From Isoetes taiwanensis (taxonomy: Eukaryota > Streptophyta > Lycopodiopsida > Isoetales > Isoetaceae), in assembly GCA_021234155.1 (NCBI GenBank), contig JAJEKV010000110.1, positions 62,001 through 126,000 of the forward strand: a stretch of 64,000 nt of DNA, given 5' to 3'. The translations under genes and the position numbers were made by a program. The notes under the pieces are model-generated. The model was not told where the DNA came from, did no database searches, and saw nothing but the letters and a program-made list of their open reading frames with translations. Positions 1-64,000 of this stretch are shown here, one piece after another (the stretch's first letter is position 1; every line of letters starts with the position of its first letter).

Positions 1-103
1 AGCAGTAATGATCTAAGGATTAAAACATACTGATCTCGATGAGTTATGCAAGATGGAGCCCTTACTTTCTCAATTTGGACTTGGTTTGGTCCACTTTTGA
101 TGC

Positions 104-176
104 AAAACACTCACAGTACACCAGAGGGCTGACCTAAATTTTAGGTCGAGGTCCAGGCGCACTCTGTGAGTGTTTT
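104..176. repeat. ~75-bp palindromic element, unit 1
   Basis: Outer arms AAAACACTCAC and GTGAGTGTTTT, then a TGCGCC/GGCGCA-type stem, with an inner palindrome GACCTAAATTTTAGGTC. It lies about 130 bp beyond the 3' end of the H3-like gene. Confidence 0.85.
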
Positions 177-309
177 TCTTCTGTTTGGTCATCTAAGGTC
201 CAATTTTAATGAAACAAGAGGCAAATATTGGTGTTACAACCTTAATAAGAACATTATAACACATAATACTTGCATTTTAGCAAAACTTTATATTTATAGA
301 AATTTTAAT

Positions 310-1503
310 TTACAAGTAGTCAAATTCCTTCTTGATGTAACTTGCTAGCCTCATCTCCTTGTCCATGCAGGTTACTCTTTTGGCATGAAGGGTGCACGCC
401 TGGAGTATTCAAAATGTTGCACTATCTTCTGCTCCGTTGCTTCTTGGAGGGCTAGCAGCATTTCCCCTGTAACTCTCTTTGACTTGTCGAATTCGAAAAC
501 TACTTCTTTTACTAGCCTAGCAAAGGGGGCTCGGGGAATGAGAAGGCCATAGTTCTTCTGGAAATGCCGGATCTCTCGAACAGCTTTGGCAAATCGAGAC
601 TCTTGCTTCCTCTTGATCGGCTTCTTAGGTGGGAGAGGCTTCTCTGGTGGCGGCTTCAACGTGTTCTTCTTTGTAGGCCTGCCTCCTTCTACAAACTTCA
701 CCTTGTTCTCCTGGTAGTATGTATTGTACGACTCCCACATCTTCATAAAAGCCTCATGCTCCTTCAATTTCTTCTTGTAGGCCCACTCATGGTCGAGGAT
801 ATAGGACTCCCATGCCGGCCTGATTGGTTTCTTCGGGTCTTTGGCCTTGGTCCATGTGGGGTACGGGGGTGGTGCCTCCAGTTCCTGCTCTTTGACCACT
901 TCATCTTCACCAAAAGGATTGATCCTTCGGCTTCAAAGGGCTACCCTACGACCATATCGGTCCTCTTGGGGCATACCCGCGGGGAGTTCCTTGGTAAGTC
1001 CCATGCTTCATCGTCGTCGTCGTCCGGGGAAGATGAAGGTTGGTCGGGCTCTCGCTCCCTGATCACTATGCCTGTTGGTGTGTTCTTCAACTTCCTTTTC
1101 GGCAAGGCCTTGTCCTTGCCCTTGATCTTCCTCTTCTTCTCCTCCTCCTCTTTTTGTTTCCTCTCCTCCTCTGCTTCTCTCCACTTAGCAAGCTGGGCTT
1201 TCTTTGTCTTGTGCATTTTAATCCAAGCTCGAAGGTCTTCAGACTCTGTCGGCTCGGGAGATGGCTCCCTCTGCTGATCTTCTCGTCAGCAACTTGCTCC
1301 TGCTCTTCATGGGGCTCTCGTACCTCTGTTTGCTGGTGGATTAGGTCGAGCACGTCGGCCATTGAATTTTCAGAAAAATCTTCTTCATCTTCTCCCCTTG
1401 CTCTTTTTTGGGCATTTAGCAGCTTCTGTCGAGCTGCCTTGTCTTGGGTGCTGGGATTTTCACCTTTATGATACTTTCGGGCAGTCTGCTTAGTGCAAGC
1501 CAT
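310..1503 (-). pseudogene. Histone H3-like gene with long insert, copy 1 (frameshifted)
   Basis: Reads in three minus-strand frames. From 1503 it starts MACTKQTARK, the H3 tail with R2 changed to C, K4 and K9 kept and S10 replaced by Y. About 230 residues of charged sequence follow: acidic and E/K-rich runs, a DDDDDE patch and a KDPKKPIRP segment that resembles the start of an HMG box. The C-terminus is an H3 fold: REIRHFQK (alpha-N), then LLALQEAT (alpha-2) in frame to a stop at 372. Moving one base, the frame continues with HAKRVTCMDKEMRLASY (alpha-3) to TAA at 310-312. The segment from alpha-1 to alpha-2 has canonical H3 length. Breaks: a -1 step near the HEEQEQ segment (about 1290), a scrambled patch near 900-990, and a missing base before alpha-3. 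Canonical H3 is ~136 aa; this would be ~390 aa. H3 relationship is strong; HMG likeness and function are inference. Confidence 0.8.
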
Positions 1504-1605
1504 AACTTACTCGAAGTCGATCCGAAGCTCAGCCTAAAAAAATCGCCTCGATTTGAGGAGCTAACTTCTAGGAGATGAAAATCCAAATGAGGAACATTTG
1601 GGTCC

Positions 1606-1613
1606 TATTTATA
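1606..1613 (-). promoter_or_regulatory. Candidate TATA box of H3-like gene, copy 1
   Basis: TATAAATA on the minus strand, about 100 bp upstream of the MACTKQ start codon and identical in copy 2. Spacing suits a short 5' UTR. No transcription evidence is available from sequence. Confidence 0.45.
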
Positions 1614-1712
1614 AATTTTGGCAAAATTAGGTCAAATTTTAATTTGTCCAATTACTTAAAACAAGATCATATATTAGCTTAGAACATCTAGTTACTTTAG
1701 ACAAATTTAAGT

Positions 1713-1789
1713 AAAAACACGCACACATTGCGCCAGAAGGCTGACCTAAATTTTAGGTCGAGGTCCAGGCGCACTCTCTGAGTGGTTTT
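1713..1789. repeat. ~75-bp palindromic element, unit 2
   Basis: Same family as unit 1, upstream of the H3-like gene. One arm is altered to AAACACGCAC. Confidence 0.85.
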
Positions 1790-1928
1790 GCATTTTTTAC
1801 TAAAATTTTAGGATTTCTAAGCATATTCTTAGGGGTATGACATGCAATTCTAACTAAAACCTATCTTAAAAGTCGATCTAGCCTATTAGTTTGCTCAAAT
1901 TCATTAAGTTTCAAGGTGTTTAGAGCAG

Positions 1929-2003
1929 AAACACTCACACAGTGCGCCAGAGGCCTGACCTAAATTTTAGGTCGATGTCCAGGTGCACTCTGTGAGTGTT
2001 TTT
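1929..2003. repeat. ~75-bp palindromic element, unit 3
   Basis: Same family and orientation as units 1 and 2. The region between units 2 and 3 and up to 2200 holds no gene I can recognise. Confidence 0.85.
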
Positions 2004-2209
2004 CCAATTTTGGCCAATTTTGATCAAGTTTCTTAGGTTTCATAGTTTCAATTTTTCTAACTGTTACTAGCTTAGCATATCCTACAAAAATGAGAAAAAA
2101 ATTTCCCACTTTTCGAGGTTTGTTGGACTGTTATTTCCAAGACTGGATTCTACTTTGTTAGTACTATTGGAAACATGGCCAGTGCCTGATCTTGGTCTCC
2201 AAGATCATT

Positions 2210-2420
2210 GCTCTGATACCACTGTGACGTCCCCTACTCATATACGGTGCTCCCACCGTATACAACCAGGAGTTCATCCCCTATATCAGCTTCATGCTGA
2301 CACAAGGCCCTCCATATATCACTGCAACCTTGATGATCCATCATGTCCAGTGGGAAGAATGAAGGTGTCATTTACCCTGTCTCCCTCAGGGCCTACCTAG
2401 CTGCGGAAGCGTAAACATAT
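2210..2420 (-). mobile_element. LTR-retrotransposon remnant: PBS plus LTR edge, copy 1
   Basis: GCTCTGATACCA at 2210-2221 is the minus-strand tRNA-iMet primer-binding site. Two bases on, TGTGACGTCCCC begins a likely LTR (TG start). No matching second LTR or polyprotein is attached, so the right limit is approximate. Confidence 0.5.
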
Positions 2421-2638
2421 GTAAGTATACAATACATCAAGCACAACATGACCATCTCGAATGATGGCTCACCACATAATCTGCAACAACAGAGATCAGA
2501 CCATCACATAAGGGAATCCTATCCAAGCTCAGCGGTCGCAACCAGAGTGGACTCTTGTCGCCACACGAAAGAAAAAATGCTCTCAATCTCATAGGTGGGC
2601 GGACACAGCTCATGAGAATGAAGCCGTGGAGGCCTGGT

Positions 2639-2799
2639 ACAATTTGAAATAAACAACCTATTAAAGACCTGTAAGGGACATTTTCCATTTGTCTCCTTTC
2701 ATTTGCATTTTGTGGACACATGAGTTCAGAGATTCTATGTCCAGAGGCTATAGAAGAATTTGCAATATTACAATCTTTCATTCCAAATCTCTCAACCAT
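2639..2799 (-). pseudogene. Copia reverse-transcriptase fragment, copy 1
   Basis: Translates to about 54 residues beginning MVERFGMKDC and containing VPYRSLIGCL. This matches the Copia RT segment that normally reads RFxMxxC...PY...GSLMY. It has no upstream RT or downstream RNase H. It directly abuts the DUF7869-like fragment, so two transposons have been joined here. Confidence 0.65.
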
Positions 2800-3280
2800 A
2801 CTTTCTTTGGTTTAGTAACAAAGTTTTGTTGTTCCTGTTCCTGTTCCTGTGCACTTCTATTGCAGTTGATGCAAGTGTATCCTTGAGTTGAATGCAAGTG
2901 TTGCACTTTGAGAAGGGCATGTGTTGCAGGACACTCACGTTTGAGAAGTGAGTGCTCCATAACTTGCTGAAATGTGATTGAGAAAGAGGCCTACCTCCAG
3001 TAGTTTCCAGGATGGAGTTGACCTCTTTAAGGCACTCTTTTTGGATATAATGTTGTGGCAACACCCTTTGCACCACTCGCACACCGTGCTCGTTCACCTT
3101 CGACTTGTGGGGCATAGATTGAGACATGTATCTCACAAAGCTCTCGAAGACCGCAATGGCCGCGGAGAGTATTTGCTCTAGGTTTCAAAGTGAGTGCATT
3201 GCCATGTTGGAACAAGTCGCGCCCTTTTCTAACCTGCCCAAAGATCTATAGAATGAAGACTTGCTCATGCCAAGAATCCA
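2792..3280 (-). pseudogene. DUF7869-like transposon protein fragment, copy 1 (frameshifted)
   Basis: Same sequence as the open frame at 12808-13323, but broken near 3160-3240 by short patches (for example CCGCGGAGAG in place of CCGTGAGAG). Keeps the SHFSKLW and FSKCNTCIQLKD motifs. These recall the zinc-knuckle-like region ahead of DUF7869 domains in plant and oomycete transposon proteins. Family call is tentative. Confidence 0.4.
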
Positions 3281-3423
3281 TCTCAATGCTCTCATACATA
3301 CCTTCAATCCCTCAATTGATATAGTAACCTTCCTGTGTTTTCATCATAGCTGGAATTCCCACACAAGGAGTAGATGAAATTAATTCTATCTTTCTGATGT
3401 TGTCCAATGTATTGGGACCTTAT

Positions 3424-4369
3424 CACTACAAGAGAAGGGGTCCATTAGTGTCACCAAAACGTCACCACAATATTGAAAAGTGTACACTATGACATTACTA
3501 GTGACATTTTTACAGAAGTGATGCTACCCCGTGGGATTCACCTCTATTGTAGGTATATATGCCATGTGTTCCTTAGGTTGCCAAAAACCCATTGTATATG
3601 AAAGTGCCATATGAAAACCCTTTGTATAACGACTACATTATTTGTAGAAGAATGCAGCCCATATCCTATAATTACTTGCTCAAAACACTTTTACTTGACA
3701 ACCCCTTCCATACATATACGATATCTCTATTATTTTTATATATATAATAATATATATTATCATAGTCATATCATATTATCAAAGAATCTCAACAGTAGAA
3801 GCTCACCAAAAATGACGGGCCCTTACAATATGAATACGAATCGAACACTGGCGCCACCACTCCCTCTGGTACCCATACGACATTCAAACTATAAAAACCT
3901 TATATTTTTTTTTTTAATTATACACGCACCGTGAGAGGCAATTAAAAACCCATTTGGTGCACTCACATGTTTCATACCCCATAATCTAGGTGAACCCCCC
4001 GGGGATGCTACAAATGCCACAATTTGTGTCACCTATAGCCTCACTCTTTGTGTCACCAACAATGTCAGTAACTTGGTTACGACACTATAGATGTTGCTAT
4101 TAGCATCAAGTATAGCGTCACCAGTTGTTGCACATATAGCATCAGTGTTAGTGTCAGTGCCCACTTGTGACATTATAGGTGGTGATATTAGCATCATATA
4201 TAGTGTCGATGGTTGTCACACATATAACATCGGCCTCGGTGTCATTGTCCATCGGTGACATTATATGTGTTGTTATTAGCATCAAATATAGTGTCAGTAG
4301 TTGCTACACATATAACATGAGTGTTAGTGTTAAGACCCACTTGTGACATTATAGGTGGTGTTATTAGCA
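3424..4369. mobile_element. CACTA-like element, left end and subterminal repeats, copy 1
   Basis: Starts CACTACAAGAGAAGGGGTCC, a typical CACTA/EnSpm terminus. It is followed by many degenerate units around GTGTCA, TGACATTATA and TTAGCATCA between about 4020 and 4369, as expected of CACTA subterminal repeats. No transposase is visible. The matching right end is absent from copy 1 because the duplication stops first. The 3300-4020 stretch holds no gene. Confidence 0.65.
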
Positions 4370-6657
4370 TCTTATATTATAATGTTATAGCGTAAGTATG
4401 TCATGAATGAAACCCTAATTTGGATGGTTGAGATCATCTGATTTCATTTGGAGGTCGAGATTTATCGCTGACGACTTCCTCCACCATGATTGGCCATGGT
4501 CTAATGTCCAAGAGGAAAGGGAAAAGGAAAAGGGAGGAGAAAATGGCAAAGTGAAAGGCAAAAAGGCACGGGTAAAAGGGAAAGAAAGAAAGGAAAAAAG
4601 GAAAGCGAAAAGAGCACGAAAAAGGGAAAGGAAAATAAAGAAAAAAAGGACACTATGAAAAGGAGAAGATGGAAAGGATGAGGATAGGAGTAAAAGGGAA
4701 GTTAAAAAAGGGATGAGGAAAAGGGTAGAGAAAAGGGAAGGAAAAGGAAAAGGGAAAAGCAAAGAAAAGGCAAAGGGAAAGGAAAAGGTAAAAAAAAAGG
4801 GGAGGAGGAGGGAGGAAAAGGAACACTTTGGGAAAGGGGAAGAGTAAAAGGTGGGGAAAGAAGAAAAAGGGAGGAGATAAAGGCAAAGTGAAAGGCAAAA
4901 AAGGCACGGATAAAAGGGAAAAGGAAATAGAAAATAGCACAAAAAAGAGAAAGGAAAAGTAAGAGAGAAAATAAAGGAAAAAATGACACTATGAAAAGGA
5001 GAAGAGGGAAAGGGTGAGGACAAGAGTAAAAGGGAAGGGAAAAAAGGGGATGAGGAAATGGGTAGAGAGAAAGGAAGGAAAAAGGAAAAGGGAAAAGGAA
5101 AGGAAAATGGAAGGGGAGAGGAGGAGGGAGCGAAAAGGGACAGTGGGAAAGGGGGAGAGAAAAAAGGTGGCAAAAGGAGAAAAAAGGAAGGGAAAAAAGA
5201 CACAAAAAAAAAGGAAAGAGAAAAAGGGAGGAGAGAAGGGATGGAAAGGGTAAAAGGAAAAAGCGAGGGGAGGGGCAAAAGGGAAAAAGAGCATGGGGAA
5301 AAGAGGAAGAGAAAAGAAGGAGAGAAGCGGAAAAAAGGAAGAGAAAGGAGGGAGGAAAGGGGAAAGGGAAAAAGAAAAGAACAAATGAGGGAGGAAAGGG
5401 AAAGAAAAAGACTACGAGAAAAAGGGAAGAGGGAAAGGGTGGGCAAAGGGAAGGAATAAATGGCAATGTAAAAAGGGGAAGAGAAATAAAGGGAAGGGAA
5501 AAAAAGACATGAGAAAAAGAAAGGGAAAAAAGAAATAAAAAGGAGGCGGAAGAGAGAAAAATGGAAGGGAAAAAGGGCACGAAAAAAAGCGGAATAGAGA
5601 AAGGGTCGGGAGAGGAGGAAAAGGGAAGAGAAAAAGGCTATTGGTAAAGGGGAAGGGGGAAAGGGAAGCAAAGGGGATGGAATGGGAGAAAAGAAAAATA
5701 AAATAAGGTAAAATGAAAAAGGGATTGTGAAAAGGGGAGGGGATAGAAAAAGGGAAAAGCAAGGAGGTTGAAAATGGAAAAGGCAAATGTGAAAAAAGTG
5801 GAAGCAAATGGAAAAAGGCAAAAGGGAAAAAACGGGAGGTAAAATGGAAAAATAGAAAGGGGAGGTGAATAAAAAGGAAGAGCAAAATAGAAAAAGAAAA
5901 AGAGAAGGAAAAAAGGAAAAAGGAGGGGGAGGAGGAAAAAGGTGAAGAAAGGGGAAAAGGGGGCGAAAAAAGAGCATGAAAAAATAAAAGAGAAAAGGGA
6001 CATGGCAAAAAAGGGAAGAGGGAAAGGGTGAGGAAAGGGAAAACCAAGGAAAAATGGACATGGAAAAAGGGAAAGAGGGAAAAGAAAAAAAGGAGGGGGG
6101 GGAAAGGAAGGGCAAAGGGCACTAGAAAAAAAAAAAAGGAAGACCTAATTTTGGGCAAAAGAGGAAAAGGGAAGGAAAAAGGGGAAAAAGAAAAGGTGGG
6201 TAGAAGAAAGGGAAAAGGGAAAGCAGAAAGGAAAACTTAGAAAGAAGGGCACGAGGAACAGGGGAAGAGGGAAATGGGAAAAGAGAGGGGAAAGGGCACA
6301 AGGAAAGGGAAAAAGGGCAACCACAAATTGGAGAAAAGGGAAGGGAAAAATAGAAAAGGAAAAATGGGAAGCGTAAACAAAAAAAAAAAGAAAAAGAAAA
6401 AGAGGAAATGGAATAATGGAAAAATAAAAAAGTAAATTGAAAATGTTAAAAGGAAAAGGGGCAAGGGAAAATAGGAAAAAAAAAATAGTAGACAAAGGCA
6501 AAATGAAAAAGGAAAACGGAAAAGATAAGGGAAGTTCAAATGTGGTCGAATGCTCTTGATTATCAATTTTAAAAACAAGAATCCATTTAACAATTGCTCC
6601 AAAGATATCATTCCACGGTTTTAGCTATGCCTAGCAACGCCCGGGCACCTTAACTAG
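4370..6657 (+). mobile_element. Non-autonomous Helitron with purine-tract body, copy 1
   Basis: Begins TCTTATATTATAATG right after an A and ends CTAG right before a T, the Helitron A/T insertion signature. The 3' end carries a hairpin (GCCTAGC, loop, GC-rich arm; clearer in copy 2) 10-11 bases before CTAG. About 130 bp of ordinary sequence at the 5' end are followed by roughly 2 kb of almost pure G and A on the plus strand, built from degenerate GGGAAAA-type units. No RepHel protein is present. Long minus-strand frames of F, P, S and L are translation of the tract, not genes. Confidence 0.8.
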
Positions 6658-7718
6658 TGACGTTATTAATGTTCAACTTCATAGTTCATAACAATCTGAC
6701 AATATTCACATATTAAATTTTGAATTAATATTTTGACATTAGTGTTTCACCACAACATTTTGAGCATGTAGCTATGATCTTTATTTATACTAAGGATGAT
6801 AACTCGGTTCATCATTTACAATGTCCCACCTCATGCCCGACCTCACAAAGAGTAATAGACTTTGACTATAGCCTCACCTTAAAACCTGCTCAGATGAACA
6901 CTCTACTCCCACTCAGGTTTCCTATGAACAAGCACCGTGTTGTTAAATTTTTAGATATTTTCGTTATAATAAAAGGTTACAAACATTGGATTATTATTGC
7001 GACGCATTTCCATTGCGATCAAAAGATGTGCATACTTCAACTTATGCCCAAGCAATCTTTGAAACCGTTATTATAGTCAAATATAATAGCATCTTTAGTG
7101 TCACACGTTTTGTCAATATTTGAGTGGTCATTAGCATCCTTTGCAATCGATCCGACTCCTCACCATCTCTGCTATGGCATGATCAAATCGGCCGATTCCT
7201 CCTTCCTCAACTTCGGTTTTATCTCTATTCTCTTCTCGGGTTAAGCATTCACCCGATGATGGTTTTCAGAATGAACAGCCCATTCTTTGGCTCCAAGGTA
7301 AGCAATCGGATCACGGCTTAGGGTATGGCAAATGAGATGGAGCAGACGGCTATAGGGTTATGGCGGAAGATGAGGGGTTTTGCAGGCTCTATCTTCCAAG
7401 CATGGGCAGTTTTATGGCAAGGGACCAGCAAATCCGGCACTGGGCAAAGGGCTTCTAAGTTCTTCCTGATTTATAATTTATAGCAAAACTACAGATAAGA
7501 GGTTGAGGTTGAGATAAAAACTACAGGAGCAGAACGAAACTATAGCACGAGGTTGCATTCTGCCAGCGGAGTTGGAAGCATCATATTGGACACAAATTCC
7601 TCTTATCTGTGCTTGCTATTGTTACATTTCAAATTTTTAATGCCTTCAGAAGTTGTTGCAGGTGCAAAGATGGTCTGCCTATGTCTTTGTTCTACTGTGG
7701 TAAGAATGGGAAAAATAA
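6658..7718. other. CACTA interior: no confirmed gene, copy 1
   Basis: AT-rich sequence with scraps that look like exons (for example a Cys-rich reading CCRCKDGLPMS near 7660) but no continuous frame. At about 7045-7075 it holds a degraded version of the Helitron 3' terminus seen intact at 17080-17117. Confidence 0.4.
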
Positions 7719-8033
7719 GAAGGGAATCATACTTAACAATGACAAGGAAATGTAAGCTCTAAAAGAATGTACTTTGCTTTCAAGGTACGTGAGCCACTCG
7801 GTTTTATATTTATTGATTATAACATGCTTTTGTCTAACATGTTGAGATTTGTTCATTTAATCGTGTTGAATCAAAAGGTTTGCATTTCTCAAGGACATCA
7901 TATTTCATATTTATATTTTTTTTTCCAAATGAAAGGAAGTGTTTTATATTAAATATAGTTGAAACATGTTAAACAATCCCAAAATGCTTGTACTTCTACT
8001 TATGTTCTTGCTCATTTAAATTCTCGAAACCAT
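7719..8033. other. Spacer, no gene recognised
   Basis: AT-rich unique sequence after the end of copy 1. I see no coding frame, RNA gene or repeat here. Confidence 0.5.
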
Positions 8034-9721
8034 TTAGCAAAATCTTTCGGCACCATGTCTGACAACAATGCCATCGTCCATGAGAACTGACTCTAAGGTC
8101 TCTTGAGATTTATGGACAAGATGCTCTAACCATGTCTCCTTTTTTATCCACTCATGGAAGTCTTTGTCATTGTTTGGAATCTTATAACTATGCACAATAG
8201 CAGTGTTAGAAGTCATCCAAAGGAACCATCTGTCTCTAATAGTCTCATCCACCTTCGCTCTTGTCATGTCATAGAGTTTCTCAATTGTTAACCTCATGTA
8301 TGTATTGCTTGGATCCTTGCTGGTGACTAAGTTAATCCAATTGCCTCCCAAGTCAGGATTTAGTATTGCCAAGTATTTACCCATTTTCTTCACCCATTTT
8401 GTCCGATAGGACGCTGCCTTGTGGCGTGACGTTAAAATCTCTTCTTCTTCTTCTTCTTCTTTTTCTGCTTTGGCTTTAGCCTCTTCCAGTTTAAGCTTAT
8501 CCTTGTACTCAGATATAGAGTCTTCAATCTCATTATCAATTTGGGACTGCAATAATATGAAGAGCAAGCTATAAGATCTTTGCCAGAATATATTGGTAGA
8601 AGATCCTAGTCAGAATATACAATAATATAAATAGCAAGCTGATTTACAATAAATATAGACAACGACAAATGAAATAGAGTTTAGAAAATACTTGGTACAA
8701 GATCCTAGCCAGAATGTATCGAGTGTGTGGATACCATGGCTCTAGACCCATTGTTTTCACCTCTTGTGCTCTCATACGTTGGAGTTCAGCCGGCGGGATA
8801 TGTTGGACAAAGTTTGACAAATTTGAGACAGTCATCCTATACACTCCATAGAGGACATCTTTGAGTTTTGTATGCACAATGCCTGCTTCATTGAGCCTTT
8901 AAAAAGAAACAACAATTTAGAATATAAAATATCTTGGAAAATTATAGGGAAATAAGTGAACACATACTCATTGATCCTGCTCATTGCCCTTATCAAAGCT
9001 GCTTCCTTTTGTGTATCAATTTCAACAAAGGTTGATTGGACTGAGAAATGCATAGTACGCACTAGTGAGTAGCGATCCTTAATCTCTTGCATCCATGCAT
9101 CAGTGCGATGAGTTCCATCCCAGCATAAAAACATTTTTCCACTCAAGTCTTTCCAATCTTCATTATGTTCAAGCTCAACACTCAAAACGTTGATTCTCTT
9201 CCTTCCAATACGCATCCCATGTTTGCATGATCTCATCTGTTACTGGACAATAACTCCCCACTGTAGTGGTGATAGATAATATGAAGCTGCCTTTTTCCAT
9301 GACATAGCCATCAACTTCGTGGGAGTCTCACGAAGGGATTTTGCTTCCTTACTAACAATTGCCGATTTTGGCTTGATTAAGCACTATTCTGCAAAGAGGT
9401 ATCATTGGAGGTGGTGTCTTGCGGATTATTCTTAATTCTTGCAAGGTTTCTGAGATCATTTGCAAAGTAAAACTCCTGGGAAACTCCAGGGATTGCAGAT
9501 ATTCATCTTCTTTTGTTTTCTTCTTGCCCTTCTTTTTCCCTTTAATTGTCTCCTTTTTCGTGATAGTGTCTTCCTGAGTTACATTTTCTATGATAGTGTC
9601 TTCCTAAGTGTCCATCTAATCCTGAGTGTCCATATGATGATCCTGTTCAGCATGTAATGGGCCACTATCATCAGGCAACTGACCTGTATTTTCTACATCA
9701 TCATTCTCCACAACATCCATT
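8034..9721 (-). pseudogene. Multi-exon gene with DGTHR motif, decayed
   Basis: Candidate start ATG at 9721 (MDVVENDDVENTG). The first ~300 bp read an acidic then KGKKKGKKK-rich segment with two in-frame TAG codons where CAG (Q) is expected. Around 9240-9380 the best reading hops between two frames. Exon to 8968 has FLCWDGTHRTDAWMQEI, reminiscent of the ParB/sulfiredoxin DGxHR motif. It splices (GT at 8967, AG at 8897) to 8896-8692, then (GT at 8691) to 8547-8034, with phases matching at both junctions. The last exon carries an E-run and ILTSRHKAAS, which is antisense SINE 3' end. The three-exon 3' half looks genuine; the 5' half is damaged. Function unknown. Confidence 0.55.
8398..8455 (+). 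mobile_element. SINE 3' end inside coding exon
   Basis: GCTGCCTTGTGGCGTGACGT followed by TAAAAT and a (CTT)n tail matches, with about two changes, the 3' end of the SINE at 55385-55608 and the tail of the insertion at 37267-38018. It lies antisense within the open last exon of the neighbouring gene. Confidence 0.55.
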
Positions 9722-9960
9722 TTTTTTATGAAGGCCTCCTTGGCTCTTTTTCCAAATACTTGTAGACAAAACTTGAAGCACTATTTCTTGTTTCTATAGA
9801 AAAACTCTAATTTTGAAAAAATTGAAAATTTTAGGGTTTGGCAAATTACACCTATTTTGAGGTATAAACAAGTATTTCAAGGGTAATTGAAGGCTATGAG
9901 CATGTACCTATTGCAACAAATTTCAGCTCATTTGGAGGTGCTATGCTCAAGATAATGGTA
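9722..9960. other. Spacer upstream of DGTHR gene
   Basis: AT-rich; possible promoter region of the minus-strand gene. No clear TATA box or other feature stands out. Confidence 0.4.
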
Positions 9961-10027
9961 AAAACACTCACACAGTGGGTCGACCTAATTTTTAGGTAAG
10001 GGTCCAGGCGCACTCTGTGAGTGTTTT
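9961..10027. repeat. ~75-bp palindromic element, unit 4
   Basis: Same family as unit 1. It lies about 35 bp outside the left edge of duplication copy 2, so it may mark the recombination site. Confidence 0.8.
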
Positions 10028-10157
10028 GGCCCTAAACTGGTCAAAAACTAGCTCAAACAGAATGATCTAAGGATTAAAACATACTGATCTCGATGAGTTA
10101 TGCAAGATGGAGCCCTTACTTTCTCAATTTGGACTTGGTTTGGTCCACTTTTGATGC

Positions 10158-10230
10158 AAAACACTCACAGTACACCAGAGGGCTGACCTAAATTTTAGGT
10201 CGAGGTCCAGGCGCACTCTGTGAGTGTTTT
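10158..10230. repeat. ~75-bp palindromic element, unit 5
   Basis: Copy-2 equivalent of unit 1. Confidence 0.85.
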
Positions 10231-10363
10231 TCTTCTGTTTGGTCATCTAAGGTCCAATTTTAATGAAACAAGAGGCAAATATTGGTGTTACAACCTTAAT
10301 AAGAACATTATAACACATAATACTTGCATTTTAGCAAAACTTTATATTTATAGAAATTTTAAT

Positions 10364-11520
10364 TTACAAGTAGTCAAATTCCTTCTTGATGTAACTTGCT
10401 AGCCTCATCTCCTTGTCCATGCAGGTTACTCTTTTGGCATGAAGGGTGCACGCCTGGAGTATTCAAAATGTTGCACTATCTTCTGCTCCGTTGCTTCTTG
10501 GAGGGCTAGCAGCATTTCCCCTGTAACTCTCTTTGACTTGTCGAAGTCGAAAACTACTTCTTTTACTAGCCTAGCAAAGGGGGCTCGGGGAATGAGAAGG
10601 CCATAGTTCTTACGGAAATCTTGGGATCTCTCGAACAGCTTTGGCAAATCGAGACTCTTGCTTCCTCTTGATCGGCTTCTTAGGTGGGAGAGGCTTCTCT
10701 GGTGGCGACTTCAACGTGTTCTTCTTTGTAGGCCTGCCTCCTTCTACAAACTTCACCTTGTTCTCCTGGTAGTATGTATTGTACGACTCCCACATCTTCA
10801 TAAAAGCCTCATGCTCCTTCAATTTCTTCTTGTAGGCCCACTCATGGTCGAGGATATAGGACTCCCATGCCGGCCTGATTGGTTTCTTCGGGTCTTTGGC
10901 CTTGGTCCATGTGGGGTACGGGGGTGGTGCCTCCAGTTCCTGCTCTTTGACCACTTCATCTTCACCTGTCGGCTTCAAAGGGCTACCTGTGTCCTCCTGG
11001 GAGTTCCTTGGTAAGTCCCATGCTTCATCGTCGTCGTCGTCCGAGGAAGATGAAGGTTGGTCGGGCTCTCGCTCCCTGATCACTATGCCTGTTGGTGTGT
11101 TCTTCAACTTCCTTTTCGGCAAGGCCTTGTCCTTGCCCTTGATCTTCCTCTTCTTCTCCTCCTCCTCTTTTTGTTTCCTCTCCTCCTCTGCTTCTCTCCA
11201 CTTAGCAAGCCGGGCTTTCTTTGTCTTGTGCATTTTAATCCAAGCTCGAAGGTCTTCAGACTCTGTCGGCTCGGGAGATGGCTCCCTCTGCTGATCTTCT
11301 CGTCAGCAACTTGCTCCTGCTCTTCATGGGGCTCTCGTACCTCTGTTTGCTGGTGGATTAGGTCGAGCACGTCGGCCATTGAATTTTCAGAAAAATCTTC
11401 TTCATCTTCTCCCCTTGCTCTTTTTTGGGCATTTAGCAGCTTCTGTCGAGCTGCCTTGTCTTGGGTGCTGGGCTTTTCACCTTTATGATACTTTCGGGCA
11501 GTCTGCTTAGTGCAAGCCAT
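10364..11520 (-). pseudogene. Histone H3-like gene with long insert, copy 2 (frameshifted)
   Basis: Same architecture as 310-1503: MACTKQTARK start at 11520, charged insert, H3 fold, and alpha-3 in a shifted frame. Here the insert is open from 11233 to about 10620, giving the best reading of DLPRNSQEDTGSPLKPTGED and the HMG-like KDPKKPIRP segment. One extra base at about 10615-10625 breaks the fold just after REI, where copy 1 is intact. The -1 step after the tail and the missing base before alpha-3 are shared by both copies, so they predate the duplication or are a systematic artefact. Each copy thus fills a gap in the other. Confidence 0.8.
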
Positions 11521-11622
11521 AACTTACTTCGAGTCGATCCGAGCTCAGGCGCCTAAAAATCGCCTCGATTTGAGGAGCTAACTTCTAGGAGATGAAAATC
11601 CAAATGAGGAACATTTGGGTCC

Positions 11623-11630
11623 TATTTATA
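11623..11630 (-). promoter_or_regulatory. Candidate TATA box of H3-like gene, copy 2
   Basis: TATAAATA on the minus strand about 103 bp upstream of the start codon, as in copy 1. Confidence 0.45.
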
Positions 11631-11729
11631 AATTTTGGCAAAATTAGGTCAAATTTTAATTTGTCCAATTACTTAAAACAAGATCATATATTAGCTTAGA
11701 ACATCTAGTTACTTTAGACAAATTTAAGT

Positions 11730-11806
11730 AAAAACACGCACACATTGCGCCAGAAGGCTGACCTAAATTTTAGGTCGAGGTCCAGGCGCACTCTCTGAGT
11801 GGTTTT
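11730..11806. repeat. ~75-bp palindromic element, unit 6
   Basis: Copy-2 equivalent of unit 2. Confidence 0.85.
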
Positions 11807-11945
11807 GCATTTTTTACTAAAATTTTAGGATTTCTAAGCATATTCTTAGGGGTATGACATGCAATTCTAACTAAAACCTATCTTAAAAGTCGATCTAGCC
11901 TATTAGTTTGCTCAAATTCATTAAGTTTCAAGGTGTTTAGGCGAG

Positions 11946-12019
11946 AAACACTCACCGAGGTCTTGAGGCCCCGACCTAAATTTTAGGTCGATGTCCAGGT
12001 GCACTCTGTGAGTGTTTTT
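11946..12019. repeat. ~75-bp palindromic element, unit 7
   Basis: Copy-2 equivalent of unit 3; the left stem is altered by a short patch (CACCGAGGTCTTGAGG). Confidence 0.8.
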
Positions 12020-12225
12020 CCAATTTTGGCCAATTTTGATCAAGTTTCTTAGGTTTCATAGTTTCAATTTTTCTAACTGTTACTAGCTTAGCATATCCTA
12101 CAAAAATGAGAAAAAAATTTCCCACTTTTCGAGGTTTGTTGGACTGTTATTTCCAAGACTGGATTCTACTTTGTTAGTACTATTGAAAACATGGCCAGTG
12201 CCTGATCTTGGTCTCCAAGATCATT

Positions 12226-12436
12226 GCTCTGATACCACTGTGACGTCCCCTACTCATATACGGTGCTCCCACCGTATACAACCAGGAGTTCATCCCCTAT
12301 ATCAGCTTCATGCTGACACAAGGCCCTCCATATATCACTGCAACCTTGATGATCCATCATGTCCAATGGGAAGAATGAAGGTGTCATTTACCCTGTCTCC
12401 CTCAGGGCCTACCTAGCTGCGGAAGCGTAAACATAT
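12226..12436 (-). mobile_element. LTR-retrotransposon remnant: PBS plus LTR edge, copy 2
   Basis: Copy-2 equivalent of 2210-2420, with the same minus-strand tRNA-iMet primer site followed by TGTGACGTCCCC. Confidence 0.5.
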
Positions 12437-12654
12437 GTAAGTATACAATACATCAAGCACAACATGACCATCTCGAATGATGGCTCACCACATAATCTGC
12501 AACAACAGAGATCAGACCATCACATAAGGGAATCCTATCCAAGCTCAGCGGTCGCAACCAGAGTGGACTCTTGTCGCCACACGAAAGAAAAAATGCTCTC
12601 AATCTCATAGGTGGGCAGACACAGCTCATGAGAATGAAGCCGTGGAGGCCTGGT

Positions 12655-12815
12655 ACAATTTGAAATAAACAACCTATTAAAGACCTGTAAGGGACATTTT
12701 CCATTTGTCTCCTTTCATTTGCATTTTGTGGACACATGAGTTCAGAGATTCTATGTCCAGAGGCTATAGAAGAATTTGCAATATTACAATCTTTCATTCC
12801 AAATCTCTCAACCAT
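12655..12815 (-). pseudogene. Copia reverse-transcriptase fragment, copy 2
   Basis: Copy-2 equivalent of 2639-2799, with the same RFGMKDC and VPYRSLIGCL motifs and no flanking RT or RNase H. Confidence 0.65.
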
Positions 12816-13323
12816 ACTTTCTTTGGTTTAGTAACAAAGTTTTGTTGTTCCTGTTCCTGTTCCTGTGCACTTCTATTGCAGTTGATGCAAGTGTATCCTT
12901 GAGTTGAATGCAAGTGTTGCACTTTGAGAAGGGCATGTGTTGCAGGACACTCACGTTTGAGAAGTGAGTGCTCCATAACTTGCTGAAATGTGATTGAGAA
13001 AGAGGCCTACCTCCAGTAGTTTCCAGGATGGAGTTGACCTCTTTAAGGCACTCTTTTTGGATATAATGTTGTGGCAACACCCTTTGCACCACTCGCACAC
13101 CGTGCTCGTTCACCTTCGACTTGTGGGGCATAGATTGAGACATGTATCTCACAAAGCTCTCGAAGACTGCAATGGCCGTGAGAGTATTTGCTCTAGGTTT
13201 CAAAGTGAGTGCATTGCCATGTTGGAACAAGCTGTGCCCTTTTCTAACCTGCTCCCAGTATCTATAGAATGAAGACTTGCTCATGCCAAGAATCCATCTC
13301 AATGCTCTCATACATACCTTCAA
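12808..13323 (-). CDS. DUF7869-like transposon protein fragment, copy 2 (open)
   Basis: Open frame of 171 residues. It has an N-terminal helix-rich part (SKSSFYRYWEQVRKG), a middle ending in VLPQHYIQKECLKEV, then SHFSKLWSTHF and KCNTCIQLKD. The order, a short helical block, a 'W...F/P' motif, then a C-x-x-C-x-x-LK element, recalls proteins with DUF7869, a domain of likely transposon origin; the catalytic part is missing. It stops where the Copia RT scrap begins. I am unsure of the family, and the frame is probably a truncated remnant rather than a working gene. Confidence 0.4.
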   Translation of the reverse strand: MKVCMRALRWILGMSKSSFYRYWEQVRKGHSLFQHGNALTLKPRANTLTAIAVFESFVRYMSQSMPHKSKVNEHGVRVVQRVLPQHYIQKECLKEVNSILETTGGRPLSQSHFSKLWSTHFSNVSVLQHMPFSKCNTCIQLKDTLASTAIEVHRNRNRNNKTLLLNQRKYG

Positions 13324-14385
13324 TCCCTCAATTGATATAGTAACCTTCCTGTGTTTTCATCATAGCTGGAATTCCCACACAAGGAGTAGATGAAATTAAT
13401 TCTATCTTTCTGATGTTGTCCAATGTATTGGGACCTTATCACTACAAGAGAAGGGGTCCATTAGTGTCACCAAAACATCACCACAATATTGAAAAGTGTA
13501 CACTATGACATTACTAGTGACATTTTTACAGAAGTGATGCTACCCCGGGGGATTCACCTCTATTGTAGGTATATATGCCATGTGCGTTCCTTAGGTTGCC
13601 AAAAAACCCATTGTATATGAAAGTGCCATATGAAAAACCCTTTGTATACGACTACATTATTTGTAGAAGAATGCAGCCCATATCCTATAATTACTTGCTC
13701 AAAACACTTTTACTTGACAACCCCTTCCATACATATACGATATCTCTATTATTTTTTATATATATAATAATATATATTATCATAGTCATATCATATTATC
13801 AAAGAATCTCAACAGTAGAAGCTCACCAAAAATGACGGGCCCTTACAATATGAATACGAATCGAACACTGGCGCCACCACTCCCTCTGGTACCCATACGA
13901 CATTCAAACTATAAAAACCTTATATTTTTCTTACGTATACGGTACCAGAGAGGCAATTAAAAAACCCATTTGGTGCACTCACATGTTTCATACCCCATAA
14001 TCTAGGTGAACCCCCCGGGGATGCTACAAATGCCACAATTTGTGTCACCTATAGCCTCACTCTTTGTGTCACCAACAATGTCAGTAACTTGGTTACGACA
14101 CTATAGATGTTGCTATTAGCATCAAGTATAGCGTCACCAGTTGTTGCACATATAGCATCAGTGTTAGTGTCAGTGCCCACTTGTGACATTATAGGTGGTG
14201 CTATTAGCATCATATATAGTGTCAATAGTTGTCACACATATAACATCAGTCTCAGTGTCATTGTCCATCAGTGACATTATAAGTGTTGTTATTAGCATCA
14301 AATATAGTGTCAGTAGTTGCTACACATATAACATGAGTGTTAGTGTTAAGACCCACTTGTGACATTATAGGTGGTGTTATTAGCA

Positions 14386-16698
14386 TCTTATATTATAATG
14401 TTATAGCGTAAGTATGTCATGAATGAAACCCTAATTTGGATGGTTGAGATCATCTGATTTCATTTGGAGGTCGAGATTTATCGCACGACTTCCCTCCACC
14501 ATGATTGGCCATGGTCTAATGTCTGAAGAGGAAAGGGAAAAGGAAAAGGGAGGAGAAAATGGCAAAGTGAAAGGAAAAAAGGCACGGGTAAAAGGGAAAG
14601 AAAGAAAGGAAAAAAGGAAAGCGAAAAGAGCACGAAAAAGGGAAAGGAAAATAAAGAAAAAAAGGACACTATGAAAAGGAGAAGATGGAAAGGATGAGGA
14701 TAGGAGTAAAAGGGAAGTTGAAAAGGGGATGAGGAAAAGGGTAGAGAAAAGGGAAGGGAAAAGGAAAAGGGAAAAGCAAAGAAAAGGCAAAGGGAAAGGA
14801 AAAGGTAAAAAAAAAGGGGAGGAGGAGGGAGTGAAAAGGAACACTGGGAAAGGGGAAGAGTAAAAAGGTGGGGAAAGAAGAAAAAGGGAGGAGATAAAGG
14901 CAAAGTGAAAGGCAAAAAAGGCACGGATAAAAGGGAAAAGGAAATAGAAAATAGCACAAAAAAGAGAAAGGAAAAGTAAGAGAGAAAATAAAGGAAAAAA
15001 TGACACTATGAAAAGGAGAAGAGGGAAAGGGTGAGGACAAGAGTAAAAGGGAAGGGAAAAAAGGGGATGAGGAAATGGGTAGAGAGAAAGGAAGGAAAAA
15101 GGAAAAGGGAAAAGGAAAGGAAAATGGAAAGGGAAAAGGGGAGAGGAGGAGGGAGCGAAAAGGGACAGTGGGAAAGGGGGAGAGAAAAAAGGTGGCAAAA
15201 GGAGAAAAAAGGAAGGGAAAAAGACACGAAAAAAAAGGAAAGAGAAAAAGGGAGGAGAGAAGGGATGGAAAGGGTAAAAGGAAAAAGCGAGGGGAGGGGC
15301 AATGTTTCAAAAAAGAGCATGGGGAAAAGAGGAAGAGAAAAGAAGGAGAGAAGCGGAAAAAAGGAAGAGAAAGGAGGGAGGAAAGGGGAAAGGGAAAAAG
15401 AAAAGAACAAATGAGGGAGGAAAGGGAAAGAAAAAGACTACGAGAAAAAGGGAAGAGGGAAAGGGTGGGCAAAGGGAAGGAATAAATGGCAATGTAAAAA
15501 GGGGAAGAGAAATAAAGGGAAGGGAAAAAAAGACATGAGAGAAAAAGAAAGGAAAAAAAAAAGAAATAAAAAGGAGGCGGAAGAGAGAAAAATGGAAGGG
15601 AAAAAGGGCACGAAAAAAAGCGGAATAGAGAAAGGGTCATTGGAGAGGAGGAAAAGGAAGAGAAAAAAAAAGGCTATTTGTAAAGGGGAAGGGGGAAAGG
15701 GAAGCAAAGGGGATGGAATGGGAGAAAAGAAAAATAAAATAAGGTAAAATGAAAAAGGGATTGTGAAAAGGGGAGGGGATAGAAAAAGGGAAAAGCAAGG
15801 AGGTTGAAAATGGAAAAGGCAAATGTGAAAAAAAAAGTGGGACTTAAATGGAAAAAAGGCAAAAGGGAAAAAACGGGAGGTAAAATGGAAAAATAGAAAG
15901 GGGAGGTGAATAAAAAGGAAGAGCAAAATAGAAAAAGAAAAAGAGAAGGAAAAAAGGAAAAAGGAGGGGGAGGAGGAAAAAGGTGAAGAAAGGGGAAAAG
16001 GGGGGCGAAAAAAGAGCATGAAAAAATAAAAGAGAAAAGGGACATGGCAAAAAAGGGAAGAGGGAAAGGGTGAGGAAAGGGGAAAACCGAAGGAAAAATG
16101 GACATGGAAAAAGGGAAAGAGGGAAAAGAAAAAAGGAGGGGGGAAAAGGAAGGGCAAAGGGCACTAGAAAAAAAGGAAGACTGAAGGGCTGGGCAAAAGA
16201 GGAAAAGGGAAGGGAAAAGGGGGAAAAAAGAAAAGGTGGGTAGAAGAAAGGGAAAAGGGAAAGCAGAAAGGAAAACTTAGAAAGAAGGGCACGAGGAACA
16301 GGGGAAGAGGGAAATGGGAAAAGAGAGGGGAAAGGGCACAAGGAAAGGGAAAAAGGGCAACCACAAATTGGAGAAAAGGGAAGGGAAAAATAGAAAAGGA
16401 AAAATGGGGAAGCAGAAACAAAAAAAGAAAAAGAAAAAGAGGAAATGGAATAATGGAAAAATAAAAAAGTAAATTGAAAAATGTTAAAAGGGAAAAGGGG
16501 CAAGGGGAAAATAGGAAAAAAAAAATAGTAGACAAAGGCAAAATGAAAAAGGAAAACGGAAAAGATAAGGGGAAGTTCGAAATGTGGTCGAATGCTCTTG
16601 ATTATCCAATTTTAAAAACAAGAATCCATTTAACAATTGCTCCAGTATATCATTCACAGTTTCTAGCTATGCCTAGCAACGCTGGGCACCTTAACTAG
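14386..16698 (+). mobile_element. Non-autonomous Helitron with purine-tract body, copy 2
   Basis: Starts TCTTATATTATAATG after A and ends TTAACTAG before T, with hairpin GCCTAGC-AAC-GCTGGGC near the 3' end. The body from about 14530 is nearly all A and G on the plus strand. Small block indels separate it from copy 1, as expected of slippage in a simple tract. Confidence 0.8.
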
Positions 16699-17079
16699 TG
16701 ACGTTATTAATGTTCAACTTCATAGTTCATAACAATCTGACAATATTCACATATTAAATTTTGAATTAATATTTTGACATTAGTGTTTCACCACAACATT
16801 TTGAGCATGTAGCTATGATCTTTATTTATACTAAGGATGATAACTCCAGTTCATCATTTACAATGTCCCACCTCATGCCCGACCTCACAAAGAGTAATAG
16901 ACTTTGACTATAGCCTCACCTTAAAACCTGCTCAGATGAACACTCTACTCCCACTCATGGTTTCCTATGAACAAGCACCGTGTTGTTAAATTTTTAGATA
17001 TTTTCGTTATAATAAAAGGTTACAAACATTGGATTATTACTGCACGCATTTCCCATTGCGATCAAAAGATGTGCATACT

Positions 17080-17117
17080 TCCAACTTATGCCCAGCAATG
17101 CTGGGCACCGTTACTAG
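17080..17117 (+). mobile_element. Orphan Helitron 3' terminus
   Basis: GCCCAGCAATGCTGGGC hairpin followed by ACCGTTACTAG and then T, the same 3' end as the Helitron at 29159. No convincing 5' terminus was found between 16699 and here (TCTTTATTTATAC at about 16818 is a weak candidate). Confidence 0.6.
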
Positions 17118-18700
17118 TCAAATATAATAGCATCTTTAGTGTCACACGTTTTGTCAATATTTGAGTGGTCATTAGCATCCTTTGCAATCGATCCGACTCC
17201 TCACCATCTCTGCTATGGCATGATCAAATCGGCCGATTCCCTCCTTCCTCAACTCGGTTTTATCTCTATTCTCTTCTCAGGTTAAGCATTCACCCGATGA
17301 TGGTTTCTGCAGAATGAACAGCCCATTCTTTGGCTCCAAGGTAAGCAATCGGATCTGGCTTAGGGTATGGCAATACAGATGGAGCAGACGGCTATAGGGT
17401 TATGGCAGAAGATCGGGGTTTTTGCAGGCTCTATCTTCCAAGCATGGGCAGTTTTATGGCAAGGGACCAGCAAATCCGGCACTGGGCAAAGGGCTTCTAA
17501 GTTCTTCCTGATTTATAATTTATAGCAAAACTACAGATAAGAGGTTAAGGTTGAGATAAAAACTACAGGAGCAGAACGAAACTATAGCACGAGGTTGCAT
17601 TCTGCCAGCGGAGTTGGAAGCATCATATTGGACACAAATTCCTCTTATCTGTGCTTGCTATTGTTACATTTCAAATTTTTAATGCCTTCAGAAGTTGTTG
17701 CAGGTGCAAAGATGGTCTGCCTATGTCTTTGTTCTACTGTGGTAAGAATGGGAAAAATAAACTGGAAACTGAAGGATGCACAGCCATGAAATTGCCTCTA
17801 TAAGTTGATTTCGTTGTGCAAAGCTCTCGGATTCCAATGGGATCCAATGTCGAATGTAGTGCTAACTGCCTGTTCTATTGTTGGTGCAAAGGAGACAGGT
17901 TGATTTGGATTCAAATATGAGCAACCCCTGCCTCAAGTGCAGCAGAAACCAGGTTTGTGGTTGTTGGGGTCGGCCTTGTGACATTACATGCAGATGGACA
18001 TGTTTAGAGTAGCCAGAAGCTATATTGCATGCCAATATATTGTGTGAGATAGCATAGATTGTGTGTTGGATATGTGAAGAAGTTTGAAGTAAATTCATTA
18101 TTCTAGCTCGTCTTGACGTCAATGCCTTGAGATACATCATATCTGTAAAGTAAGTGTGAATGTGCTAGGTGCTTGTTTGCTGGTTGTTATTGCATGGAAA
18201 TATATGTTAGATAGATTTCGATTCAAATGTGGGTAGCCCATGCCTTAGCTACAGCAGAAGGCAGCTTTGTGGTTCTGGCCAAGTGCAGGTCCTTATTTCT
18301 TGCAATGGATTGGATGCAATTGCAGGTTTTTGTTACCATGTCATGTGTATGTTCAGTTGCAACCAAACTTTATGTGAGCCATTTGAAACAGTTGGAAAAC
18401 GAAATCCTTACACATGGACTCCAATTATTCCAGCAAGTGTGCAGCTTGGAGAAGGTAGATCTGACTTCTACACTTATAGTTATATATATAGGGATTTCAT
18501 ATTCTATGGAGTAAATCTCACATTTAATGTGCTTAAGGGACTCATTATACAAAGAGGCTGTCTGAATTTACAGTTGTTTTGTTCTTTTACAAACATGGTA
18601 TATCATGTGGAATGTTATTTTGGGAAACACTGGCTCTGCTTATCCTATCCTGGCACTGGAAGGGGGTTCAAATCCCCTTAATTCCATCTAGCTTGACACA
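17118..18700 (+). other. CACTA core: Cys-rich gene scraps, no intact gene
   Basis: Several plus-strand stretches read like related Cys-rich exons: CCRCKDGLPMSLFYCGKNG (~17700), SNPCLKCSRNQVCGCWG (~17920) and GSPCLSYSRRQLCGSGQ (~18230). The last two share the frame DSN(M/V)xxPCLxxSRxQ(V/L)CG, so they look like duplicated modules of one captured gene. Stops and frame changes separate them. At about 18650 a GGGTTCAAATCCCC B-box-like string occurs without a clear A box. I do not recognise the parent gene. Confidence 0.35.
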
Positions 18701-19120
18701 CAATCACATCTAAATGACATTATATGACCGTAAGCAAGACATAAACAGTGGCATTTAAACATTTAACATTTAATGATAGAAATATCTCATCTAGTGGCAT
18801 ACGTAGTGCCACTATATATGTGGTAACAATGCATCAATAAATGACATTCATATTGACAATAAAGTTGTCATTAATATTGACAATATAAATGACAATGATA
18901 TTGAAAACATCGATGACATTATTTATGCCTTTACGAGTGACAATAAACTTGAGAAAATAGATGGCATTATTTATGCCTTTATGAGTGACATTGATCTTAA
19001 GAAAATAGATGGCATTATTTATGACTTTATGAGTGACATTAAAGTTGATATTAGAGTGACAATAAACTTGAGAAAATAGATGGCATTATTTATGCCTTTA
19101 TGAGTGACATTGATCCATTA

Positions 19121-19660
19121 GGGTTTTTTTGAGATTAAAAAAGGGCCTTCAAAACATGCCAACTAAGCCAAATAAAGATAAATGAACTACCAATAAGAAA
19201 TCAGAGCCTGACGGGTCCAGTCAGCAAAACTGTTATAACTAACTCACTGGATCACATTTTCTAGCATAACTATTGATAGAAAAGTCCAAATGAGCTCTCG
19301 TTTAGTGCAATAGATAGATCTCGTTGAGATCTTTCCAACTTTAGGTGCTTTGCATATATTTTGACCATTTATGATTGTCAAAACTTTAAAAAATATGGTT
19401 TTTATCATTTTTTACTATCCTATAGGGCTAAAAGATATGCAAACCACCTAAGATTGGAAAGATCTCAATGAGATCTATCTATTGCACCAAACAAAAGCTC
19501 ATTTGGACTTTTCTATCAACACTTATGCTAGAAAATGTGATCCAGTGAGTTAGTTATAACTGTTTTGCTGACTGGATTACCAGTTCTGTTTTCTGATTGG
19601 TAGTTCATATAGCTTAGTCAGCAATTCTTAGAAGGCCCTTTTATGATCTCAAAAAATCCC
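19121..19660. mobile_element. Foldback MITE with long inverted arms
   Basis: Left arm from GGGTTTTTTTGAGATT and right arm ending GATCTCAAAAAATCCC are inverted copies over about 230 bp each, with roughly 80 bp between. The arms share blocks such as AACTAACTCACTGGATCACA. A TA dinucleotide flanks both ends, as for mariner/Stowaway-type insertions. It interrupts the CACTA subterminal repeat array. Confidence 0.8.
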
Positions 19661-20079
19661 TAATGTTAAGAAAATAGATGGCATTATTTATGACTTTATG
19701 AGTGACATTAAAGTTGATATTAGAGCCGACAGTATATATGGCATAATTTCTGACAAAATTTTCTGCATTATGAATGGTGTTATCAATGACATTACATATG
19801 ACATTGCCAATGAGGTTAATTGTGACGTTATAAGTGACACTATATTTGACGTCGCCACTGACGATAAATGTGACGTTATAGGTGGCGTTGCCATTGACGT
19901 TGCTGACATTATATATGACATTCTAAATGCCATATTTGTGTCACCTGGCTGTGTTATCCATAGCGTCAGTGATCAAAAAAATTGGAGTTGCAATTTTAGC
20001 CCCAAAATTGACACAATCAATGACACTAATGGACCCCTTCTCTTGTTGATCTTGAACAGACCACTTTAAGCTATTGTCA

Positions 20080-22200
20080 ATTTCAGGAGCAGAAGTGCCC
20101 AAACCTGATGTAAGGCGGATGGAGCTCAAAGTTTGAAGTTTGAAGCTGTTGAACACCTACCTGAGAGATCTGGAGAAGTTGAGGAGTCACATGTGGTCCA
20201 TACCTAGTTTGAATGTTTCCAGAATACACTAATTCAACAACAATGTTAGGAGTATCACTGTTAGGAGGCCCAGAAAAGAATGGTAGACCAGCGCGGACAG
20301 GCCGTCCCATCGTAACCCACCCAGGTAAGTTGGCATTCCATGGAAATAGTTGTCCTGTAATACAGGACAAATGCTATTAACATCAATGGAATTGCTATTA
20401 TTAGCAAGAACAGTGGGCCCAGAAAAGAATGGTAAACCAGCGCGGACAGGCCGTCCCATCGTAACCCACCCAGGTAAGTTGGCATTCCATGGAAAATGTT
20501 GTCCTGTACAGGACAAATGCTATTAACATCAATGGAATTGCTATTATTAGCAAGAACAGTGGGGGTGCACCCAAGCGGTGCAGGCTGTGCTTCAAAATTA
20601 TTAACGCCTTCAGTTCGCAGTGTAGATAACCCTCCACGAAGGTGCTCCATGAAATTGACATAATCATTGCCAAACAGCTTTCCCTACAGTAGGAAAGAAA
20701 TATGTTTCAAAGTTGGGTTTTAAGCCTAAAATTACACTAATAAAGTTTACCTGCATATCAAAAGTCAGATGGAACCTTCTTTTACTGTACATTTATCATG
20801 GAAGCTCAGGCAGATCAAGTACTTCTCAATTAACAAACTCGGCAGGAAAGCGTGCCTACTACCATTCATTCCTTCAAGCTCCTTAAATAGCTGGTTGTTC
20901 TTTAGCCTCTCCTTCCTACACAGGACATGCGTCACTAGCCCATAAAGCAGTGGACAGGTCGTCCCATCATAACCCACCCAGGTAAGTTGGCATTCCATGG
21001 AAATAGTTGTCCTGTAATAGAGGACAAATGCTATTAACATCAATGGAATTGCTATTATTAGCAAGAACAGTGGGGGTGCACCCAAGCGGTGCAGGCTGTG
21101 CTTCAAAATTAATAACGCCTTCAGTTCGCAGTGTAGATAACCCTCCACAAATGTGCTCCATGAAATTGACATAATCATTGCCAAACAGCTTTCCCTACAG
21201 TAGGAAAGAAATATGTTTCAAAGTTGGGTGAAGATATCTGAAGCAGGTTTTAAGCCTAAAATTACACTAATAAAGTTTACCTGCATATCAAAAGTCAGAT
21301 GGAACCTGGATTCTTAAAAATGCCTTCTTTTACTGTACATTTATCATGGAAGCTCAGGCAGATCAAGTACTTCTCAATTAACAAACTCGGCAGGAAAGCG
21401 TGCCTACTACCATTCGTTCCTTCAAACTCCTTAAATAGCTGGTTGTTCTTTAGCCTCTCCTTCCTACACAGGACATGCGTCACTAGCCCATAAAGCAGAC
21501 AAATAGTTTATGGTATGACTACTTACACCAATAGGTATCAGTAAAGGCCTAACTAGTGCGACTACTGCCTCCCCTTTGTCATTGCTATCAGCAGTTATAT
21601 AGACATGCAATTCATCTGATGCAGCTTTTACATTTTTTACGTCGCTGCATGCATACTGTGTCCATATTGTGTATTAATAATCTCCAGAAAACCTGCACAA
21701 AATAAGCAGAAATAATTAATAAATAAAGACAGACCCATTGCTGCACGTGAGAAAGAAATGCAGTGAGATAACCCTCCACAAATGTGCTCCATGAAATTGA
21801 CATAATCATTGCCAAACAGCTTTCCCTACAGTAGGAAAGAAATATGTTTCAAAGTTGGGTGAAGATATCTGAAGCAGGTTTTAAGCCTAAAATTACACTA
21901 ATAAAGTTTACCTGCATATCAAAAGTCAGATGGAACCTGGATTCTTAAAAATGCCTTCTTTTACTGTACATTTATCATGGAAGCTCAGGCAGATCAAGTA
22001 CTTCTCAATTAACAAACTCGGCAGGAAAGCTTGCCTACTACCATTCGTTCCTTCAAGCTCCTTAAATAGCTGGTTGTTCTTTAGCCTCTCCTTCCTACAC
22101 AGGACATTGCCCAACTCTTGCAACTTATTAACTAGTCCATATTTAAATTGATTGAGGATAGAAATTAATTTTGCTTTGAGACCCATTTTGTTTGTCAAAC
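20080..22200 (-). pseudogene. Partly triplicated multi-exon gene fragment, with KH-like exon
   Basis: Blocks recur in the same orientation. An exon-like unit with FPWNANLPGWVTMGRPVRA or its other frames sits at ~20270, ~20417 and ~20950. A GKLFGNDYVNFMEH exon after a CTACTGTAG acceptor lies at ~20640, ~21150 and ~21780. A block reading LCRKERLKNNQLFKE is at ~20850, ~21400 and ~22030. SRFHLTFDMQ joins GKLFGNDY in phase across a GT-AG intron. Units differ by 18-20-bp indels. Apart from the KH-like exon I do not recognise the product, and no full reading frame survives. Confidence 0.4.
21527..21644 (-). pseudogene. KH-type (SF1/branchpoint-binding-like) exon fragment
   Basis: Between a GCATGCAG acceptor and a GTAAGT donor the minus strand reads VKAASDELHVYITADSNDKG and then AVVALVRPLLIPIG. 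This resembles the end of the plant SF1 KH domain (LHV-I-AD...A...V..LL.P). Present only in the third repeat unit. A similarity of this length is suggestive, not decisive. Confidence 0.4.
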
Positions 22201-23714
22201 TCCTTGATCTTGCCTGTTATCAAATGTTATCAAAGGTATCTTTGCTGCACATCCTGTCTCTCTTTTGAGCTATTCATTTACTACATGTAGTGCATATGCA
22301 TGTGCAAATACATAATGAATCTTCCAATGACAGTATGTGTGCAACATCAAGACAATAGTTACACATATAATAAACTCGAGCACGTCTTATCTTGCAAAGG
22401 ATAATCATATGTTGAGACTTTACGGTGTGAACTTAATGATCTGGTATTAAGAAGGAAGCCCTATTGAGATGTGTGTCGCTGGTCATCTAGTCATCATATT
22501 TTAAGATAATTCTAGCAAATCAAACTAGGACGTATATGATCGGTTTCTATCCCCAATGCAAACTGGTGCATTTTCGTCATCAAAAGCCATACACAATTAG
22601 ATAAGGCTGAATAGAAGATTTCAAATGCTAGCAAACCACACCTTTGTCTATCATACTACCTGACCTTGCTCCTGATGTGAACACGGGCTTAACACTTCCA
22701 TGGGTTACAATGGAACAATCTACAAAAGCTTGACAAAAACATCCGTTTATATACTATGAGCAGACTTAATGTGTTCCAAACAACTTATATCAGAAATATC
22801 ATAGCCTCTCAATTTCATTTTCTTGATAATTTTCAACGTTTTTCCCTTTCCAAACACAGTTTAACAAAGATACCGCTGAGCCTCAATTTCATTTTCTTGA
22901 TAATTTTCAACATGTTTCCCTTTTCAAAACAGAGTTTAACAAAGATACCGCGAGTTTATCATACATTCTTGTTTGTATTGTCATCTCCACCCAAAACGCT
23001 TGGAAAAAGACCTCATTTGTCATAGCCTAGCAGATTGCAAATAAAATCATGGGCTTAGCTCCTCACCAAATAAATAATTTGTGTAAGATTAGATTTTCCA
23101 CAAAGCACTTGCGGAGTCCCAAAGCTGCTTCCAAATTGGAGCAGGAAAACAATGATCATGAATGGCGGATTGAGCAAGGGAAGGAGATAAAACTAGTGAT
23201 AAAAGACATGCAAATAACATAGGTCCCATAGCAACTTATGTGCAAAACGAATACAAAAAAACACAGCAAGGTTGGTTGTTGTGGTCTTGAGAGTGGAAGC
23301 ATTTACACACAAATGTTGTGCTAATTCTGTAGCTTTATGTCACACCTTGAACTCTTGTTGTGTTAAATCTGTAGCTTTATGCCATAGTTTGAATTCCTGG
23401 GTTTAGAATTTACTGTAAGTTAGAAGCTTTTGGTAATCTTCAATGTCTGGCCTGCTGGTTGCTTTATGATGCATTTTTATTTATGTAATTTGTGAACTCG
23501 TTTTGTAGCACAGCAGATTCAACACACAGACAAAGACATCTCAACAAAAATCGATTTGCAGAGGCTGGTCACTGCATAAATGCTTGGCTCAGATGTACAG
23601 TAAATCTAGTGGCTAAAGTGTGCAGTAATATCAATTTGGGGCGTTGTCCACATCATGCTAGACTTGCAGATGAAGAAGAGTTCCAGATAATGCAGGATTT
23701 CTCATCTTATCTTA
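22201..23714. other. Spacer, no gene recognised
   Basis: AT-rich, with no sustained frame or RNA gene. The one structural item is a tandem duplication at 22804-22955. Confidence 0.5.
22804..22955. repeat. 76-bp tandem duplication
   Basis: Two adjacent units beginning GCCTC(TC)AATTTCATTTTC and ending AACAAAGATACCGC, with a few substitutions. Confidence 0.8.
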
Positions 23715-23722
23715 TCTTATAT

Positions 23723-23910
23723 TATAATGTTGTGTAATGGACCGCACCCTAAATCGAACGGTCGAGGATTTGATTGACCAATGGTGGAGATGATGTGTGC
23801 GTGTCTTCAACTAAAATATAATGTTGTGTAATGGACCGCACCCTAAATCGGACGGTCGAGGATTTGATTGACCAATGGTGGAGATGATGTGTGCGTGTCT
23901 TCAACTAAAA
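23723..23910. repeat. 94-bp tandem duplication in Helitron 5' region
   Basis: Two units starting TATAATGTTGTGTAATGG and ending CTTCAACTAAAA, nearly identical. Confidence 0.85.
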
Positions 23911-25665
23911 TTTCATCTTGACTATGGCTTCAATATGAAAGGGAAAAGGAAAAAGGAAAAGGAAAAGGAAAAGGGAAAGGGAAAGGGAAAGGGAAAGGGA
24001 AAGGGAAAGGGAAAGGGGAAGGGGAAAAGGGAAAAGGGGAAGGGAAGGGAAAAAAAAAAAATGATGAAAGGGAAAAGGGAAAAGGGAAACGGAAAAGGGG
24101 AAGGGAAAAGGAAAACGATGAAAGGGAAAAAGGAAAAGGGATAAAAAGACATGAAAGGGAAAAGGGAAAAGGAAAAGGGGAAGGGAAAAAAAAAAAGATG
24201 AAAGGGAAAAGGGAAAACGGAAAACGGAAAAGGGAAAAGGGAAAAGGGAAAAGGAAAAGGGAAAGGGAAAAGGAAAAACGATGGAAGGGAAAACTGAAAC
24301 GGAAAAGGGGAAGGAAAAGGAAAAATGATGAAAGGGAAAAGGGAAAAGGGAAAAGGAAAAAGGGAAAGGGAAAAGGAAAACGATGAAAGGGAAAAGGGAA
24401 AAGGGAAAAGGAAACTGGGAAGGGAAAAGGAAAAACGATGAAAGAGAAAAGGGAAAAGGGAAAAGGAAGAGGGGAAGGGAAAAGGAACAACGATGAAAGG
24501 GAAAAGGGAAAAGGGAAAAGGGAAAGGGAAAAGGGAAAAGGGAAAAGGAATAAAAGAAAGGTAAGAGGAAAAAGGAAAGAGAAGGAGAAAAGGAAAATGG
24601 AAAGATAAAAGAAAATAGAAAAAGGAATAGAATAGGCGAGGGGGAAAGGGAACGGAAAAAAAGAGCAATCATTGAGAAGGGTAAGAAGTAAATGTGAGAA
24701 AAGGAGAAAAAGGTAAGGGAAAATAAGAAAAGGTTGCAAAGTCTATGGGAAAAAGAAAAGTAAAAAGGAAAAGAGAGGGGGAAAAGGGAAAAAGAGAACT
24801 TGGGAAAATGGAATGAGAGAAAGAGAAAAAAGGAAAGGGCGTGAAAAAAAGGGAAAAGAGAAAGGGTGAAGAAAGAGAAAAAGGAAAGCAAAAAGAGCAT
24901 CGAGAAAAAGGAAGAGGGAAAGAATGGAAAAATGAGGAAAAGGTGGGGGAAAGTAGAATAGACAAAGGGTAGGGAGCAAGGAATACGAAAAGAGGAAAAG
25001 AGGAAGGAGAAAAGGGCACGAGAAAAAAGGGAAGAGGGAAAGGGTGAGGAAATAGAAAAAAGAAAGGGAAAAAGAGTATGGGAAAGGGAAAAAAAGAAAA
25101 AGAAACAAGAAAGGAGAAAGTGGAAAGGGGAAAAAGGGGAAGAGGATGGGAAAGAAGGAAAAAGGGTACATAAAAAAGATTGAGAAAAGGGAATGGAAAG
25201 AGGCATATGAAAAGCGAAGGAAAACGGGAAAGGGAAAATGTAAAGGAAGGGGAAAGAGAAAGGAAAGGGAAAAAGGGAACATTTAAAGCAAAAGGGTGGG
25301 GAATGTATGAAAAGGGAATGGAAAGTTGAAAGGAAAAGGGAAGCTTAAAAAGGAGAAGGAAAACAAAAAAGAGCATGAGGAAAAGAGGAGAGAGAAATGG
25401 GAAAAGAGATGGGGAAAAGGGCACGTGATCAAGAGGAAGACGGTGGGGAAAGGAAGAAAAGGGCACATGAAAAGGTAAGCAAAAGAGAACGAAAAAAATG
25501 CATGAGAAACGGGAAAGAGAAAAGGAAAAGGAAAAGGAAAAGGAAGAGGAAGGGGAAAAGGAAAGGGAAAGAGAGTAGTGGAAAAATGGGAAGAGCGGGG
25601 AAAGATAAAAAGAAAGGGAAAAAGCTGATAAGAAAAAGAGAAAGAAAAAAAGGGGAAGGGGAAAG

Positions 25666-25881
25666 CAGGGCTCGAAATTAGGGGGGTTCGACCCTTAAAA
25701 ATCCGGCCATTCCAAAACATTTCCGATAGCCAAAAAATATTCCCGGCATTTTTTCAGGCTATTTTTAGAGAAGTTTCTAAGGATTTTCGGGAAAGTACAA
25801 TATAATTTCATGTATTTCCGGCAGCCTTAAATGTAAGCAGGCATTTTTAATGGTTAGGGCAAATTCTAATTTCGAACCCTG
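25666..25881. mobile_element. hAT-type MITE with perfect 8-bp TSD
   Basis: 216 bp with termini CAGGGCTCGAAATTAG and CTAATTTCGAACCCTG (one mismatch). The flanks GGGGAAAG at 25658-25665 and 25882-25889 are identical. CAGGG tips and an 8-bp duplication are hallmarks of hAT elements. No coding capacity. Confidence 0.85.
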
Positions 25882-25990
25882 GGGGAAAGGGAAGGCAAAG
25901 GGAGGGAGAAGGGGGTTAGAAAAAAAAAGGGAGAATAAAAAAAGAAAGAAATTAAAGGTTCCTAATTTATGTTTTAATTTATTTAATTTA

Positions 25991-26021
<31 letters not shown>

Positions 26022-26475
26022 GGTACCATTACTAGTCTATCTTATATTATAAAGTTATAGCGTAAGTATGTCATGAAGCAAACCCTAATTTGTATGGCTT
26101 AGATCATTTGATTGCATCCATAGGCCGTGATTTATTGCACAACTTCCCACCACCGCGATTGGCCATGCTTTGATCTCTTAAGAGGAAAGGGTAAAGGAAA
26201 AGGGAGGAGGAAAGAGGAAAAGTGAAGGGCAAAAAGGCATGGACAAAAGGGAAAGAGGGAAAGGAGAAAAGGGCAGGGGAAAAGGGAAAGAGAAAGAAAA
26301 AAAAAGAAAAGGGTGGGGAAAAAGAAAGGCATGGGAAAAGGAAAAAGGGGGGAAAGGAAAAAAGAGAAGGAAAGGGAGAATGTGAAGGGCAAAAAGGCAC
26401 GAGGAAAAGGGAAAAAAAAAAGAGAATGCAAAAAAGGGAAGGAAAAAAGGCATGGGAAAAAGGGAAAAGGGAAAA

Positions 26476-28178
26476 GGGTGTAAATATGGTAATGCTACCC
26501 AAAAAGCACTATCCGGACAAGTGCTTTAAGTGCTTTAGGTGCTTTACCCTCGAGTGCTTTTTCATTCAACGACCTCGGGGGGTTGTTACTCTAGAAATAG
26601 GATGGATCATTCCGTGGAGGTAAGGATCGATGAGATGGATGATCCCGCGGTGGGAGATCTCCGAAATGGTAAGGATCGCTGACGAGGATCTTCAAGGGCG
26701 GGAACTCCATTGGCGGGAACTCCATTGGCGGGACAAGATTGATGGAGTTTCTCTTTTTCAATGCAGTATAAGAATACAAATTAGAGTTCAAATCGGCATA
26801 GAAATCATAGGTGAATTAACAATGTTTTATTGCAATTTGATTTAGATTGATAATTCAATCTCTGTTGCATTGGAGATTGAATTGTGGGCAGCTCTCTTGA
26901 AAGCATCCATTTAACCGGAAGAAGCTTTTTAGGATTCAAATCAAGTGAGAAGAGACAATCTGATTACTCTTTGTTTTTCTTAAGAGTATTTTTGTTCCAT
27001 TCTTTCAATGTATTATGCATCTCTAATGTTGTATCCTAGATCTACGTTATTTTTTTTTTCCCCAAATGGGAAAATTGACGAGCACTCAGACATTGATATC
27101 TTGAGTTCTACCAATCTATTTGGAGCGATTTCACTTTGATCTAGAAGTATACTTCGGTCTCTTTCTTTTGCAATCAAAATCACACAAATCCGATCTCTGA
27201 GGAGTGAGAAATAGCCTCTCAAACTTGGCTGATTTTCTGTTACAGTGGGTGCAGAAATTGATGTCACAAGAATATACAAAATTCAGACTTTAATATCTTG
27301 AGTGGTGCTGATCGGTTTTGAGTGATCTCACATGCATTTAAAACTAGACATTTAGCACTTTCTCTTGCAATTTAAATCACTCAAATCTGAGCTATGAGGA
27401 GTGAGAAACAGTCTCTCAAAGTTCTGATTTTTTGTCACAGAAATATACCAAAACTCAGAATTTGATATCTTGAGTTTTAATGAATAATTTTTGATGATTT
27501 TACCTGCATCTAAAAGTAGACACTATGGCCTTTCTCTTGCAGTTTAAATCAATTAAATTTGACCTTGGATGCGGGAGAAATGACCTCTCAAAGTTGGTCA
27601 ATTTTCACTAATAGTGGGTTAACATTGTCTTTTATATGATCATTGTTGTTCTATATTGTTGTGAGTAGTCTTGCGTGCATTCACATTTCGTCATTTACAT
27701 TATTGATCAAGCTTTGTTAATCAGAGTTTTGAGATCCTTTTGTATCAAAGCAATCTTAATACATTCTTGCAATTCCGTCTCTGTATTAAAACAATCTTAA
27801 TACTATTCATGCAATTCCATTACTTCTTAGTTTTATCCTTGCAATTCCATTACTTCTTTTTGAATAGACAACCAGTCTTCTTTGTTTGTTATTTTCTCTC
27901 TAACTTTCTCCATACTCTATTGAAACCAATCCAACATCGAAACTGCCATGTAATGTATCTCAGCAAAAAAAAAAAAAATTTTGACATTACACGGCATCAA
28001 AATGCAAAGATTGAAGAGTATCAGAGGTGATAATTATTAATCTAACTTAGCCGAGAACAAAGTACAGGCAGGAAGCATTTACGGCATGACTTTTGGCCGT
28101 GCGCAGCCAAGTGCTTTAAGTGCTTTAAGTGCTAAGTGCTTTCGCGTTTTTTTGGGTAGCATTACCATATTTACACCC
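26476..28178. mobile_element. 1.7-kb TIR element with AAGTGCTT subterminal repeats
   Basis: Perfect ~30-bp TIRs starting GGGTGTAAATATGGTAATGC. Just inside both ends are clusters of AAGTGCTTTAAGTGCTTT (26510-26570 and 28110-28142). The interior has no transposase; it holds the direct repeats at 27080-27610 and a duplicated GGCGGGAACTCCATT at ~26697. The purine-rich target hides the TSD, so the superfamily is unassigned. Confidence 0.7.
27080..27610. repeat. Degenerate ~170-200-bp direct repeats, three units
   Basis: Each unit has GATATCTTGAG, then a CTCTTGCAATTTAAATCA-like block, then GAGGAGTGAGAAA...CTCTCAAA. Divergence is considerable, so these are old. Confidence 0.65.
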
Positions 28179-29159
28179 AAAAGAAAAAAGGGAAGGAATA
28201 AATGGCTTGGGAAAGGGAGTAGAAAACGAAAGGGAAAAATGAAGGGAAAAAGGGCACCATCAAAAGGGGAAGAAGGAAAGGGTGGGAAAAAGAGGAGAAA
28301 GGAAATAGGGGAACTGGAAATGGAAAAGGGAAATGAAAAAATAAAAAGGGAGGGGGAAAGTGGAAAAAAGAACCCGGGAAAAAAAGCAAGAGGAAAGGGG
28401 AAGAGGGATAGGGGAAAAGGGAGGGGGGAAAGGGCACGAGAAAAGGGAAGAGGAAAGGGTGAACAAAGGGTAAAAGGGAAGCGAAAAGAGCATGCAAATG
28501 GAAGGGAAACAAGGCATGGGGAAAAGGGGACGAGGGAAAGAAAGAGCAAGAAAATTAGAAAAGAGAAGGAAAGAATGTCATGGGAAAAGGGAAAGGAAAA
28601 AAAAAAAAATAGAGAGAGAGGAAAAGGGGAAGGAAAGGGTGGGGAAAAGGAGGAAAATGGAAGGGAAAAAGGGAACGAAAAAAGGTGGGGAAAAGAGGAA
28701 TAGCGAAATGGGAAAAGAGAAGGGTAAAAGGCATGAGAAAAAAGGGCGAAAAAGAAAGGGAAAAAAAAAGCCAAGAAGAGCATGGAAAAAAGGGAAAAAG
28801 GAAAAGAAAAAGAGGAAAGGGTGGGAAAAAGGAAAAAAAAGGAAAGAATCCACCAGGAAAAGGTTTGGGAAGAAGGGAAAGGGAAGGGCAACATAGGGGG
28901 AAACAAGGATGTGAAAAAAAAGAAGAAAAAAAAGAAAGAAAGAAAGGAAGCATGCAAGGAAAATGAAAAAAAAAAGGAAAAGGAAAAAAGGAAGTGTGAA
29001 AACGAGGAAAAGGAAAAAGAAAAGAGTAAAAGCAGCGTAAAGAATGGTATCGAATATGTTAACGATGGAGTATTTTCGGGTTATTCTCTCATTGCTATTG
29101 TGTATCATTTACAGGGTCTCAGTCAACTTATGCCCAGCAACGCTGGGCACCGTTCCTAG

Positions 29160-30197
29160 TCTTGAAAGAAGGTGTAGAGTTCAAGATGCATTCTAATCTG
29201 GCTGTGAGGCCCTGTCATGTCTGGACTAGCTATGGCAAACGCATCTTGAATAACTGCCTTTGGCCTCAAATTTCGAGACATCTCCATTAACTTCTTTAAA
29301 CAATGTTACAACGATCAATGTCGTTAATCATGTTACTTCGCAACCTTGATGAAAACAATTCCTGCCATTCTGTAGGCCCCAAAACGAATAATGACAGAGA
29401 TGAAGCTATATGAACCGCTTGTGAATCTCAGCATCAAGCTGCAGCCAGCATTTTCATCGAACAACTAACACCTGCATGCAAAAGAATCGCATGTAGGAAA
29501 AGTATAAAAGCCGTCAACTTACATATAATGAACTGTCATAATCAAATACTTTTGTAAGCACCTCCACTTTCCAAAACCTGGGTTTTTGCCCTGACACTAT
29601 GCTAGCTTTATAATCCTTTCTAAGTCAATACACCTTTCCTTAAAATTTACAGGCCCATTAGGGCAAGGCAATGTACAGAACATCTAAAATACAGCTTCAG
29701 TGGGGATGCTGGCAGATGAAAACCAAATAGCAGTTTCTCTTGGAGATACTTTGCTATGTCCGAAAGGCCTTAGGACAACCGATAGCTCCTCAAGCCGTTG
29801 CTGAGATAGCAACTGGGCACATAGTTCTAGCAAGCCCTCCATCCTAAATGCACATACTAATACAATTGCTCTGTACATACCTCCTATTATTGTAAACAAT
29901 CTCGCTGTGTACTCCTAAATGCACATACCATGAATTCATTGTCCAAACAGAAAGCAAATAAAGAGAAACTATCATATACCTTTTTAAACCAACTATGTAA
30001 AACATGGAGCAAAAAGAAAGAGCAAAAAGAGAGGCGGAGAAAGGAGACTCCGTGGATATTGCAGAGGAGACTGATACAGACCATATTGTTGATGGAATCG
30101 CCAATCTCACCTTCATCTTGGCTATGGCGTCATTCTATACCTAAATGCCTACATCTTACCTCAGCTTGGCTATGGCGTCAGGGTGCCGGAGCAATGA
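29160..30197. other. Spacer with unassigned frames
   Basis: Short minus-strand frames, including one with [20 protein letters not shown] near 29830 and another with MEMSRNLRPKAVIQDAF near 29280, look protein-like. I cannot join them to a gene. A plus-strand frame at ~30004 starts MEQKERAKREAEKG. None is recognised. Confidence 0.35.
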
Positions 30198-31605
30198 TCA
30201 GAGGTCTTCAATGATCATGTTTAACTCATCGATCTTTCTAAAAATAAAGACTCGTCTCGGATCACAATTATCAATGTCCGTCTTTATCATATAGCAGTAC
30301 AGGTCCCGCACAACAGCAGGATCTGATAGATCCACTCTGTCCTTCACAGCAGTCAGTGCCATTGTCCAAATATCTTCGTGAATTTGCTGCCGCGGGTATG
30401 CCTTCAACATCTCTGAGAAGTAAATTTTGACAGCTTTAAATCGATCCATAGGAGTCGCCTGGATATACAAACAAAAAATAGTTAGGTTCCGCTTAAATCT
30501 TTAACTAAAACAAGTTAAATTTCTTCACACCAAAACACAATTAAGTAAAATTAACCTATAAGCTACACAATAAATATGTTACATGATAAAAAATCATGAA
30601 GAGGACACTCACCTGCCGCTCTTTCAAATCCTCCGCACTAATATCTCCTCTGTTCGCCTTGTTTATCTGCTCAATGCACCTGAAATAGGCAGACAAGTAA
30701 GCAATCAGGAGCATTTTATCGAAATGTTTAACATGCAATGCAAAACGCTTCCATACCTATGAATGCCATCCAAAAGTTCTTGATTCCCTTCATCATACTT
30801 CAATCCAGTCTGCATTGTTTCAAGAGCCAAGTTTCCAGTCATGTAACCCTCTTCAATATTTAATTTGGCATCTTATAACTCTTCTTTCTAACATCTAACA
30901 CTAAAGCTCTTCCAATTTCCTATGCCGCTATTACTGTACCTGGTAAGTCTCTAACGCTTTATCGTATTCCTTCATAAAGAATTGAATTGCACCCTTTCTG
31001 GAGTATCCTTTTGAAAACTTTGGATCAAGCTCAATACATTTGTTTGCATCCTTCAAACCCTCAGGAAATGCGCCAAGCTTAGTATAAGATGCTGCTCTGT
31101 TACTGTAAGCCTGGATCAAAAAAATCAAAAGTCATGAAAAGAAAAGGCACGAGAATTCTAGAAGTCTACAAATAAGTTTTAGGTGAATCAAAATAAACGG
31201 GAACATAGAAAGCAAAAGATAATTGCCTTGACATCAGATGGATTCCTTCTCAAAGCCTCACTATAGTGCTTTACAGCTTCTGGATATTTCTGCTGCTTAA
31301 AATACTCATTTCCTATAACAGTTGAGGATGACTGTGATAACAGAATTTATACTACCTGTTCTCCAATGAGTGCTTCAAGTTCTCCAACAACTGCTTCCAC
31401 CATTTGGCACGAAACATAATTTGATGTCCCTACCTGCTTGAAATGGGCATAAAACAGGAACTAGTAGTAAAGCTCATGGTTAAATAACTTTATAATCAAA
31501 TCATGGAGAAAAGGGGACCTCTTCGTCAGATTGCAAGAAGCACTCCAGTTCCAGCAATTTCCGTTTTTCTTTCTCCCTCGTGTACCGATCCTCGAAAGAA
31601 GCTGC
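30198..31605 (-). CDS. HOP/STI1-like TPR gene with unfamiliar ends (seven exons)
   Basis: Exons 31605-31519, 31433-31356, 31331-31227, 31110-30940, 30809-30757, 30679-30613 and 30458-30198 join with matching phase to an open frame of 273 codons and a TGA. Exons 3-6 are the TPR2A block of the HSP70-HSP90 organising protein: GNEYFKQQKYPEAVKHY, AYSNRAASYTKLGA, KGYSRKGAIQFFMKEY, NQELLDGIHR and CIEQINKANRGD. TPR2A clamps the HSP90 C-terminal EEVD. The exon 3-4 intron would use a GC donor (AAG|GCAATT). HOP normally runs on as ERQ-AKAMQDP; here ERQ is followed by ATPMDRFKAVKIYFSEM and 86 unfamiliar residues. Exons 1-2 are also not HOP. No start codon is seen, so the 5' end is missing or beyond a Copia insertion. 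Either a chimeric gene or a captured fragment. Confidence 0.65.
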
Positions 31606-32164
31606 CTGCGCAAGTGAAAGTGAAGTAGAAGAAACGTAAATGTCAGGTGTCATATTTTCTGACTTATTGTCCAATCCTGTATTGCCACGTGGACATGATT
31701 CTTTTAAGGAATGTAAGCCTTAGGTGAACATTCTGTTTGAGGTTAACATTCTGTTTTGAGGTTAACATTCTGATTTACATTCTGCATTTTGATTTACATT
31801 CTGCATTTCTATTGAACATTCTGAGAACTTCAGAATTCAGATCTCAAACTTTTAACAATGTCACCACAGTTAATAAAAAACATTGAATAGAGTTTCAAAG
31901 AGTTTATATTGATAAAAGGAAAAAACCATACAAAAGTAGACACAACATTCTAGTTGCATCATGAAGAAAAGCATACAGAACATACAAGATCTCCATCAAG
32001 ATCCAAAGAGAATGAAGGCGCATCCATTCCTAAACATCTCCACTCAACAGAACATTAGAATCATTACATTTCAAGCATTACAGTCATGATTCACAATACT
32101 TGAGCATTACAGTAACATTTGGAAAGTGCAAAAAAACATTGTATTATATCAAAGCTTCTCTACA
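31606..32164. other. Spacer with short tandem repeats
   Basis: No gene recognised. About 31728-31822 holds five or six near-copies of a GAACATTCTG / TTACATTCTGCATTT motif. Confidence 0.55.
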
Positions 32165-33109
32165 TGTTAGAATAATGATATATTCTGCCATAATGGAATG
32201 ACGTTGTAACAGAAACTTAGTTATCTTTGGCTGTACATATTATTAGAGGGATCTATAAATAGCATGGGGCATACGGTATGAATTTTGGCAATTCTTGGAG
32301 TTCTATTTTCGCTTTATGGTATCAGAGCCGGAAACGGAAGAGAATTGAGGAAAAGATCAGGGGGAATTGTGAGAGCACAATGGCGAAACTGCAGATGGAT
32401 CTCAAGCATTTGGAGAAGCTGGACAGAACAAATGCCACTCTTTGGTTCTGGAAAATGCAGGCAGTTCTAGAAGAACGAGAGGTTTGGGAGGTTATAAATG
32501 TGTTGTGGTTCACAGGAGAGATGAAGAAGATGGAGAAGTAGCTCCAGCGGCAGAAGATTTTGCACGTCTTGCAGCCTGGATAAAGAAGGATAATAAAGCT
32601 AAAACATCTTTGATGTTTGGAAGGATGGGCAATACCATTGGTAAGGCTGAAGGAAACCAAACCATGCACCGTTGGAAGGTGTAAAAGATTCACAAGCTGA
32701 AGCGTTGGCAGACATTCAAGAGCATCATGGTCATCTCAACCTAGACAATAGTATTAACAATCAGCAGCAAGAGAGTGTGCAGCAGCAAGAGAGTGTGCAG
32801 CAAGAGAGGCATGAAGAATCACTAAGGAGAAGTGCAAGAGGGCACCACCCTACATCCAGATGGTTAGAATGGAAGCAATCAAAAGGTTCAGCAGCACTGG
32901 AAAGGGTCAGAAAGCATGAGCAAGCATTTGAACAGGAATTTGGATCGTGGTGGGAAACAGATATGGAAGAAAAATGTTCTTGGGAATGCTTCAAGGCTGA
33001 ATTACTGGAGCCTTTATCCGTGCATGAGGCTGTAACAGGACCACATTCCGTAAAGTGGATGGAAGCCATGCAGGAAGAAATGAACGCTATGCATGCAACC
33101 AATGCATGA
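32165..33109 (+). pseudogene. Copia element 5' part: LTR edge, PBS, gag start, RT start
   Basis: TGTTAGAATAATGATATATT at 32165 looks like an LTR start, and TGGTATCAGAGC at 32317-32328 is a tRNA-iMet PBS. A gag N-terminus follows (LEKLDRTNATLWFWKMQ). After a deletion the frame at 32672-33109 reads the pol linker (SLRRSARGHHPTSRWLEW) and RT entry (KWMEAMQEEMNAM), ending at TGA. LTR right end not resolved. Clearly defective. Confidence 0.65.
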
Positions 33110-33680
33110 GACCTAGTGGATCTCCCAAAAGGAAGAAAGGCAGTTGGGTGCAAATGGGTATTTAAAGTCAAACAAGCTAGCGATGGCAGCATAGACAGAT
33201 ATAGAGCTGTTGGCTGTCTCATGCACATCATGGTCAGTACACGTCCAGACATAGCTCAAGCAGGGTGCGGCGAGCAAGTTTATGAGTAACCCAGGTATCA
33301 GACATTGGAAGGCAGTAAAAAGGATAATCAGATATCTAAAGGGCACATCTGAGATGGGATTGAAATATGGGCCAGATTCTAACTACCCTGCAGTCAAGAT
33401 AGTATCCTTTATAGATGCGGATTGGGCTGGAGACCAAGACACAAGAAGATCTACAACAGGGTTCTCAGTTATGCTACATGGGGCTGCAATCACATGGACA
33501 AGTACTAAACAAACTTCAGTGGGCTTATCATCTTGTGAGGCAGAGTATGTAGCAACTTCAGCAGCGGTAAGAGAGACAGTATGGATCAGACAATTTCTGG
33601 AAGAGATTGGGTATGCTCAGCATGGTCCCACTGTAATTTACAATGACAACAGGAGTAGTATTGCACTCACTGAAATATGT
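33110..33680 (+). pseudogene. Copia RT/RNase H remnant, unit 1
   Basis: DLVDLPKGRKAVGCKWVFK (RT entry) is fused by deletion to GCLMHIMVSTRPDIAQA (RT end), then a frameshift, then an RNase H domain with SFIDADWAGDQDTRRSTTG, CEAEYVATSAA and YNDNRSSIALTE. The catalytic RT core is gone. The frame is cut after ALTE by the next insertion. Confidence 0.75.
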
Positions 33681-34097
33681 AGCAAAATAACAGGGGGTTC
33701 CAGGGGGATTTGATATAGATATAATTCTTGAAACCATAGACCATATCCCTAAAACAATTCAATGGGTTATTATAAAAAAAAAACATAGATTTAAGATAAA
33801 AAATAGTCACATTAGCTCACTAGTTAGATTGGTTAAAGTAGTCTTATTAGGACATTGAGTTATTTTAGTAGAGGTTCGAATCCCCGTATTTCATATTCTA
33901 AAAGCTTAAATGAAACCGTATAGAGGCACGATATACCATCAAAACCTTAGGCAAACTCGTATTCGACATCTTAAAATCATAGGCGTCCCCAATCATAATT
34001 GAGCATAATCGAAACGAGAGGTGTCCAGAGGCTCCAACATACAGTCTGGGCCGTAGGATTGACAGATCCGACGACTGTGGTAGTCCAGGGTGCACCT
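33681..34097 (+). mobile_element. tRNA-like (SINE-like) insertion in Copia RNase H
   Basis: About 417 bp that replace some ten bases of the Copia sequence found intact in sister copies. Near 33812-33890 it has an A-box-like TTAGCTCACTAGTTAGATTGG and a canonical B box, GGTTCGAATCCCC. Could be a tRNA-derived SINE or a decayed tRNA gene; no clear terminal repeats or tail were seen. Confidence 0.45.
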
Positions 34098-34904
34098 CGT
34101 TCACAGAAGGTCAAATCACATATCCATACATCATCACTTCACCAGGGAAAAAGTGGTCGATGGAACTATAGTGATGGAGTACATACCTACAGATGAAATG
34201 CCAGCTGAGGGTGCTCCGTGAATCGGCTCCGCCAATGCTCAATCTTCCTCCTATCAAACTGTTGTTGCTTAAACGGACTGAAAAAGGGTCATGTACTTAG
34301 GTTTAAATGTAATTTTCTCAATCTCTACATGTGCTATATATGCTTATGTAGACTCGCCTAAAATCACCCTTATGGTAATTGTCCATTTCTTTAATATGTT
34401 GCTATATTCCCTATGAGTCAATATAAATTCAAAAACTCAAGGTCATAAATTAGACATCCAACCCCGTGAATTTGTATCCTATGCAACACTAGAGTTCTAT
34501 ACCATCCATCTAAATCTTTTCGTCCCCCGCCTTCCTACAATGTCTTATTGTAGGGAAAAAAATGAAATGCATATTCATACTTGAATGATCATCGCTGGAT
34601 GTGGAGCGGGCAATGGATACCCTTTGCAAATGGAGCTTGTGAAATGGATGGTGGACCATGCAATGGACCTGCTGTCAACGGCGTCGCGAATAGACCAAAT
34701 GGTGGATGCGGCATTGGGAAATAATGCATGTGAAGTAGGCAGGACTGGAGGAATTTGAGACGTGATTGGCTTTATTGGAGATGATCGTGGCATATTCGAC
34801 TAGCTGGACACAACAGAGATTGACCTCGTAAAAAAATAAAGGAATTTTGCCATGGGGATCTTTGAACAGGCCACTTTGATCTTGAACAGGCCACTTTGTT
34901 GTTG
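34098..34904 (+). repeat. Copia 3' sequence and repeated flank, unit 1
   Basis: Resumes Copia RNase H at ACAGAAGGTC, then the GCTGAGGGTGCTCCG terminal block and non-coding 3' sequence (GTAGACTCGCCTAAAATCACCC). The flank from 34560 recurs at 36000 and 38030 and contains the short frame listed next. It ends with two copies of ATCTTGAACAGGCCACTTTG. Confidence 0.65.
34585..34758 (+). CDS. 57-aa frame in repeated flank, unit 1
   Basis: ATG to TGA reading MIIAGCGAGNGYPLQMELVK and on to CEVGRTGGI. The same length is open at 36027-36200 with a handful of substitutions, while the third copy at 38057 is broken. No family recognised; it may be a piece of a larger gene carried by the repeat. Confidence 0.3.
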   Translation: MIIAGCGAGNGYPLQMELVKWMVDHAMDLLSTASRIDQMVDAALGNNACEVGRTGGI

Positions 34905-35460
34905 GTTGTCTCATGCACATCATGGTCAGTACACGTCCAGACATAGCTCAAGCAGTGGGTGCGGCGAGCAGGTTTATGAGTGACCCAGGTATCGGACATT
35001 GGAAGGCAGTAAAAAGGATAATCAGATATCTAAAGGGCACATCTGAGATGGGATTGAAATATGGGCCAGATTCTAACTACCCTACAGTCAAGATAGTATC
35101 TTTTGTAGATGCGGATTGAGCTGGAGACCAAGACACAAGAAGATCTACAACAGGGTTCTCAGTTATGCTACATGGGGCTGCAATCACATGGACAAGTACT
35201 AAACAAACTTCAGTGGCCTTATCATCTTGTGAGGCAGAGTATGTAGCAACTTCAGCAGCGGTAAGAGAGACAGTATGGATCAGACAATTTCTGGAAGAGA
35301 TTGGGTATGCTCAGCATGGTCCCACTGTAATTTACAATGACAACAGGAGTAGTATTGCACTCACTGAAAATCCTATTCATCACAGAAGGTCAAAACACAG
35401 ATCCATACATCATCACTTCACCAGGGAAAAAGTGGTCGATGGAACTATAGTGATGGAATG
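34905..35460 (+). pseudogene. Copia RNase H remnant, unit 2
   Basis: Starts GCLMHIMVSTRPDIAQA..., with CEAEYVATSAAVRETVW and YNDNRSSIALTENPIHHRR intact. TGA replaces TGG in the DADWAG motif, so the domain is split. Upstream RT is absent. Confidence 0.75.
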
Positions 35461-35720
35461 CCAGCTGAGGGTGCTCCGCGAATCGGCTCCGCCAATGCTC
35501 AATCTTCCTCCTATCAAACTGTTGTTGCTTAAACGGACTGAAAAAAGGGTCATGTACTTAGGTTTAGGTTTAAATGTAATTTTCTCAATCTCGATGGAAC
35601 TATAGTGCTGGAGTACATACCTACAGATGAAATGCCAGCTGAGGGTGCTCCGCAAATCGGCTCCGCTAATGCTCAATCTTCCTCCTATCAAACTGTTGTT
35701 GCTTAAACGGACTGAAAAAG
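35455..35720 (+). repeat. Copia 3' tandem block, two units
   Basis: Two copies of the block from ATGCCAGCTGAGGGTGCTCC to TTTCTCAATCTCGATGG, 174 bp apart (167-bp family period plus a short GTTTAG duplication). Confidence 0.8.
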
Positions 35721-36354
35721 GGTCATGTACTTAGGTTTAAATGTAATTTTCTCAATCTCTACATGTGCTATATATCCTTATGTTGGTTCTGCATGTTGTA
35801 GACTCGCCTAAAATCACCCTTATGGTAATTGTTCATCTCTTTAATCTGTTGCTATATTCTCTATGAGTCAATATAAATTCAAAAACTCAAGGTCACAAAT
35901 TAGACATCAAACCCTGTATCCTATGCAACGCTAGAGTTCTATACCATCCATCTAAATCTTTTCGTCCCCCGCCTTCCTACAATGTCTTATTGTAGGGAAA
36001 AAAATGAAATGCATATTCATACTTGAATGATCATCGTTGGAGGTAGAGCGGGAAATGGATACCCTTTGCAAATGGAGCTTGTGAAATGGACGGTGGACCA
36101 TGCAATGGACCTGCTGTCAACGGCGTCGCGAATAGACCAAATGGTGGATGCGGCATTGGGAAATAATGCATGTGAAGTAGGCAGGACTAGAGGAATTTGA
36201 TACGTGATTGGCTTCATTGGAGATGATCTTGGCATGTTCGACTAGCTGGACACAACTGAGATTGACCTCGTAAAAAAATAAAGGAATTTTGCCATGGGGA
36301 TCTTTGAACAGGCCACTTTGATCTTGAACAGGCCACTTTGCTGTTGGCTGTCTC
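35721..36354 (+). repeat. Copia 3' sequence and repeated flank, unit 2
   Basis: Same order as unit 1: 3' non-coding sequence, flank with the 57-aa frame at 36027-36200, and the doubled ATCTTGAACAGGCCACTTTG before the next RNase H. Confidence 0.7.
36027..36200 (+). CDS. 57-aa frame in repeated flank, unit 2
   Basis: Reads MIIVGGRAGNGYPLQMELVK and ends CEVGRTRGI; open over the same length as the copy at 34585. Confidence 0.3.
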   Translation: MIIVGGRAGNGYPLQMELVKWTVDHAMDLLSTASRIDQMVDAALGNNACEVGRTRGI

Positions 36355-36993
36355 ATGCACATCATGGTCAGTACACGTCCAGACATAGCTCAAGAAGTGG
36401 GTGCGGCGAGCAGGTTTATGAGTAACCCAGGTATCGGACATTGGAATGCAGTAAAAAGGATAATCAGATATCTAACGGGCACATCTAAAATGGGATTGAA
36501 ATATGGGCCAGATTCTAACTACCCTGCAGTCAAGATAGTATCTTTTGTAGATGCGGATTGGGCTGGAGACCAAGACACAAGAAGATCTACAACAGGGTTC
36601 TCAGTTATGCTACATGGGGCTGCAATCACATGGACAAGTACTAAACAAACTTCAATGGCCTTATCATCTTGTGAGGCAGAGTATGTAGCAACTTCAGCAG
36701 CGGTAAGAGATACAGTATGGTTCAGACAATTTCTGGAAGAGATTGGGTATGCTCAGCGAGGTCCCACTGTAATTTACAATGACAACAGGAGTAGTATTGC
36801 ACTCACTGAAAATCCTATTCATCACAGAAGGTCAAAAAACATATCCATACATCATCACTTCACCAGGGAAAAAGTGGTCGATGGAACTATAGTGATGGAG
36901 TACATACCTACAGATGAAATGCCAGCTGAGGGTGCTCCGCGAATCGGCTCCGCCAATGCTCAATCTTCCTCCTATCAAACTGTTGTTGCTTAA
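36355..36993 (+). pseudogene. Copia RT end plus RNase H remnant, unit 3
   Basis: Open for 212 residues, the best surviving copy: HIMVSTRPDIAQEVGAASRF, VDADWAGDQDTRRSTTG, SSCEAEYVATSAA, YNDNRSSIALTENPIHHRR, and YIPTDEMPAEGAPRIG at the end. In other Copia pol proteins the last motif is followed by ADIFTK; here it runs into a non-canonical tail. RT core and all upstream domains are missing. Confidence 0.75.
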
Positions 36994-37266
36994 ACGGACT
37001 GAAAAAGGGTCATGTACTTAGGTTTAAATGTAATTTTCTCAATCTCTACATGTGCTATATATCCTTATGTAGACTCGCCTAAAATCACCCTTATGGTAAT
37101 TGTCCATCTCTTTAATCTGTTGCTATATTCTCTATGAGTCAATATAAATTCAAAAACTCAAGGTCACAAATTAGACATCAAACCCCGTAAATTTGTATCC
37201 TATGCAACGGTAGAGTTCTATACCATCCATCTAAATCTTTTCGTCCTCCGCCTTCCTACAATGTCT
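36994..37266. repeat. Copia 3' non-coding sequence, unit 3
   Basis: Same sequence as after units 1 and 2 (CGGACTGAAAAAGGGTCATG through CCTTCCTACAATGTCT). No gene. Confidence 0.6.
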
Positions 37267-38018
37267 GCCCGAGGCGCTGCCTGAGGCCTGCCCGAGCAGA
37301 TGCAGTGATGGATGGCGTTGGAGCAGCGGCAGTGAAGGATGGCGCCCCTGTGTGTGCCTGAGTGGATGTCCGCCTGCGAGCATGCCTGGGGGTGCTGGCG
37401 CCTTGGCGCAGGGCTGGAGGATGCACCTCCTCCGAGCAATTTCTCTGAGCGTTTTCCCTGAGCGCCGCCTTCCCTGAGCGCCTGGGCTTCTGGTGCTTGG
37501 GCTTATTGGATGCGTTGGTTTTCAGCTTCAGCGGTGCCCTCACGGTCACCGCCTTTCTGCAGATCGTTGCTATGGGGGTTTTGGGATTCTACCTGTTTCT
37601 GGGGCAGCTCTTATGGTCTAGTGGTTTGATCGAGTTACTCCAGGGGGTCGGCACCAGGATCTCTGCATCAGCATCTATTTGCCCTGGTTTTAGTGAGAGG
37701 ATGGAGGTTTAGCGCGTGCATGAGTCCGCACCAGTACTTGGCACCTAGCTGTGAAGAGGTTACGGTTCGGGGGCGTTTGTTGAAATTCTGTTTGTTGGAG
37801 GTATGCTTGTTGTTTTTTGCAGCAGCATAGCTTTTTGGATCTGTGGTCATCATGGCAACGGTTTTTCCCCAGTGGGGTTTTTTAATCTGGGCCATGGTGC
37901 TCACGGGCTTCAGCCCATGCAATGTATTTTTTGTTTTTTTTGTACTTGTGGTCGCATGTCCTCCGTGACGCTGCCTTTGTGGTGCGACGTAAAAATATAC
38001 TTCCTTCCTTCCTTCCTT
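37267..38018 (+). mobile_element. GC-rich retroposon with SINE-like 3' end and (CTTC)n tail
   Basis: Interrupts the flank between ATGTCT and TATTGTAGGG, an uninterrupted junction in the other two copies. The 3' end reads GTGACGCTGCCTTTGTGGTG, then a (CTTC) tail, matching the SINE 3' end at 55385. An A-box-like GGTCTAGTGGTTTGATCG lies at ~37617. The first 350 bp are GC-rich and of unknown origin. Confidence 0.55.
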
Positions 38019-38283
38019 ATTGTAGGGAAAAAAATGAAATGCATATTCATACTTGAATGATCATCGCTGGAGGTGGAGCGGGCAATGGATACCCTTTGCA
38101 AATGTAGCTTGAAATGGATGGTGGACCATGCAATGGACCTGCTGTCAACGATGTCGCGAATAGACCAAATGGTGGATGCGGCATTGGGAAATAATGCATG
38201 TGAAGTAGGCAGGACTGGAGGAATTTGAGACGTGATTGGCTTCATTGGAGATGATCTTGGCATGTTCGACTAGCTGGACACAT
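38019..38283 (+). repeat. Repeated flank, unit 3 (broken)
   Basis: Continues the flank of units 1 and 2. The 57-aa frame at 38057 is ended early by CAAATGTAGCTTG. Then the sequence switches to the inverted copy of the Copia 3' region. Confidence 0.6.
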
Positions 38284-38584
38284 AATAATGCTCTTGTTCT
38301 CAATAGCATGATTGCAACCACAACGCCTTGGAAGGTACTCTAGCTGAACTCTACATATAAAACTTTAGTGCTGCATAGGTATAGAACTCTAGTGTTGCCT
38401 AATTTGATGTCTAATTTGATGTCTAATTTGTGACCTTGATGTCTAATTTGTGACCTTGAGTTTTTGAATTTATATTGACTTATAGAGAATATAGCAACAG
38501 ATTAAAGAGATGGACAATTACCATAAGGGTGATTTTAGGCGAGTCTACAACATGCAGAACCAACATAAGGATATATAGAACATG
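38284..38584 (-). repeat. Inverted Copia 3' flank
   Basis: Reverse complement of 51560-51857 (TAGACTCGCC to GAGCATTATTAT). Includes repeats of TTTGATGTCTAATTTGTGACC. Confidence 0.7.
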
Positions 38585-39425
38585 TAGAGGGTGAGAAAAT
38601 TACATTTAAACCTAAGTACATGACCCTTTTTCAGTCCGTTTAAGCAACAACAGTTTGATAGGAGGAAGATTGAGCATTGGCAGAGCCGATTCGCGGAGCA
38701 CCCTCAGCTGGCATTTCATCTGTAGGTATGTACTCCATCACTATAGTTCCATCGAGATTGAGAAAATTACATTTAAACCTAAGTACATGATCCTTTTTCA
38801 GTCCGTTTAAGCAACAACAGTTTGATAGGAGGAAGATTGAGCATTGGCTGAGCCGATTCGCGGAGCACCCTCAGCTGGCATTTCATCTGTAGGTATGTAC
38901 TCCATCACTATAGTTCCATCGAGATTGAGAAAATTACATTTAAACCTAAGTACATGACCCTTTTTCAGTCCGTTTAAGCAACAACAATTTGATAGGAGGA
39001 AGATTGAGCATTGGCGGAGCCGATTCATGAGCACCCTCACCGGCATTTCATCTCAGAGGGTATGTACTCCATCACTATAGTTCCATCGAGATTGAGAAAA
39101 TTACATTTAAACCTAAGTACATGACCCTTTTTCAGTCCGTTTAAGCAACAACAGTTTGATAGGAGGAAGATTGAGCATTGGCGGAGCCAATTCGCGGAGC
39201 ACCCTCAGCTAGCATTTCGTCTGTAGGTATGTACTCCATCACTATAGTTCCGTCGAGATTGAGAAAATTACATTTTAACCTAAGTACATGACCCTTTTTC
39301 AGTCCGTTTAAGCAACAACAGTTTGATAGGAGGAAGATTGAGCATTGGCGGAGCCGATTCGCGGAGCACCCTCAGCTGGCATTTCATCTGTAGGTATGTA
39401 CTCCATCACTATAGTTCCATTGACC
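38585..39425 (-). repeat. 167-bp tandem array at Copia 3' end, five units
   Basis: The string GTTTAAGCAACAACA recurs at 38638, 38805, 38972, 39139 and 39306, an exact 167-bp period. Each unit spans the last pol codons, a stop and 3' non-coding sequence of the Copia family, on the minus strand. Confidence 0.9.
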
Positions 39426-40021
39426 ACTTTTTCCCTGGTGAAGTGATGATGTATGGATATGTGTTTTGACCTTCTGTGATGAATAGGATTTTCAGTGAGT
39501 GCAATACTACTCCTGTTGTCATTGTAAATTACAGTGGGACCATGCTGAGCATACCCAATCTCTTCCAGAAATTGTCTGATCCATATTGTCTCTCTTACCG
39601 CTGCTGAAGTTGCTACATACTCTACCTCACAAGATGTTTTGGCCACTGAAGTTTGTTTAGTACTTGTCCATGTGATTGCAACCCCATGTAGCATAACTGA
39701 GAACCCTGTTGTAGATCTTCTTGTGTCTTGGTCTCTAGCCCAATCCGCATCTACAAAAGATACTATCTTGACTGCAGGGTAGTTAGAATCTGGCCCATAT
39801 TTCAATCCCATCTCAGATGTGCCCTTTAGATATCTGATTATCCTTTTTACTGCCTTCCAATGTTCGATACCTGCCCACTGCTTGAGCTATGTCTGGACGT
39901 GTACTGACCATGATGTACATGAGACAGCCAACAGCAAAGTGGCCTGTTCAAGATCAAAGTGGCCTGTTCAAAGATCCCCATGGCAAAATTCCTTTATTTT
40001 TTTACGAGGTCAATCTCAGTT
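39308..40021 (-). pseudogene. Copia RNase H remnant, inverted copy
   Basis: Open for 167 residues from MGLKYGPDSNYPAVK, with VDADWARDQDTRRSTTG, CEVEYVATSAA (A to V in the CEAEY motif) and YNDNRSSIALTENPIHHRR. Further upstream (39812-40021) the STRPDIAQA region and the doubled GGCCACTTTG flank continue in a broken frame. Confidence 0.75.
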
Positions 40022-41369
40022 AGACATGAACAACGAGTGGCGATAATGGACTTGAGTGGCATGGAGTTGAATGGCTTGCGTAATATAACTCACATGCAAA
40101 GGAAGGCTTTCAAGTTCAATAAAGTACTTTACAGGAGTACTATTTACAAAGAATGAGGTTATGTGTCAAGAGAGCACTCCAAGTGCAACATAACGTCAAT
40201 ATTTATTTATCCTCTGTTATGTAGTAATTTCCTGAATCAGTCCCCCTTTCTTGAAAATCTTTTGACCCAATACCCCTTTGAAAATACCGCGATGTACATT
40301 TGCAGTCCCCTATTTCTACTAATTTGCCCCATTAGGATAAACCTTTTTTGTTCAAGAATCCTACTCATTTCCCCCATTAGAATATACACGTTTGTTCAAG
40401 AATTTCTCGTTGCAAGGAAAAAAATCCATTGCTCTCGAGTCCCCCCTGTTCCTCAATGGGGTTTTTTGAGGTATTTGAGCACTTTTTTTTATTGTGATAG
40501 TGCTCAAGGCGGATAAATCCGCCTCTTCCAGCAAATCTGACTATTAAAGATACAAATAACCTCTTGTCTAAATGTGTTTCTATTATTTCTCCTTTCTCTA
40601 TTTTTTTTTTAGGCCTTATGATCTTGGAATATTCTTTGCATCAATGGCCACTATCCTATTTCTATAAACAATAACACCTGTCAAAATCAATGATATCACC
40701 GGAATAGATCAGAGAATGCATATGGACAAGCGCAAAGAGAAACGGCTGCAAAAACTCAAAATACCAGCATCAGCAATCCACATACAAAGGATTAAATCAT
40801 ATGTCTTACCATGCACCTTAACAGTTGTTACACGATGGGCTGCCCTCTACAGATCAATACAGAGGGCCAAAGCTTAACGCTGTAATATCATAGCTGATCC
40901 AATTTGAACAAAAACCCGGCAAAAGTTTTTACATTCCAAGAGCAGATTTATGGTAGTACCTTCAGCTCGTCGGCATATGCCTGCAAAAATGTAACCTTAA
41001 GGAGCTCTTGAAATCCCAGCTCTTTTCAGCTCTATGAACGACAAGGCGTACACAAATCTGCAGCAATGCGCCACAACCTAGAAGGTAAGAAAAAAGAAGG
41101 GGATTATGCATGCGACGCTCCTTGAACGTATACAATGCTCCCATCATATAACTACTCCAGGTTGCATCTCTCGATACAATGAATATGTGGGTGGCTAGAG
41201 GATCGTGCAACATATGTATGTACCGACTTAACCCCAAATGACGATGAGTCGAGCAACATCCTAACCCCTTTTGTTGCTTTTTGTTCTTGGAGGTCGTGGT
41301 TGCAGCTTAGCTTAGAGGTTCTTCTTTATTGCGGTTGTTTGCAGATTCCCAAAGATGTCAATGTCATTG
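40022..41369. repeat. Duplicated non-coding segment S, part 1
   Basis: Matches 51865-53701 once the retrocopy there is removed. Starts TAGACATGAACAACGAGTGG. I recognise no gene in it; a block of CCCC-rich motifs (CCCCATTAGGATAAACC) lies at ~40300. It is cut at CATTG by the LARD-like element. Confidence 0.8.
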
Positions 41370-42365
41370 TGATATGGAGCATGCTAGGGGGAGTGGTCCA
41401 GAAAATTAAGGCAATGGGGCATGGTAATGGGGCATATGAATTTTAATGGTTTACAAGTTTAAGCAAGGGGGCGTGTAACCATAGACCCTTAAAGCAAGGA
41501 AGATATTTTATAGAGGATGATACTTTAACAAAAAGAAAGTAACGAAGACCTTCATGCAACTATTATTGGAAAAAAGGGGACCAGATGTGCGTTCAGAAGG
41601 GGCGGATACCGAAATAGAATGGGAACATGTCTTTTTAGCAAGAGGAGGAGGTCGAACTGGAAGGAGTAGTAACCGGTACAGATCCGGAACAGATTCGGGA
41701 CAGAGCAAATCCTTTCCTCAAATCCGGCACCAGCAACAGGTTTATGGAACGCTGCTATCTATTTCGGCACCCAGGGGATTTGATTCCAATCTGTGGTGTC
41801 CTGATCTGATCCACCCTGCGAGAAGATGACAGCGGTTGATGAACTTGCAAGCGGAGCCTTAGTTGCTACTTGCCTTGTGAAGCTTGTAATTGTTTCCATT
41901 CCTTACAGTCGGCCAGGTTACAGGAAGAACGATCCATGCAGCAGAGATCCAGCATCTGATCCTTGCTCTCCGTCACTGCCGTTTTAGTCTTGATGAATCG
42001 AAGACCCATTGAAGCCTCTCTTCCATTTTAATTTGGACTTTCTTCCCTGGAAGGCGAGAGAAGATCTAAGCCCATTTTTATTTGCCCTAAGCCTATTTGT
42101 GCATGTAATCAGTGTTTACAGAGGTCACAGGCTTAAGGAGAAGTAAGCTGTGGCTGGAATCTATTAATTAAAGCCTTGGAATTGCCTTAGTTCTTCTGGA
42201 TCCGGTTGGGTGGAAACTGGATGCTCCAACCCCTGGTTGTGGAAACCTTGTACAATCACTCTTGTGAAGAGCTGATAAAAGATTCTAGTCATTAACTCTT
42301 CTGTTTTCTATCTCTCAACTGGTGAACAAGTGGTTATTACCTTTAAGTTTTTCTAAATCATATCA
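41370..42365 (+). repeat. 5' LTR of LARD-like element
   Basis: Ends are inverted TGATATGG / CATATCA. Its short frames (for example MQLLLEKRGPDVRSEG) are also in the 3' LTR and look incidental. Confidence 0.85.
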
Positions 42366-42367
42366 AG

Positions 42368-42379
42368 TGGTATCAGAGC
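42368..42379 (+). promoter_or_regulatory. tRNA-iMet primer-binding site
   Basis: TGGTATCAGAGC two bases after the 5' LTR. Confidence 0.9.
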
Positions 42380-43724
42380 GCGGTTGCGATTCTTCTGGAA
42401 TCTATGGGTTATGGGAACATCAAGGCTGCACAACACCAAGAACTTCATCAAAGAAGTGTTAGGGGATGGGTTTAACTTCTTCAAAGAAGTGGAGTCGTGG
42501 CATGGAGCGGATGGAGCTGGCATCATGGGCATGCCGAATATGCAGGGTGAAGCACCGCACTGCCGATTCATAGGGCGGAGCAGGCGGATATGGCTTTCTT
42601 CAAAGATGCTTTGCATAGGCGATGGCACCCACTGCGCTAGGGTTAGGAAGACATGGCTATAGCAGATTCTATGATTTCTTTTTGGCATATGCAGAACATA
42701 CATGAAGATTTAAGGCAGCCCTTCCTCGGTAGACACATCTCAGTTGGTTTTGCAGGGATGAAGTTTCTATCGATTTATTTGAGGGGTTATTTTGAGGGCG
42801 GCCATTATGCTTGCAGAAGAAGAATGCAAATTTTGGTTATCATGCCCATTCCATGCAAGGCAGGTCCAGTGCAAGTAAATATGACTGTTTGCAGGGAGGG
42901 CATGTGAAGAGGAAAAAGCTCGGTGCTTTCGTGGAGAATGCTTGAAGCGCATAAGGACCGACTTGTTGAGAACGAGTTGTCACGGAGACAAGCGAACCAC
43001 TGCTGCAAAACACTGAACTCTGGTTTATCACAATAGCCAAACTACCCGCTGTAACCTCTTGCCATGTCTAGAAGTTCATGTTGGTCATTTGAGCCTGTGT
43101 AAATTTCACCTTTATACACCTTTAAGCCTGAGTATGGAGAGCTGCAAAAGCATCCTGCTTGGGATCGCGGAGTCAGATCGTGGTGATTTGAGGGGCCGGT
43201 TGGCTGTGGTACAAATATTTGACTCTGGAAGTCATATTAACACTTGACCTTATTTGCAGGATTGCTTAGTGTTAAGCATTTGGGGAGGAACTTTACGGAT
43301 AAGCTGTCACGGATAAGCTGTCAAGGATATGGATGCTAAAATTTGGATGTGGAATCTCAAATTGTTTCCTGTGAGATAGACTTCTGGGATAGACTTCTGG
43401 GTAAAGTTCGTAAGTTGATTTTCTTTATGCGGAATAAAGAGTAAAAATTTTATTTCTTGGGTATTCCCATGGTGGATTTGGTATCGCGGAGATACAATCA
43501 AGTAGTACCGCGGAGGTACGAAAGATAATGACGTACCGCGGAGGTACAAGGGTATATCGTACTGCGGAAGTACGCGGATATCCATAACTTTTTTTTTTTA
43601 AGTTTGCAGGATTACGGAACCCTTTGATGCAATTTGATTGGGACGCAATTATCTTGAGAAGGGATGGACCCATCTCAAGTGCATTTGAAAGATCGCGGAC
43701 GATCTCCTTAAGAAGGGATGGAAC
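42380..43724. other. LARD internal region, no pol genes
   Basis: No gag, protease, RT or integrase motif in any frame. It has four near-palindromic 15-mers at 43481-43573 and a purine-rich AAGAAGGGATGGAAC just before the 3' LTR, a likely polypurine tract. Confidence 0.6.
43481..43573. repeat. Four GTACCGCGGAGGTAC-type palindromes
   Basis: At 43481, 43505, 43533 and 43559; the first and last carry matched changes (GTATCGCGGAGATAC and GTACTGCGGAAGTAC) that preserve pairing of the arms. Confidence 0.8.
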
Positions 43725-44182
43725 TGATATGGAGCATGCTAGGGGGAGTGGTCCAGAAAATTAAGGCAATGGGGCATGGTAATGGGGCATATGAATTTTA
43801 ATGGTTTACAAGTTTAAGCAAGGGGGCGTGTAACCATAGACCCTTAAAGCAAGGAAGATATTTTATAGAGGATGATACTTTAACAAAAAGAAAGTAACGA
43901 AGACCTTCATGCAACTATTATTGGAAAAAAGGGGACCAGATGTGCGTTCAGAAGGGGCGGATACCGAAATAGAATGGGAACATGTCTTTTTAGCAAGAGG
44001 AGGAGGTCGAACTGGAAGGAGTAGTAACCGGTACAGATCCGGAACAGATTCGGGACAGAGCAAATCCTTTCCTCAAATCCGGCACCAGCAACAGGTTTAT
44101 GGAACGCTGCTATCTATTTCGGCACCCAGGGATTTGATTCCAATCTGTGGTGTCCTGATCTGATCCACCCTGTGAGAAGATG
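43725..44182 (+). repeat. 3' LTR of LARD, first part
   Basis: Matches 41370-41828 up to GAGAAGATG, where the TIR transposon enters. The LTR resumes at 47420. Confidence 0.9.
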
Positions 44183-44459
44183 CATTAGAGAAATTTTGGG
44201 GTCACAAAAGGGCTTTGTAATTTTGGCTGAATTGGCAATCCACATCATCAATTTTGGGCAGTTATAGCTAATATGGGGCAGCAAAAAGAGCTGCCCAAAT
44301 TTTGTCCTATCTAGAACTACTTATAAATGACAAGAATATATGAAGGCGTGTATTCCTCTCTCTCTTGTCATATTAGAAACTAGTTTTTAAATGTTATTTG
44401 TTTTTATTTGTTTTTAATGATGGGACTAAGAAATAACAAAAAGACAAATACTTTGAGAC

Positions 44460-46319
44460 GTGACAAAACCCTTGGCAAACCTTATTTTGTTACTCGTAGT
44501 TATGTCTCAACTACCTGCCGAATGCCGAATTTGCGAAAGCAGATTGAGATGGCGCCATATAAGGTTTTCCAAACATTTCAAATTCGAAATACCCTCCTTC
44601 AGGTCTGATTTCAGCTTCGAAATACCCTCCTTCAGGTTTGATTTCAAATTCGAAATACCCTCCTTCAAATTTATTATGGAGGGTTTCTTGAGGATTGCTG
44701 AATATTGGACGGTTCTACCCATCCAATTTCCTCAGTCTTCTCTAAAAATTTCAAGAAGAATTCCAATATGGTATTTTAACAGTGCCAAGCACGTAGTAAT
44801 ACATATAACAGATGGAGCATGGAGGTCTGATCATCTATTGGATTAATTTACTTGCATTATCCATTTCATTCTTCTTACATGTTATTTTAATAATGCAGAG
44901 CAGTCTTGTACTAAACTATGTCAATTTCGAGTGGAGGTGCCCGAGAATTGCATGCCAATCAATAACAAGACTAAGGTCAGACGTGATATCAATGAGGGTG
45001 TTCTAAGGGCACAAGGCCAGATGAATATTGACTTATGGACAAAAGGCCAATTGTATCCGGTAGATCCCATTCTTCAAAAGCACCCTGAGTTCAATTCTGC
45101 ATCAGGTCTAATCAAGTTTACATGCAAGGGAAATCTTGGTTTGCTGGGTTACTGTAGGAATTTGGCAAGTGGATATTCAGATCCCAAATTAAAGGCTGCT
45201 TTTCAGCATGAACAGGCAAGTAATTACAGTCTTAGATGTCAGTTTGATGCCTTAGCCAAGCATAATATATTTTTGGTTCAGTCTTGTAATTCCTTTCTAA
45301 AAGAAATTGCAGAGCTTAAAACACAAAGCTCACAATTGGAACAAAGGCTTTTGGCTGAAAGTCTAAGATCTAAACGCTTCTTAGAAGATAAATGTGATCT
45401 TGAAAAAAAGGTGAAAAGATTGAAAGCTACTCGATTAGGAGCAAGAGAGAGGATACGGTCACTGAAATCAATTGATTCACTTAATCCAGGTGGTGGAGGA
45501 TTTAAGAAAAGAATCCATGCCATCAAAAGTCTTATGGATCCTTCACTGCATTATAAATACAAAGGAAAAAGAAACGGTCACCTTGCTGAGTTGCTTAAGA
45601 GAATTGTTAGCAAGAATGATGTATTGAAACTTATTAACCTCCCAGGTACTAATTTGTTGAGAAAGGCTATTATTGAAAATGTGTTGCAGCAGTTAAATGA
45701 GGAACAAAGTCCAAATGAAATTCAGTATGTTTGTGATAGTGCAGGGATCAGTAGAAAGGCATACACATTGCTATTCAAAGCTTTAAAGACGTCTTCCAAC
45801 ATGGGTTTGAGGAAAACAATTTTGCCTAGAGTCTCTAAGGTATGGTCTTATCGAACATACAGAAATCTGAAAATTAGAGAATCGCTTGGAAGCATGATTC
45901 ACATCAACTCATCCATTAGCTTGGACACTTTGGAGTGCAACAAGGGGAAACGAAAGAAATCAGCGGCAACACAGTCAATCAACTATGTGCTTGATATAAA
46001 TAATAATTGTTGGATTGATTTAGAGAACTTATTAAAGCTCATGGTCAAGTATTATGATCTGAAAGTGGAAGATTGCAATGGCAAACTTATTGTTGTCATA
46101 AAATTAGACGAGATGGAAATGATAAAAGGAAAAAAGTATGAGCGTGTTTCAGTAACACTTATGAATAGAGCGATTTGTCAAGCATCTTGTGAGAAGGAGA
46201 ACTTCTCAGTCCAATCAGAGGAGCATATATGGTGGATAGGCATATTTCAGGTTCCTAAAGAGTCGCATGCCATTTTAAAATGGGTTTTTGATCAGACTTC
46301 AATTCCATCTCTCCTTTAA
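44460..46319 (+). CDS. Coiled-coil candidate transposase of the TIR element
   Basis: Main exon from AG acceptor at 44897-44898 (ATAATGCAG|AG) to stop at 46319, about 470 residues, starting SCTKLCQFRVEVPENCM. A long coiled coil lies near residues 110-175 (ELKTQSSQLEQRLLAE). Later come LPGTNLLRKAIIENVL, SAGISRKAYTLLFKAL and a C-terminal part with IVVIKLDEMEMIKGKKYERV, whose D/E cluster could be catalytic. An upstream exon is likely: the frame from 44460 has three 11-residue FEIPSFR-type repeats and may use the donor GTCTGA at 44826. Start and first intron are uncertain. Being the largest protein in a TIR element, it is the best transposase candidate, by position only. Confidence 0.5.
44583..44680 (+). 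repeat. 33-bp in-frame repeat, three units
   Basis: TTCGAAATACCCTCCTTCAG recurs at 33-bp spacing and keeps frame, coding FEIPSFRSDFS and variants. Confidence 0.8.
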
Positions 46320-46952
46320 TGAGCTTTGCACCTCCATCCAAAGCATCTTTTGAAGTAGCAAAATATCTGAATTTACTCTAGGAACACAATCAAGATATGC
46401 AAAATCAGGCAGAGCAATTTCAGTGATTTTCTTGAGGTTTGGAAAGTACATGTGTTTATAAAACCACATGCACTTATCTCTTAACTGAATGGGTGTCTCT
46501 CCTGCAAACAACACCGAGCCAATATCATAATGGAATGCTTGAAAAACACTTGTAATGCAATCAGGGGAGATTATATCTTCTTGATCAGATAAGCATAACC
46601 CTGAAAATAAGAACAATAAATTAGCAATAAGGAATGAAAATCAGCAATAAAAAACAGACTTACAATTGGCTTGCAAGTTAGGAAAGGTTCTTTTGCATGA
46701 AATTGATTCTTTGGCCATGTCAGTGGGACTGTAGAGATGTTGCACTTGTATTTGCACACCTCCTCTTGTTTGTTGAAGATCTAGCACCCTCCCTTTCCAA
46801 TGGCAGTTTACATCATTTTGACGAGCTCTCTTCACACGATGATAGCCTCTAGTTGATGGCTGCATCGTAATGAACGAACCTTTATAAATTATAAAATCAT
46901 CAGCTCCTTCTCTTTCAAGCTCAATAGAAGATAGTTTTCCAACGAATGCCAT
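46299..46952 (-). CDS. BAH-like protein of the TIR element (two exons)
   Basis: ATG at 46952 just after an AG acceptor; exon 46952-46664, intron with GTAAGT donor and TTTTCAG acceptor, exon 46600-46299 ending in TGA-class stop. Joined in phase it gives 196 residues. WKGRVLDLQQTRGGVQIQVQ, then HLYSPTDM, then LCLSDQEDIISPDCITSVFQ follow the order of BAH domains (chromatin reader fold): strand with a V-x-W/H-Y-x-P-x-D motif, then E-L-F-x-S...D-x-I-x-P-x-x-I. A non-coding or short upstream exon is probable toward the right TIR (47000-47350). BAH assignment is by motif order only. The gene converges on the coiled-coil gene; their stop codons overlap within about 20 bp. Confidence 0.55.
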
Positions 46953-47419
46953 CTGCAAATTCAACAGAAGGTGAATTTGATCTATAATATAAAATGAATA
47001 AATAGCATAAAAGCATAAATAAAAGAATGCCTGTCGAGTGGCAAATCCAGATTTCTACATTCCCAACTTGGGATCCGGCAAGCCTCGGGAAACTTTGTGA
47101 CAAGCACGTTCGATCCAAAGCTTTTGATTTTCGAAATTAGGGTGGGACGAAATTTAACTTTTGAAACGAGGGAAATTTGAGTGTCAAAATTTGTTTCGAT
47201 ATTTACTCGATGTAGTTGTTGCCTTAAATGAATAGTGCCAAAAAAAAGGGGGCAGCTCGAAAGGACTTGGGCAAATCCTAAACCACTAAGCTTATGCCAT
47301 GTGGAAATATAAAAAGAAATGCTGACTGTACCTGCCAAGCCCTTCAAATTGATTGGTTGCGTGTTTTTCTACGTGGCAAATAGTTATAGACCTTTTATGA
47401 CCCCAATATTTTTCTAATG

Positions 47420-47958
47420 ACAGCGGTTGATGAACTTGCAAGCGGAGCCTTAGTTGCTACTTGCCTTGTGAAGCTTGTAATTGTTTCCATTCCTTACAGT
47501 CGGCCAGGTTACAGGAAGAACGATCCATGCAGCAGAGATCCGGCATCTGATCCTTGCTCTCCGTCACTGCCGTTTTAGTCTTGATGAATCGAAGACCCAT
47601 TGAAGCCTCTCTTCCATTTTCTGGCTGGACTTTCTTCCCTGGAAGACAGAGAGAAGATCTAAGCCCATTTTCGACTGCCCTAAGCCTATTTGTGCATGTA
47701 ATCAGTGTTTACAGAGGTCACAGGCTTAAGGAGAAGTAAGCTGTGGCTGGAATCTATTAATTAAAGCCTTGGAATTGCCTTAGTTCTTCTGGATCCGGTT
47801 GGGTGGAAACTGGATGCTCCAACCCCTGGTTGTGGAAACCTTGTACAATCACTCTTGTGAAGAGCTGATAAAAGATTCTAGTCATTAACTCTTCTGTTTT
47901 CTATCTCTCAACTGGTGAACAAGTGGTTATTACCTTTAAGTTTTTCTAAATCATATCA
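47420..47958 (+). repeat. 3' LTR of LARD, second part
   Basis: Matches 41831-42365, with a few patches, and ends CATATCA before the CATTG TSD. Confidence 0.9.
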
Positions 47959-47963
47959 CATTG

Positions 47964-48235
47964 TCTGGTATATGATTGTCCATGGATTTTTCCTTTGTAG
48001 TTTCTTATTTGTGATGCCCAATTCTCATGAGGACTCGCATCACGCATCTAAACCGCCGACAGACAGGCTCTTCTATTCATTCATCTCAGCAGGTGTTTAC
48101 ATTGGTTGAGTGAGAGTGGGTAGTCGCACATCGCAGGCTACCCAATAACTAAACATAAATTATTACAATTCTATAGCTAAAACCAACTCCTCAATTGAGT
48201 TGTTAAAATAAAAAAGTATGATGAGATGCAAATAA

Positions 48236-48274
<39 letters not shown>

Positions 48275-48300
48275 GGCCACATGGGGGTTGAGAGACAATT
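47964..48300. repeat. Duplicated segment S, part 2, with (GA)n
   Basis: Continues S after the LARD and matches 53700-53972, then a (GA) run at 48239-48271 that is far longer in the sister copy. TTGGCCACATG follows in both. Confidence 0.75.
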
Positions 48301-49559
48301 TGAGAGATGGGGAGAGATGGAGATGGCGAGAGATGAAGGGAGAGTAAAAAATTTGGCTCTCCCTTTGAGAGACAAAATGCCCCTAACTATTGTTAGGGGC
48401 GTTCCCATTACACTTTTCCGTTAAAAGGGAGGAGCCATTTTGGCACCCGTGAAATTAGCGACATCTAGTATTTCCGGTAACTCCTGCTTTATGGAAAATT
48501 TTGTTTGGACCGAACTGTGCAACCATGATCCATGAAGCTGGGCCACGATCCATGAAGCTTCACGATCTTAGAACTCCGAACCAATAGCAGTTCTTCAAAC
48601 AAAGATTTCTATAGAAAAAGCTTCTTCGAACAACAGGGCAGTCGTCACAGGCTATGGCAAGAAAAGCATGTAAATGAGGAAGAATTTATTGCCACGCTTA
48701 GAACCATTCCAAGCATCGGAATCTGATGAACTAATCCGGCCATTTTTGTTATGCTAGAACATCTGTAAAATCCGGTCTATTTAAAGCTTATGCTGTGATG
48801 AACATTTGGGGATTTGGCTCTCCTCCTTTGGCCGGAAATAGAATGCTCTGTTCTTTAAGAAAAATCCATGAAAACCTTTCGATGCTTACATATAGATATG
48901 ATTATCTGCAGGGAAGGTAGAAATCCGTTTGCAGGAAAGGTCGAGAATCATCTGCAGGGAAGCTTTGCAATAACAGTGTTTGCAAACTAAGATCATTTAC
49001 TGGATTTACAATATGAAAATAGATGCAGGGAAAGAACATCTACTTCCTGAGCACAAATAACACGAAATTTATGGATATGGGCTTCTGAAGAACAAATTTG
49101 GGCTTAGAAAATCACATGGAAGCAAAAAGAAAAATTAGGCGTTTTGGAGCAGAAATGCATTTTAAAGGAAGCATTTTAAATACAGCCTCAAATCGTCTCT
49201 AAGAAGAGAAACCCTGCTCGAAAATCCTGCTCGAAAATCATCCCTGCTCAAAAATCGTCCCTGCTCAAAAACCCTGATAGACAAACCTTGCTCGAAAATC
49301 GTCCCTAAGAAGAGAAAACTAGAAGAAAACACGCGATCAAAAATGCTTTCCCGCTTGCAACTAGGATGTATTTAAGCTTGAAAATGGCGATTCGATCCAG
49401 TGCGTGTATTCCCTCTTTTCCGTCTATTACGTGCGTTGAGCTCTTAAAAGCGGGGGATCCCAAACTGAAAATGCGATACCTGAAAAAAAATCCGGCGTTT
49501 ATTTTCATTTTTGGCTTAACAGCCTACGTTAACCAACGAGAGATTATTATCTCTCATCC
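48301..49559. other. Spacer, minor repeats only
   Basis: No gene recognised. At 49205-49310 a ~17-bp motif (CCTGCTCGAAAATC...TCC) recurs five or six times. Confidence 0.5.
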
Positions 49560-49611
49560 TCTCTCATGCTATACGGTATAAAAATTGTCTCTCGCCGTAT
49601 AGCACGAGAGA
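49560..49611. repeat. Short hairpin
   Basis: TCTCTCATGCTATACGG pairs with CCGTATAGCACGAGAGA (one mismatch), with an 18-base loop. Confidence 0.7.
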
Positions 49612-49638
49612 TAAAAAAATTTGAAGCATGTGGCCGAC

Positions 49639-49639
<1 letters not shown>

Positions 49640-49708
<69 letters not shown>

Positions 49709-49834
49709 TGTTGAATTGAATTGTATTATTTTCGTCTCAAGTCCATGAGACGATCAAATAATAGTTTCAACATTTTAGAATAAGTCATTTAATGCGTCTT
49801 CATATAGAAGTGCATTGGGCTCCTCCACCTCTAA
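49640..49834 (-). mobile_element. LINE 3' fragment with (GA)n tail
   Basis: A (GA) run to 49706, then TTGAATTGAATTGTATTATT TTCGTCTC and GCATTGGGCTCCTCCACCTC. These match, in order, the 3' ends of the LINEs at 55680 and 56926. Heavily 5'-truncated. Confidence 0.65.
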
Positions 49835-50249
49835 TGTAACGGACCCATGGGAGACCGCTCGAGTAGATCTTGGTGTGCGTTCCCGAGACACCGCCATAAA
49901 TGGGTAGAAGCGACTACTCATAAACGTCTAGACGGTTTTGCCCAGTTGGTTAAGGGCATGTCGGTTAGGAACGTTACATTTGGTATCAGAGCAGGGCTCG
50001 AGTTCGAGTCTCCATGGGGGCAAGTATGACCCGAAATACCGTTGGACGGTAGGTCATGACTTGGTTTGTGATGCTCGAGGACGAGCATGACTTGGTTTGT
50101 GATGCTCGAGGACGAGCATAGTCTAGTGGGAGAGATTGTAACGGACCCATGGGAGACCGCTCGAGTAGATCTTAGTATGCGTTCCCGAGACACCGGCATA
50201 AATGGGGAGAAGCGACTACTCATAAACGTCTAGACGGTTTTGCCCAGTT
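49835..50249 (+). mobile_element. TRIM (miniature LTR retrotransposon)
   Basis: 5' LTR 49835-49978 (144 bp, TGTAACGGACC...GTTACA), PBS TGGTATCAGAGC at 49981-49992, internal region of ~158 bp with a 31-bp tandem duplication (50055-50116), purine-rich TGGGAGAGAT, then a 3' LTR 50137-50249 cut after TGCCCAGTT. No coding capacity. Lengths fit TRIM elements. Confidence 0.85.
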
Positions 50250-50800
50250 TTGCTATTGATCAATTGAGATGCTATGAGTTGCCATGATTAGTCTGTACTT
50301 GATTTTTGCATGCGAATATTTATGAATTTGTTGGAGGCTCATAAGGCTACGAAAGATAAGTGAGTAGAAACATATCTAGAAGGACTGATTCAAAGACAAG
50401 AAGATCTGAAAATGCTTGGGAAGAACAGATTTGGCATGTCTTGAATCTTCTTTGCTGGACATCTACAAGTCCTGCTGATGGGTGTATGCGTGACTACTAC
50501 TAAATTTGCAGTGAAGCGATGAAAACAACAGTGCTGCTCAGTCTATCACGCTCTCTTACAGCCAACTTTTGATAAAATGCAGCAAGAAGGCATAGAATAA
50601 GGCAAAGTGACATTTCTGAACATCTTGTGTGCATGTGGAAGCGCTTATGCCGAAAAAAAAGGAAAGCAGATTCACGACCACGTAATAAAAGAGGATTTCA
50701 CTTTGACATTATTCGTGGTAGTGCTCTCATAGATATGTTTAACGACTTTGGAAATTTAACTAAAGGACAAAGAATCTTGACACGTTGCAGGACTGGGATG
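50250..50800. other. Spacer, no gene recognised
   Basis: Unique AT-rich sequence between the TRIM and the Copia remnant. No sustained frame. Confidence 0.5.
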
Positions 50801-51007
50801 TTGAGTAGTATTGCACTCACTGAAAATCCTATTCATCACAGAAGGTCAAAACACATATCCATACATCATCACTTCACCAGGGAAAAAGTGGTCGATGGAA
50901 CTATAGTGATGGAATACATACCTACAGATGAAATGCCAGCTGAGGGTGCTCCGCGAATCGGCTCCGCCAATGCTCAATCTTCCTCCTATCAAACTGTTGT
51001 TGCTTAA
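50801..51007 (+). pseudogene. Copia RNase H tail remnant, unit 4
   Basis: Begins abruptly within SSIALTENPIHHRR and continues to YIPTDEMPAEGAPRIG and the stop. Everything upstream is missing; the join with unique sequence is near 50803. Confidence 0.75.
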
Positions 51008-51560
51008 ACGGACTGAAAAAGGGTCATGTACTTAGGTTAAAATGTAATTTTCTCAATCTCGATGGAACTATAGTGATGGAGTACATACCTCTGCATCGAA
51101 ATGCTAGCCGAGGGTGCTCATGAATCGGGGCTCGCCAATGCTCAATCTTCCTCCTATCAAACTGTTGTTGCTTAAACGGACTGAAAAAGGGTCATGTACT
51201 TAGGTTTAAATGTAATTTTCTCAATCTCGATGGAACTATAGTGATGGAGTACATACCTACAGATGAAATGCCAGCTGAGGGTGCTCCGCGAATCGGCTCC
51301 GCCAATGCTCAATCTTCCTCCTATCAAACTGTTGTTGCTTAAAGGACTGAAAAAGGGTCATGTACTTAGGTTTAAATGTAATTTTCTCAATCTCGATGGA
51401 AGTATAGTGATGGAGTACATACCTACAGATGAAATGCCAGCTGAGGGTGCTCCGCGAATCGGCTCCGCCAATGCTCAATCTTCCTCCTATCAAACTGTTG
51501 TTGCTTAAACGGACTGAAAAAGGGTCATGTACTTAGGTTTAAATGTAATTTTCTCACTCG
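50900..51560 (+). repeat. 167-bp tandem array at Copia 3' end, four units
   Basis: TGCTTAAACGG-type landmarks at 51001, 51169, 51336 and 51502 (periods 168, 167, 166). It is the plus-strand counterpart of the array at 38585-39425. Confidence 0.9.
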
Positions 51561-51864
51561 CTACATGTGCTATATATCCTTATGTTGGTTCTGCATGTTG
51601 TAGACTCGCCTAAAATCACCCTTATGGTAATTGTCCATCTCTTTAATCTGTTGCTATATTCTCTATGAGTCAATATAAATTCAAAAACTCAAGGTCACAA
51701 ATTAGACATCAAGGTCACAAATTAGACATCAAATTAGGCAATACTAGAGTTCTATACCTATGCAGCACTAAAGTTTTATACGTAGAGTTCAGCTAGAGTA
51801 CCTTCCAAGGCGTTGTGGTTGCAATCATGCTATTGAGAACAAGAGCATTATTATAGGATCAGCT
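51561..51864 (+). repeat. Copia 3' flank
   Basis: Reverse complement of 38284-38584; includes doubled AAGGTCACAAATTAGACATC. No gene. Confidence 0.7.
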
Positions 51865-54566
<2,702 letters not shown>

Positions 54567-55308
54567 TGACAAAGGCAACCAGATCCTCCATGCCGACTGC
54601 TAAGAAGCCTTTCATTCCACCGAGGAGCGAGAAATTGGTTCCTAGAAGAACTAAAAGGATGACTATCTGTGGCCATTGAGATAAATTCTGAACCTGCACG
54701 GGCTTCCAATGGCATTGCACGGGGAAAGAAGAGGGATCAGCAGGAAGATGGATTGCGTGAGGTTCAATCTGAACCCCTCCCCAATGAATTAGCCTTAGTT
54801 GTGCACGATAGCAATTCTGTTGCTATGAACCCGGCCAAGAAAAGGAAAACTCTGGTTGATTGGTCGGACAATGCAATCTCCACCATGCTTGCTTTGATGA
54901 AGGAGTACAAGGTTCACAATAATGGTAGTATTAATCTTTCTTCAGGGCAATGGAGAGAGATTATGTTGAAATTACAACCCACTGTTCATGGGCTTGAAGA
55001 TTTGAGACAGTTAAGGAACAAGTGGGATAAATTGCAGATCAAATTCAGGGATGAAAAAGAGGCATCCGAGAGAACTGGATCAGAACCATCTACCTGGCCT
55101 TGGTTTGAAGCTATGGAAGATCTGAAACATGGAGTTACTAATGAGAGAGACATTCCAGGTGCAGGGGATGATGGGGAATTTGGGGCCGAGGTATTCCAGG
55201 ATGCTGATATGTTTCCAAATACCTACACGTCTGATGCATTCTATGAGACAATTGGAACAAATGCTTCATTTGTGGAAGAAGAATTAGTAAATTCATCATG
55301 TGGCCAAC

Positions 55309-55313
<5 letters not shown>
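54567..55313 (+). pseudogene. Myb/SANT-like (trihelix) DNA-binding protein, 3'-truncated
   Basis: ATG at 54567 reads MTKATRSSMPTAKKPFIPPR and is basic; a one-base shift near 54665 leads to the long frame from 54669. The domain runs from VDWSDNAISTMLALMKEY through QWREIMLKLQP and LRQLRNKWDKLQIKFRD to TWPWFEAMEDL. This is the Myb/SANT pattern found in plant trihelix proteins and in the accessory protein of PIF/Harbinger transposons. After an acidic tail the frame runs into (GA)n at 55314, so the natural C-terminus is lost. No partner transposase is in the window. Confidence 0.65.

Positions 55314-55384
<71 letters not shown>
55314..55384. repeat. (GA)n tract, SINE tail
   Basis: Pure GA followed by (GATA)n at 55382-55400; it reads as the tail of the minus-strand SINE next to it. 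Confidence 0.85.
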
Positions 55385-55388
<4 letters not shown>

Positions 55389-55604
55389 TAGATAGATAGT
55401 ATTTTAACGTCACGCCACTAGGCAGCATCCAACTGGACATGTGACCACACACCACACTACATTGCTAAGTTGGGCCCTGCCCCCAACCACTTTACATTGC
55501 GTCTGTGGGTTTTGACACCCAACAGTTCATAGTGCGATTCTGGGCAGTCTCAAACTCGAGACCTATAGTTGCAAGAACTAGTGTGTTACCACTAGACCAA
55601 ACAC

Positions 55605-55608
<4 letters not shown>
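55385..55608 (-). mobile_element. tRNA-derived SINE with (TCTA)n(TC)n tail
   Basis: Minus strand starts TGGGTGTTTGGTCTAGTGGT (A-box region) and has GAGTTTGAGAC (B-box-like) ~50 bp on; it ends CTGCCTAGTGGCGTGACGTT AAAATACTATC with a microsatellite. The same 3' end occurs at 8398 and 37960. Confidence 0.7.

Positions 55609-55677
<69 letters not shown>
55609..55677. repeat. (GA)n tract, LINE tail
   Basis: ~69 bp of GA at the 3' edge of the minus-strand LINE, joined by (GTGAA)n. Confidence 0.85.
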
Positions 55678-55680
<3 letters not shown>

Positions 55681-56880
55681 GAAGTGAAGTGAAGTGATTT
55701 GTATTATTTCGTCTTGTTAGACCATCAGGTCTATAAGACAGAGTACAACCATAAAACTTATCCAAAACCAAATATCATATCATCTGGCAAGCACTCATAA
55801 TCAAGTTGCTCGCCGTCGCTCTCTTCTTCCTCGTCTCCACTGGATTCTACAATATGTTTGATTGCTGTCTCCCTCAGGGCCAACATATCAATTAAAAAAC
55901 TACCTATTATAGTAGCTGGCATGTCGAAAAATTGTTGTAAATTAAGGATATTGAACCCAAACCTATCCCGCAGGGCTTGATATGCTGGACAAAATAGGAT
56001 TGCATGTTCCTCATCCTCTATTTCATCTGACCCACATGCCTGGCACGTTCGGTATTCCCTCTGAATGTTATACCACCTGCCAACTTCTACACTTAAGTGG
56101 TGCGCACTTAGCCTCATCCTGCAAATAGCATGCCTTTTTACTAAAGATAAGTTCTCACCCAAGTACTTCATTACCTGTAGTGTTGGATTCATCTTCTCCC
56201 TATACTGCAGCATTTTGATACCAGGTGTGTGCCAAATTCTCATTTCGAGCGAGTGTCTCTTACCCGGTCATGTATTCGGTTCTTATTGCGTGCCAATTCT
56301 TGAATCTGAATACCCCATTTTAAGTAGCAGTTCATACCATCGCATACCATCCCTTATCCATTGTCGCATTTAGCGCTAGTTTGTGGTAACTTTCTTCCTC
56401 TAGCCCCCAATCTCGCTCAACTATGTTAAGAAAGCGGCATAAAGCTTCACATTCCAACTGCACCATACCACATTCTGCCAACATCATGTCATACGGGGTC
56501 TGCATTTTAACTCCAAGCTCAGTGTGTAAAAACTTTTTCTGCACTCGCTCTATTTTTTTTCCATAGCTCAAGTGAGAGTCCGGGCCCCCAGACTTCACAT
56601 CCATATAACACTACTGTCTGTACTAGTGTTTTGAACAACATCTTTTTTAGCTCAAAGTTCCAAATATCTGCCTTTAAGCATTTCCTTTGCATAGCAAATA
56701 ACGCTTTCAGCCCTCCATTAACCCTCTGCTCCACCGTTTGATTCCACCTAAAGTGCTTGTCTACAATGAGCCCTAGATATTTGTAGGAGCTAGAAATCTC
56801 TACTGACTCCCCTTTATAAAAGAATGTATAGTTCTTATCCAGGATTACTATCCAGAATGTATAGTTCTTATCCAGTTCTT
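55678..56880 (-). pseudogene. LINE reverse-transcriptase C-terminal remnant 1
   Basis: Three overlapping frames. 56734-56519 has LVQTVVLYGCEVWGPGLSLE (thumb-region LLYG-EVWG motif of LINE RTs). 56604-56332 continues. 56243-55758 holds RMRLSAHHLSVEVGRW and a zinc-finger-like CQACGSDEIEDEEHAILFC, typical of LINE C-termini. RT catalytic core and endonuclease are absent: the copy is 5'-truncated at the next LINE's tail, as is normal for LINEs. At least two frame breaks. Confidence 0.75.
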
Positions 56881-56882
56881 AT

Positions 56883-56884
<2 letters not shown>

Positions 56885-56925
<41 letters not shown>
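56885..56925. repeat. (GA)n tract, tail of second LINE
   Basis: About 40 bp of GA followed by (AATGA)n; marks the 3' end of the second LINE. Just before it, GTATAGTTCTTATCCAG is repeated. Confidence 0.85.
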
Positions 56926-56928
<3 letters not shown>

Positions 56929-57410
56929 GAAATGAAATGAAATTTATTATTACGTCTTCGAGACCGCCAGGCCTATGAGACGTTTACACATCACAATCAA
57001 AATCATAAAACAAATCATCCAGTGCATCCTCTGAGAATAATACACTGGGCTCCTCTACCTCTATCTCCTCCACATTTTTTTCTTTTCAACCATTCCTCTC
57101 TATGCTTAAGAATCTCAACAATACACCCTTCAATACATGAACCTGGGTACCGAAAAAAATCACTAAATGAATCCACATCAATCCCATACTTTGCTCTTAT
57201 ATCGGAATAGGCATCACAAAAGAGCAAAACATGCGCCTCATCCTCCACTACCCCTGCATCACATATTTTACAACATCTATATTCATGTGCAATGTCCGCC
57301 CATCTCCCAACTTCTACATCAAGATGATGTGAGCTTAACCGGATTCTAGCAATTGCTTGCCTGTACTTCACTGATATGGGTTCCCTGAGATATTGTGCTT
57401 CCTGAAAAGA
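56926..57410 (-). pseudogene. LINE C-terminal remnant 2
   Basis: Frame 57371-57015 reads RIRLSSHHLDVEVGRW and CCKICDAGVVEDEAHVLLFC, the same C-terminal zinc-finger-like module as the first LINE but diverged. Truncated 5' near 57400. Confidence 0.75.
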
Positions 57411-58134
57411 GGCAAAAATGTATTAGTTAATAGAGATCTACCAAGTACATGAAAAACACCAATGAGTCTAACATGTGTGATGATTGGCACAACAGTGCCC
57501 AAGAATGGAATGAACAATACAATACGCAAAAACCTAAGTGTGGACCAATGCTCGTATGAGTACGGATGTAGCTAAAAACAAATGCATGTCTAAAAAATGA
57601 AATCTATCACAACATAATGGAACAAAGGGCAAGTAAGTCAGAGAAACCTCATGACCAAAGATAATAAAGTTGGGCAACCCCACCAAAGGCTTAGACGGAA
57701 TATCCTGAAGCCATGGAGTAAATATGAATAAAGAACCGAGAAAAAGTCGAGATAATGTACAAGAAAGAAGCAAACGACAAACAGAATAGTGCAAGCATTA
57801 GGAAACCAAAACGGAAACAAACACCTAGGGACGAACCAAATGTCAAAACCAAAATAGCAAAATAAATATGGACACCATAGCCTGCAAAATAAGGTCAATA
57901 ATATACCTATCAAATATAATATTCGTGCAAGATGTCATACGCTTGTCAACCACTGCATAATATGTATGCCAATCATAGCATCTAATGCAATTTGTCACAA
58001 ACAAGAAGTTATAGTTATTACGAGACACTTGAGAAACCTGGAGTTCAAAGAAACAAGCAACATGTAGAACTAGAAACATGGAACACAACGAGTACCAAAT
58101 GACATAGAACTGGAAAGAACGAGCTCAACATGCC
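57411..58134. other. Spacer, no gene recognised
   Basis: AT-rich sequence up to the Copia TSD. Short minus frames show no motif. Confidence 0.5.
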
Positions 58135-58139
58135 ATATG

Positions 58140-58655
58140 TGTTAGAAGTTAGTTATATTTGCAAATTCTATCCAATACAATCTTGTGCAAACACCCTTAG
58201 AAATATCCAACAATTAACTTCTAAGCACAAGTCTATTACTATTATTTATTCTTAACCATTGAAACAATCATAGGGATTACTGTTCAAATGGTATTGATTG
58301 GATTACTATAGCAATATAACACTTGACTAACTCGGGCATCCATTATCTCATGGATCCATGTAATTCCGGCACACCCAATGACTGCAATCTGCACTGATCA
58401 CCCATTTGTCTCTGTCTATCTCCGTTTTTTGTAGAATCCGGTCGGCAAGGCATAACCATCGGACTTCTATATGGGTCAAGCTTATCTCAAGAAATATCCC
58501 ATATTTCTTGAGTCAAGAGATATCCCACAGGCATTTCGGCATATCGGCTCCAACCATTGAACACCAATTTCACAACAATAACTTAAATGGTTAAAGGTTA
58601 AAACTTACCTTTAAACCATACTTCATGACAAGAGTTTTGTGCATACCTAGGCTTG
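58140..58655 (-). repeat. 3' LTR, truncated by internal deletion
   Basis: Matches 62810-63253. It has ~70 bp (58350-58420) absent from the 5' LTR, so the two LTRs also differ by an indel. Confidence 0.85.
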
Positions 58656-60767
58656 TTTGTATATAGCGTACTTCAATAATTTTCTTACTTACTAGATCCC
58701 TTATGAAATGCATCTCCAGCTCAATGTGCTTGGTTCTTTCGTGCTGTATGGGATTCTTAGTCATTGCTATGCAGCTGGAGCTATCAGAGAATAACTGCAA
58801 AGGTTTTCATTGTTCTATCCCTATTTCCTTCAACAATCTTTCACTCCATACCATTTCTTTTGCAGCAAGAGTTGTAGCTGCATATTCTGCTTCTGCAGAA
58901 GAAAGTGCTATAGCCTTTTGTTTTCTACATTTCCAAGAGATAGGTCCTCCACCTAGCATGCAAATAATCCCTGAGGTTGACTTTCTCTCATCAGGGTCTC
59001 CACCCCAGTCTGAATCACAGTAGGACAAAAGTTCCATTTGGAACTGAATTGAATGCCAAAATCTACAGTACCTTTCAAATATCTAAGGACTCTCTTAGCA
59101 GCCTGCCAATGTGTCCTTCCAAAATTATGACAATACCTGCTCAAAATGTTCACTGCAAATGAAATATCAGGTCTGGGGCAGTTGGATAAATATAACAAAC
59201 ATTCAACTAATTCTTGATATGGGATCTTCTCCAATTCTAACTTTTCTTTATCAGATTGTTCACCAACATTAGCAGTAAGTTTATTACCAGGAACCATGGG
59301 AGTTTGAACTACCTTAGAATCTTCCATATAGAACCTTTTGAGCATGCCTGCAATGTGTTGACCCTGTGTCAGAGTTAGAATTTGTTTACTTCGATCTCTA
59401 AAAACTTCAATACCCAAGAACTTCTTGAGTTCTCCCAAATCAACCATCTTAAACCTGTTTTTGAGAGTATCTTTACACTTTTGTAACACCTCAAGACTGC
59501 TACTAATCATGACATTGTCATCTACATACAATGCAATATAGCAAACTTCATTTCCATCTCTGAACAGATAAATATTACCATCATCTTTCAATTTTAGAAA
59601 ACCTTGTTCTTTCAGATATGTATCCATGCACAGGTACCACTGTCTTGGTGATTTCTTAAGTCCATAGACAGCTTTCTTAAGCTTCCATACTTTGGCTTTC
59701 CCTTGCTCAAAACCAGGGGGTTGCATCATAAATATTTCTTCTTCTAATTCTGCATTTAAAAATGCAGTAGACACATCCATGTGATGTATCTCAAAGTTTT
59801 TTGCATTGGCTATAGCCAATAGCATTCTGATATTTGTCATTTTGACTATGGGAGAAAAAGTTTCCTCATAGTCAATCCCCTTTCTCTGAGTAAAACCCTA
59901 TGCTACTAATCGAGCTTTATACTTTATTGAATTGGGTTGAGCACCTTGCTTTATTTTAAATATCCATTTACACCCAACTGCATGTCTATTTTTGGGCAAA
60001 TCCACAAGCTCATAAGTCCCTGTTCTTTTGAAGGCATCTAGTTCATCATTCATGGCAACTTTCCATTTTTCTCCATCAACTGCATTTATAGCCTCCTTAA
60101 ATGACTTGGGTACTTCAGTATCCAATAGAGCAAGAATCTCAACCAGATTTATGTCAGCTATTTCATTTTGCAACCTTCTGCTTCTCCCTGTGCTATCCCT
60201 TCCAAAGATTCCAGAATCTACATTAGCCTCTTGTTGTAGAATTTGTGTTGCTGTTCTTCTACTAGGTTTTAATTTTTTGTCAGTAATATCTGCAGGGATA
60301 TCTACATCATTTTCAGACCTATCTTGCTGAATATGTACATCATCTGCAGACCTAACTTGCTGGTTATCAACCTTAATAATGTACTTTTCATCATCATCCA
60401 TAATGTTGACATCTTGCAGCTGTGGCAACTTTTGAGTTTGCTTGTCTTTGACATTAATGGAAGTGAATTCAACATTTTTATAACATTGAGACTCGTCAAA
60501 TGTAACATCTCTACTGATTAAAATTCTCTTACTTTGTGGATCAAATAGTCTATAAGCTTTTGACTCTTTGCCATACCCTACTAGAAAAGCTATTCTAGCT
60601 CGATCATCCAACTTGAGTCTCTTCTGTTTTGGCACATGAACAAAACTTAAGCAACCAAAGGCTCTTAGATGTTCATAGTTTGGTTTGGCTCCTGACCATA
60701 TTTCTTTTGGTGTCATCCCATTAAGACTTTTGTTTGGCAATAAATTCTGAACTTCTACTGCAGTCAA
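58591..60767 (-). pseudogene. Copia pol 3' half: RT and RNase H, broken
   Basis: Frames 60767-59898, 59840-58953, 59037-58807 and 58800-58591 are successive parts of one polyprotein. RT entry GCKWIFKIKQGAQPNSIKYK; catalytic YVDDNVM (usual YVDDML/I); GLKKSPRQWY; RNase H SYCDSDWGGDPDERKSTSG and SSAEAEYAATT. Breaks: TAG after KARLVA, a frameshift near 59037, TGA after KEIGIEQ, and loss of the C-terminus at VRYIQT. The stops fit C-to-T or G-to-A changes. Confidence 0.85.
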
Positions 60768-60797
60768 AACAGCCTCTTCCCATAAGTAATTAGGTAG

Positions 60798-62795
60798 TCA
60801 TGTATGCTTTATCATAGCTCTAACTGCATTCAAGATTGTTCTATTTTTCCTCTCTGCAATTCCATTGGTTTGAGGTGAGTAACTACATGTAAATTGCCTT
60901 TTAACTCCCCTGACTTTACAAAACTTGATGAACTCAGTTGACATGAATTCTCCACCACGGTCTGAACGAATGCATTTGATCTTTTTCCCTGTCTCCAACT
61001 CTACTTCTGCAGCAAATAATTTATAAGCCTCAAAGGCTTCATCTTTAGTTCTAAGACACATGCACACGGTCTTTCTACTAAAGTCATCAGTGAAGGTAAT
61101 AAAATACCTTTTCCCTGATATTCCTCGAACATTAAGTGGACCACAAAGGTCAGAGTGCACTATTTCCAACACTTCTTTGGTTTTCCTTTTTGCCCTTTTA
61201 AAAGGCAGTCTTGCATGCTTTCCTAACATGCATCCCAAACATACTTTTGATCTTTTGACTCCATCTTTTGCTTTAATTAGTTTTCCTTTGACCAAAGCAT
61301 CTATAATGCTATGATTAGCATGCCAAAGCCTCTGATGCCAAATATCTAGATCAACAATCTCAATAGAATTAACAGAGGGTATACAACTGCAATCCAATGC
61401 AAACAAGTTTCCAAATCTTTTTGCAAGAAACTTAATTTCATTATCATAGAACACTTTACATTGATATTTGTCAAACACAACAGTGTAATCCATATCTACT
61501 AACTGTGCTACTGGAATTAGATTTTTCACAAGTGAAGGTACACATAAAACATCCTTCAAGTTCACTACTTTCCCTTGAAGATCAAAAAGCTCTAACATCC
61601 CTGTACATTGAACATCTTGTAACTTCCCATTTCCCAGCTTGATATGCTTGATTCTTCCTTCTTTTCCCTCCTTGAACAATTTAGCTGAGCTGGTCACGGA
61701 TTTTTCTGCTCCACTATCTAATATTAGCATTTCATCAATGTTGTTAGAACTTTCCTTTGAAATAACTAAAATATTTTGGTTACTTACCTCCACATCTTCA
61801 TCTTCTTCACTAGAGTCTTCCTCTTCAATATCCTGGACCAAATTTACAGCTGATTTTTGGCTATCAAGCTTCCTTCCACGTCCTCTAGAGACATTTCTCC
61901 CTTTGCTAGATCTGCCCCTGTTTATTTTGCTGCTAGAACACTTACTTGCAAAATGTCCTTTGCCTCCACAATTGAAACACTCAACCTCTTTTAACTTGGA
62001 ACAATTTGCCTTCAAATGACCTTTGGCCTTACAATGAAAACAGGGACCAATATCACTTTTATCCTTCACACTTTTGCCTATGTATTTGCCCTTCCCTTTC
62101 CCTGCATACAGTACCTCAACATTATCTTCAACATCATCTTCATACATTACCTTGTTCTGCTCAAACTCTGTACGTATCATTTCTTCAGCAGTTTCTCTGG
62201 TTTTAGCCACATTCCTAATCAAGGTGGACAACTGCTTATTCCCCTCAACAGCTCTTGCCACATGTAACAATTTTTGCTGTTCAGTAAGCAAAACCCCAGC
62301 TCCCTCTAAATCTGCAACAATATTATCAAATTTAGAGAAAAACTTTTGCAAGTCATCACCTTCTTTAACCCTTAGCATCCTGAGTGCTTTGTCAAGAACA
62401 TCAATTTGAGATGATGTTTTTTCCTCATAGTTCTTAAGCAAGAACTTCCAAATTTCATTAGGAGACTTTCCCCTTATCTTCAGTAAAATCGAAGCCCCAA
62501 CTTTGCTGGTTAGAATACCATAAGCTTCTCTAAGCTTAATAACTTCATCCTTACCACTTTTGCTTGATTCTACTTCACCAGATTCTTCAGAGGCTTCACC
62601 AGATTTTCCAGAGGTGGAACTTCTTCTTGCAACTACAGAGACTTCATCTCCACTTGTATTAGTTCCTTGAACTAATTCCCACAGCCCTTCATTTATTAGA
62701 ACATTATTGATTTGTTCCTTCCAAATCTGAAAGCCTGGCCCCCCTTCATACACTGTAACTGAGTTCAATAACCCTGTTCCAAACCTGCTTGACAT
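60798..62795 (-). CDS. Copia gag-protease-integrase frame (665 codons)
   Basis: ATG at 62795, only one base after the PBS. Gag (residues 1-~260) has KDEVIKLREAYGILTSKVG and two CCHC knuckles, CFHCKAKGHLKANC and CFNCGGKGHFASKC. Protease motif LILDSGAEKSVT (~365; DSGA, with E-K where S-xH is usual). Pre-integrase HQRLWHANH...CLGCMLGKH (~500-540). Integrase DDE core: HSDLCGP, FTDDFSRK, SDRGGEF and IAERKNRTI. A TGA after AMIKHT, where TGG is expected, ends the frame and separates it from RT. Encodes no working polyprotein as it stands. Confidence 0.9.
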   Translation of the reverse strand: MSSRFGTGLLNSVTVYEGGPGFQIWKEQINNVLINEGLWELVQGTNTSGDEVSVVARRSSTSGKSGEASEESGEVESSKSGKDEVIKLREAYGILTSKVGASILLKIRGKSPNEIWKFLLKNYEEKTSSQIDVLDKALRMLRVKEGDDLQKFFSKFDNIVADLEGAGVLLTEQQKLLHVARAVEGNKQLSTLIRNVAKTRETAEEMIRTEFEQNKVMYEDDVEDNVEVLYAGKGKGKYIGKSVKDKSDIGPCFHCKAKGHLKANCSKLKEVECFNCGGKGHFASKCSSSKINRGRSSKGRNVSRGRGRKLDSQKSAVNLVQDIEEEDSSEEDEDVEVSNQNILVISKESSNNIDEMLILDSGAEKSVTSSAKLFKEGKEGRIKHIKLGNGKLQDVQCTGMLELFDLQGKVVNLKDVLCVPSLVKNLIPVAQLVDMDYTVVFDKYQCKVFYDNEIKFLAKRFGNLFALDCSCIPSVNSIEIVDLDIWHQRLWHANHSIIDALVKGKLIKAKDGVKRSKVCLGCMLGKHARLPFKRAKRKTKEVLEIVHSDLCGPLNVRGISGKRYFITFTDDFSRKTVCMCLRTKDEAFEAYKLFAAEVELETGKKIKCIRSDRGGEFMSTEFIKFCKVRGVKRQFTCSYSPQTNGIAERKNRTILNAVRAMIKHT

Positions 62796-62797
62796 GG

Positions 62798-62809
62798 CTC
62801 TGATACCAC
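62798..62809 (-). promoter_or_regulatory. tRNA-iMet primer-binding site of Copia element
   Basis: TGGTATCAGAGC on the minus strand, starting after one G from the 5' LTR. Confidence 0.9.
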
Positions 62810-63421
62810 TGTTAGAAGTTAGTTATATTTGCAAATTCTATCCAATACAATCTTGTGCAAACACCCTTAGAAATATCCAGCAATTAACTTCTAAGCACAA
62901 GTCTATTACTATTATTTATTCTTAACCATTGAAACAATCATAGGGATTACTGTTCAAATGGTATTGATTGGATTACTGTAGCAATATAACACTTGACTAA
63001 CTCGGGCATCCATTAATCTCCGTTTTTTGTAGAATCTGGTCAGCAAGGCATAACCATCGGACTTCTATATGGGTCAAGCTTATCTCAAGAAATATCCCAT
63101 ATTTCTTGAGTCAAGAGATATCCCACAGGCATTTCGGCATATCGGCTCCAACCATTGAACACCAATTTCACAACAATAACTTAAATGGTTAAAGGTTAAA
63201 ACTTACCTTTAAACTATACTTCATGACAAGAGTTTTGTGCATACCTAGGCTTGAACTTTAACCCATGCAGACATCATCCATACCTAGTATATGATGATTC
63301 TCATTGCTCCAACAACTTGCCTTCACCTAGGTGTTACAGCTTCAATAATTTATCCTGAAGTGTATATTAACACTGTAACTCAAGTTCTGCACTACAGAGA
63401 ATTAACATGACACTTCTAACA
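62810..63421 (-). repeat. 5' LTR of Copia element (612 bp)
   Basis: TGTTAGAAGTTAG at the inner edge and ACTTCTAACA at the outer edge; inverted 9-bp tips. A promoter should lie here, but I could not pick a convincing TATA box. Confidence 0.85.
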
Positions 63422-63426
63422 ATATG

Positions 63427-64000
63427 CTACCATAAGATTGCTGGAAATGCGAATAATGCACAAATACCATGATACTCGCCGAAATGCACAAAATGTTCAA
63501 CTATAACGCCTAGCACAAAGTTGTGTCCCCACGACTCTTCTGAGTTGCTCAAGAGTCACAAGATAATCGAAAATAACTAATCAAATAAAATCGCATACAA
63601 CCAAATTAATCAAAATTAACTTAAGCAAATAAAACCGCATATGAGAAGCATAAAAGTAAAATAATGGCATAAGCAGAAGGTAAAAAAGCAATCGCATATG
63701 AAACTATATTAGCACAAGGAAAAAGGGGTAACCACAAACAAAAAATTAAGGACTCGAACTTGGATTCCAAAGGTAATAACCTTGAACACTAACTCCTGAA
63801 ACTGAAGCGACCTCTCTCATTTTATGGAAATAAGTTAATCTTATCCTCTTTGATTTGGTCTTAACAAAAACACGACCAGCAACGAAAAGCCAATCCATGG
63901 TCAGATATGGTCGCCCTGACCCGAATAATGAATCACAAACCAGAGACATGGCATGGAAGCTATATGGGGTTCAGGCCATACATGCAATCGGAAAGCCACT
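63427..64000. other. Flank, no gene recognised
   Basis: AT-rich unique sequence after the Copia TSD. A 67-codon minus frame at 63746-63949 has no known motif. Confidence 0.5.

Follow-up and report, generated by a model that had tools for sequence, protein, structure and literature searches.

The stretch of Isoetes taiwanensis DNA analysed here (the window: 64,000 nucleotides, positions 62,001 to 126,000 of contig JAJEKV010000110.1, assembly GCA_021234155.1) contains two decayed copies of an open reading frame in which the N-terminal tail and the fold of histone H3 are separated by a charged stretch (Table 1). A first-pass annotation, made from the sequence alone and silent on the strand, had pointed to this split, and it is real: all of its features lie on the minus strand, Pfam Histone matches were obtained at 375-932 minus (E 1.3e-14) and 10429-10710 minus (E 3.2e-9), and H3 chains in the PDB match the window H3 protein at E ~1e-10, so the H3 likeness of these frames is not a matter of chance. 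The reading also survives the HMM search of the C-terminal part that had been named as its possible refutation, since Pfam finds the histone fold there. Measured as nucleotide distance from the tail to REI of alpha-N, the separation amounts to ~298 codons in copy 1 and 286 in copy 2, and the insert length of ~230 residues first given is thus too low. As had been noted, alpha-3 stands in a frame other than that of alpha-2, but the frame is broken more than once. Part of the insert had been thought to recall an HMG box; this identity was rejected for want of profile support, with no HMG_box match in four window pieces at E ≤ 1 or in three intact relatives (family B, see below) at E ≤ 10. The two copies are 98.3-98.7% identical across ORF and leader and are both contained in a duplication of ~7.7 kb, the units of which are 97-99% identical, and therefore do not represent independent observations; both copies share the breaks of frame within the N-terminal part and those separating alpha-2 from alpha-3, which are therefore older than the duplication.

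Table 1. Coordinates of the window copies, of the duplication that contains them and of three related elements elsewhere in the genome
Feature	Position	Strand	Remark
Copy 1, decayed H3-carrying ORF (family B)	310..1503	minus	frame broken at several places
Copy 1, H3 N-terminal tail MACTKQTARK	1474..1503	minus	MARTKQTARK in intact relatives
Copy 1, insert segment PPPYPTW...KDPKKPIRP...YYQENK	702..872	minus	'HMG-like' in the first-pass annotation; no HMG_box match
Copy 1, H3 fold alpha-N, alpha-1, alpha-2	402..602	minus	Pfam PF00125 E 1.3e-14
Copy 1, alpha-3 and stop	310..399	minus	frame other than that of alpha-2
Copy 1, primer-binding site TGGTATCAGAGC	2210..2221	minus	one base past LTR end
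Copy 1, 3' part of 5' LTR	2223..2532	minus	extent given by similarity to L053 LTR
Copy 2, same broken ORF in duplicate	10364..11520	minus	
Copy 2, H3 tail MACTKQTARK	11491..11520	minus	
Copy 2, alpha-N, alpha-1, alpha-2	10456..10657	minus	frame change between alpha-N and alpha-1
Copy 2, alpha-3 and stop	10364..10453	minus	frame other than that of alpha-2
Copy 2, primer-binding site TGGTATCAGAGC	12226..12237	minus	
Copy 2, 3' part of 5' LTR	12239..12548	minus	by correspondence with copy 1, offset 10,016
Duplication unit 1	3..7718		
Duplication unit 2	10058..17760		
L012 element (family A), contig C908	5' LTR 3262130-3263772; 3' LTR 3250538-3252173		LTRs 97% identical; 13.2 kb in total
L013 element (family A), contig C1056	6917656-6930873		LTRs spanning 13.2 kb; H3 at 6920978 inside
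L053 element (family B), contig C1042			LTR parts 11.05 kb apart, 97% identical, best partner; H3 ORF (one stop) between

The window protein was searched against the genome (1,658,258,908 bases in 1,110 contigs), the best 150 of 8,255 candidates being scored and 150 matches listed, and the 30 best matches (L029-L058, where L029 is window copy 1) are referred to here as family B. Three of them, L034, L046 and L055, encode intact proteins of 429, 415 and 402 amino acids, each in a single frame that runs from MARTKQTARK through the charged insert and the PPPYPTW segment to the full H3 fold. An intact paralogue elsewhere in the genome, for which a search had been proposed, is thereby at hand, and tail and fold do not come from separate genes. 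The family B product consists of the H3 tail, ~270-295 extra residues and the H3 fold. Of the H3 N-terminal tail ARTKQTARKSTGGK, the first ten residues carry at most three substitutions in 24 of the 30 loci, and at several positions the codon varies silently while the residue is unchanged; the sequence then diverges, reading KYRPGE after K9 where host H3 has KSTGGK. Similarity of the fold to host H3 extends mostly to ~50 of 92 residues (range 0.37-0.57). PF00125 matches L034 at E 1.3e-24, and a family B profile matches H3 in the PDB at E 3.3e-27, as a comparison of sequences only. Searching IMG/VR gave no confirmed relatives of the family B protein or of the ORF2 of family A described below.

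The surroundings of these reading frames are those of LTR retrotransposons. The primer-binding site TGGTATCAGAGC, which we assign to initiator tRNA-Met, stands behind an LTR end and ahead of the H3 ORF in each of the two window copies and, allowing at most one substitution, in 23 of the 30 family B loci (L029 included) and 13 of 20 loci of a second family, A; the intact family B ORFs lie ~0.7 kb behind LTR and primer-binding site. The LTR part of copy 1, delimited only on its 3' side, is 86% identical to the LTR of L053 over 337 bp, primer-binding site included. Genome-wide, with at most one mismatch, LTR-primer-binding-site junctions number 1,937 for family B and 2,084 for family A (a tally of junctions, not of H3 ORFs), while the reversed-pattern control gave 0 for both. 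A further reading frame, ORF2, is present in 26 of the 30 family B loci, and in the elements the H3 ORF is positioned between the primer-binding site and ORF2. LTR pairs enclose the H3 ORF in the three elements of Table 1; in L012 both H3 (3260112) and a reverse transcriptase within a 1,385-aa frame (3254894) lie between the LTRs, and the two best places found with its LTR were its own 5' LTR and the 97% partner 11.6 kb away on the same strand. Inside the window no match to ORF2 or gag-pol was obtained, the region downstream of copy 1 lying mostly beyond it. The window copies are dead members of a lineage of LTR retrotransposons whose first ORF is a histone H3 gene. A transposon-captured histone had been among the readings of the first-pass annotation and is borne out by the ~2,000 junctions per family and by the relatives that lie beside ORF2; on the same grounds an unusual host variant or a domesticated gene, also proposed there, is unsupported for the family, though the window copies themselves are without ORF2. 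In L024 two LTR copies, 94% alike, were observed, one before H3 and ORF2 and the other after ORF2; the second is followed by a stretch resembling a primer site and perhaps belongs to a tandem or nested element.

The second family emerged from a search of the genome with PF00125, in which the best 150 of 8,705 candidates were scored. Fifteen of these are full-length H3, of which eight were read, all canonical; the remaining 135 match the fold only, the match starting at profile position 4-25 and ending at 122, and their open frames reach up to 494 aa. Twenty of the 135 places, chosen for long open frames, constitute the family A loci studied (L009-L028). Here the product joins another N-terminal domain of ~300-360 residues to a near-canonical H3 fold that shares 78-85 of 96 residues with host H3 (PF00125 E 1.9e-43 in L010). 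Among 19 readable starts, 17 are without MART or MANT, and a tail-based role therefore cannot hold for the whole lineage. The locus L028:3128-4309 starts MARTKGTK and L022:3140-4372 starts MANTKS, perhaps remnants of a former family A H3 tail. Compared with known structures, the family A insert gave no match at E ≤ 1.

The order of genes in family A, pieced together from several loci, is H3, ORF2, ORF3, gag, protease, reverse transcriptase (RT), RNase H and the start of integrase, and is of the Ty3 type. ORF2 was matched in 19, gag-pol in 16 and ORF3 in 13 of the 20 loci; gag matches Ty3_capsid (E 2.9e-15) and the RT is nearest to the Ty3 RT 4ol8 (E 4.6e-60). In L010, gag (Ty3_capsid), protease, RT, RNase H and the integrase zinc domain follow H3, the integrase catalytic core lying beyond the sequence read. 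When the best 150 RT matches are considered, an RT lies 2.5-5.9 kb downstream on the same strand at 18 of the 135 A-type H3 places, with ~0.07 expected by chance, 0 upstream and 1 on the opposite strand. The LTRs have TG...CA ends, beginning with TGTGACGTTCC (5' LTR start TGTGACG) and ending with CGTCACA. None of the best 150 of 8,792 chromodomain candidates falls, by eye, within two mapped family A elements. ORF2 and ORF3 appear in L009-L028 as two further conserved ORFs of the element between H3 and gag; one ORF2 and two ORF3 stretches gave no Pfam match at E ≤ 1, and ORF2 found only two matches among the known structures of the PDB, neither of them significant (E 0.34-0.35). Gag-pol of the family A type was matched in none of the 30 family B loci, which end inside ORF2; placement of family B in the Ty3/gypsy superfamily is suggested by its kinship with A.

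This kinship is seen at two places. The LTR ends of the two families are 66.7% identical over 519 bp (E 2.6e-42, L053 versus L010), and their ORF2 profiles match with 93% probability (E 3.2e-7, 19% identity); LTR and ORF2 are, on this evidence, of common ancestry in A and B. A tree of the folds, with 19 loci as family B rows, recovers A as one group (95/97) and B as another (100/100), with bootstrap not settled; as it consists of three groups (host, A and B) and lacks an outgroup, the tree decides neither for one nor for two captures. Two separate captures of host H3, one per family and at the same place in related elements, would agree with the inserts of A and B, between which no similarity was detected on comparison, and with a fold that is close to host H3 in A and far from it in B. 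Common descent of LTR and ORF2, together with the same order of ORFs, would however make a single capture, with later replacement of the insert, the simpler history, and we regard two captures as somewhat unlikely. They would in any case be compatible with the function considered next.

The pattern of conservation within the fold bears on what a histone encoded by a retrotransposon might do. We presume from the nucleosome structure that C110, H113, D123 and L126 belong to the H3-H3' bundle and that R49, R69, R83, K115, R116, V117 and T118 contact DNA. In family A the sampled H3-H3' residues are kept in 20 of 20 folds (A127 in 19), and the named bundle and DNA-contact residues in 19-20 of 20. 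In family B, where 19 of 23 aligned rows were used, R49, R83, K115, R116, V117, C110, D123 and L126 are kept in all 19 and R69, T118 and H113 in 17-18, whereas R63 (P or H), K56 (R), K79 (D) and N108 (R or T) are lost and R72K, L65A, F84V and Q85T are found in addition; because of these losses and substitutions the fit of the family B fold to the nucleosome is less certain. Centromeric H3 (CENH3) has a longer loop 1; loop 1 of both A and B aligns to host H3 without a gap and so lacks this feature.

Such residue conservation points to an H4-pairing chromatin protein, which we consider a reasonably likely role of the retrotransposon H3. The product would pair with host H4 through its retained core and H3-H3' surfaces and would then enter chromatin, or coat the cDNA of the element. 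The fused domain would be brought there with it and would take the place of the normal tail, since the usual tail is missing from most of A and lies some 300 residues off in B. One option is that the integration complex is thereby tethered to nucleosomes; another, that copies of the element receive nucleosomes which tail-based silencing by the host misreads. Host enzymes that need the sequence context after K9 may not act on the family B tail (KYRPGE). It is conceivable, if short of probable, that the lineage has long been its own supplier of histone, forming element-specific nucleosomes with host H4 and so escaping silencing or steering integration; an anti-silencing role in particular, as against targeting or packaging, is offered as a tentative suggestion. 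Alternatively, the element H3 might serve mainly to condense or protect nucleic acid of the element itself, whether inside the particle or as cDNA, without deposition in host chromatin. The position of the ORF ahead of ORF2 and gag and the many retained DNA-contact residues would suit such packaging, but the near-strict conservation of the H3-H3' four-helix region in A exceeds the apparent needs of a general basic packaging protein, and we think this quite unlikely.

Whatever the product does, strong purifying selection has acted on the histone fold as the elements grew in number and diverged. By the method of Nei and Gojobori, dN/dS of the fold is 0.036 in subset A1 (10 loci), 0.020 in A2 (7 loci) and 0.057 in B (18 loci), exact values that are probably too low, the loci having been selected for open frames or a high score, a choice that depresses dN. 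The corresponding mean dS is 0.94, 0.52 and 0.89, and copies free of selection would scarcely have remained so similar at this level of silent divergence. Values for the insert are 0.12-0.13 in A and, in B, 0.12 for the PPPYPTW part (13 loci) and 0.27 for the N part (3 loci); for ORF2 they are 0.083 in A (15 loci) and 0.268 in B (12 loci, where dS is lower, at 0.28), and for gag 0.114 (A only, 10 loci). Among the parts of the element measured, the fold is under the tightest constraint, ahead of ORF2 and, in A, of gag. Reading the columns of the fold test in the other two frames, a control that does not extend to ORF2 and gag, gave dN/dS of 1.0-9.2. Pairs too diverged at silent sites were left out, so that 71 of 190 pairs were kept for the A fold (41 of 45 in A1 and 21 of 21 in A2), 135 of 153 for the B fold, 46 of 105 for A ORF2, 31 of 45 for A gag and 66 of 66 for B ORF2; L022, L025 and L028 enter the all-A test and neither A1 nor A2. 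The B fold test comprises 18 of the 30 loci: 23 passed the motif step, and L030, L033, L036, L042 and L050 were dropped for a frameshift, truncation or extra codon.

These measurements bear directly on passive transduplication, under which H3 would be a freely decaying passenger, as in the hAT transposons of Pseudocercospora. The broken window copies are what a passenger would look like, and a fungal precedent exists (PMC6710886, in its accessible text). The fold dN/dS of 0.02-0.06 at a mean dS of 0.5-0.9, lower than that of gag (A) or ORF2 even if the sample is not random, the stop-free frames in many of the copies listed and the same ORF position in two diverged families nonetheless render it very improbable. 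A host histone variant family, or a domesticated element gene, multiplied by duplication would be in keeping with the conserved H3 fold and tail and with the origin of the window's two copies by duplication, but can be dismissed almost entirely in view of ~2,000 upstream LTR-primer-binding-site junctions per family, LTR pairs around the H3 ORF and linked gag-pol (A), although one single domesticated descendant may exist elsewhere in the genome. There is very little doubt, in our judgement, that this H3 is encoded by retrotransposons, having been captured and selected as a gene of the element, and is neither a passenger nor a host variant. The reading as a whole, an H3 that is the first ORF of LTR retrotransposons, is under selection and acts with host H4 in chromatin or on cDNA, would appear probable.

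Core histones normally come from the host; in this genome a core component of host chromatin may be provided by a genomic parasite. The element H3 shares with canonical and centromeric H3 the fold, many core residues and, in B, the first ten tail residues; it differs from them in the ~270-295 extra residues between tail and fold (B), in the replacement of the tail (A) and in being encoded by an LTR retrotransposon. Chromoviruses, which carry a chromodomain on the integrase, read histone marks. An element protein acting on chromatin, as in chromoviruses, is only suggested for the Isoetes elements, which, unlike them, carry the histone itself. A retrotransposon H3 under tighter selection than gag (A) offers a natural test of whether parasites manipulate chromatin by providing components of the nucleosome, and of the extent to which a nucleosome can dispense with the H3 tail. 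It also serves as a warning that many 'histone H3' matches in such a genome may be genes of elements.

The nearest precedent found is the capture of H3 by fungal hAT DNA transposons. In the accessible text of two reports, transduplicated H3 is described for such transposons in the Dothideomycetes Pseudocercospora fijiensis and Pyrenophora tritici-repentis (PMC6710886, PMC3538342); in the former all H3 copies but the original are reported to be inactivated by RIP (PMC6710886), and in the latter 23 of 26 copies are apparently coding (PMC6710886, PMC3538342). There, as in Isoetes, histone H3 of the host was taken up by a mobile element and amplified, but the fungal vehicle is a DNA transposon, whereas in Isoetes it is an LTR retrotransposon in which H3 is joined to new domains, with ~2,000 LTR-primer-binding-site junctions per family and strong purifying selection. 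Plant Ty3/gypsy elements have acquired CHROMO, PMD, AIR1, AlkB, G-patch, KOW, ArgoL2 and B3 domains (PMC9289625, accessible portion), and some carry additional ORFs (PMC7264820, likewise). The Isoetes elements resemble them in the Ty3-type gag-pol and in keeping an acquired domain through replication; according to the same portions (PMC7264820, PMC9289625) additional ORFs lie mostly between pol and the 3' LTR, whereas the Isoetes H3 precedes ORF2 and gag. No histone gene was seen among the additional ORFs or domains of LTR elements in the available parts of PMC7264820, PMC9289625 and PMC6338049, where the word 'histone' occurs 0 times in the first and twice in the second (histone marks, histone demethylation), and the text of the Isoetes sinensis genome paper has no word beginning with 'histone' (PMC10541799). 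Our literature search, which had subscription papers largely and preprints wholly outside its scope, so that absence from print is unproven, found, among the results listed, no LTR retrotransposon encoding a histone and nothing joining Isoetes taiwanensis with histone H3. The published I. taiwanensis repeat library, as described in the accessible part of its source, left out repeats with BLASTx matches to plant proteins (PMC8566536), a filter that would tend to remove H3-carrying elements.

Several other repeats are present in the window. Palindromic repeats of ~75-90 bp, in which AACACTCAC...GTGAGTGTT surround TTTAGGTC motifs, occur in or near the leader of the H3 element at 104-177, 1714-1789 and 1929-2002, and also at 10158-10231 and 11731-11806, and look like tiny insertions of the MITE type. 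A separate repeat near the LTR remnant, at 2856-3424 (by offset) and 12872-13440, is young and abundant, being 95-97% identical in 38 of 41 genome places among the matches listed for 12872-13440; an LTR search with window positions 12230-14400 mostly caught this unrelated repeat. Long purine-rich, strand-asymmetric GA tracts at 4415-6620, 14500-16700 and 23900-29100 give rise to spurious long ORFs on the opposite strand. At 58953-62822 the minus strand has ORFs that, by eye, resemble a Ty1/copia polyprotein; a TGGTATCAGAGC site occurs there at 62797-62808. Fragments similar to a copia-type RNase H, again recognized by eye, are repeated in both orientations at 33255-39886 and 50803-51740, and among them a 167-bp unit is repeated in tandem at 38587-39554.
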